In this document: positions 1 through 36,154 of the stretch, one piece after another | How positions within the stretch are numbered: position 1 is the first letter of the stretch | How the letters are laid out: every line of letters begins with the position of its first letter | Assembly (NCBI GenBank): GCA_031265825.1 | Contig: JAISCD010000014.1 | Span: forward strand, 1 to 36,154 | Source: Treponema sp. | Lineage (GTDB): Bacteria; Spirochaetota; Spirochaetia; Treponematales; Breznakiellaceae | Reading direction: 5' to 3' | Length of the DNA stretch: 36,154 bases | Position numbers and translations under genes: made by a program | Notes under the pieces: model-generated | The model's database searches: none | What the model was told of the DNA's origin: nothing | What the model saw: only the letters and a program-made list of their open reading frames with translations

Positions 1-310
1 TTTCTAGTTCTGAACTCCGATTATCTAGTTCTGAACTCCGACTGTTCTACTTTGAACTCCGATTATTCTGTTCCGAACTCCGACTGTTCTACTTTGAACT
101 CCGTTTGTTCTATTCAGAACTCCGGCTGTTCTATTCTGAACTCCGATAGTTCTGTTTAGAACTCCGTTTGTTCTATTCAGAACTCCGGCTGTTCTATTCT
201 GAACTCCGATAGTTCTGTTTAGAACTCCGTTTGTTCTGTTTAGAACTCCATTTGTTCTGTTTAGAACTCCGACTGTTCTGTTTGGAACTCCGACTGTTCT
301 GTTCAGAGTT
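1..310. repeat. Array D: 21-bp tandem repeat array at the left edge
   Basis: The core GAACTCCG recurs at 12, 33, 54, 75, 96, 117 and so on to 285, exactly every 21 bp (about 14 units; the unit at 243 reads GAACTCCA). Most units also carry the dyad GTTCT-N4-AGAAC just before the core, for example GTTCTGTTTAGAAC. Reading frames through it are only heptad artefacts. By analogy with arrays A, B and C in this window, it should lie upstream of a leftward gene outside the window. The array abuts the ~105-bp repeat at 324-424. Confidence 0.95.
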
Positions 311-323
311 AGTTGTGTTTTTT

Positions 324-424
324 GGGGGGTAGCGGAAGACCGCGCAAGCGGGCTGGAGCGGAGGGGGGCGCGACACAAGGGCAACGATTTGCCAATCACG
401 TTTAGGGAAAGCGCGCCCCCTTCT
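324..424 (+). repeat. ~105-bp GC-rich dispersed repeat, copy 1 (right-end orientation)
   Basis: It starts with a G6 run followed by TAGCGGAAGACCG and contains GGGGGGCGCG. It ends in GCGCGCCCCC. The GGGGGGCGCG and CGCGCCCCC tracts can pair as a long hairpin. The same element occurs at 17941-18044 and 28896-29000 (reverse) and at 21145-21248 and 30768-30872 (forward). This copy would be the right end of a cassette that extends left of the window. Confidence 0.85.
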
Positions 425-476
425 TAAAGATTCTGCATTTAATCGGTATCGCCTGTCAGATAACCCCTGTTAAAAT

Positions 477-489
477 GGTGTCTGGCACC
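477..489. repeat. REP-like palindrome GGTGTCTGGCACC
   Basis: A near-perfect 13-bp palindrome just downstream of the leftward alr gene. It matches copies at 8855-8867 and 8918-8930 and is related to GGTGTCAGACACC at 2230-2242. It is the same motif family that surrounds the RAYT gene at 7285. It may act as a weak hairpin at the 3' end of alr. Confidence 0.7.
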
Positions 490-507
490 GACTCTCGATG
501 AATAGGC

Positions 508-1623
508 TTACGGTAAATACACGCGGGGGACTCTTTTGTTGATATTACAGGTGATTTCATACGGGATGGTTCCCACGATTTCGGCAACGTCTTCCGCGGA
601 AAGCGCGGGCTTCGCCCCGAAAACGGTAACCTCTTCCCACCTTTCTATGTCCGAGTCCTTTCCCAAGTCAACCATACTCTGATCCATACAAATCCGTCCG
701 ACCAGAGGGTAGCGTTTGCCTCGTATGAGAACCGAATACCTGTTACTCAGGAGACGAGGCAGTCCATCTCCATAACCAACGGGAATCGTACCGACAACCG
801 TGTCTTCAGCCGTAGTCCAAGTCCTCCCATAGGAGACGCTCTCACCTTTTTTCATGCTTTTTATGAAGACAACGTTGGATTTCAGTTCCATCACAGGCTC
901 GACCGGGAAACTATTCAACGCGGGAGACGGCGTGTACCCGTAAAGGAGGATGCCCGGTCTCACCATGTCAAAATAGGCTTCCGTGTGCAGTAGGATTCCT
1001 CCAGACGCCGCCGTATGTACGATGCCCGGATGGATGCCGCTTTCTTTTATTGATTCAACGACATTCTGAAATTTCTCTATCTGCCGCAGGGTATAGTCAA
1101 CATCATCTGGTTTCAACGAGTCCGAAACTTCCAGATGAGCCGCGGTTCCGACTGTTTCCAGATATGGACAGGAATCGACGAACCGCGCAAGCGCCGTGGC
1201 GTCTTCTGGACGGCACCCCAGCCGCCCCATGCCCATGTCAATCTTGAGATGCACCGGCAGACGGCGTCCCTTCACCGCGTGGTTGAGTAGTTCGGCGAAT
1301 TCTATATCCCCAACAAGAGGAATAAGGCTCAAGGAAACAACTTCGTCAAGTTCTTCGGGTAAAGGCAGGGATAGGAGCAGGATGGGCGCGTCAATGCCAG
1401 CGCCTCGCAACTCCGCGCCTTCGGCAAGGGTCGCAACCGCAAGGTAGAAACAGCCTGCCTCAAGCGCGGCGCGGGCAAGCGGCACGGCTCCGTGTCCATA
1501 GGCGTCAGCCTTGACAGGCGCGAGGAGCCGACAGTCATGGTTACAAGCGCCGACCTTTTCTTGTATAAGCGCAATGTTCTTGAGGAATCGGTCTAGGTGA
1601 ACAACCGCTTGAGTGGCGCGCAT
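508..1623 (-). CDS. alr: Alanine racemase
   Basis: This is a PLP enzyme that interconverts L- and D-alanine in the cytosol and so supplies D-Ala for peptidoglycan. The 371-residue length is typical of Alr. The PLP lysine is visible in APVKADAYGHG (Lys38). The second catalytic base, a tyrosine, is in SVSYGRTW near residue 266, and CMDQSMVDLG near the C-terminus is the usual active-site loop. The ATG start lies 5 bp after the ychJ-like stop, so the two leftward genes are probably co-transcribed. No ribosome-binding site is needed beyond the upstream gene's 3' end if they are coupled. Identification is firm. Confidence 0.96.
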   Translation of the reverse strand: MRATQAVVHLDRFLKNIALIQEKVGACNHDCRLLAPVKADAYGHGAVPLARAALEAGCFYLAVATLAEGAELRGAGIDAPILLLSLPLPEELDEVVSLSLIPLVGDIEFAELLNHAVKGRRLPVHLKIDMGMGRLGCRPEDATALARFVDSCPYLETVGTAAHLEVSDSLKPDDVDYTLRQIEKFQNVVESIKESGIHPGIVHTAASGGILLHTEAYFDMVRPGILLYGYTPSPALNSFPVEPVMELKSNVVFIKSMKKGESVSYGRTWTTAEDTVVGTIPVGYGDGLPRLLSNRYSVLIRGKRYPLVGRICMDQSMVDLGKDSDIERWEEVTVFGAKPALSAEDVAEIVGTIPYEITCNINKRVPRVYLP

Positions 1624-1628
1624 ATTCG

Positions 1629-2114
1629 TTACGATTTTCCACAGCAGTGTTTATACTTTCTGCCGCTACCACAAGGGCAGGGTTCGTTTCTGCCGACTTT
1701 GGGTGTCGAGCGCACGATGGTTTCAGGTACAATGACGCCTTCGTCGTAGAGCCAAACGTCGTCTACTTTCTTAAACGAAGCCCTTTCGTGGTGAATATCA
1801 CGCAGGTTGTTCTGTTCGTAACGAGCTTCAAATTCAATTATCCCTTCGGTATCTGATTCACTTCCTTTTTCAATAGAAATGACTTTCAAACCGAGCCACT
1901 TTGCCTTCTCACTCCACTCCCGTGTCAATCTTACATCTATATCCTGTTCTTTTTTTCTGACACAGGTACTAACAATATAATCAACAGCGTGAACCGTATA
2001 AGCCGTATAACGACTTCTCATAAGCGCCTCTGCGGTGAGAGGCTTCTGTACACCTAAAATAAAAGGCTCGCAACAATCGGTATATTGCTTGCCTGAACCA
2101 CATGGACAATCCAT
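1629..2114 (-). CDS. YchJ-like SEC-C motif protein
   Basis: A 161-residue protein of the YchJ/UPF0225 family. An N-terminal SEC-C zinc motif ([13 protein letters not shown], residues 4-16) is followed by the family's central NTF2-like region, which includes [10 protein letters not shown] second SEC-C motif, [14 protein letters not shown], sits at the C-terminus. SEC-C motifs bind zinc and are found in SecA and in many small proteins. The exact role of YchJ is not established. It has a strong ribosome-binding site (AAAGGAG) before ATG, and it is the first gene of a leftward pair with alr. Confidence 0.9.
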
Positions 2115-2131
2115 TCTTTTCTCCTTTCCCT

Positions 2132-2160
2132 ATAATAGCGATTTTCCTCAAAACTTACAA
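2132..2160 (-). promoter_or_regulatory. Promoter for the ychJ-alr pair
   Basis: On the minus strand, TTGTAA (plus-strand positions 2155-2160) and TATTAT (2132-2137) are separated by 17 bp, giving a sigma70-type promoter about 18 bp before the ychJ-like ATG. The ribosome-binding site lies immediately downstream. Seen by inspection only. Confidence 0.6.
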
Positions 2161-2180
2161 CACCCGAAAGGTAGGAAGAA

Positions 2181-2242
2181 GTGTCAGACACTAGCTTTAA
2201 AAGAAGACGCTGTTGTCCGGTAAGAGGGCGGTGTCAGACACC
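2181..2242. repeat. Pair of REP-like palindromes
   Basis: GTGTCAGACAC at 2181-2191 and GGTGTCAGACACC at 2230-2242 lie between the divergent ychJ-like and tmk genes. They are the same motif family as the sequences around the RAYT gene at 7285-7809, so they are probably RAYT-associated repeats. Confidence 0.7.
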
Positions 2243-2304
2243 ATCCCCGTCGCCTTCTTCCCATGTCTAGCATAAATGAGCGAAATTAGTTTATTATATA
2301 AAAA

Positions 2305-2931
2305 ATGAACGACTATTTAACTAATCAGAAATCAGAAACCGTCAAAAGATTTGTAGTATTTGAAGGCGGAGATGGAAGTGGAACCAGCACCCAGATTGAA
2401 CTATTGCGCGGCAAACCCCACGTATGGACGACACGCGAGCCAACGGACAGCCTCATCGGATGCCTCATCAGGTCCGCCCTCCGCGGGGAAATAACATTAC
2501 ATCCAGAGACGCTTACGCGACTCTTCTCCGCGGATAGAAATGAGCATCTCTTCGCAAAAGGCGGCGTTATAGACCGTTGTAATCAAGGCGATCTTGTCGT
2601 CTCTGACAGGTACACGCTTTCGTCGCTTGTTTACCAAGGTGTTTTATGCGGGGACTTGCCGTTCAAGCTCAACGAGGACTTTCCTTTACCAGAACTACTC
2701 TTCTTTCTTGATATAGACCCACAAATAGCAATGCGACGCATAGAAAACCGTTCGGATCGCGAAATTTATGAATATCTCGAATTCCAAGAACTTGTCCGCG
2801 AGCGCTACAAGAGTCTGGTCCCGCAATGGCAACAGAAAGGTGTTCGTGTTATCGTCATTGACGCGTCAGAACCAATAGAAGCCATAGCAAGAAAAGTGGC
2901 GCAGGAAATTGACGCGCTTCGGAAAGAATAA
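2305..2931 (+). CDS. tmk: Thymidylate kinase (dTMP kinase)
   Basis: A 208-residue cytosolic kinase that phosphorylates dTMP to dTDP for DNA synthesis. The P-loop region reads FEGGDGSGTSTQ (residues 19-30). The usual Walker A lysine is replaced by threonine, giving GSGTST where GxGKTT is expected. The dTMP-binding signature SDRYTLSSLVYQG and a LID-like arginine-rich segment, ENRSDREIYEYLEF, are present. There is no clear ribosome-binding site. A TATTAT box ends 7 nt before the ATG, so a leaderless mRNA is possible. It is not obviously in an operon with luxS, which has its own promoter. Confidence 0.92.
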   Translation: MNDYLTNQKSETVKRFVVFEGGDGSGTSTQIELLRGKPHVWTTREPTDSLIGCLIRSALRGEITLHPETLTRLFSADRNEHLFAKGGVIDRCNQGDLVVSDRYTLSSLVYQGVLCGDLPFKLNEDFPLPELLFFLDIDPQIAMRRIENRSDREIYEYLEFQELVRERYKSLVPQWQQKGVRVIVIDASEPIEAIARKVAQEIDALRKE

Positions 2932-2953
2932 TGACAAAATTAGCATTTTTGTA

Positions 2954-2982
2954 TTGCTTTTCTTACGACTTTGTGCTAATAT
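2954..2982 (+). promoter_or_regulatory. luxS promoter
   Basis: TTGCTT (2954-2959) and TAATAT (2977-2982) have a 17-bp spacer. The leader then contains an imperfect hairpin, TCTAAAG (3004-3010) with CTTTAGA (3016-3022), before AAGGAG and the luxS ATG at 3045. Confidence 0.6.
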
Positions 2983-3044
2983 AAGGAAGAATTAAAAAAT
3001 GCTTCTAAAGCGTGCCTTTAGAGCATAATTTCTAAGGAGATATT

Positions 3045-3521
3045 ATGGAAAAAATAGCAAGTTTTCAGATTGACCACACACGATTACTTCCGGGAGTCTA
3101 CGTGTCTCGCCAAGACGCTTTCGGCGAAACTATACTCACCACCTTTGACCTGCGGTTTAAGGCGCCGAATCGCGAACCTGTTATAGATATGCCGGTGATG
3201 CATACCCTTGAACATCTAGTCGCTACATACCTCCGTTCTCAAGCGGAATGGGGAAAACGAGTCGTCTATGTAGGACCAATGGGCTGTAGAACAGGTATGT
3301 ATATTATATTTGAAGGAAAATTCAGCTCTGCTGATGTTCTGCCTCTGCTCATAGAAACATTTGATTGGATATTGGACTTTGAAGGAGCGATTCCAGGAGC
3401 CGCACCGGAGGACTGTGGAAACTGGCGCGAACACAATCTCGATATGACCAAATTTGAAGCGAAACGTTACGTAAAAATATTGAAACAAGCGGGTAAGGAA
3501 AACTTGAACTACCCCGAATAG
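3045..3521 (+). CDS. luxS: S-ribosylhomocysteine lyase
   Basis: A 158-residue cytosolic metalloenzyme. It cleaves S-ribosylhomocysteine to homocysteine and DPD, the precursor of autoinducer-2, in the activated methyl cycle. The metal-binding HxxEH is at His53, Glu56 and His57 (MHTLEHL). The catalytic cysteine is in GPMGCRTG, and the third metal ligand is the cysteine of EDCGNWREHNL. Length and motif order are canonical. It has a good ribosome-binding site (AAGGAG) and its own promoter. No pfs/mtn gene is adjacent. Confidence 0.97.
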   Translation: MEKIASFQIDHTRLLPGVYVSRQDAFGETILTTFDLRFKAPNREPVIDMPVMHTLEHLVATYLRSQAEWGKRVVYVGPMGCRTGMYIIFEGKFSSADVLPLLIETFDWILDFEGAIPGAAPEDCGNWREHNLDMTKFEAKRYVKILKQAGKENLNYPE

Positions 3522-3563
3522 CAATGAACAGAGAACAAAAATCACTTTTTTATAAAAAATAAC

Positions 3564-3592
3564 TTGTATAAGTTAGTCAAGTAATGTATAAT
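3564..3592 (+). promoter_or_regulatory. Promoter that decides the start of the next gene
   Basis: TTGTAT (3564-3569) and a perfect TATAAT (3587-3592) are spaced 17 bp apart. The -10 box overlaps the first in-frame ATG (3584), so translation most likely begins at the next ATG, 3614, about 15 nt after the predicted transcription start. Confidence 0.65.
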
Positions 3593-3613
3593 ATCTATTT
3601 AATAGGGTTAAAT

Positions 3614-3937
3614 ATGGCGGATTATAGAAAATTATTTCAAGAACAAGAAAGTTCCTTCATTAAGACTGATCAAAAACTTCCCATCACCAGTACACAGAAG
3701 GTTAACCTCAACCGTAAAGGAAACGTTTTGTTTAACGAAGGAAATATTGAAGAGGCAAAGCGGATTTTTTTGACAACCGGTTATTCAGATGGACTTTCTC
3801 GGATCGGCGACTACTATAAGAAACAAGGAAAATTATTGGATGCTCTCCGTATGTATTGGAAGGCGCCAGATCGAAACAAAGCTGAAATTATTATTATACA
3901 GCTTTCCACCGTTATAAAAACTCTCATTGATAATTAG
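3614..3937 (+). CDS. Small TPR-associated protein, function unknown
   Basis: A 107-residue acidic and basic helical protein if it starts at ATG 3614 (MADYRKLF). An earlier in-frame ATG at 3584 falls inside the likely -10 box. Residues from about 35 to 85 read like one or two degenerate TPR helices (NEGNIEEAKRIFLTTGYSDGL, with GKLLDALRMYWKA after it). It has no signal peptide or membrane segment. It lies 18 bp upstream of the larger TPR protein and is probably co-transcribed. The pairing suggests the two proteins work together, but no function can be assigned. It is AT-rich relative to its neighbours. Confidence 0.75.
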   Translation: MADYRKLFQEQESSFIKTDQKLPITSTQKVNLNRKGNVLFNEGNIEEAKRIFLTTGYSDGLSRIGDYYKKQGKLLDALRMYWKAPDRNKAEIIIIQLSTVIKTLIDN

Positions 3938-3955
3938 GAGGATTTCTTAAAAGAC

Positions 3956-5101
3956 ATGGAAGGAACAACCTTTATAGACGATTTATTCAAAAAATACGAT
4001 ATAGCCGAGCCGCATGATGAAAATCATGAACTAGCAGAAATCTCGGAGCTATCCAAGAAAGGCTATCAACTTCTAAAAGAGAACAAGATATTTGAAGCAG
4101 TAGATTGCTTTGAAAAGATCATACTTATTGATGAATACAACAACTATGCGTTAGTTGGAATGGGAGATGCCTTTCGCAAAAGAGGTTCATTCCGCGAAGC
4201 CATCATCTTCTATCAACGATGTCTTGTTCACCATCCGGGCAACAACTATGCCCTATTCGGATTGGCTGACTGCTTCAAAGCCCTCAACCAATTCCAAAAA
4301 GCCATAGAGATTTGGGAACAATACTTGGTCCATGATGAAAAGAACATTACTGTCTTGACTCGAGTGGCGGATGCGTATCGCAAAATCAAGAACTTCAAAC
4401 ACTCTAAAGCCGTTTACCTACGAGTACTTGAGATGGAGAACGACAACCCCTACGCCATCATCGGATTAGGACATCTCCACTATGACTTCAAGGAATACAC
4501 AGAGGCGCTTTACTATTGGAAGAAGATGCTCCTCACGGCTGATTATTCAACTATTGACATCCGCGTACTCACATCTATAGGGAACTGCCACCGCAAACTA
4601 AAAACCTTTGACGAAGGCATTATTTATTTTGAGAAAGCCCTTGAACGAGATACCTACAACTTCTATGCGCTCTTTGGGATGGCGGATTGCTACCGAGGCA
4701 TGAATATGCCCCTCAAATCCCTTGAATACTGGGACCGCATCATTGAACAAGACCCGCGTAACAAGGTGATTTTGACCCGCGCGGGAGACGCGTACCGAAG
4801 CCTTGAGAACTATGACAAAGCGGTAGAATACTATGAAAAGGCGATCAACATTGAATTCGACACCTATGCAGTGCTAGGCTTAGCCATAGTAGCGAAAGTC
4901 CGCGGCAGATATCCAGACGCCATAGAGTCCCTTTGCCGCCTTATACAGCAAGACCCGAAGAATTACCGCCTTTACATCGAATTAGCCGACTGTTTCGTTA
5001 AAACCAATGAAAAGAACAAAGCCATAGAATTACTTGAAGAGTTCCAGAAGCTAGGCGGACGCAACACCGCAATAATGGACTTTTTGGAAAAGATAAAATA
5101 G
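3956..5101 (+). CDS. Tetratricopeptide-repeat protein
   Basis: A 381-residue protein built almost entirely of TPR units from about residue 25 to the end, roughly ten 34-residue repeats. Typical units are NYALVGMGDAFRKRGSFREA and NKVILTRAGDAYRSLENYDK. TPR arrays form a superhelical scaffold for protein-protein contacts. It has no signal peptide, so it is probably cytosolic. The ribosome-binding site AGGAGG is unusually far from the ATG (about 14 nt), but no other start fits. It probably forms an operon with the small gene upstream. The partner protein cannot be identified from sequence. Confidence 0.9.
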   Translation: MEGTTFIDDLFKKYDIAEPHDENHELAEISELSKKGYQLLKENKIFEAVDCFEKIILIDEYNNYALVGMGDAFRKRGSFREAIIFYQRCLVHHPGNNYALFGLADCFKALNQFQKAIEIWEQYLVHDEKNITVLTRVADAYRKIKNFKHSKAVYLRVLEMENDNPYAIIGLGHLHYDFKEYTEALYYWKKMLLTADYSTIDIRVLTSIGNCHRKLKTFDEGIIYFEKALERDTYNFYALFGMADCYRGMNMPLKSLEYWDRIIEQDPRNKVILTRAGDAYRSLENYDKAVEYYEKAINIEFDTYAVLGLAIVAKVRGRYPDAIESLCRLIQQDPKNYRLYIELADCFVKTNEKNKAIELLEEFQKLGGRNTAIMDFLEKIK

Positions 5102-5175
5102 CCTTCCTTACTACTCGACGTGGCTCTACAGACGAAATTCCCTACCAAACATAATTCAACCATAACAAGGTATGG

Positions 5176-6243
5176 ATGGAACACCATCCATACCTCAACC
5201 CCTTTAACGAAAGAATGAAACAAACCTTAGCAGGCAAACCTTTAGCAGAACTAATAGAACATCTCAAACCTCTCCCCGCGTTCCGCGCGCGACAACTCCT
5301 CCACCACATCTGCCGAGGAACCCGCACATTTGCCGAGATGACCGACTTCTCCCTATCCCTACGTGAGGATATGGAGAGACGCTTCACCCTCTATTCAAGC
5401 AAAGTCGTACAACGACTCACGGACAAAGACGGTAGCATTAAACTCCAAATCGCTCTGAACGACAACATGATAGAAGCCGTGATCCTCAGAGACAGAATCG
5501 AGCGTAAGACCGCGTGCCTCTCAACACAAGCTGGATGCCCCATAGGATGCGTATTCTGCAAGACGGGCAAACTCGGCTTCAGCCGCAACCTAGCGTCAAC
5601 CGAGATCGTCGAACAATTCCTCCACCTTCAGAGAGCCGCCGGTTCACGCATCGACAACATAGTCGTCATGGGCATGGGCGAGCCGCTCTTAAACCCCGTT
5701 GAACTACGAAAAGCGCTCATATTCCTCACCGACGAAGAAACCCTGAACTTCTCCAAACGCAGTATAACAATCTCCACGTGCGGCATAGCCGAGGGAATTC
5801 GGGGCTTGGCGGAGAACGCGCCCAACATCCGACTCGCCCTGTCGCTTACCACAGCGGACCAAGACTTACGCAAACGACTCATGCCCGCAACTGTAGCCAA
5901 CCCGTTACCCGCGGTGAAAGAAGCCCTACTCTACTACCAACAAAGACAAAAACGCCGTGTTACCCTAGAGATCGTCCTGCTCGGCGGAGTGAACAACCGA
6001 CAAGAAGATGCGGACACGGTAGCCGTCTTTGCCCGCGGATTAGACGCAGTGGTGAACCTTATCCCGTGGAACCCGGTTTCCGATGCGCTCTTTGAAGGCG
6101 CGCCTTTACGCCAGCCGACCCGCGCAGAAACGGACGGCTTTGCCGAGAACCTACGAAAACGAGGATTAAACGTAACCGTGCGATTGAAGAGAGGACGCGG
6201 CGTGGCAGGCGCGTGCGGGCAACTAGGATATGTGGAAAACTAG
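5176..6243 (+). CDS. rlmN: 23S rRNA (adenine2503-C2)-methyltransferase
   Basis: A radical-SAM enzyme of 355 residues that methylates A2503 of 23S rRNA, and in many bacteria A37 of some tRNAs. The [4Fe-4S] cysteine motif CxxxCxxC is in CPIGCVFCKTG near residue 118. GMGEPLLN and SLTTADQDLRKRLMP are family landmarks. The C-terminal methyl-carrying cysteine is in GVAGACGQLGY. Its stop overlaps by 4 bp the stop of the convergent LysM gene. Length and motifs are canonical. Confidence 0.96.
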   Translation: MEHHPYLNPFNERMKQTLAGKPLAELIEHLKPLPAFRARQLLHHICRGTRTFAEMTDFSLSLREDMERRFTLYSSKVVQRLTDKDGSIKLQIALNDNMIEAVILRDRIERKTACLSTQAGCPIGCVFCKTGKLGFSRNLASTEIVEQFLHLQRAAGSRIDNIVVMGMGEPLLNPVELRKALIFLTDEETLNFSKRSITISTCGIAEGIRGLAENAPNIRLALSLTTADQDLRKRLMPATVANPLPAVKEALLYYQQRQKRRVTLEIVLLGGVNNRQEDADTVAVFARGLDAVVNLIPWNPVSDALFEGAPLRQPTRAETDGFAENLRKRGLNVTVRLKRGRGVAGACGQLGYVEN

Positions 6244-7025
6244 TCCCGCGACGCGGTTGTAGGATCGATATAAACTCCGCCCTTATCGACCATGAACAAA
6301 AGCTGAGGCGACCTATCGGTTGACAAGCGCCCTAGTTCCGCGCCAGGTCCCACCTTATCGCCCTGTTTGACTGAAAGCCGCTCGCAACCGCCGTAGATAT
6401 AGAGCAAGCCGCTGGCGTTCTTAACGATAACTACTTGTTTATAATTCAGATAAGGTCCGGCTGACTGCACCACGCCGTTAGTAACGCTTCGGACGACTTC
6501 CGCGGCGTAACTCGTGATGATGACTCCGCCCGCCAGTTTGCCTGTAGACTTCGCCATGCTTCTGACTGTTACAGGCCATTCCAGCGGCGATTTGGGCGAG
6601 AGAGGCGGTTTTACCTCGGCTGGCTGGGGAATCTTCAGCTTGTCGCCGGTCTTGAGCACGTAGTTATCGGGTAGATCGTTTAGACGCAAGAGCGCGGACA
6701 CGGTTACGCCGTTTCTGCGGGCGATGCTAAAGAGAGTATCGTTTTTGATGACTACGTATTCGGAGTTGCTTTGACTAGTCGCAATGCCGCTCTGTGCGGG
6801 CGCGTTGGTTTTCGGCGCGTCCTTTTTTTCCGGTATCTTGAGTTTCTGGTCTACCCTCAGTCTGGACGGATCGGTTATGCCGTTCAGTTTCATAAGGGCT
6901 TCGGTGCTGACTCCGTAAGAGAGGGCTATCGAGTAGATTGTTTCTCCTTTTTTGACGGTATGGTCGTCGCCAAAGGTTGTTGCGCTTATAAAAAGGCAAA
7001 TAATAAAAAGAATAAGCTTTTGCAA
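6240..7025 (-). CDS. LysM and degenerate M23 (NlpD/EnvC-like) envelope protein
   Basis: A 261-residue exported protein. A signal peptide of about 19 residues ends near ATTFGDD. Two LysM peptidoglycan-binding domains follow at about residues 23-66 and 88-132 (KKGETIYSIALSYGV, KNDTLFSIARRNGV). A LytM/M23-like domain occupies about 150-261. The zinc-binding HxH expected near the end is missing: the corresponding stretch reads PQLLFMVD, and the usual YAHL is YIYGGC. A catalytically dead LytM domain is typical of NlpD/EnvC-type amidase activators, so a role in septal or sheath peptidoglycan remodelling is plausible. This assignment is an inference. Confidence 0.85.
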   Translation of the reverse strand: MQKLILFIICLFISATTFGDDHTVKKGETIYSIALSYGVSTEALMKLNGITDPSRLRVDQKLKIPEKKDAPKTNAPAQSGIATSQSNSEYVVIKNDTLFSIARRNGVTVSALLRLNDLPDNYVLKTGDKLKIPQPAEVKPPLSPKSPLEWPVTVRSMAKSTGKLAGGVIITSYAAEVVRSVTNGVVQSAGPYLNYKQVVIVKNASGLLYIYGGCERLSVKQGDKVGPGAELGRLSTDRSPQLLFMVDKGGVYIDPTTASRD

Positions 7026-7088
7026 TTTCTATTCCTATCTTTTGATATTATACGCTAACAGGGCAAGCTATTCAAGCAGGCGAAGTCT

Positions 7089-7226
7089 GTTTTTGGTTAA
7101 TGGCTTTCCAAGAAAGGGTCAGACACCGATGATGTTTTTGGTTAATGGCTTCCCGAAAAGAAAGGGTCAGACACCGACATCAGACACCCGAAAAGGGTCA
7201 GACACCGACATCAGACACCCGAAAAA
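7089..7226. repeat. REP-like repeat cluster upstream of the RAYT gene
   Basis: GGGTCAGACACC occurs at 7116-7127, 7164-7175 and 7195-7206. The last two are within a 31-bp direct repeat that also contains CATCAGACACCCG. A second short direct repeat, TGTTTTTGGTTAATGGCTT, is at 7089 and 7133. The inverted form GGTGTCTGACCCC is at 8945-8957, so the RAYT unit is bracketed by inverted copies. Clustering of such palindromes around a Y1 transposase is the hallmark of REP/RAYT systems. Confidence 0.8.
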
Positions 7227-7284
7227 ATTGTAAAAATCGGCGGCAGACGCCAAGCAAATTCCAGGACGAGCCCATAGTATAGGT

Positions 7285-7809
7285 ATGAGAGGCTTACGAA
7301 TACTCCAAGACGGAGCGACGTACCATGTTACGTCGAAAATTGACCATGGCGACATGATCCTCCTTGATCCCCGATTCAAGAAACTCTTACTTTTTTTCAT
7401 CAAAAAGGCGAAGCTGAAGTTCCATTTCAGCTTTTGGGATTTCTGTATCATGGATAACCATATCCATTTATCGATAAAGCCGGGCAAAGACGGCAATTTG
7501 TCTAAGATAATGCAATGGATAAAGTGCAATTTCGCCAAAGCGTGGAACAAAGCGAATGGGCGGACGGGTCATGTGTGGGGAGAGCGGTTTTATTCCCGGA
7601 TAATCAGCGGGATAACGGACTTTTTGCGAGTGCGGGAGTACATCGCGGAGAATCCGGTGAAGGCTGGACTTGTGGAACGGGCGGCTGAGTGGGTGTTTGG
7701 CAGTCTATACCACCGACTACACAAACTAGCTGGTTTAGTAGACGACGCGGCAGCGGACGATCTGGTGTCAGACACGGCAGAATCCTCCGCCAAAAAAAAG
7801 GACGGCTAA
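7285..7809 (+). CDS. REP-associated tyrosine (Y1) transposase, RAYT
   Basis: A 174-residue single-domain HUH/Y1 transposase of the IS200-like RAYT group (TnpA_REP). These enzymes cut single-stranded REP hairpins. The HUH histidines are His59 and His61 in MDNHIHLSIKPG. The catalytic tyrosine is Tyr119 in REYIAENPVKAGLV. The conserved GHVWGERFYSR precedes it. The last ~25 residues read through a REP-like palindrome (7764-7775) and into the hairpin terminator of the convergent gene, so the C-terminus is probably an extension rather than part of the fold. No clear ribosome-binding site is seen. It looks intact. Confidence 0.9.
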   Translation: MRGLRILQDGATYHVTSKIDHGDMILLDPRFKKLLLFFIKKAKLKFHFSFWDFCIMDNHIHLSIKPGKDGNLSKIMQWIKCNFAKAWNKANGRTGHVWGERFYSRIISGITDFLRVREYIAENPVKAGLVERAAEWVFGSLYHRLHKLAGLVDDAAADDLVSDTAESSAKKKDG

Positions 7810-7817
7810 GCCGTCCT
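7799..7817 (-). terminator. Intrinsic terminator of repeat-linked protein A
   Basis: A perfect stem, GGACGGCT (7800-7807) and AGCCGTCC (7809-7816), has a one-base loop. On the minus strand it is followed by a run of eight T. It lies 16 bp after the stop of the gene at 7833-8525 and overlaps the end of the RAYT reading frame. Confidence 0.85.
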
Positions 7818-7832
7818 AACGTTTTCACGCTC

Positions 7833-8525
7833 TCAAGGAATAACCGCCTTGAGAATCGGTCCAAAAGGTCCCGTTTTCCCTCGCGTATTCTCGTACTGAA
7901 GGCAGAAATACACCGTATTTCCACTCTCTCCGTCGAAGTTGAACAGTACCTTTTTCCTACTCGCCCATTCCGAATACGGCAAGTCGTTCCCGCTTATGGG
8001 CACGTCTTGTACGCGGAACTTGTACTGGGTCGTAGGCTCGCCGGTCAAGCCGTAATACACCCGCACCCCGCAGTCGCTTCCGTCACCGTGCTGGGGTCCG
8101 TTTGCCGGTTTGATGTTCTTCAGCTCAACCAAGTGAACGCCGGGGAAAGCCAAGTCCGCTTCTGGCTGGGCTGTAGGCTCGGACTCTGGAGTGGGTGTCT
8201 TATCTTGCGGCTTCAGTCCCAAAGAAACGAGGTCTACATTCGTCAATGGCGGAACCAGAAAATAGCGCCGCTTAAAATCCCGCATGAACGCTTCGAGGTC
8301 TGCAAACGCGGCTTTAGTCTTGGCTGTGGTGATCGTAGTTTTCTCGGTGGACAAGTCCTGCTCCAGCAAGGTTTCAGCCGCCGCTGTCTTCTCGGTCAAA
8401 TCCTGTACGGCTTTAGTAGGAACATTCCATGCGGCCGCACTTGCGACTAAAGCGGAAAGCCAATCTTTAGCCATCGCCAGCATAGACTCTCGCGCCCGCG
8501 GAAGCCAATCCGTATTTTTAGCCAT
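7833..8525 (-). CDS. Repeat-linked protein A (uncharacterised family, Fn3-like C-terminus)
   Basis: A 230-residue protein starting at ATG 8525 (MAKNTDW), with AAGGAGG placed correctly upstream. The N-terminal ~110 residues are predicted helical, with a proline-rich linker near 112-125. The C-terminal half looks like a beta-sandwich of fibronectin-III type and ends in a conserved block, VYFCLQYENTRGKTGPFGP, then AVIP. Proteins B (18598-19254) and C (29660-30316) share this architecture and C-terminal block. There is no signal peptide. A consensus promoter (8558-8586) and an exact 21-bp array lie immediately upstream, and a strong terminator follows. The function is unknown. I recognise the pattern as a widespread unnamed family, but I have no name for it. 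Confidence 0.85.
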   Translation of the reverse strand: MAKNTDWLPRARESMLAMAKDWLSALVASAAAWNVPTKAVQDLTEKTAAAETLLEQDLSTEKTTITTAKTKAAFADLEAFMRDFKRRYFLVPPLTNVDLVSLGLKPQDKTPTPESEPTAQPEADLAFPGVHLVELKNIKPANGPQHGDGSDCGVRVYYGLTGEPTTQYKFRVQDVPISGNDLPYSEWASRKKVLFNFDGESGNTVYFCLQYENTRGKTGPFGPILKAVIP

Positions 8526-8557
8526 CAAAATCCTCCTTATTAGAATGAATTTAGAAA

Positions 8558-8586
8558 AATATAAACCTGTTTTTGAGAAATGTCAA
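8558..8586 (-). promoter_or_regulatory. Consensus promoter of repeat-linked protein A
   Basis: On the minus strand, TTGACA (plus 8581-8586) and TATATT (8558-8563) are separated by exactly 17 bp. The 21-bp array begins within about 7 bp upstream of the -35 box. Confidence 0.8.
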
Positions 8587-8592
8587 GTGTTT

Positions 8593-8815
8593 TTTGAAAA
8601 TTTTGCGTCAAGTTTTGAAAATCCCAGAGCAGGATTTGAAAATCCTAGAGTGCGATTTGAAAATTTTGCGTCAAGTTTTGAAAATCCCAGAGCAGGATTT
8701 GAAAATCCTAGAGCGCGATTTGAAAATCCCAGAGCAGGATTTGAAAATCCTAGAGCGCGATTTGAAAATCCTAGAGTGCGATTTGAAAATCCTAGAGCGC
8801 GATTTGAAAATCAGC
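8593..8815. repeat. Array A: 21-bp tandem repeat array
   Basis: TTTGAAAAT recurs at 8593, 8614, 8635, 8656, 8677, 8698, 8719, 8740, 8761, 8782 and 8803, eleven units at an exact 21-bp period. Most units contain the dyad GATTT-GA-AAATC followed by CCTAGAGCGC, CCCAGAGCAG or similar. There are no spacers, so it is not a CRISPR. Open frames through it are heptad artefacts. It abuts the promoter of protein A. Confidence 0.95.
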
Positions 8816-8854
8816 CTGTTTAAACGCAAAACCGAAAAAGTCAAGTACGAAGTC

Positions 8855-8957
8855 GGTGTCTGGCACCTTACCTCGCCTTATGACGTCGGACACCGTACCG
8901 AGTTGCGGGACACGAGCGGTGTCTGGCACCTTATCTCTGTCCATGGTGTCTGACCCC
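8855..8957. repeat. REP-like palindromes at the right end of the RAYT unit
   Basis: GGTGTCTGGCACC is at 8855-8867 and 8918-8930, and GGTGTCTGACCCC is at 8945-8957. The last is the inverse of the GGGTCAGACACC copies at 7116-7206. Together they bracket a ~1.85-kb unit containing the RAYT, protein A and array A. The right boundary is only 40 bp from the promoter of the downstream operon. Confidence 0.75.
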
Positions 8958-8997
8958 CTGTCTATCGTATTTCTTCAAAAAATTCCTAATATTTTCC

Positions 8998-9026
8998 TTG
9001 ACAAGGGACGGCATTGGGATTATTAT
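8998..9026 (+). promoter_or_regulatory. Promoter of the FAD-oxidoreductase/Etf operon
   Basis: TTGACA (8998-9003) and TATTAT (9021-9026) have a 17-bp spacer. TATAAT also occurs three bases further on. The transcript would start about 9033, followed by AAGGA and the ATG at 9049. Confidence 0.75.
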
Positions 9027-9048
9027 AATGTAAATAAGGAAGCATCGA

Positions 9049-10800
9049 ATGTTAGAAGCAATCAAAAATACATTGAAAGAAGCCTTTCCAGACGTGAAGC
9101 CTGAATTAGCCATTGACGCGCGGGGTATTCTTACTATCCGCGGGGAGTGCGCCTCATGGGACGAGGCGGTTGCCGTGGGTCACTTGGCGGCGCAGTCGCC
9201 AGAAGTTAAAAATGTCGTGAACGAACTAGCAGTCAAAGGACAGCCTGATTTCCGCAAGGACTATCGTCCATACCGAGAAATGGGAAACAAGGCTGGGCGC
9301 ATTGATACTGTCGACGTGCTTATCGTCGGGACAGGTATTTCCGGATGCGCCATTGCGCGGGAGCTTTCAAAATACAAACTCCGTATCCTCGCTGTAGACA
9401 AGGAAGACGATGTAGCTTGCGGGGCGACAAAGGCGAATAACGGCAATATACATCCGGGACACGACGTAAAGCCCGGCACGCTCAAGGCGAAGCTTAACCT
9501 TCGAGGCAACGAGCTTTATACGCAATGGGCGGACGAATTGGGGTTCGAGCTTCAGCGTTGCGGCGTCATGGGGGCGGTTAGCGACGCGAAACTGCGTCCG
9601 CTTCTTGAGAATGCCGCGGAAGGCGCGCGTAAGATGGGGGTTTCCAATCCCCAAACGCTTGACGGTGAACAGGCGAAACAGATCGAACCCGGATTTGCGG
9701 AACAGGGGATAGAACCTGCCGCCGCGATATGGTTTCCTTCGATGGGGCTTGTAGAGCCTTACAAGGTCGCGGTCGCCCTTGCAGAAAACGCGGTCATGAA
9801 CGGGGTAAGGTTTCTGTTCAACTGCACGGTCGCAGACGTTCTGACAAAGGACGGACGGGTAATCGGCGCGGTTACCAACCTCGGCATCATCGAAACGTCC
9901 TATATCATAAACTGCGCTGGAGTTTACGCTGACGAAATCTCCGCTATGGCTGGAGATAAATGTTACACTATCCACCCCCGTAAAGGTACTATCGCTATTC
10001 TCGATAAGAGCCGCAAGCCTATCTTCCATTCATTGGCGGGAATGTTAGACAGAGGCAAGCCCAAGCCCAAGAAGGACACTGAATCCAAAGGCGGCGGTAT
10101 GTGCCGCACTCCTGAATGGAATATCTTGATGGGTCCTTCGGCAACGGAAGTTCCGGACAAGGAAGACTTGAGTTCCACGCCGGAAGGATTAGCCTACGCC
10201 ATGTCTCTGGGAGAAGCTTACGGCATCGGATACGGAGACATTATCCGCTTTTTTACAGGAACCCGCCCTGCGGATTATAAAGAAGATTTCTTTATCGAGC
10301 TTTCCCCTGTTACCGGAGGATTTATCAATGTAGGGGGTATTCAGTCGCCCGGACTTGCGTCCGCGCCCGCAATAGCCGAAATGGTCGAAGGTATCTTTGT
10401 TGAAGCCCTAGCCCATGACGGTCCCCCGCTAGAGCGGAATCCTACCTTCAATCCCCTGAGGGAACGAGAGAAAGAATTCCGTCATCTAAGTCATGAGGAA
10501 CAGGACGAACTTATCCACCGAGAACCAGCCTACGGCAGGATCGTCTGTCGTTGTGAGAGCATTACCGAAGGAGAGATTCTCGCGGCGATACGATCCCCGT
10601 TACCGCCTTCGTCAGTAGACGCGGTAAAGCGCAGAACCAGAGCTGGTATGGGGCGTTGTCAAGGGGGCTTTTGTCAACCCCGTGTGCTGGAACTGTTGGC
10701 TCGTGAATTGGGGAAGGAATTGACCGACATAACCCTACGTGGAGAAGGTACCGCCATACTTATGGCTGATACCCGTCCGAATCGGGTTGGGAGCGTGTAG
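9049..10800 (+). CDS. GlpA-like FAD oxidoreductase with N-terminal BON-like and C-terminal BFD-like domains
   Basis: A 583-residue protein. Residues 1-65 resemble a BON domain (ARGILTIRGECASWDEA, SPEVKNVVNELAV). The DAO-type FAD domain starts with VLIVGTGISGCAIARELS near residue 87 and carries GATKANNGNIHPGHD. The C-terminus has a BFD-like [2Fe-2S] domain with CRCESITEGEI and GRCQGGFCQPRV. This is the layout of anaerobic GlpA-like dehydrogenases, which oxidise glycerol-3-phosphate or hydroxyacids and pass electrons to partner subunits. It is the first gene of the operon, 3 bp before the next gene. The substrate is not certain: sn-glycerol-3-phosphate is one option and a 2-hydroxyacid another. 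Confidence 0.85.
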   Translation: MLEAIKNTLKEAFPDVKPELAIDARGILTIRGECASWDEAVAVGHLAAQSPEVKNVVNELAVKGQPDFRKDYRPYREMGNKAGRIDTVDVLIVGTGISGCAIARELSKYKLRILAVDKEDDVACGATKANNGNIHPGHDVKPGTLKAKLNLRGNELYTQWADELGFELQRCGVMGAVSDAKLRPLLENAAEGARKMGVSNPQTLDGEQAKQIEPGFAEQGIEPAAAIWFPSMGLVEPYKVAVALAENAVMNGVRFLFNCTVADVLTKDGRVIGAVTNLGIIETSYIINCAGVYADEISAMAGDKCYTIHPRKGTIAILDKSRKPIFHSLAGMLDRGKPKPKKDTESKGGGMCRTPEWNILMGPSATEVPDKEDLSSTPEGLAYAMSLGEAYGIGYGDIIRFFTGTRPADYKEDFFIELSPVTGGFINVGGIQSPGLASAPAIAEMVEGIFVEALAHDGPPLERNPTFNPLREREKEFRHLSHEEQDELIHREPAYGRIVCRCESITEGEILAAIRSPLPPSSVDAVKRRTRAGMGRCQGGFCQPRVLELLARELGKELTDITLRGEGTAILMADTRPNRVGSV

Positions 10801-10803
10801 ACT

Positions 10804-12060
10804 ATGAAACGACTACATACTGATATTGCCGTTATCGGCGCGGGACCAGCCGGACTCGCGGCTGCATTGGAGGCGAAACGGCTTGGCGCAGATACGGTAA
10901 CGCTATTAGAACGGGACGCTGATCTAGGCGGTATTTTACAACAGTGTATCCATGACGGTTTTGGGATACACCGCTTTGGACGGCGCCTCTCAGGTACTCA
11001 ATACGCCCAAATCTTTATCGATCAGATGGAGAAAGCTGATATTGATGTGCTTACCGAAACTATGGTTCTGGAAATTGCGCCTAATCGCCGTATCTTCGCC
11101 TGTAATAAACAGGACGGGATACTTGATATTGAGTGCGGGGCGATCATTCTCGCTATGGGCTGTCGGGAGCGTACCGCGCCCCAAGTACTGATCTATGGGG
11201 ATCGCCCTGCCGGAGTGATGAGCGCCGGAGCGGTACAGCGCTATATCAACATGGAAGGATATTTGCCCGGACGAACCGCGGTGATACTTGGCTCAGGCGA
11301 CATAGGCCTCATCATGGCGCGGCGTATGACACTAGAGGGCATAAACGTTAAGGGTGTGTACGAGGTTATGGAAAGTCCGGGTGGGCTGACCCGAAACATC
11401 GTGCAGTGCCTCGATGACTTTAATATTCCGCTACATCTTTCAGAGACGGTGAGCTGGATTCATGGACATAATCGAGTGGAATCAGTTACCACTGTCAAGG
11501 TCGGGGCGGATCGCAAGCCCATCCCCGGCACAGAAACAGTAGTCCCCTGCGACCTCCTCGTGTTAGCGGTAGGGCTGATTCCGGAGAATGAGTTGTCCGT
11601 CAAGGCGGGCGTAGAGATCGACTCTCGAACCAAGGGACCTGTTCTGGATTCGGCGTTTATGACCAGCGTACCGGGGATTTTCGCCGCGGGAAATGTGGCG
11701 GCGGTGTTTGACCTCGTAGACTATGTATCCCAATCAGGAGAAACCGCCGCTCGCGGCGCGCTGGCTTTTTTGCGAGGAGAGCTTTCTGCCTCTGGCTGGG
11801 ACACGGTAGAAGCCGGCGAGAACGTAAGTTTCGTAACGCCTCAACGGATCCGTCGGGAAACTTCTATAGGAAAGACCTCATTCTTCCTGCGGGTAAAGAA
11901 GCCTATGCCGGAGGCAAAACTTGTTTGTTCTACGGAAGACGGCAACGTCATATTAAGAAAACGTCTCCGCCATGTCGCCCCTCCGGAAATGATCAGTTTC
12001 GAGATCGAGGTGCGGGGGCCGCTTTTGATTGAAATGCGGTCGGAGACTATACGATCCTAG
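10804..12060 (+). CDS. Pyridine-nucleotide-disulfide-type FAD oxidoreductase
   Basis: A 418-residue flavoprotein. The FAD-binding Rossmann motif is IAVIGAGPAGLAAALEAKRLG at the N-terminus (a one-residue offset does not matter). A second nucleotide-binding motif, VILGSGDIGLIMARRM, is near residue 158. GCRERT and the late FAAGNVAAVFDLVDYV are typical of the subfamily that accompanies GlpA-like proteins and DUF1667. It probably transfers electrons between the GlpA-like subunit and NAD(P) or another acceptor. It starts 3 bp after the upstream stop and ends 9 bp before the DUF1667 gene, so the three form a tight unit. Confidence 0.85.
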   Translation: MKRLHTDIAVIGAGPAGLAAALEAKRLGADTVTLLERDADLGGILQQCIHDGFGIHRFGRRLSGTQYAQIFIDQMEKADIDVLTETMVLEIAPNRRIFACNKQDGILDIECGAIILAMGCRERTAPQVLIYGDRPAGVMSAGAVQRYINMEGYLPGRTAVILGSGDIGLIMARRMTLEGINVKGVYEVMESPGGLTRNIVQCLDDFNIPLHLSETVSWIHGHNRVESVTTVKVGADRKPIPGTETVVPCDLLVLAVGLIPENELSVKAGVEIDSRTKGPVLDSAFMTSVPGIFAAGNVAAVFDLVDYVSQSGETAARGALAFLRGELSASGWDTVEAGENVSFVTPQRIRRETSIGKTSFFLRVKKPMPEAKLVCSTEDGNVILRKRLRHVAPPEMISFEIEVRGPLLIEMRSETIRS

Positions 12061-12069
12061 GGAGTATTT

Positions 12070-12435
12070 ATGGTAAAAGAATTTATTTGTATCGTCTGTC
12101 CCAATAGTTGCCGTCTCAAAGTTACCGCAACAGGGGAAGAAATTACCGTTACTGGAAATGAATGTGCGCGGGGTGAAAAACACGGTATTCACGAATACCG
12201 GGAGCCAACGCGGATGCTCACCACGACAATAGCAATTACCGGAGGAACTTTGACCCGTTTGCCGGTGATAAGTCGAGAAGAAGTGCCGAAAGCCCAGCTC
12301 GGTAGGTGCCTTGAGACGCTCTACAAGATGAAACTGAACGCCCCTGTGCGCTGTGGAGATATTATCGTAAAGAATATTTGTGATACCGGCGTGGATGTTG
12401 CGGCATCCCGCTCAATTAATAGGAAGGAAGGATAA
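12070..12435 (+). CDS. DUF1667 Fe-S protein
   Basis: A 121-residue DUF1667 protein. Its N-terminal cysteines (CIVCPNSC and a further one in GNECARGEKHG) are arranged like an Fe-S ligand set, and another cysteine lies at VRCGDII. The family almost always follows GlpA-like and FAD/NAD oxidoreductase genes, exactly as here. It is probably a small electron-transfer subunit of that complex. It has a good ribosome-binding site (GGGAG). It lies 6 bp from the following FAD-oxidase gene. Confidence 0.85.
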   Translation: MVKEFICIVCPNSCRLKVTATGEEITVTGNECARGEKHGIHEYREPTRMLTTTIAITGGTLTRLPVISREEVPKAQLGRCLETLYKMKLNAPVRCGDIIVKNICDTGVDVAASRSINRKEG

Positions 12436-12441
12436 CTAATT

Positions 12442-13866
12442 ATGGATAAACAAGAGATTGTAAGTGGATTACGAGCTTTACTCGGCGAAGATCGAGTGCA
12501 AGACACCCCTGAGATAATCAAAAAGGCGTCGACAGATTACATTGGTTTCAGGCAATATGAACGATTCGATGGCAAGGATTGGGTACCCAAGGCGGTCTGT
12601 GTAGTGAAGCCTCGCAGTACGGAAGAAGTTGCCAAAGCCCTTGGGTTTCTCAATCAAAACCGGATCGATACGGTGCCCCGTACCGGCGGGTCCAGCGTTA
12701 CCCTGAGTATTGAACCGGAAGACGGAGGGGTGATCCTTGACGGTTCAGAGATGAACGAAATTATGAGCCTTAACGAACAGGACATGATGCTCACTGCTCG
12801 GTGTGGAACTCCTCTGGAATACATAGAGAACTATCTGAATGAGCGCGGGTTCACCACCGGTCATTTCCCTCAATCTCTCCCTTTGGCTCATCTCGGCGGG
12901 CTTATCGCTACCCGAAGCATCGGGCAGTTTTCCACCCTGTACGGAGGCATTGAGGATCTTCTAGTAGGGCTTGAGGCGGTGTTAGCAGACGGTGAGGTTA
13001 TCAGAATAAAGAACAGCCCTCGACGCTCGGTGGGGCCAGACCTACGACATCTCTTTATCGGTAGCGAAGGAATGCTCGGCTTTATCACCGAAGCTACTAT
13101 CAAGATATTCCGTTACCATCCTGAAACCCGATGGATGCATGCGTGGGCAATCAAAGACATGACCGCCGGACTTGACTTCATTCGGGAGGTGATAGTGGAG
13201 GGTTATCGCCCTGCAGTAGTGAGACTCCACGATGCCGAAGAAGTACAGCGTATGTTTAGCGGTTCTATATCGGAAGATCACAGCGTACTCCTCTTTCTTG
13301 CTGAAGGACCTGCGCTTGTTACCGCCGCGATTGGGCAGGGAATAGCCAGAATCGCTGAACGCCACAAGACCATAGACTTAGGGACGCGACCTGTTGAGTC
13401 TTGGCTTAAAACACGGAACGATGTCTGTTACCACATGGACGAACCTGTCTATTACCGATACGGCATTGTGGCTGATACCTGTGAAATATCCGCGCCTTGG
13501 TCGGGAATCGCTAAGATTTACGAAGCGATAAAGGAACGACTCCCCAAAGAAATGCCGAATCTGGTCTCCATCGGTGGACATTCCTCCCATAGTTATATTC
13601 AAGGAACCAATATTTATTTTACATTCGGCTTCATTGTGAAAAACGGAGCTGAATCCGCGCGCTCTGATTACATGAAAGTCATCTCGGTTATCATGGAAGA
13701 AACGTTAAAGTGGGGCGGAAGCATCGCTCATCATCACGGATCGGGCAAATACCGCACCCGTTGGATGCCGGAGGAACACGGCAGTTCCTATCCCCTCCTC
13801 CGCAAGCTGAAAGACGCGCTCGACCCGAACAAGATACTGAATAAAGGCGTTCTATTGACCGATTAA
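12442..13866 (+). CDS. FAD_binding_4 oxidoreductase, alkyl-DHAP synthase/GlcD-like
   Basis: A 474-residue flavoenzyme of the VAO/GlcD superfamily. The FAD-binding PP loop is in PRTGGSSVTLSIEPEDGG. The segments TGHFPQSLPLAHLGGLIAT and SVGPDLRHLFIGSEGMLGF are closest in style to the alkyl-dihydroxyacetonephosphate synthase branch. HHHGSGKYR and LKDALDPNKILNKG sit at the C-terminus. It is followed at 10 bp by etfB1, so it probably passes electrons from its substrate (a 2-hydroxyacid or polyol derivative) to that ETF. AGPS-like homologues in bacteria are often simple dehydrogenases, so the ether-lipid role should not be assumed. Confidence 0.85.
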   Translation: MDKQEIVSGLRALLGEDRVQDTPEIIKKASTDYIGFRQYERFDGKDWVPKAVCVVKPRSTEEVAKALGFLNQNRIDTVPRTGGSSVTLSIEPEDGGVILDGSEMNEIMSLNEQDMMLTARCGTPLEYIENYLNERGFTTGHFPQSLPLAHLGGLIATRSIGQFSTLYGGIEDLLVGLEAVLADGEVIRIKNSPRRSVGPDLRHLFIGSEGMLGFITEATIKIFRYHPETRWMHAWAIKDMTAGLDFIREVIVEGYRPAVVRLHDAEEVQRMFSGSISEDHSVLLFLAEGPALVTAAIGQGIARIAERHKTIDLGTRPVESWLKTRNDVCYHMDEPVYYRYGIVADTCEISAPWSGIAKIYEAIKERLPKEMPNLVSIGGHSSHSYIQGTNIYFTFGFIVKNGAESARSDYMKVISVIMEETLKWGGSIAHHHGSGKYRTRWMPEEHGSSYPLLRKLKDALDPNKILNKGVLLTD

Positions 13867-13876
13867 AAGGACGCTG

Positions 13877-14674
13877 ATGAAAATCGTCGTTTGTTTTAAG
13901 GCTGTTCCCGAATTTGATCAAGTGGTTGACGAAGATTGGGACAGCTTTCACCCCACTGCGGATTGGGGATATGTGAAGCGGATTTTCGGTTGCTTTGATG
14001 AAAGCGCCTTAGAGACCGCGTTACGACTACGTTCCGCTTGGCAAGAATACAACGAAAAACCAGAATGTACCGCGCTCACGGCATCCCCTCTTCCTTCCCC
14101 GCTTTGTAAAACATTATTTGCGACAGGCTTTGACCGAGTCTTAGACCTTTGGACTAGTCTCCGTGGAGAAACGCCGACAACCTCCCTTGAATTCCAGCCG
14201 CGACAAACTGCGGCGTTATTAGCGGGCTACCTCAGCTCCGCTGGCTATGATCTTATCCTTGCAGGAAGACAAGCGGGCTACGCAGATACAGGGACGGTCC
14301 CCATATTGTTAGCGGAAATGCTCGGTGTCCCTGTGATAACGGGCATTGAGGAGATTGCGCCCTGTGGAGACGGCGCAGTCGAAATCAAACGGGTAAGCGG
14401 GACGGCGCGTGAACGACTAAAAGTTCGGCTCCCCGTCATGGTAACGTTAGGAAACAGCCCCGTATCGGCGCTCAGGGCGGTAACATTGAGCGCACGGATG
14501 AGCGCATCCAAACGAAACGCCGAAACGCCGACAGTATCCCTACCTCACGAGACAACCGCCGCCCTACCCCGCTTCAGTCTGGAAAGAGTACGCAAAACCT
14601 GCCGCTTTTTCTCCGCAGAAGACGGTCTACCCATGATCATATCCACACTACAAGAAGAATATCCACGAAGGTAA
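13877..14674 (+). CDS. etfB: Electron transfer flavoprotein beta subunit, copy 1
   Basis: A 265-residue EtfB. It begins MKIVVCFKAVPEFDQVV and has DESALETALRLR, where EtfB proteins contact the nucleotide. YDLILAGRQAGYADTGTVPILLAEMLG is the characteristic central block (positions from about residue 117). EtfB and EtfA form a soluble heterodimer that carries FAD and shuttles electrons from dehydrogenases. It lies between the FAD-oxidase gene and etfA1 with 5-10 bp gaps. It is slightly divergent compared with copy 2. Whether it binds AMP or a second, bifurcating FAD cannot be decided by eye. Confidence 0.88.
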   Translation: MKIVVCFKAVPEFDQVVDEDWDSFHPTADWGYVKRIFGCFDESALETALRLRSAWQEYNEKPECTALTASPLPSPLCKTLFATGFDRVLDLWTSLRGETPTTSLEFQPRQTAALLAGYLSSAGYDLILAGRQAGYADTGTVPILLAEMLGVPVITGIEEIAPCGDGAVEIKRVSGTARERLKVRLPVMVTLGNSPVSALRAVTLSARMSASKRNAETPTVSLPHETTAALPRFSLERVRKTCRFFSAEDGLPMIISTLQEEYPRR

Positions 14675-14679
14675 AAACA

Positions 14680-15552
14680 ATGACAACAGCCTTTATTTTA
14701 AGCGGTGAAACGGATCCCGCCGCGCCCCGTCTCTGGGAATTCATCGCGCCCATCCATACAACAAGCAATCACGTCGAATCATGGTATTCAGGCAGCTGGG
14801 ACATCCGCAGTGTCGAGGATTGCCTCTGCTGGCTAGAGAAACTCTGCGCCGCGCGACAGCCTGATCTCATCCTCTTGTCGGAAACTTCCGCCAACCATGA
14901 ACTAGGAACGCGCCTAAGCGCCAGAATCAACCGCATCTGTTACGCGGATACAACCATGCTCCTGCGAGAAGGGAAAAAGCTCTACGCTCGCAAGAAAGCG
15001 TGTAGTTCAAACCTCACGTGGGATGCCCCAATCGCGGAGTACCCCGCGGTTTTGACCGTTAGCGGAAAGAAAACGACGCATATCCCCAAAGAAAGCGGCT
15101 ATTCCCACATAGAAACCCGCCAGCCAACGCCCTTAACCCTCCCCCCTTGGCTCTTATCGCGCGAACAAATCGAAGTTTTTCCCACTAATCCCCTAGAGAC
15201 TGCGCCGTTACTCTTCATTGCTGGACACGGAGTGGGGAGTAAGGGCGCGTGCGAGCGGCTTCGGCGTGTTGCGGGACGCTTTGGCGCCCCGCTTGGGTTC
15301 AGCCGACCGGCCGCGCTTAACGGTTGGGGGGAAATCTCTGAGATTATCGGGCAATCAGGCATCCGTACCGGGGCGAAACACTGCGTTGCGGTGGGAATAT
15401 CTGGGGCGGCCGCGTTCATGGCGGGGATTGATTCTGCGGCGACGTTGATAGCCGTGAATCCTGATAAGAACGCGCCTATTTTTCATTACGCGGACATCGG
15501 AATCACCACCCACGCGGAAGAATTTATCACCGCGCTTGAGAAAGAAACATAG
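14680..15552 (+). CDS. etfA: Electron transfer flavoprotein alpha subunit, copy 1 (short)
   Basis: A 290-residue EtfA. The C-terminal FAD domain is clear: RTGAKHCVAVGISGAAAFMA, then AVNPDKNAPIFHYADIGI near the end. The N-terminal domain is shorter and more divergent than in copy 2 (333 residues), and starts MTTAFILSGETDP. It probably partners EtfB1 and serves the FAD oxidase at 12442. It is separated from the next FAD oxidase gene by 16 bp. It looks intact rather than truncated. Confidence 0.85.
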   Translation: MTTAFILSGETDPAAPRLWEFIAPIHTTSNHVESWYSGSWDIRSVEDCLCWLEKLCAARQPDLILLSETSANHELGTRLSARINRICYADTTMLLREGKKLYARKKACSSNLTWDAPIAEYPAVLTVSGKKTTHIPKESGYSHIETRQPTPLTLPPWLLSREQIEVFPTNPLETAPLLFIAGHGVGSKGACERLRRVAGRFGAPLGFSRPAALNGWGEISEIIGQSGIRTGAKHCVAVGISGAAAFMAGIDSAATLIAVNPDKNAPIFHYADIGITTHAEEFITALEKET

Positions 15553-15568
15553 AATAAGGAAACAAACA

Positions 15569-17119
15569 ATGACAAAGATCGAATTTATCTCTGCCTCCGA
15601 CCAGCTCGGCTACCTTCACGACGAGTCTCGGTTAAGCGGACGTGCGGATTACCTCGCCTTTCCGAAAGATGCGACCCAAGTCCGCGCCACAATCCTCCGC
15701 GCCGTGGAGGAAAAGCTCTCACTCACCATCCAAGGCTCGCGCACCGGCATTTCCGGCGGGGCTGTTCCCCGCGGAGGCGTGGTCCTTTCCACCGAAAAGA
15801 TGAGCCAACCCCTCGGTTTCTCCGAAGGGGACCTCCCAATCCTGCGCGTTCAAGGGGGAATGAGCATTGACGACATAACAACCCTGCTTCTGCGGGGAAT
15901 CCCCCCTGAGGATTGGGATGATGAGGGCAAAATATGCTTCCGAAAGCGGGCGCGAAGCCTCCGATTTGCGCCAAATCCCACGGAAACCACGGCAAGCATA
16001 GGGGGATCCTTTGCGTGTAATGCGCGGGGCCCCAATTCCCTGCTCTGGGGCGGCACAGGCGATCACGTACAGGGACTCGTATGGATCACTCCGCAAGGAG
16101 AAATCTGGCGCGTGGAACGCGGACGCTCTTGTTTCGACGAAATTGGCTGTGATCTCCCCAACGGCGGGCGCGTTTCCTGCAATAGCAGACTCCCTGACGG
16201 AGGAAGTCGGTACCTACACCCACGAGTCGGACTCGATCTCGTTGATTTTCTCGCGGGAAGCGAAGGACTCTTAGGCTGTGCGGCTGAACTCTCCCTCCGT
16301 CTCGTAGAAAAACCCGCGGCTGTCTGGGGAGTGGTCTATTTTTTTGAACAAGATCAACAAGCAATCGCCTTTGCCGAGTCCCTTCGGCGTGGGCGGGAAC
16401 ACAGCTCCCAGAGAGAAACGCTCTCCACGGTTGAATATTACGACCGATGGTCGCTTGAATTGATACGAAACCTTGCCCCGCACAACACAACCCTGAGGCA
16501 ACTCCCCTTCATCAACCCGTTAATGAACGCGGCGGTTCAAGTCGAGCTTGAAGGGGAGAGTTCCGAGGCGCTAGAGACGATTCTCGTCGAGCAATTGGAA
16601 GCGTTTCTGGCGTTTGGCGGCGGAGAAGAGAACACATGGGCGGCGGCAAGCCCTGTTGAACTTGAAAAATTCCATCTATTGCGCCACGCCGTGCCGGAAC
16701 TCATCAATGGAGAGATAGACAAGCTACGACAGACCTCGCCCGACCTACACAAGACAGCGGTAGACTTCATGGTTCCGCCGGAATTGGTCAACGGCTACCG
16801 CGAAACCTATCGGCGGGACATAGAAACGGCGGGATTGCGGGGCTTTATCTTCGGACACATCGCGGAAGGTCGCCTGCACGTGAACATTCTGCCGAAGAAT
16901 TCCCGCGAACTCCAACAAAGCTACGCGCTAATCGACGGTTGGGCGTCTTCTGTCGTCAGAGATCGCGGGATTCTAGCGGCTGAAAATGGAATCGGCTTAC
17001 TCAAACGCGATCTTCTCTGTCGTTTTCTTTCGTCAGAGCGGCTCGAACAGATACGTTCCCTCATCGGCGCGTTTGATCCGCAGAACATTTTGGGCGGTTT
17101 CGAGCCTATAGGAGATTAA
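15569..17119 (+). CDS. FAD-binding GlcD-like oxidoreductase, second copy
   Basis: A 516-residue VAO/GlcD-type flavoenzyme. The ATG at 15569 (MTKIEF) has AAGGA upstream; an in-frame TTG further upstream would overlap etfA1 and is not needed. The FAD loop is QGSRTGISGGAVPRGG. NPTETTASIGGSFACNARGP and GHIAEGRLHVNILP are classical GlcD/D-lactate dehydrogenase blocks, and the C-terminal AAENGIGLLKRDLL fits the family. It is followed 4 bp later by etfB2. The likely role is a 2-hydroxyacid (lactate or glycolate type) dehydrogenase feeding ETF copy 2. Substrate uncertain. Confidence 0.88.
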   Translation: MTKIEFISASDQLGYLHDESRLSGRADYLAFPKDATQVRATILRAVEEKLSLTIQGSRTGISGGAVPRGGVVLSTEKMSQPLGFSEGDLPILRVQGGMSIDDITTLLLRGIPPEDWDDEGKICFRKRARSLRFAPNPTETTASIGGSFACNARGPNSLLWGGTGDHVQGLVWITPQGEIWRVERGRSCFDEIGCDLPNGGRVSCNSRLPDGGSRYLHPRVGLDLVDFLAGSEGLLGCAAELSLRLVEKPAAVWGVVYFFEQDQQAIAFAESLRRGREHSSQRETLSTVEYYDRWSLELIRNLAPHNTTLRQLPFINPLMNAAVQVELEGESSEALETILVEQLEAFLAFGGGEENTWAAASPVELEKFHLLRHAVPELINGEIDKLRQTSPDLHKTAVDFMVPPELVNGYRETYRRDIETAGLRGFIFGHIAEGRLHVNILPKNSRELQQSYALIDGWASSVVRDRGILAAENGIGLLKRDLLCRFLSSERLEQIRSLIGAFDPQNILGGFEPIGD

Positions 17120-17123
17120 AACC

Positions 17124-17930
17124 GTGAAAATTGGGGTATGTATCAAACAAGTTCCTGCTGGTACTGCGCGTATGGACGACAAAACCGGTCTTTTGGTCAG
17201 GAGTTCTGCGGAAGGAACGCTGAATCCCTATGATTTATGTGCGATAACGGCGGCGTTACAAGCCGCGGCTGGGGTTGCGGAGGCTGGCGAGGTGGAAATT
17301 CTCGCTATTACCATGGGACCGCGTTCAGCGGAGCGAACTTTGCGGGAAGCTTTGTCGCTGGGGGCAACGAATGCTCTGCTTTTAAGCGATCCCGCCTTCT
17401 CCGGCGCGGATGTTACCGCCACATCGCGGACTTTGGCTGAGGCTTTGCGGAAATACGGCGTGCCGGATATGTTGTTTTGCGGGCAACAGACGACAGATGG
17501 GGACACAGCGCAGGTTCCTTTTGCGCTGGCGGCGCGATTGTCTGTTCCCGCGATAGGCTGGGTTAAGGGAATCGAGTATTTTAGGGCGGACGGCTATTCG
17601 GTTCTCCAAGAACTTTCCACAGGCGCGGTACAAGTTCGTGGTGGTTATCCTGCGCTTTTTGCGATTGGGCGGGAAGCTGTCCAGCCGCGTGCGCCTAATC
17701 TGAGTCGCAAGCTTGCCGCGCAAAGAATCCCCATCACGGTTTGGGGTCTTGCCGATCTTTCCCCTTCACGCGCTCAAGATTACGGGCTTACGGGTTCTCC
17801 CACGCGAGTAAAAGCCCTCTACACGCCGATACAAACCGCTAAAACTCCGCCTCTCCGTGTACCCGCCGCCACCGCCGCCTCGCTCATACGAGAAGCTCTC
17901 GACCAGCAAGCAAGCCTGTCTCAGACATAG
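17124..17930 (+). CDS. etfB: Electron transfer flavoprotein beta subunit, copy 2
   Basis: A 268-residue EtfB with a GTG start (KIGVCIKQVPAGTARMD) and GGAG upstream. LNPYDLCAITAALQAA and LFCGQQTTDGDTAQVPFALAARL (a family block near residues 118-140) identify it. It is more canonical than copy 1. Its partner etfA2 begins only at 21313. The 3.3 kb between them is an inserted cassette bounded by inverted repeats, so the two subunits were probably once adjacent. Confidence 0.9.
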   Translation: MKIGVCIKQVPAGTARMDDKTGLLVRSSAEGTLNPYDLCAITAALQAAAGVAEAGEVEILAITMGPRSAERTLREALSLGATNALLLSDPAFSGADVTATSRTLAEALRKYGVPDMLFCGQQTTDGDTAQVPFALAARLSVPAIGWVKGIEYFRADGYSVLQELSTGAVQVRGGYPALFAIGREAVQPRAPNLSRKLAAQRIPITVWGLADLSPSRAQDYGLTGSPTRVKALYTPIQTAKTPPLRVPAATAASLIREALDQQASLSQT

Positions 17931-17940
17931 TAAAATAATC

Positions 17941-18044
17941 AGAAGGGGGGCGCTATTTCCTAAACGAGATTGTATGCACTCGCCTTTGTATCGCGCCCCC
18001 CTCCTCCGGTTCCCCACAGCGCGGTCTTCCGCTACCCCCCAAAA
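17941..18044 (-). repeat. ~105-bp GC-rich dispersed repeat, copy 2 (left end of cassette B)
   Basis: It begins AGAAGGGGGGCGCTATTTCC at the outer side and ends in C6 AAAAC at the inner side. It is the inverse of the copy at 21145-21248, and the pair flanks cassette B. A preceding AAATAATC is shared with the left end of cassette C. GGGGGGCGC and GCGCCCCCC within it can form a long hairpin. Confidence 0.9.
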
Positions 18045-18066
18045 CCCACACGGTGGGAGTAAAACA

Positions 18067-18160
18067 ATACCCATTTAAACACCCGAAGGGTGCGCTACAC
18101 CCAAAAATCCCCACTACGAGAATAAAACAAGACGCTTTTAAACACCCGAAGGGTGCTTTA
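18067..18160. repeat. CACCCGAAGGGTG hairpin repeats
   Basis: CACCCGAAGGGTG (five-base arms, GAA loop) occurs at 18080-18092 and 18143-18155, both preceded by TTTAAA. These are fragments of the 126-bp repeat family that forms the tandem block at 28499-28880. From 18160 to about 18330 I see only AT-rich sequence without a gene. Confidence 0.75.
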
Positions 18161-18336
18161 CACGTCAAAATTCACGAAATTGCGTCAAAATAAACGATGT
18201 ATGGTCTTGACTTTTGAAGGCAATAATAGTAAATTTAAGGCTGGTGAGAAACATCCTTCTTTGATCTTTTTGACTTATTTGACTTTGCGTTAAATTATCC
18301 GATGAGTCTAAACCTATATGATGAAATTTTGTAAAT

Positions 18337-18515
18337 ATTTTTAACAATCTTATTTTAACGAGTAACAATTTTGTCAATATTGTTAGGATTTCAGCAAAAA
18401 TTGTTAGCAATCCTGTTAAGATTGTTAAGTATATTATATAAATTGTTAAAAATATCGTATTGATTGTTAAGCGTTCCGTATTGGTTTTTAGAACTTTCAT
18501 GTTAATTGATAAAAA
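18337..18515. repeat. Array B: degenerate 21-bp tandem repeat array
   Basis: ATTGTTA or a close variant occurs at 18379, 18400, 18421, 18442, 18463, 18484 and 18505, with a weaker unit at 18337, all in exact 21-bp phase. The rest of each unit is poorly conserved. An AACAAT/ATTGTT inverted pair occurs at the left side. A leftward open frame through it (LTIxxxL heptads) is an artefact. The array ends about 25 bp before the promoter of protein B. Confidence 0.85.
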
Positions 18516-18538
18516 AAATATTTTTTTAAAAATTGTTC

Positions 18539-18567
18539 TTGACAAGTTGTTTAAATAGATGTATTAT
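18539..18567 (+). promoter_or_regulatory. Consensus promoter of repeat-linked protein B
   Basis: TTGACA (18539-18544), a 17-bp spacer and TATTAT (18562-18567) lie directly downstream of array B. The ribosome-binding site GAGGAG precedes the ATG at 18598. Confidence 0.85.
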
Positions 18568-18597
18568 ATATATAAATTTATTTAGAGGAGTTTTAAG

Positions 18598-19254
18598 ATG
18601 GCTGATTGTATTCCTATAAGAGAGATTGATCTTTTAAGATGGGCGTTGAACTTTGCCACGCTTTGTCTTGCGAATCAGGATTTGTGGGGGCTTCCGCCTA
18701 CGGAAGTTGCCACATTGAACGCCGCGGTAGCCGAATTTGATGGCATTTACCGGACGGCTCTTGGTCCTAACGCTTCAAAGGCTGATATTTTACTCAAGAA
18801 TGAGAAGAAAAAGGCTCTCAAGGTGTTATTACGCGACTTCAAAAATCGGAATATTGACCCAAATCGGGCGGTGACTGATCCGAATCGTGAGCGTCTTGGT
18901 CTGACGATCCGCGATATTAAGAATACGCCTGTGCCGCCTCCAACGACTGTGCCGGAATTTGAGTTCACTTATCCGGGTGCGCGGCGGATCGATGTACATT
19001 TTAGGGATTTTGGGAGCAAGCGTAAAGCAAAGCCTAAGGGCGCGGCTGGAGCGGTTATCCTGCACTCAATACGGACAACGCCGCCGGTGAATCAAGATGA
19101 GTTGGCTCATTCGGTTTTTACGAGTCGCACGCCGTATCATTTTGAATTCAAGGAAGATGAACGGGGTAAAACGGTCTATGTCGCGCTTTATTGGCAGAAT
19201 AGGAAGGGTGATAGGGGCCCGTGGAGCGAAATTCAACCTGTTATTATCCCTTGA
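18598..19254 (+). CDS. Repeat-linked protein B (uncharacterised family, Fn3-like C-terminus)
   Basis: A 218-residue paralogue of proteins A and C. The N-terminal ~90 residues are helical. A conserved hinge, TDPNRERLGLTIRD, matches protein C's TNPDRERLGLHIRD. A proline-rich linker follows (PVPPPTTVP). The C-terminal half is Fn3-like, with HSVFTSRTPYHFEF and the terminal block VYVALYWQNRKGDRGPWSE, then VIIP. There is no signal peptide or membrane helix. It has its own consensus promoter and a strong terminator, so it is an independent, probably well-expressed unit inside cassette B. Function unknown. Confidence 0.85.
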   Translation: MADCIPIREIDLLRWALNFATLCLANQDLWGLPPTEVATLNAAVAEFDGIYRTALGPNASKADILLKNEKKKALKVLLRDFKNRNIDPNRAVTDPNRERLGLTIRDIKNTPVPPPTTVPEFEFTYPGARRIDVHFRDFGSKRKAKPKGAAGAVILHSIRTTPPVNQDELAHSVFTSRTPYHFEFKEDERGKTVYVALYWQNRKGDRGPWSEIQPVIIP

Positions 19255-19275
19255 GTGAAGAATGTTTCGATTCTT

Positions 19276-19329
19276 TTACGACCGCTACGGTTTGCTTACT
19301 AAAGCTCTGACCGTGCGGTCGTAATTTTT
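19276..19329 (+). terminator. Intrinsic terminator of repeat-linked protein B
   Basis: TTACGACCGC-ACGGT (19276-19291) pairs with ACCGT-CGGTCGTAA (19310-19324), followed by TTTTT. It lies about 20 bp after the stop of protein B and separates it from the cargo gene. Confidence 0.85.
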
Positions 19330-19332
19330 ATA

Positions 19333-19347
19333 TGGAACAGGTTAAAT
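19333..19347 (+). repeat. 15-bp repeat of the methyltransferase 3' end
   Basis: TGGAACAGGTTAAAT here recurs at 21067-21081, where it encodes the end of the methyltransferase (VEQVK and the stop). Here the same frame reads MEQVK followed by a stop. It may be the remnant of an earlier related cargo gene. Confidence 0.5.
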
Positions 19348-19478
19348 GAGTCATTACTTGAGGAATAGCGGAAGCTTTATCATCTAAACTCTACTGTGCA
19401 AGGCAGGGATGGAGACAGAGGGATGTAAAAGGATGTTTGTTTGTCTTAAAAGTCTCTTGATAATAGAAGGACTGATTT

Positions 19479-21083
19479 ATGAATACTATAGAGGAAACCC
19501 AATTTGGCGTGAATAAATTGATTTTAGGCGATAATCTCGAAATATTAAGGAATATAGAGAGCGAATCAGTTGATCTTATTTATCTTGATCCGCCGTTTTT
19601 TTCAAATAGGAACTACGAAGTCATCTGGGGAGACCAAGGCGAAGTGCGAAGTTTCCAAGATCGTTGGGCTGGCGGTGTGGATCATTACATTGCGTGGCTA
19701 AAAGAGCGGGTTGTTGAGATGTATCGTGTTCTTAAAACTACCGGAAGTATTTTTTTGCATTGTGATTGGCACGCTAATGCTTATATCCGCGTAGAAATTT
19801 TGGATAAACTCTTCGGAAAAAGCAATTTTAGAAATGAAATTGTTTGGTGTTATAAAACAACCTTAAAAGTTTCTTCACATCATCTTGGTAGAGACCATGA
19901 CTCTATCTTTGTTTATGCAAAGAGCAAAGATTTTTTAATACACCCTGATCAAAATGATTACCCGCCGAGTGAAAATACGCTGAAAAGATGGGGGAAATAC
20001 GCAGATGCCGATGGTTTTGTAAGTAATAAACACTTTGCGGGAAGCGCATCCACTATTATAAATACCGATGATGAATCAAAAGGATTCAATATTAAGCATG
20101 GCGTTCCGAGAGATGTTTGGGAAATAGCGCACTTAGCTGGAAATAATCCTGAAAAAATAGGCTACCCCACGCAGAAACCCTTTGCCTTACTTGAACGGAT
20201 CATAAAAATGGCGAGTAATGAGGGCGATCTTGTGCTTGATCCATTCATGGGTGGAGGAACCACTATCGCGGTCGCGGATAAACTTAACCGCAAGTGGGTG
20301 GGAATCGATCAATCCGCAATGGCGGTAAAAGTTACTGAACTGCGTTTGCACCAGCAGACGGATTTATTCACGAGTATCTACGCTAATTCTTATGTACTGC
20401 AACTGCATAAATACGATTATGACGCATTGTGTAATAAAGATGCGTTTGAATTTGAAAATTGGATCATTGGGCAGTTTGGCGGTGTACCACGCGGAAAGAA
20501 AGGCGGAGACGCGGGTGTGGATGGGAAGGCGGCTGACGGAGCGCCGATTCAAGTGAAGCGATCCGAGAGCGTAGGCGTGAATGTGGTAAAGAATTTTTTC
20601 GTATCCGCCAAGCAATTCGATAAGACGGCTTTTGAAAAAAACGTCGCGGCGAGTCAGCCTGTTGGGTATATCATCGCTTTTTCCTTTGGCAAAGGAGCGG
20701 TACAGGAAGTTGCGCGACTAAAGAATCAGGAAAACGTCGTTATATCACTCGTGCCTGTGGATTCGATTATTCCTGTCTCTAAAAAGCCGAGTATTTCCTT
20801 TGAAGTTCGTGAAATTGATCGACGTGCCGATGGAATTCGTGAGATAGAAATTGCCGCAAGAGGAGAGAGTCCGTCTGGCGTCGAGTTTTATAGCTGGGAT
20901 TTCGCATACAACGACGCCGAAGGGTTCAAGCCGTCTGTCGTCATGAATAAGGATGGCGTTCAATGCCGGGAATTTAAGGCGGGCGTTTATCATGTCGCGG
21001 TGAAAGCAGTGGATAACGATGGGTTGGAGAGCATAGAAACGATAAAATTAAAGGTAAACGGCGCGGTGGAACAGGTTAAATAA
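19479..21083 (+). CDS. DNA methyltransferase fused to a PD-(D/E)xK nuclease-like domain and a PKD/Ig-like domain
   Basis: A 534-residue cargo gene of cassette B. Residues 1-300 form a beta-class amino-methyltransferase: the catalytic DPPF is at 37-40, the SAM motif DPFMGGGTT near 254, and PTQKP between them. Residues ~325-430 look like an Mrr/PD-(D/E)xK nuclease domain (GGDAGVDG followed by IQVKRSESVGVNVVKNF). The last ~95 residues resemble a PKD or Ig-like beta-sandwich (FYSWDF, YHVAVKAVDNDGLES). Methylation and cleavage in one chain would be a type IIG-like or defence arrangement. The nuclease assignment rests on motif spacing only. The specificity is unknown and no separate restriction gene is adjacent. 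The ribosome-binding site is AGAAGGA. Confidence 0.8.
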   Translation: MNTIEETQFGVNKLILGDNLEILRNIESESVDLIYLDPPFFSNRNYEVIWGDQGEVRSFQDRWAGGVDHYIAWLKERVVEMYRVLKTTGSIFLHCDWHANAYIRVEILDKLFGKSNFRNEIVWCYKTTLKVSSHHLGRDHDSIFVYAKSKDFLIHPDQNDYPPSENTLKRWGKYADADGFVSNKHFAGSASTIINTDDESKGFNIKHGVPRDVWEIAHLAGNNPEKIGYPTQKPFALLERIIKMASNEGDLVLDPFMGGGTTIAVADKLNRKWVGIDQSAMAVKVTELRLHQQTDLFTSIYANSYVLQLHKYDYDALCNKDAFEFENWIIGQFGGVPRGKKGGDAGVDGKAADGAPIQVKRSESVGVNVVKNFFVSAKQFDKTAFEKNVAASQPVGYIIAFSFGKGAVQEVARLKNQENVVISLVPVDSIIPVSKKPSISFEVREIDRRADGIREIEIAARGESPSGVEFYSWDFAYNDAEGFKPSVVMNKDGVQCREFKAGVYHVAVKAVDNDGLESIETIKLKVNGAVEQVK

Positions 21084-21144
21084 GCCACCGCCTAGGAGTC
21101 GTCCTCCGAGTATTTAGAAGTGGCTTGCCCTTCCCCACCGTGGG

Positions 21145-21248
21145 GTTGGGGGGTGGCGGAAGCCCGCCTAAAGGCGGGCTGAAGACAGGGGGGCGCGACA
21201 GGAAGTCATCTGTCTGCCGAGGAGTTTTGGAAATAGCGCCCCCCTTCT
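21145..21248 (+). repeat. ~105-bp GC-rich dispersed repeat, copy 3 (right end of cassette B)
   Basis: Forward copy, inverse of 17941-18044. It contains a perfect hairpin, AGCCCGCC-TAAA-GGCGGGCT (21161-21180), and ends GGAAATAGCGCCCCCCTTCT. CACCCTTCGGGTG (21249-21261) directly follows, as in other repeat-rich spots of the window. Confidence 0.9.
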
Positions 21249-21312
21249 CACCCTTCGGGTGTTTAAAAGCGTCCTGCTCTGTCGCCTATTGTGGTCAGCA
21301 TGGGAGTTTTTG

Positions 21313-22314
21313 ATGGAAAATATAACGGGGTTTGCGGTGACTCCTTACGTTAAGGACGCATCTGAAAAGATTATTATGGTGTTACTTCAGCCGCGTATGG
21401 GCAAAGTACACCCTATCTCATTGGAACTTGCCGATACAGCTCGGTTTCTTGGCTCTGAAGGGGGATTTAAAACCGCCGGGGTGTTTATTTCGGGGGAATT
21501 TACCGCCACTATGCACGCTCAACTAAGCGCTTGCGGGCTTGACGAAGTGTTTCTCTACCATGACGAGCGGTTTTCGCCCTTTATCCCAGAATTGCATACC
21601 GTTGCCTTGCTGGACTGTATCCAAGCGACGCATCCTGATACCCTTCTCGTGGGCGCTACTCCAGAAGGAAGGAGCATTGCGCCCCTCGCAGCGGTCGCTC
21701 TGGAGACCGGGGTTACCGCAGATTGCACAGAACTCGCCATTGACGCCAATGGGCTTCTTGTACAGACCCGTCCCGCCTTCGGCGGCGATCTTATGGCGCG
21801 GATAGTTACCCCTACAGCTCGCCCTCAGATCGCTACCGTTCGTTACGGAGTCTTGCGAAACAAAATGAAAGAGGCGGCGGGAAAAACTACTCGGCTAACG
21901 CGGTCCAGCGTTCTCCTTCCCGCGGCGCACACTTATAGAAAAGAGCTTGTTGCTCCGTCTACAGACGAAAAAGAAGCCCCGTATGTTCTTGCCATAGGAG
22001 GCGGCGTCCGTTCTCGTGAAGATATTGAGCTTTTTACAAGGATGAGCGAGGTTATTGGGGGGAGGTTGATGTGTTCTCGGTCCCTTGTTGAACGGGGATG
22101 GATGCCTCAGAGCCTTCAAATTGGGATTAGTGGATGTTGTGTCGCGCCTCGCCTTCTTATCGTGATGGGTATTTCAGGTTCAGTGCAGTTCATGGCCGGG
22201 ATTCAAGGGGCGCGGAAGGTCTGTGCTGTAAATGCAGACCCTCACGCGCCGATATTACGGATCGCGGATGTCCCTCTTGTCTGCGATCTCTACAATGTCG
22301 CCGCCTTGTTTTAG
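21313..22314 (+). CDS. etfA: Electron transfer flavoprotein alpha subunit, copy 2
   Basis: A 333-residue EtfA. I chose ATG 21313 (MENITGFAVTP), which has GGGAG upstream; the longer open frame runs back into repeat sequence. LVGATPEGRSIAPLAAVALETG is the N-terminal domain block (residues ~117-138). The FAD domain has LQIGISGCCVAPRLLIVMGI and AVNADPHAPILRIADVPLV. It is the natural partner of EtfB2 at 17124 and of the GlcD-like enzyme at 15569. It is now separated from them by cassette B, so it may depend on readthrough or on a promoter inside the cassette. Confidence 0.9.
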   Translation: MENITGFAVTPYVKDASEKIIMVLLQPRMGKVHPISLELADTARFLGSEGGFKTAGVFISGEFTATMHAQLSACGLDEVFLYHDERFSPFIPELHTVALLDCIQATHPDTLLVGATPEGRSIAPLAAVALETGVTADCTELAIDANGLLVQTRPAFGGDLMARIVTPTARPQIATVRYGVLRNKMKEAAGKTTRLTRSSVLLPAAHTYRKELVAPSTDEKEAPYVLAIGGGVRSREDIELFTRMSEVIGGRLMCSRSLVERGWMPQSLQIGISGCCVAPRLLIVMGISGSVQFMAGIQGARKVCAVNADPHAPILRIADVPLVCDLYNVAALF

Positions 22315-22367
22315 ACGGCGATAATTTCTTGATGTTATTAAATGGGAAAGGTGTAGAATCAGTAACT

Positions 22368-23543
22368 TTATTTTGCCGCGCGGTAGATTGCTTCTAAGTC
22401 AGAAATATCCAGTGGGTAGAATGTGCCAAGTTTCCGTTTGCCAAAGAAACTGCCTCTAAACGCGAGTTCTTTCACTTGCTCTTCGGTGAGGTCAATGCCT
22501 AGTTCATGGAGCGATATTGGCATATTGATTGACTTAAAAAACGCTTCCATGTTGTCAATGGCGAGGCGTGCCGCGTCCTCTTCGTTACTTTCCGCGATGC
22601 CAAATACGTCCACGCCAAGTTTTGCGAAACGAGAAGGAAGGGCCTTGTAGACGTAACGCGCCCAAGTCCCCCAAACTGCGGATAATCCTGCGCCGTGCGC
22701 TACGTCAAACATCCCACTCAGCTCGTGCTCTATCTGGTGCGTTGACCAATCGCCGCCGCTTCCTCCGCATCCGGTGAGTCCGTTGTGTGAGAGACTGCCA
22801 GCCCACATGATTTCGGACGCCGCGTTATAGTCGCGGGGGTTGTCCTTGAGGATAAGGGCGTTTCGTATCACGGTTTTTATGAGAGCGACTGCAATGCGAT
22901 CCGTAAGTTCGGAATCTGTGCGTTTAGGGTCTAACCATCGCTCTAATGTGTGCATAACAATGTCCACACCCCCGCAGGCAACCTGATACGCCGGTAGGGT
23001 AAAGGTGAGTTCTGGATTCATCACCGCGAACTTGAGCCGACAAATGTTGTTGGAGTAGCCGCGCTTGACGCCATCATCGTTGGTAACGACGGATGAGTCG
23101 CTCATCTCACTGCCCGCGGCCGCTATGGTCAGCACACAGCCGATAGGTAAACAGTCAGTCGGCGCGCGCCTCTGCTCGTAGAAGTCCCACACTTCGCCTT
23201 CGTTTACCACACCGTAGCCTATCGCCTTCGCCGAGTCGATAACGCTTCCTCCGCCTATCGCAAGGATGAAGTCAACGTTCTCTTTTCTGCACAACGCTAT
23301 GCCTTCGTGAATCTTCGCAAGACGTGGATTAGGCACAACTCCGCCGAGTGAAACATAAGATACGCCGCTTTCGTCAAGAGATCGGTATACTCGGTCGAGT
23401 AAGCCGGATTTTGCGGCGCTCTTGCCGCCGTAATGTACAAGCGCCTTTTTGCATCCAAAAGACGCGACTAATGCGCCGACTTCCTTTTCGGTATCTTTTC
23501 CAAAGAGTACCTGTGTCGGCGCGTAATATTGAAAATTGTTCAT
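22368..23543 (-). CDS. Iron-containing alcohol dehydrogenase (BDH/YqhD-like)
   Basis: A 391-residue group III alcohol dehydrogenase that reduces aldehydes or oxidises alcohols with NAD(P)H. NAD(P)-binding GGGSVIDSAKAIG is at about residues 97-109. The metal ligands are in CGGVDIVMHTLERW and HQIEHELSGMFDVAHGAGL. The length and N-terminus (MNNFQYYAPTQVLFGK) match butanol-dehydrogenase-type enzymes. It is convergent with etfA2 and divergent from the sensor kinase. A perfect inverted repeat (23561-23576) lies just upstream and may be an operator. No convincing ribosome-binding site is visible. Confidence 0.92.
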   Translation of the reverse strand: MNNFQYYAPTQVLFGKDTEKEVGALVASFGCKKALVHYGGKSAAKSGLLDRVYRSLDESGVSYVSLGGVVPNPRLAKIHEGIALCRKENVDFILAIGGGSVIDSAKAIGYGVVNEGEVWDFYEQRRAPTDCLPIGCVLTIAAAGSEMSDSSVVTNDDGVKRGYSNNICRLKFAVMNPELTFTLPAYQVACGGVDIVMHTLERWLDPKRTDSELTDRIAVALIKTVIRNALILKDNPRDYNAASEIMWAGSLSHNGLTGCGGSGGDWSTHQIEHELSGMFDVAHGAGLSAVWGTWARYVYKALPSRFAKLGVDVFGIAESNEEDAARLAIDNMEAFFKSINMPISLHELGIDLTEEQVKELAFRGSFFGKRKLGTFYPLDISDLEAIYRAAK

Positions 23544-23560
23544 GGTGTTTCTATATTACA

Positions 23561-23576
23561 ACAATATCGGTATTGT
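23561..23576. promoter_or_regulatory. Inverted repeat upstream of the alcohol dehydrogenase
   Basis: ACAATA-TCGG-TATTGT, with perfect 6-bp arms, is centred about 25 bp upstream of the leftward ATG at 23543. Its position would suit an operator overlapping the promoter. The bound factor is unknown. Confidence 0.5.
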
Positions 23577-23599
23577 GAAAAGATACGGATAAAAGTATA

Positions 23600-23628
23600 T
23601 TGATATTCAAGAATATCTATTGTATAAT
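23600..23628 (+). promoter_or_regulatory. Promoter of the sensor kinase with overlapping palindrome
   Basis: TTGATA (23600-23605), a 17-bp spacer and TATAAT (23623-23628). A perfect palindrome, GATATTC-AA-GAATATC (23602-23617), overlaps the -35 box and spacer, which is typical of a repressor operator. The leader to the kinase ATG is about 165 nt; I see no gene in it. Confidence 0.65.
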
Positions 23629-23800
23629 TATTGTATAAACAAGCCCGAGTAAAGTAATAAAAAGTACTCTTTCTCTCAGAATTTTGATTATAATTAGGAA
23701 GACGTCGATAAACACCCTGCCTACAGCACGAACAATACATCGGTAAACCATTTTGCTTTGACGAGTTGATTCTAATTTGTGGAATATTAGGAGTAAAGAA

Positions 23801-25957
23801 ATGAATATTGCGCTTTTCTTGAACAACTTAGACGAAGAATATCAGATTTCGGTATACCGGGGCGTTCAAATGGAGATAGAAGCTCTGGATATGGGCATGA
23901 TTTGTGTGCAGGATGAGATGTTCACCGCGAACAAAGCGGCTATCTTTTCTTCAAAAGCTTTTATCGGTGCTGACGGCATTCTAATACTGTCGTCGGTGTT
24001 TATGCATAAAGAGAATTTCGTAACTAATTTCGCCGAATTCTTCAAGAATCCCCAGAACAAATTCAATTGTCCGGTAGTATCTATCGGTCAGCAACTGCCG
24101 TATTTTCCTTCAATTATCGTGGAAAGCCATGATTCCATGTATAAAATTATGAAACACCTCATTGATTTCCATAAATATAGGAAATTTCTGTTTGTCGGCG
24201 GACCGAAAACCCATCAGGACAATATCACGCGAGAGACTATCTACAAGTTGATGATAGAAACTACGGGCTGCGAAGGTACCGTTATCAACGGGGAGTTCAC
24301 CGCGGTATCCGGTAGTTCCATCATGCGGGATTACCTCATATCCCATGTGGATATACCTGACGCGGTCGTAGCGGCCAGCGACACCATCGCCTTCGGAGTG
24401 CAGAGGGCGCTCCATACCTACGGGAAGATATGCGCGGTTATTGGCTTTGACGACACAGCCAAAGCGCAAATGGAGATTTCTAATCTTACGACTGTACGCC
24501 AGCCTTTTGAGGATATGGGTCGGCAGGCGGTCAGGACTCTGCGGGATATGATAATGGGGGAGGAAGTACCGAAAGTCGTCAGTATAGATTCTACGCTTGT
24601 CATACGCGCCTCTTGCGGCTGTGGGAAACGTATTGAGGAAACAAAGTCCCTTATGCCGCGCCTTCTTGAGATGCAGTACAATGCTATCAACTCCGAAAGT
24701 TTTCTCCTCAATGTGAGTTTTTTGAGTCAGAGTCTCATCACGGTGAATTCTTTGGAAGAAATCGCCCTTCCTCTCCAGTATTTTTTAACGGGTTTAAACA
24801 TTGCGACATTTTATTTAATTCTTTACAAAAAGCCCGGACTCGCGCCCATGAGACAAGGGATTTTGGTTTTTCAAAGAGTGAACAACAAAGATTCCTTTGA
24901 TTTTTCTTATCTTTCCCAAGTTAAAGAACAAAGCTTGGCGTCTACCGAAAACATCGTTTTCTTGAATGATTTTTTCGGCGTGATAGTAAAGGCGCGGGAT
25001 ACGCAAGGCGGAAAAATAGCCTTCGGTGGCTGGGCTATCTATCATTTACGGTCAGGTTCCGAATATTTGGGGCTTATCGTGTACAGTACTACGAACATGC
25101 TTCATTCGTACGTGTGTAGCGCGGCGGTTTTCATCGCAAACACGGTAAAGCGGCTTCAAATAGCGGAGACGGAACAGGAAAGGCTGAAGAAACTTGAGGA
25201 AGAGGTGGCTTTTCGGACGCGGGACTTGGTGGCGACTCATAAAAAACTAGAGGAAGAGGCGAAACGCCGCCTTGAAGTTGAAGCCGAAGTACTTAGTATA
25301 AGTGAATTGGAACGTCAACGCTTCAGCATGGACCTGCACGATGACATCTGCCAACGGCTTGCGGGCATCTCCATGTTTTGCAGGAGCTTGGCTTCCAGGG
25401 AAGATGCGGAGATTCTCCTGCCGGAACTTTCTGAAATGATCGATGAAACCTTAACCAGAACCCGCCAATACGCCCACGACTCTTTTCCTGTGGAATTGGA
25501 TGCCTTTGGTCTCAACGAAGCGCTTTTTTCGCTTTGCCATAGCGTCAATAAGCAAAGTCTGTGCCTTTGTTCTTACAAGGGGGTAGCTTTGGCGCCATTA
25601 CCCTTGACTCACGTTCAGAAACTGAACATTTACCGTATTATTCAGGAAGCGCTTGCCAATGTTATCAAACACTCGAAGGCGAAGAATGTAAGCGTGGGTG
25701 TGGACACGGAAGAGGGGTACATCGTCGTATACGTTCAGGATGACGGCATAGGAGACGTGCGCATCAGCTCTTCCCGGGATGGGGCGCCTGCCAGCTCTGT
25801 CCAACCGAGACGGCGCGGGGGCGGACTCGGTCTCCGCTCCATGCAATACCGCGCCCACCAGCTCGGCGCTGATTACCGCATCGTGTCGTCAGAAACCGGC
25901 ACTCTTGTGGAAGTTAAAATACCTATATCAATAGCGCCGCCCGCAAAACCAGATTAG
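23801..25957 (+). CDS. Cytosolic LacI-type sensor fused to a NarL/UhpB-class histidine kinase
   Basis: A 718-residue protein starting at ATG 23801 (MNIALFLNN) with TAGGAG upstream; the longer frame starts with TTG and lacks a site. Residues 1-275 resemble the sugar-binding core of LacI/PBP_like regulators without the HTH (YRGVQMEIEALDMG, AVVAASDTIAFGVQRAL). Residues ~290-450 are probably GAF-like, then a coiled coil to ~500. HisKA_3 carries the phosphoacceptor His513 in FSMDLHDDICQRL. The HATPase domain has EALANVIKHSKAKNVSVGV, DDGIGD and GGGLGLRSM. There are no membrane helices. It presumably senses a small ligand in the cytosol and phosphorylates a response regulator, but none is encoded nearby. 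Confidence 0.88.
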   Translation: MNIALFLNNLDEEYQISVYRGVQMEIEALDMGMICVQDEMFTANKAAIFSSKAFIGADGILILSSVFMHKENFVTNFAEFFKNPQNKFNCPVVSIGQQLPYFPSIIVESHDSMYKIMKHLIDFHKYRKFLFVGGPKTHQDNITRETIYKLMIETTGCEGTVINGEFTAVSGSSIMRDYLISHVDIPDAVVAASDTIAFGVQRALHTYGKICAVIGFDDTAKAQMEISNLTTVRQPFEDMGRQAVRTLRDMIMGEEVPKVVSIDSTLVIRASCGCGKRIEETKSLMPRLLEMQYNAINSESFLLNVSFLSQSLITVNSLEEIALPLQYFLTGLNIATFYLILYKKPGLAPMRQGILVFQRVNNKDSFDFSYLSQVKEQSLASTENIVFLNDFFGVIVKARDTQGGKIAFGGWAIYHLRSGSEYLGLIVYSTTNMLHSYVCSAAVFIANTVKRLQIAETEQERLKKLEEEVAFRTRDLVATHKKLEEEAKRRLEVEAEVLSISELERQRFSMDLHDDICQRLAGISMFCRSLASREDAEILLPELSEMIDETLTRTRQYAHDSFPVELDAFGLNEALFSLCHSVNKQSLCLCSYKGVALAPLPLTHVQKLNIYRIIQEALANVIKHSKAKNVSVGVDTEEGYIVVYVQDDGIGDVRISSSRDGAPASSVQPRRRGGGLGLRSMQYRAHQLGADYRIVSSETGTLVEVKIPISIAPPAKPD

Positions 25958-27576
25958 AACGTATACGTCATAACCATGCGGATGAAGTTGTTGTTGTGAT
26001 ATTGCCCTAGTTCCCCGTCAGAATTGCCAAAGAAGACGCCGGCGTTGAGACGTACCGCGAGGTTTTCCTTTGCCCACACAAGCCCCGGAATGACGTAGAA
26101 GTCCATATCCTCTACGCCCCATAGTCCTGTGAAGTTTATTTCAAACTCCTCGCGGAAAAATTTGCGCGAAGCAATCAAAGTAACCCGCGTGGCTGTGTCG
26201 TTTGATCCAGCTTCCGTGTCCAAGGCGCGGTTATCGTTGATTTTGTCGCTGAATAAGCGGACGTTTTCGTTTACTTGCAGGTTCACGTTGAAAAGAAGAA
26301 CATCCTTCACCGCAATATCCCGGTCAAAGCCCAGAGACCAACCGATGAATGGATTGTAAACCTCTCCGTCGTCGCCTTTAAGGTCTTTGGTGAGGTTGAC
26401 AGCCAATTCTGCCCGCGTGTTGAAGCCCAAAAGTTCCTGTGCGTAATCGAATCCAAGTTGCGCGAAGTAGTTGTAATCAAAAAACACCGTGGGTTTATAA
26501 TCCGCAAAGTACTGCTTTTGTTCATTTTCTGAAAGAATATAAAATGTATTAGCGTTGAATCCATCCCAAACATCAGTAAAACCTGTCAACACAGATACCG
26601 GGCGGGGCAAACGTCCGAAATATCCTTGGACTCCCACATCCGCGGACTTAACGGTTGTGGTAAACCGCAAGCCAGCCTGCATATATTTAAGCCATTCCAC
26701 AGGCGTATCTGGAGACTTGTATGACGGATGCGAAGGCATAGATGCCAACAACATCTTCTCCATATCGCTAAATACCCCGGCAAGTATGGGATCATTCTCA
26801 AACTGAGGATTCGACGTTTTTTCCGTAACATAAGCGGTCGCCCCAGCCTTTATCGCGCTGGGCGTGCTCGTCAGTTGCGAAGGCGCCCATCTATCGCCTA
26901 GTTGGGCGAATCTTTGCGGCGTAAAAGATGGGACGAACACGGCCTCTAGTTTGGAATACGTGCCGATTCCATAGGATAGGTGAATCATCGGCACGGCGAT
27001 CTTCCGATCCAGAACGCTCGTCATGTCGAGAAGGTCTGTGTAATCAAGGGGATTTACCACGTCAAGGGGACCAAGGCTGTCCGCTTTACCCCAGGTGAGT
27101 TTACGCAAGCCAGCTTCCACGCTCAGAGGTCCGAAATAGCCCCGAACATAAGCTTCATCGAAGGTGAGAATAGGCGTACGATGCGAAAGCTTCATATTTA
27201 TAACGGCTTCGGCGTTGTTTGAAGCTTGCGCGAAAAAATTCAGACTGCCTGAAAAAAAGTCGCCGAGTTCGATCTGCTTCATCTTCTCGGTAGACGCAAG
27301 CTCATCCAAGAAAACTTCCGCCGATGCCGATGCTTCCCCGGATATTGCCACGGATAAAGGCGCGGACGCCCCGGCGTTTCCGTTAGCAAAGCCGAAGGTC
27401 AAGTCGTCTTCAGTCCCGACTCTGTAATCTTCAGTCTCGGACCCCTCGTCTTCAATGGGCGCCTCGTCAGCCGACAAGACGCCAAATTGATTGATAAAAC
27501 TGTCGAATTCGCTCTCTTGAGCGCTAATCACGGCAACCGTCAGTAATGTTATACCTAATAACAAAGTTTTTCTCAT
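25954..27576 (-). CDS. Outer-membrane beta-barrel protein (DUF1302-like)
   Basis: A 540-residue exported protein. A signal peptide of about 19 residues ends at VISAQ-ES. An acidic linker follows (EDEGSETEDYRVG), then alternating amphipathic strands. The C-terminus is TYTF, whose terminal phenylalanine is the classical signal for the BAM machinery. AYVRGYFGPLSVEAGLRKLTWGKAD-type segments resemble DUF1302/alginate-export-like barrels. Its stop overlaps the kinase stop by 4 bp (TTAG), so the genes are convergent. It lies 109 bp downstream of the LolA-like gene and the two are probably one leftward operon. The substrate is unknown. Confidence 0.8.
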   Translation of the reverse strand: MRKTLLLGITLLTVAVISAQESEFDSFINQFGVLSADEAPIEDEGSETEDYRVGTEDDLTFGFANGNAGASAPLSVAISGEASASAEVFLDELASTEKMKQIELGDFFSGSLNFFAQASNNAEAVINMKLSHRTPILTFDEAYVRGYFGPLSVEAGLRKLTWGKADSLGPLDVVNPLDYTDLLDMTSVLDRKIAVPMIHLSYGIGTYSKLEAVFVPSFTPQRFAQLGDRWAPSQLTSTPSAIKAGATAYVTEKTSNPQFENDPILAGVFSDMEKMLLASMPSHPSYKSPDTPVEWLKYMQAGLRFTTTVKSADVGVQGYFGRLPRPVSVLTGFTDVWDGFNANTFYILSENEQKQYFADYKPTVFFDYNYFAQLGFDYAQELLGFNTRAELAVNLTKDLKGDDGEVYNPFIGWSLGFDRDIAVKDVLLFNVNLQVNENVRLFSDKINDNRALDTEAGSNDTATRVTLIASRKFFREEFEINFTGLWGVEDMDFYVIPGLVWAKENLAVRLNAGVFFGNSDGELGQYHNNNFIRMVMTYTF

Positions 27577-27685
27577 GGTTTAAGTTCCTTATTCTTTAAG
27601 AATAGCATAGCGGGCGCTTCCTCTTCTAGGTGGGTGATCCACTTGCCTAGGCGGTATGAAATCCCTCGCGGTACGTATTCTTTCC

Positions 27686-28459
27686 TCAATACTTTCCTGT
27701 TTCCAGATAGTTCGGGGTAAACACGCCTTCTGGGATTTTATCGTCGTAGCTGATTTTATCAACATAGATAGTCGTTGAACCGCCGGTAGACAGCGTGGAC
27801 ATCTTACTCTGTCTCGCGGTGACGCGCCCCTGAACGTCTTGGAAATTGGATGACTCGAAGATTTTCACCAGCTTGTCCTTCTTATCGTAAAGTTCCATCT
27901 TGTAGTTAAGGCTATCGTTCTTGCCTATCCATGAGACTATTCGGGAATACTGATAGGTTTTGTCTTTGGGCTTGGATTCTATGACGTAGCAAGCTCGACC
28001 GCCGAAGTTTTCTTCTTTCAAGAGGGCGTGAACGTCCGCGTCTGCGGCTCTATCCAAGGAAGCGATGTCTTCGTAAGAAAAATCCGTTCCCATAAAACTC
28101 CCCTCCCCTTCGGCGGTGGCTATGCGCCTGACTTTGCCAAGTTTAGGGAGGAATATCCACTTATTAGCCGCCCCGCCCACGTTTCCAACGGTAAGGAAGC
28201 GGGAACCTCTGACGGTGTTAGGTCTGAGGAACTCGACGAGCGTCCTTGCGTTCCCTTGTGAATCATCTTGGGAATATTGGTTGATGATAAGTTCATTCGT
28301 AGTTTTATCCCTATTCAGGACGACCATCCGCGATTGCGTGGAAGTTGACGTTGCGGATATACGGTTCCTTGACCGAGTAACAATATCGTCCGCGTTTTGC
28401 GCCGTTAAGCCGGCGGCGGACACCAATACGCCCACGATAAAAGACACAAACTTCTTCAT
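27686..28459 (-). CDS. Outer-membrane lipoprotein-sorting (LolA-like) protein
   Basis: A 257-residue exported protein with a signal peptide ending near GLTAQ-NA. The body matches the LolA-like outer-membrane lipoprotein-sorting family (PF17131 type): STSTQSRMVVLNRD, GSRFLTVGNVGGAANKWIFL, GSFMGTDFSYEDIA, then YKMELYDKKDKLVKIFE and DKIPEGVFTPNYL. In other bacteria these are encoded beside DUF1302-like barrels and RND transporters. Here the barrel is next, but no RND gene is in the window. It has GAGGTG upstream of the ATG. It probably delivers a lipid or lipoprotein to the outer membrane; this is an inference. Confidence 0.85.
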   Translation of the reverse strand: MKKFVSFIVGVLVSAAGLTAQNADDIVTRSRNRISATSTSTQSRMVVLNRDKTTNELIINQYSQDDSQGNARTLVEFLRPNTVRGSRFLTVGNVGGAANKWIFLPKLGKVRRIATAEGEGSFMGTDFSYEDIASLDRAADADVHALLKEENFGGRACYVIESKPKDKTYQYSRIVSWIGKNDSLNYKMELYDKKDKLVKIFESSNFQDVQGRVTARQSKMSTLSTGGSTTIYVDKISYDDKIPEGVFTPNYLETGKY

Positions 28460-28477
28460 GTTTCACCTCTTTTCATC

Positions 28478-28880
28478 ACCCGAAGGGTGTTTAAATACAC
28501 CCAAAGGGTGTTAGACGACTTCGCAATGAGTGTTGTACGAAAGCGCAGGACGCTTTAAAACACCCGAAGGGTGCGCTTGTAAACAAGCGGAGCCTCCGCG
28601 TTGTTAAGTGATCTGCTTATCCCGCACGCCAGCGTGTTAGACGACTTCGTAATGGGTGTTGTACGAAAACGCAGGACGCTTTAAAACACCCGAAGGGTGC
28701 GCTTGTAAACAAGCGGAACCTCCGCGTTGTTAAGTGATCTGCTTATTCCGCACGCCAGCGTGTTAGACAACTTCACAATGGGTGTTATACGAAAACGCAG
28801 GACGCTTTAAAACACCCGAAGGGTGCGCTTGCGCAAGCGGGGTTCCTCCGCATTGTTAAGTGATCTGCTTATCCCATAAG
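28478..28880. repeat. 126-bp tandem repeat block with three nested hairpins
   Basis: CAGGACGCT recurs at 28546, 28672 and 28798, and CACCCGAAGGGTG at 28561, 28687 and 28813, an exact 126-bp period over three units. Each unit contains short hairpins: CACCC-GAA-GGGTG, GCTTG-TAAA-CAAGC (shortened in the last unit) and ACGC-CA-GCGT. An additional half unit lies at 28478-28545. Diverged copies occur at 18067-18160, 21249-21280 and 33537-33740. I see no gene in it. Confidence 0.9.
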
Positions 28881-28895
28881 CACAGCCAAATAATC

Positions 28896-29000
28896 AGAAG
28901 GGGGGCGCTATTTCCTAAACTTTTCGGCATACAGTCGCCTTTTTGACGCGCCCCCCTCACTCCAGCCCGCTTGCGCGGTCTTCCACTACCCCCCAAAACC
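28896..29000 (-). repeat. ~105-bp GC-rich dispersed repeat, copy 4 (left end of cassette C)
   Basis: It begins AGAAGGGGGGCGCTATTTCC on the outer side and ends in C6 AAAACCC on the inner side. It is the inverse of the copy at 30768-30872. The preceding AAATAATC is identical to that before copy 2. Confidence 0.9.
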
Positions 29001-29040
29001 CAGAGGGGTTTCTTTAACCCGGTGTCGCCCGTATTATCCT

Positions 29041-29271
29041 TTATTTCGTATCAGCAATTTTTTCCCGAACCATTTCGGCGATAATCTCCATCGGGGTTTT
29101 ATGTTTAGCCGCCGATTTTTCCATAAGGTATTGTGCTGAAAATGCGTCAACGGCAAACATACGGACTTTCCGCTCTGCGAAAAGTCCCGGTTTTCCCCTG
29201 ACAGGCATGATAGTATTGTCTGTGTAGTATTTGTCCAATACTTCCGCCTCTTCATCAGTCATCATCGCCAA
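29041..29271 (-). CDS. Small antitoxin-like protein
   Basis: Up to 76 residues. The TTG at 29271 has GAGGA at a good distance; ATG at 29265 is the alternative. The C-terminal AAKHKTPMEIIAEMVREKI is a helix typical of small DNA-binding or antitoxin-like proteins in spirochaetes. There is no catalytic motif. It lies just after the broken vapC start and is part of the cargo of cassette C. The antitoxin role is a guess from size, context and the helix pattern. Confidence 0.55.
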   Translation of the reverse strand: MAMMTDEEAEVLDKYYTDNTIMPVRGKPGLFAERKVRMFAVDAFSAQYLMEKSAAKHKTPMEIIAEMVREKIADTK

Positions 29272-29292
29272 AATAACGTCCTCTATCCTTTA

Positions 29293-29349
29293 TCAGCAAA
29301 TACATAGGTAGATAAAAATATTCGTATCAATGAATGCTTTAACGTTCAT
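29293..29349 (-). pseudogene. Truncated VapC/PIN toxin start
   Basis: An ATG at 29349 overlaps the last codons of the VapB-like gene, as is usual for vapBC pairs. It reads MNVKAFIDTNIFIYLCIC and then stops at 29293. FIDTNIFIY is the N-terminal strand of PIN nucleases, with the first catalytic aspartate. Everything after residue 18 is lost; the following sequence belongs to the antitoxin-like gene at 29041-29271. Confidence 0.7.
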
Positions 29350-29551
29350 TTGCCATATCCCTATCAAACTTAAAGCCTTTTGTTTTCAATCGTATCGCGG
29401 AAAATTTCTTTTCAGTTTTATTTTGAGTATCCCCATTTGTGAGTAAAATGATCTTTACAGGGGAAGATATATTTTGTAAATATTGTATTGGAATATGTAT
29501 TACTCCATTATCTTCAATTATTGAACTAAATTCATACGCTTGCATAAGCAT
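29339..29551 (-). CDS. VapB-like antitoxin (orphaned)
   Basis: A 70-residue protein beginning MLMQAYEFSSIIEDNGVIHI; ATG 29545 is an alternative start. The N-terminal pattern (YEF...NGVIHIPIQYLQ) is typical of AbrB/PhD-like VapB antitoxins paired with PIN toxins. The C-terminal LKTKGFKFDRDMANER is the usual toxin-binding tail and overlaps the start of the toxin frame. Here the toxin is truncated (29293-29349), so the antitoxin is probably a relic or an orphan. Confidence 0.7.
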   Translation of the reverse strand: MLMQAYEFSSIIEDNGVIHIPIQYLQNISSPVKIILLTNGDTQNKTEKKFSAIRLKTKGFKFDRDMANER

Positions 29552-29602
29552 ACCCTAGGTTTTCCTCGCTCACCCATAGGAAACAGTTTAAGAAAAATAA
29601 AA

Positions 29603-29639
29603 ACCCGGCGTGTTCGCGGGGAGGGAAACACCGCCGGGT
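29603..29639 (-). terminator. Intrinsic terminator of repeat-linked protein C
   Basis: On the minus strand, ACCCGGCGGTGTT (plus 29627-29639) pairs with AACACGCCGGGT (29603-29614) with one bulged base, followed by TTTTATTTTT. It lies about 20 bp after the stop of protein C. Confidence 0.85.
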
Positions 29640-29659
29640 GAGAAATGTCTTTTGAATTG

Positions 29660-30316
29660 TTACGGGATGATCGTTTCGACGATGTCGCTCCAGGGACCGG
29701 CTTCACCTTTTTCATTTTCATAGCACGCGGCATAGAAAATCTTCTTCCCGCGTTCTTCTTCGCTGTAGTTGAATACTTGGCTTACCTTCCTGCGGAAGGT
29801 AGAATGACGCAAATCATCCGCGTTTATAGGGGCGTTGTCTCGAATTTCCCACGCATAGCGCACGCCGTAAGCGTCCGCAGGCTTGGTTTTCTTCCCGGTG
29901 GCTTTGTTGATCGCTATTCCCGTGTGTTGGCGGTTATTTGTCGGGGTTATTTCCAAGGATGGTCTGCTTATGGGTCGGGGCTTTGGCGTAGGGTGACGGT
30001 CGCGGATGTGCAAACCCAGCCTTTCACGATCAGGATTGGTAACTACGTTGTTATAATCAACGTATTGGTTTTTAATATCCCGCACTTCGGCTTTAAGAGC
30101 ATCCCGCTTCTCATTTTTGTCCAACACAAGCGCCTTCGTGCTGTTCTCTCCTGTCGCCTCGTCATAGACTTTTATATAAGCCGTTATTTGCGCGGTTAAA
30201 CCGGTTATGATTGACGCAGGAATACCCCACGCTTCCGCGTGTTCAGCCAGAACTGCACAGAAATTCTCTAACCATCTTACTAGATCAGCGTCTCTCATAG
30301 GGAAAAAATCAGGCAT
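29660..30316 (-). CDS. Repeat-linked protein C (uncharacterised family, Fn3-like C-terminus)
   Basis: A 218-residue paralogue of proteins A and B, with ATG 30316 and AAGGAG upstream. The helical N-terminus (DADLVRWLENFCAVLAEHA) aligns with protein B's IDLLRWALNFATLCLANQD. The hinge TNPDRERLGLHIRD is nearly identical to that of B. The linker is PTPKPRPISRP. The C-terminal block IFYAACYENEKGEAGPWSD, then ETIIP, closes the Fn3-like half. It has no signal peptide. It has its own promoter, its own array upstream and its own terminator. Function unknown. Confidence 0.85.
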   Translation of the reverse strand: MPDFFPMRDADLVRWLENFCAVLAEHAEAWGIPASIITGLTAQITAYIKVYDEATGENSTKALVLDKNEKRDALKAEVRDIKNQYVDYNNVVTNPDRERLGLHIRDRHPTPKPRPISRPSLEITPTNNRQHTGIAINKATGKKTKPADAYGVRYAWEIRDNAPINADDLRHSTFRRKVSQVFNYSEEERGKKIFYAACYENEKGEAGPWSDIVETIIP

Positions 30317-30378
30317 ATTAAACTCCTTATATAGAATTCTTAAGCAACTTCTTAAACCATTGCTTTTAAGATATGGGT

Positions 30379-30408
30379 ATTCTACTATATATCGCTTATT
30401 TTATGCAA
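30379..30408 (-). promoter_or_regulatory. Promoter of repeat-linked protein C
   Basis: On the minus strand, TTGCAT (plus 30403-30408) and TAGAAT (30379-30384) have an 18-bp spacer. It is weaker than the promoters of A and B but placed the same way, about 30 bp from the array. The leader is about 55 nt. Confidence 0.55.
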
Positions 30409-30430
30409 GAGGTTTTCTCTCTTTTTTTTA

Positions 30431-30770
30431 AAAATTCGTCATTTTTTTTCAAACACCCTTCTTATTGCCAAAACCGCCCCTCTTTTTTCCCTTACCACCC
30501 GTCTTATTTTTTAAACCACCACTCTTATTTCTTTAAAAACCCGTCTGGTTTTTTAAACCACCATTCTTATTTCTTTAAAAACCCGTCTTATTTCTAAAAC
30601 CACCACTCTTTTTTTCTTTACCACCCCTCTGGTTTCTTTTACTACTCATCTGGTTGCCGAAGCCGATATGCTGGTTTATTTCAAAAGAGGTCTATTTTTT
30701 CTAATAGCCTTTCTGGTTTTTTTAGGAAGCCATCTGGTTTTTGGGATAGCCCGTCTGGTTTTCTTGATTT
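30431..30770. repeat. Array C: 21-bp tandem repeat array
   Basis: A TCTT/TCTG anchor occurs at 30460, 30481, 30502, 30523, 30544, 30565, 30586, 30607, 30628, 30649, 30691, 30712, 30733 and 30754, with variant anchors at 30439 and 30670, all in exact 21-bp phase (16 units). The unit is CCACC-ACTCTTATTTCTTTA-like. In the better units GGTTT-AAA-AAACC forms a dyad. It becomes more degenerate toward the right. Confidence 0.9.
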
Positions 30771-30872
30771 GGGGGGTAGCGGAAGACCGACTTTAGGCGG
30801 GCTAGAGCGCAGGGGGGCGCGACAAAAGGGCGACTGTGTGCCGAAAAGTTTCGGAAATAGCGCCCCCCTCCT
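30768..30872 (+). repeat. ~105-bp GC-rich dispersed repeat, copy 5 (right end of cassette C)
   Basis: Forward copy starting TTTGGGGGGTAGCGGAAGAC and ending GGAAATAGCGCCCCCCTCCT. CCGAAA-AG-TTTCGG (30841-30854) is a perfect hairpin inside it. It abuts array C and lies 11 bp from the stop of murC. Confidence 0.9.
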
Positions 30873-30882
30873 GATTTATTAT

Positions 30883-32322
30883 TTATTGTAGCGCACGCAT
30901 CATTTTTTCGCCTAGTTGCCAATTATCGCCAGCGCCGAGCGTGAGGAAAAGATCGCCCGAACGGAGGATTTCTTTGACCAGAGGTACCGCGTCTAAAGGC
31001 TCTTCGGCGTAGTAAACCGCCGAATGGGTGGCTTTGACGCGATTGAAGAGGGTTTTGCCCGTCACCCCACCCGTGTAACGCTCGCGAGCGGAAGCGTAAA
31101 TCTTGTGCAGGATTAGGACGTCCGCAAGCGCGAGACTCTCCGCAAATTGCTCGAAAAGCGCGGCAGTGCGCGTGTAAGTGTGGGACATGAAACTCACCAC
31201 AAGCCGTCTGTGAGGGTAAAACGCCTTGAGTCCCTCAAGAGTCGTCTTGATCGCCGTGGGATGATGCCCGTAATCGTCCATGAAAAGCACACCGCCCGCC
31301 TCGCCGATGATTTCAGCCCGACGCTTACTCCCGCGAAACGCCTCCAAAGCCGCCCTCGCCCCAGCAAGCCGATCCTCGTTCCACCCGCCTTCCGCGCCCT
31401 CCACTATAGAAGAAACCAACGCAAGCGCCGCGGTCGCGTCAAGAACGCTGTGCTTGCCCGCAACACGGAGCGTGAAGGGTTCCGCAAATCCTGCCAACGC
31501 GAAAATCTGCCTTTCATCTTCAATCTTATACCTGCTTATGCGAAAATTGCCTTCCGCAGAGAAGCCATATGGCGTGAATTTCGTCTTGAGACCACTTTTT
31601 TTCACGATTTCCACGACTTCCCTCGCGCCTTTGTCGTCTGTGCAGTAGATTAGTTCGCCTTTTTCCGGTAATTTTTCAACATATTCAACAAAAGTGTCTC
31701 TAATAGCCTCATAAGTGGGGAAAAAGTCTTGATGATCGCTTTCAACACTTGTCAAAACGATGCGTTTTGGGTGAAACGCTAGGAAATGTTTGCGGTATTC
31801 GCAGGTTTCAGCCACAAAATACACGGGTTTGTCAACGAGAGTCAGGGTGGAACGCCCGTTAAACCCAGAAACCGCACTTCCCGCGAGGATTTGAGCGGGC
31901 AGTCCCACGCCTCGCAGTAAAACGCCGCTTATCGCCGTAGTAGTCGTCTTGCCGTGAACCCCAGCTATACTGGAAGAGTCAAATAATTTAGAGTATTCTC
32001 CGAGAGCATCCGTGTATTTTAAGATGGGAATACCAAGCTTTTGCGCCGCAAGGAGTTCCGTGTTCTGTTCCGGTGAATAAGCGGCTGAATAAATAACAGC
32101 GTCCAAGTCAGGTTTTATATGTTCCGCGTCAAAAGTCTCGAAACAAGGCGCGCCGATTGCTCTTAAAACCGCATCCGTATAGAAAACCCCGCCCGCATCC
32201 GAGCCGGTTACCGAAACGCCCGCGGCGGACAGGATTTCCACCAGCGCGGATACTCCGGTTCCCTTCATGCCTACGCAGTGAACCTTCGCGCCCGCGCGAA
32301 AAATAGGGGAAAAATCCGTCAT
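30883..32322 (-). CDS. murC: UDP-N-acetylmuramate-L-alanine ligase
   Basis: A 479-residue Mur ligase that adds L-alanine to UDP-MurNAc, a cytosolic peptidoglycan step. I start it at ATG 32322 (MTDFSPIF). This ATG overlaps the hydF stop as ATGA, indicating translational coupling; the longer frame runs through hydF. CVGMKGTGVSALVEIL is the N-terminal nucleotide-binding loop, GVHGKTTTTAISG the ATP P-loop, and DDYGHHPTAI the conserved C-terminal block. The tail LFLTLGAGDNW fits MurC. Length and motifs are canonical. Confidence 0.95.
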   Translation of the reverse strand: MTDFSPIFRAGAKVHCVGMKGTGVSALVEILSAAGVSVTGSDAGGVFYTDAVLRAIGAPCFETFDAEHIKPDLDAVIYSAAYSPEQNTELLAAQKLGIPILKYTDALGEYSKLFDSSSIAGVHGKTTTTAISGVLLRGVGLPAQILAGSAVSGFNGRSTLTLVDKPVYFVAETCEYRKHFLAFHPKRIVLTSVESDHQDFFPTYEAIRDTFVEYVEKLPEKGELIYCTDDKGAREVVEIVKKSGLKTKFTPYGFSAEGNFRISRYKIEDERQIFALAGFAEPFTLRVAGKHSVLDATAALALVSSIVEGAEGGWNEDRLAGARAALEAFRGSKRRAEIIGEAGGVLFMDDYGHHPTAIKTTLEGLKAFYPHRRLVVSFMSHTYTRTAALFEQFAESLALADVLILHKIYASARERYTGGVTGKTLFNRVKATHSAVYYAEEPLDAVPLVKEILRSGDLFLTLGAGDNWQLGEKMMRALQ

Positions 32323-33497
32323 AAGAGCGGTTCCACGCATCGTTCTAGTATTCCTTGCGTGTACGCGATGAGCACGCCGTAGTTCACGATGGGAACGTTT
32401 TGCGCGAGGCTCACTTTCTTCCGATGAAGCGTCTCTCGGCGGTTCAGCATACAAGCTCCGCAGTGAATAACGAGTCGATAATCGGATAGGTCAGTGGGAA
32501 ATTCCCCGCCTGACGTGAACTCAAAGCAAATATCTTTGTTTGTGTAAGCTTTGACCCAACGCGGGATTTTTACCGTGCCTATATCGTCGCATTGCCGGTG
32601 GTGCGTACAGCCTTCCGAGACGAGTACCTTGTCCCCGTCTTCGAGCCGTTCCAACGCCTTGACGCCTTCGAGCGAAACATCGAGGAACCCGTTAAAGCGC
32701 GCGAAGAGCATGGAAAACGATGTGAGGGGAATGTCGCGCGGCGTGTCGGCTGATACTTGCGCGAAGGCTTGGCTGTCCGTGATCACGAGTCGGGGTTTTT
32801 CTCCCAACCGCGCTAGGACGTCCCGTAGCTCATACTCTCGAACCACGATGGAGGTTGCGTTAGCTTCCAAGACGTCGCGGATGATCTGTTGCTGTGGGAG
32901 AATTAGTCTGCCTTTGGGCGCGGCTGTGTCAATGGGTATCACTAAGACTACAAAGTCCCCTTGTTTCAGCAAATCACCGACGAGTTTGAGTTTAATCTCC
33001 TGTGTTTCAGCAAGCGTGGCGATTTTTTCCTTGAGCGCGTATACTCCTTCTTTTGTCAACGCGCTTACGAGGATTTCGTTCTCATCTAGCTCAAACGCCG
33101 CGCCATCAAGGAGATCGGCTTTGTTATACGCCACGATGAACGGCGTCTGTTTCTCGTGGAAAACCGCGATTAGTTCTTCTTCCTCCGCGGCTTTTCCTTC
33201 TTTCGCGTCTACAACAAGAACCGCAACGTCGGTTTTATTGAGTACTTGCTTTGCTTTGAGAATCCTCTGCTCTCCTAGTACCCCTTGATCGTCTAATCCC
33301 GGCGTGTCAATCATGACTACGGGACCAATGGGGAGGAGTTCCATCGCCTTACTCACAGGATCCGTGGTCGTGCCCTTCACTTCCGACACGATAGAGAGGT
33401 TTTGTCCGATTACCGCATTGACAAGGCTAGATTTCCCGGCATTGCGTTTGCCAAAGAACCCGATATGGGTTCGTACTGAAGTTGGTGTTTCATTCAT
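32319..33497 (-). CDS. hydF: [FeFe] hydrogenase H-cluster maturation GTPase
   Basis: A 392-residue GTPase scaffold that assembles the 2Fe subcluster and delivers it to apo-hydrogenase. The start is ATG 33497 (MNETPTSVRTHIGFFG). G motifs: GKRNAGKSS, VKGTTTD, DTPGLDD and NKAD. The cluster-binding C-x-H...HCxxC set is in EGCTHHRQCDDIG and VIHCGACMLNRR. No hydE, hydG or hydrogenase gene is nearby. There is no ribosome-binding site; TATACT lies 7 nt upstream of the ATG, so a leaderless mRNA is possible. It is the first gene of a coupled pair with murC. Confidence 0.95.
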   Translation of the reverse strand: MNETPTSVRTHIGFFGKRNAGKSSLVNAVIGQNLSIVSEVKGTTTDPVSKAMELLPIGPVVMIDTPGLDDQGVLGEQRILKAKQVLNKTDVAVLVVDAKEGKAAEEEELIAVFHEKQTPFIVAYNKADLLDGAAFELDENEILVSALTKEGVYALKEKIATLAETQEIKLKLVGDLLKQGDFVVLVIPIDTAAPKGRLILPQQQIIRDVLEANATSIVVREYELRDVLARLGEKPRLVITDSQAFAQVSADTPRDIPLTSFSMLFARFNGFLDVSLEGVKALERLEDGDKVLVSEGCTHHRQCDDIGTVKIPRWVKAYTNKDICFEFTSGGEFPTDLSDYRLVIHCGACMLNRRETLHRKKVSLAQNVPIVNYGVLIAYTQGILERCVEPLL

Positions 33498-33536
33498 AAA
33501 GATCAGTATAATAAAAAAACATACTTGAGTATACCA

Positions 33537-33780
33537 CACGCCAGCGTGTTGGACGACTTCATACGGGGCGTTGTACGAAAGGTAGACCCGCTGTCCCCGT
33601 CTTGACGACTACGCTTGCAGGCAAGCGGAGTCTCCGCGTTGTTAGGGGAGGTCTGGTTTCCACAACATCTCTGGTGGAAAAGCGTAGGACGCTTTAAAAC
33701 ATCCTTCGAGTGTCACTGTGCACGCGCACAAGAAGGATATTTAACGATTTCACATAGGGAGTTGTACACACCAGAGAGGT
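33537..33780. repeat. Diverged 126-bp-family repeats
   Basis: Pieces of the 28499-28880 unit are recognisable: CACGCCAGCGTG (33537-33548), GTTGGACGACTTC, then GGCAAGCGGAGTCTCCGCGT and GCGTAGGACGCTTTAAAAC. They fill most of the 416-bp gap between hydF and the HD gene; I see no gene there. Confidence 0.75.
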
Positions 33781-33867
33781 GTTGGACAATTCCAGACAGG
33801 TGTTTTATGCAATGAGAGATAAAATTTGTTAGAAATTCCTTAAATAAAAAATTTACTGACAAGAGTC

Positions 33868-33896
33868 TTGACTTTATATATAAAGATGAATAAGAT
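33868..33896 (+). promoter_or_regulatory. Promoter of the HD-domain gene
   Basis: TTGACT (33868-33873), 17-bp spacer, TAAGAT (33891-33896). AAGGAG follows, 8 bp before the ATG at 33914. Confidence 0.7.
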
Positions 33897-33913
33897 AAAA
33901 AAGGAGAATTAAA

Positions 33914-34447
33914 ATGTGGGATCAAGAAAAATATCAAAGAGCGATTGCGTTTGCTGGTTATGCGCATAGGAATCAATTAGTTCCGGGAAAAGAATATAAT
34001 TATGTTGTACATATTAGTAATGTCGCCGCGGAAATTGCCCGACTAATGATGGTTGAAAAGATTAAGGATGAAGATTTAGCGATTCAATGTGCGCTATTGC
34101 ACGATGTTATTGAAGATACTGACACAAAAATTGAGGATATAAAGAATGAATTTGGCGAAAATGTATTAAACGGCATTCTTGCATTAACAAAAAATGAAAA
34201 AGTTAATAAAGAAAATAGCATGAAAGATAGTTTAAAACGGATAAAGGAACAGGGAAATGAAATAGCGTGTGTAAAAATGGCGGATAGAATAACAAATTTA
34301 CAAAAGCCGCCCGAATATTGGAATAAAGAAAAAATTAAAAGATATATGGATGAGGCAATATTAATATATAATGAACTCAAAGGATTTTCAAAATTTTTAG
34401 CAAATAGATTGAAAGAAAAAATAAAAGAATATGAAGAATATTTATAA
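33914..34447 (+). CDS. HD-domain phosphohydrolase, RelA/SpoT hydrolase-like
   Basis: A 177-residue single-domain protein. YAHRNQLVPGKEYNYVVHI, ALLHDVIEDTDTKIEDIKNEFG (a little beyond residue 55) and VKMADRITNLQKPP together match the HD hydrolase domain of RelA/SpoT and stand-alone Mesh1-type enzymes. The metal ligands are the His of VHI, the HD of LLHDVIEDT and the later Asp of KMADR. There is no synthetase or TGS domain. It may hydrolyse (p)ppGpp or a related nucleotide. The gene is much more AT-rich than the core genes to its left. Confidence 0.85.
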   Translation: MWDQEKYQRAIAFAGYAHRNQLVPGKEYNYVVHISNVAAEIARLMMVEKIKDEDLAIQCALLHDVIEDTDTKIEDIKNEFGENVLNGILALTKNEKVNKENSMKDSLKRIKEQGNEIACVKMADRITNLQKPPEYWNKEKIKRYMDEAILIYNELKGFSKFLANRLKEKIKEYEEYL

Positions 34448-34572
34448 AGAATAAAATTGTGTACGTCCCCACTGCACATAACAGGTGTGTTTACGTAGAA
34501 CAAAAACGTCGTAAATATCAGAAACGTTAGACGACTTTCCGACGAATATTGTTTGGAAATTTATTTAAAAAG

Positions 34573-34601
34573 TTGACAAAAAGCTAGATTATATCCATAA
34601 T
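34573..34601 (+). promoter_or_regulatory. Promoter of the small barrel gene
   Basis: TTGACA (34573-34578), 17-bp spacer and CATAAT (34596-34601). AAAGGAG precedes the ATG at 34622. Confidence 0.7.
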
Positions 34602-34621
34602 GTACCGAAAGGAGTGTTGAA

Positions 34622-35311
34622 ATGAATAAAATAACCTTTATCGTGATTTTTGTGTTTTTGGCTTGCTTTTGTTTTGCGAAGGATCTACGGGAAAGTCTTG
34701 AATTTGGGATAGCAGTTCCGTATTTCATTGAAAATAATGTTGATGCTTCAGGGGTTGATGTAAAGACAGAGATGTCTACGGTAGCAGTGAATTTCTCTGG
34801 TATAACTTTCTTTAACGACAGAATTGGTCTAGGCGTATATATGGATGTTATTTTCCCGCAAAAAATGACGGTTTCCGCAAGGGGACAATCGGCAAGCGTT
34901 GAAAGATCAGCGTATGATGTTTTAATGGCAATGGATATGCTAATTGGACCTGCCTTTATGGTTTATAAGAAAGGGAGATTTTCTTTACCGGTCGTAGTTG
35001 GTTTTCATTATTTACAGTTATGGGCGCTTGCGGACTTTTGGACGCCGCTTGCGAGACAGGCGGAAAGCGGGGATGGAGACTATGTGGAATCAAAAGATTT
35101 TGAATTTGGCTTGGGAACCAATATAACAGGCGAATATCATATAACCAATAACTTTTATTTATTAGCAAGATTACAATTAACATTGGACTTATTCTCAATA
35201 AATATGAACGGAACAAACATTAGATATAATGAAGTAAAATCTAATGGTTTTATTCCATTAACCACCTGGGGTTTAAATGCGACATTAGGCATTGGTAAAA
35301 TATTAAGATAG
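34622..35311 (+). CDS. Small outer-membrane beta-barrel-like protein
   Basis: A 229-residue exported protein. The signal peptide is MNKITFIVIFVFLACFCFAK, cleaved near position 19. The mature part has alternating hydrophobic strands (LEFGIAVPYF, VVGFHYLQLWALADFW, FYLLARLQLTLDLFSINM) and ends LNATLGIGKILR. This is like 8-10-strand OmpW/OprF-type barrels, but without a terminal aromatic residue. No specific family is recognised. It has its own promoter and lies in the AT-rich tail of the window. Function unknown. Confidence 0.75.
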   Translation: MNKITFIVIFVFLACFCFAKDLRESLEFGIAVPYFIENNVDASGVDVKTEMSTVAVNFSGITFFNDRIGLGVYMDVIFPQKMTVSARGQSASVERSAYDVLMAMDMLIGPAFMVYKKGRFSLPVVVGFHYLQLWALADFWTPLARQAESGDGDYVESKDFEFGLGTNITGEYHITNNFYLLARLQLTLDLFSINMNGTNIRYNEVKSNGFIPLTTWGLNATLGIGKILR

Positions 35312-35459
35312 GAAAACAAAAAACGGCGCCTGACTGTTTGTTTACGCAGATCAGCCTTACGGCAGATCAGACTACGCCCTTTGCTCGGTTTCTATCCGCC
35401 AAAATACCATAAACAGACAAAATATTATGTACAATGACTCTAAAATGCTTGGAAATATA

Positions 35460-35488
35460 TTGACAAAAGAATAAGAACAGGATATAAA
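35460..35488 (+). promoter_or_regulatory. Consensus promoter abutting the next start codon
   Basis: TTGACA (35460-35465), exactly 17 bp, then TATAAA (35483-35488). Only 6 nt separate the -10 box from the ATG at 35495, so the transcript should begin at or next to the start codon. Confidence 0.65.
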
Positions 35489-35494
35489 ACTATT

Positions 35495-36154
35495 ATGGTG
35501 AATTTTATTAAAATTATATGTATTATTGCATTATCTCTCATTATATTTTCGGTTATTATTGGAGCGATTATTTCTTGTACCACATCAAAAAACAAGGAAA
35601 ACAATAAAATATTGGCTCAAATAGAATTGAATTTATTAATGTTCAAAATTGAAAATAAAATAATAAATTTAAATAAATTGAGTGATCAAGAATATATAGA
35701 TATTGGTCATAAATTTGTTACACTAATTAATATTACAGGAAAAATAAAATCTTCAAAAGAACATTATTTTAGGAATTATTTCTCAAGAGCCCCGCAAATA
35801 TTAGATGAAATGGTAAAAATTATTATGAATAAAGAAGATAATATATTCAAATGGGAATTACTTCCTTGGCAAAAAATGGCGTTCCATATGTATGGAAAGG
35901 ATGGGGAATATAATTTGAAGTTTATATCATCGGATGGATATTTTGAAGCAGTTTATAATAGAGACGGGATGTTATTAACACAGGAGAATGATCCATTGAA
36001 TATGGGAACATTTAATTACGCGCATCAATTGGCTAATCAGATGACACATTATAATTTGGATGTATGGCCATATTTTATGTGGAATAATACCCCTGAAGCA
36101 ATGGCAATGGGTAAAGAAGCAACAGCGGCACAGCCTATTGATAAAAATGAAGAA
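35495..36154 (+). CDS. Putative lipoprotein, 3'-truncated by the window edge
   Basis: An open frame of 220 codons running off the end of the window. A hydrophobic N-terminus (FIKIICIIALSLIIFSVIIG) leads to a lipobox-like AIISC, so lipid modification at Cys28 is plausible. Further on, DPLNMGTFNYAHQ and LDVWPYFMWNNTPEA resemble a segment I associate with polymorphic-toxin and RHS-linked proteins of gut bacteria. That link is a recollection, not a proof. The gene is AT-rich. No ribosome-binding site is seen. See the promoter entry for the likely leaderless start. Confidence 0.7.
   Translation, partial: MVNFIKIICIIALSLIIFSVIIGAIISCTTSKNKENNKILAQIELNLLMFKIENKIINLNKLSDQEYIDIGHKFVTLINITGKIKSSKEHYFRNYFSRAPQILDEMVKIIMNKEDNIFKWELLPWQKMAFHMYGKDGEYNLKFISSDGYFEAVYNRDGMLLTQENDPLNMGTFNYAHQLANQMTHYNLDVWPYFMWNNTPEAMAMGKEATAAQPIDKNEE

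What the first reader, a model, noticed from the sequence alone, without database searches (positions are those of the whole stretch)
17931..21312. Cassette B splits an electron-transfer operon between etfB and etfA
Genes from 9049 to 17930 are spaced by 3-16 bp. Then 3.4 kb with inverted ends, its own promoter and terminators separate etfB2 from its partner etfA2 (start 21313). The simplest reading is a recent insertion. The operon must now express etfA2 through the cassette or from a promoter in it.
Basis: partly seen in the sequence, partly recalled or inferred. Interest (0 to 1): 0.7.

Follow-up and report, generated by a model that had tools for sequence, protein, structure and literature searches.

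The report
Repeat-bounded cassette splits etfB from etfA
In a termite-gut Treponema-like bacterium, a 3.4-kb block carrying a DNA methyltransferase and a member of a hugely multiplied gene family has been inserted between two genes of an electron-transfer operon that sit side by side in every relative checked, and the repeats at its ends belong to a mobile repeat family linked to RAYT transposases.

Summary
The observation largely holds and the insertion reading is supported. In 79 of 79 loci from other genomes that carry both genes, etfB lies directly upstream of etfA; same-genus relatives G002 and G003 have the whole operon with a gap of about 50 bp. Only this window has 3.4 kb there. The insert holds a 218-aa gene with a strong sigma70-like promoter, a beta-class DNA methyltransferase with a possible nuclease domain, and an inverted copy of a ~103-bp palindrome at each end. 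That palindrome is not private to the cassette: at least 84 copies occur in 684 kb of this genome. It has a GT(A/G)G head plus hairpin and lies 2-98 bp downstream of 5 of 15 RAYT transposase genes, so it is REP/REPIN-like. The 218-aa protein (helical bundle plus Fn3 fold) has ~50 paralogues in this 57%-complete genome; repeats beside them always point outward (15 of 15). Best explanation: a non-autonomous, REP-bounded cassette, one of many, probably mobilised in trans by RAYT (not shown). It probably replaced the last etfB2 codons and the etfA2 leader; etfA2 is probably transcribed through or from the cassette (not tested). "Recent" cannot be dated.

The parts
9049..17119 (+). upstream operon: DAO/Fer2_BFD oxidoreductase, pyridine nucleotide-disulphide oxidoreductase, 12070 ORF, glcD-like, etfB1, etfA1, glcD-like 2
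   Evidence: Pfam; order conserved in G002, G003, G011 and, in part, a Clostridiales MAG and Clostridium sp. CS001
17124..17930 (+). etfB2; last residues (LDQQASLSQT) differ from and are longer than relatives (LAEC/LAEA/LAE)
   Evidence: PF01012 99.5 bits; C-termini compared
17941..18057 (-). left copy of the ~103-bp REP/REPIN-like palindrome, outer end towards etfB2
   Evidence: nhmmer and alignment
18030..18155 (.). two tandem copies (63 bp) of a dispersed repeat module with CACCCGAAGGGTG
   Evidence: module found elsewhere in genome
18160..18597 (+). AT-rich leader with promoter TTGACA-17-TATTAT at 18539-18567 and ribosome-binding site AGAGGAG
18598..19254 (+). 218-aa protein: N-terminal helical bundle + C-terminal Fn3-like domain; member of a ~50-copy paralogous family
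19275..19330 (+). hairpin plus AATTTTTAT, likely intrinsic terminator after the 218-aa gene
   Evidence: fold -29.9 kcal/mol; partial hit
19479..21083 (+). beta-class N6/N4 DNA methyltransferase with hypervariable central region (residues 118-222) and C-terminal region with D-x-G-x-D-G..QVK motif (possible Mrr-like nuclease)
   Evidence: PF01555 165.7 bits; Mrr_cat E 0.02, below threshold
21134..21248 (+). right copy of the REP/REPIN-like palindrome, outer end towards etfA2
21249..21299 (+). dispersed repeat module reaching to 14 bp before the etfA2 ATG
   Evidence: 53 nt at 91% to own contig C49
21313..22314 (+). etfA2; ATG 21313 adds 8 residues upstream of GTG 21337, which aligns with the start codon in relatives
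   Evidence: PF01012 and PF00766
7285..7809 (+). RAYT (REP-associated tyrosine transposase), one of 15 in this genome; candidate trans-acting enzyme
   Evidence: NF047646 93.7 bits, cut-off 80
7833..8528 (-). another 218-family gene, convergent with the RAYT gene (24 bp apart)
28896..29005 (-). left palindrome of a second 218 cassette in the window
29660..30316 (-). 218-family gene of the second cassette
30766..30872 (+). right palindrome of the second cassette
314..424 (+). further copy of the palindrome near the contig start

Best explanation
The 3.4-kb block is a non-autonomous gene cassette inserted into an ancestral etfB2-etfA2 junction. Shown: the junction is uninterrupted in all relatives where both genes were found; the block is bounded by inverted copies of a REP/REPIN-like palindrome whose outer ends face the operon; the same palindrome lies directly downstream of 5 RAYT transposase genes in the same genome; about 50 paralogues of the 218-aa gene lie preferentially on the inner side of these repeats, several bounded on both sides and followed by unrelated genes (aldolase, secreted proteins, DNA methyltransferase and others). 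Inferred: RAYT (or recombination between repeats) moved the segment in trans, with the 218-aa gene as the usual resident and the methyltransferase as cargo. Inferred: insertion replaced the last codons and stop of etfB2 and the leader of etfA2, and etfA2 is now transcribed by read-through or from the cassette promoter at 18539-18567, since the cassette is co-oriented and has no T-run terminator at its end.
For: Insertion: G002/G003 have the full operon with etfB2-etfA2 adjacent; 79 of 79 loci with both genes have them adjacent, HSP-to-HSP 9-636 nt. Repeat family: at least 84 copies in 684 kb; GT(A/G)G head in 65 of 80 copies, and a hairpin within 38 nt in 66 of 66 copies with a head. RAYT link: 5 of 15 RAYT genes have the repeat 2-98 bp 3' and on the same strand, P about 2e-8 by density. 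Orientation: 218 genes next to a repeat are on its inner side 15 of 15; 21 in 175 kb of inner territory against 7 in 321 kb of outer, P 2e-5; successive repeats alternate 37 of 51, P 0.002, and outward-facing pairs are closer together, P 0.003. Junction: repeat module reaches 21299; etfB2 C-terminus and etfA2 N-terminus differ from the relatives compared. Assembly error unlikely: longest exact match of the region to other fetched contigs is under 32 nt. Promoter 11 of 12.
Against: Only one empty/filled site was resolved; flanks of the window's second cassette are not on one contig in relatives. In relatives, 218 genes and the methyltransferase mostly do not sit beside this repeat family, so gene family and repeat are not obligately linked. 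Two recent 218 duplicates (C32, C116) share 92% identity up to, but not into, the repeat, at different spacings. The RAYT in this window has no copy of the repeat within 6.8 kb. No target-site duplication is visible (expected for IS200/605-like enzymes, so neutral). No movement was observed. The left junction's repeat homology is weak (24 nt, E 0.2). The genome is a 57%-complete MAG, and sequence was fetched because it held repeats or 218 genes, so densities are upper estimates.
Confidence: 0.55

Rival explanations
1. Ordinary insertion of foreign or duplicated genes into the operon by unspecified recombination; the repeats arrived separately, as they do in many intergenic spaces of this genome, and do not define a mobile unit.
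For: Repeats are dispersed in at least 84 copies, many without 218 genes; 218 genes and the methyltransferase occur in relatives without the repeat; repeat position differs between recent 218 duplicates.
Against: 218 genes lie on the inner side of the neighbouring repeat 15 of 15 times, and inner territory is enriched; independent arrival does not predict an orientation rule.
Confidence: 0.33
2. The split state is ancestral and G002/G003 lost the cassette, or the operon was assembled differently in each lineage.
For: G011, the closest relative for this operon, does not have etfA2 within 760 bp of etfB2.
Against: Adjacency in 79 of 79 loci including Clostridium and Proteobacteria; G011 has a different gene there, without the 218 gene, methyltransferase or the same repeat.
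Confidence: 0.04
3. Assembly chimera: the MAG contig was joined wrongly through a repeat.
For: Metagenome assembly, 117 contigs, 57% complete; repeats at both junctions.
Against: The etf genes flank both sides in the expected order and orientation; the longest exact match of the region to other fetched contigs is under 32 nt, and within the window 33 nt.
Confidence: 0.04
4. An integron-type gene cassette with attC-like palindromes.
For: Palindromes of about 100 bp between genes look superficially attC-like; two genomes of the same order outside this genus carry a true integron integrase (G038, G040).
Against: No integron integrase over the cut-off in this genome (best 76 bits against 265); repeats are dispersed and paired inverted, not one per cassette in an array.
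Confidence: 0.02

Closest known systems
REP/REPIN elements with RAYT transposases (Nunvar et al. 2010, PMC2817692; Bertels and Rainey 2011, PMC3116915)
   Same: High-copy, mostly extragenic palindromes with a GT(A/G)G head and GC-rich hairpin, adjacent to RAYT genes of the same genome; inverted pairing.
   Different: Unit is about 103 bp with mixed modules; RAYT is itself multicopy (15, 80-100% identical); repeats bound segments carrying other genes rather than only REP doublets or a single RAYT.
Mobile insertion cassettes (MIC; e.g. MIC231A1 of Bacillus cereus, mic-qnrD; PMC3913671)
   Same: Passenger genes between inverted repeats, no transposase inside, presumed mobilisation in trans.
   Different: MIC ends are ends of DDE-type insertion sequences (own knowledge) and usually leave target-site duplications; here the ends are REP-like and no duplication is seen.
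Type II/IIG restriction-modification enzymes (beta-class methyltransferases)
   Same: N6_N4_Mtase domain; invariant framework with a hypervariable target-recognition-like region.
   Different: Nuclease domain only suggested by motif (Mrr_cat below threshold); C-terminal PKD-like extension (sub-threshold); no separate restriction gene.

Membership tests
REP/REPIN repeats | many dispersed, mostly extragenic copies | tested here: met
   84 copies in 684 kb, 7 inside an ORF call of at least 150 aa
REP/REPIN repeats | GT(A/G)G head followed by GC-rich palindrome | tested here: met
   65 of 80 copies have GTGG/GTAG; hairpin in 66 of 66 copies with a head; the stem starts a few nt after the head rather than at once
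REP/REPIN repeats | RAYT gene in the same genome | tested here: met
   15 matches, several over the curated cut-off
REP/REPIN repeats | RAYT genes flanked by two inverted copies of the repeat | tested here: inconclusive
   5 of 15 have one copy 2-98 bp 3', same strand; the other side is often cut by contig ends; the window's own RAYT has none within 6.8 kb
REP/REPIN repeats | replicative unit is a doublet of short (20-40 bp) REPs | tested here: inconclusive
   single imperfect palindrome of about 103 bp with an internal hairpin
Mobile insertion cassette | passenger genes bracketed by inverted repeats, no transposase inside | tested here: met
   18598-21083 holds only the 218-aa gene and the methyltransferase
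Mobile insertion cassette | target-site duplication | tested here: not met
   none visible at the repeat ends (sequence)
Mobile insertion cassette | mobilised in trans by a resident transposase | not testable with these tools
   needs an experiment
Integron cassette | integron integrase | tested here: not met
   TIGR02249 best 76 bits against cut-off 265 in this 57%-complete genome
Fused restriction-modification enzyme | methyltransferase domain | tested here: met
   PF01555 2e-48
Fused restriction-modification enzyme | nuclease domain | tested here: inconclusive
   Mrr_cat E 0.02 below threshold; invariant D-x-G-x-D-G...QVK; structure model unusable, pLDDT 41

The most novel reading that the evidence does not exclude
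RAYT transposases in termite-gut Treponema mobilise whole gene cassettes in trans: segments bounded by outward-facing REP elements, with a clade-restricted 218-aa helical/Fn3 protein (about 50 copies per genome) as resident gene and variable cargo, spread through the genome and into operons.
Probability: 0.3. Interest if true: 0.8.

Novelty: new variant of a known kind. Interest (0 to 1): 0.52.

Why it matters
RAYTs are thought to move only their own short REP repeats; repeat-bounded cassettes with cargo would make them agents of gene movement and operon disruption. The locus gives a clean before/after site and a concrete test. The about 50-copy, clade-restricted 218-aa family with an Fn3 fold is an unexplained expansion in an ecologically important symbiont group.

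Tried and rejected
Integron cassettes: no integron integrase found in the genome. Simple terminal inverted repeats private to the cassette: rejected, the ends are a genome-wide family and the second inverted pair is not collinear. Known RNA elements in the window: no Rfam hit. 218-aa protein as a known family: no Pfam, NCBIfam, PHROGs or PADLOC hit. Empty site for the window's second cassette: flanking genes are on different contigs in relatives. Structure of the methyltransferase: model too poor to use. Linkage of methyltransferase and 218 gene in relatives: not found in general.
Full report
Origin. The window is a whole contig (G000:C25) of a 1.81-Mb, 57%-complete genome in 117 contigs. The closest named records with orthologues of etfA2 are Treponema/Spirochaetales MAGs (isolates Gsp477_bin179, Gx481_bin52, Ct408_bin23, Kf353_bin62). 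That these come from termite guts is my recollection of the record series, not a tool result.

Observation. The operon from 9049 runs with gaps of a few bases through etfB1, etfA1, a second glcD-like gene and etfB2. Then come 3382 bp with two same-strand ORFs before etfA2. The promoter upstream of the first ORF matches the sigma70 consensus at 11 of 12 positions with a 17-bp spacer. A strong hairpin with a T-run follows the first ORF. None closes the segment before etfA2.

Is it an insertion? In same-genus G002 and G003 the whole operon is present and etfB2 and etfA2 are about 50 bp apart. In 80 further loci from a genome scan, 79 had both genes and all 79 had them adjacent (HSP-to-HSP 9-636 nt, the longer values reflecting unaligned tails); the operon order extends to a Clostridiales MAG and Clostridium sp. 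CS001. So adjacency is ancestral and the 3.4 kb is an insertion in this lineage. The nearest relative for the operon, G011, has a lipoprotein gene after etfB2 and its contig ends 760 bp on, so this junction may have been disturbed twice; that lipoprotein resembles the gene behind a 218-family gene on own contig C86 (sequence comparison by eye).

The ends. The inverted ends are two copies of an imperfect palindrome of about 103 bp. A profile from these two found 86 matches, 84 of them strong, in 684 kb of this genome. Copies start with TTGGGGGGT(A/G)GCGGAAG and end with GGAAATAGCGCCCCCCTCCT. A GT(A/G)G head is present in 65 of 80 copies by pattern, and all 66 copies with a head by a slightly looser pattern have a hairpin right after it, the architecture of REPs described for RAYT systems (PMC2817692). 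RAYT genes occur 15 times in this genome, the window's own at 7285-7809 scoring above the curated cut-off. Five of the 15 have a copy of this very repeat 2-98 bp downstream on the same strand; the chance of that at the observed density is about 2e-8.

The resident gene. The 218-aa protein has 51 matches in this genome (46 ORFs in the fetched part). It is present in every same-genus genome searched and in about half of the family, and absent from 197 other Spirochaetota genomes sampled, three of them of the same family. It matches no family library. The predicted structure (pLDDT 90.8) is a helical bundle followed by a domain with fibronectin type III fold. Genes downstream of the paralogues are diverse: sugar-nucleotide enzymes, aldolase, secreted and lipoproteins, a DNA methyltransferase (functions read from the sequences, mostly not tested against libraries).

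The orientation rule. Where a 218 gene is the neighbour of a repeat it lies on the inner side 15 of 15 times. Counting by territory, 21 lie in 175 kb on inner sides and 7 in 321 kb on outer sides (P 2e-5). Successive repeats alternate in orientation 37 of 51 times, and outward-facing pairs are closer than inward-facing ones (P 0.003). Several cassettes of 1.8-4.9 kb with a 218 gene have both ends, two of them in this window. In two places a 218 gene is convergent with a RAYT gene 24-44 bp away. This suggests repeat-bounded units, but the link is statistical: in relatives the 218 genes and methyltransferases usually lack this repeat, and two recent duplicates stop before the repeat.

The cargo. 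The 534-aa protein is a beta-class N6/N4 methyltransferase. Across eight copies in the genus and family the framework is 81-86% identical but the central region only 30%, as expected of changing target specificity. The C-terminal part has an invariant D-x-G-x-D-G...QVK motif and a sub-threshold match to Mrr_cat; a nuclease domain is likely but unproven. The structure model failed.

Effect on the operon. The right-hand repeat module reaches 21299, 14 bp before the ATG of etfA2; the start in relatives aligns with GTG 21337, so eight residues may have been added. The last residues of etfB2 differ from those of relatives. Both genes remain open. Expression of etfA2 by read-through or from 18539-18567 is inference. 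A misassembly is unlikely: no exact match of 32 nt or more to other fetched contigs, and 33 nt within the window.

Verdict. Insertion: confident (about 0.95). REP-bounded cassette moved with help of RAYT: moderate (about 0.55 for the whole statement, less for the RAYT step alone).

Noticed in passing
window 7833-8528, 18598-19254, 29660-30316; loci L045-L072, L141-L160: A paralogous family of 218-aa helical/Fn3 proteins with about 50 copies in a 57%-complete genome and no match in any family library.
   Followed up: partly
window 7285-7809; L277-L286: RAYT transposases are multicopy (15 here, 33 matches in G002) and 80-100% identical to each other in this genome.
   Followed up: partly
window 19479-21083; L045, L046, L161-L167: Methyltransferase copies share a conserved frame with a hypervariable recognition-like region, suggesting swapping of specificity in the genus.
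   Followed up: partly
L039 around 13211-13672; L041; L042: Broken or partial etfA2 copies: one with a stop in G002, remnants in G005 and G009, suggesting decay of the pathway in some sister species.
   Followed up: no
outer flanks of repeats, e.g. L059, L067, L048: Arrays of 7-mers such as TTAGCAG/TTAGTAG follow many repeat copies, part of intergenic repeat mosaics.
   Followed up: no
window 2-307, 8592-8812, 28508-28875, 30444-30762: Tandem arrays with periods that are multiples of 21 (21, 42, 63, 126 bp) recur in the window; 8592-8812 lies in an ORF reading FENPRA-type repeats.
   Followed up: no
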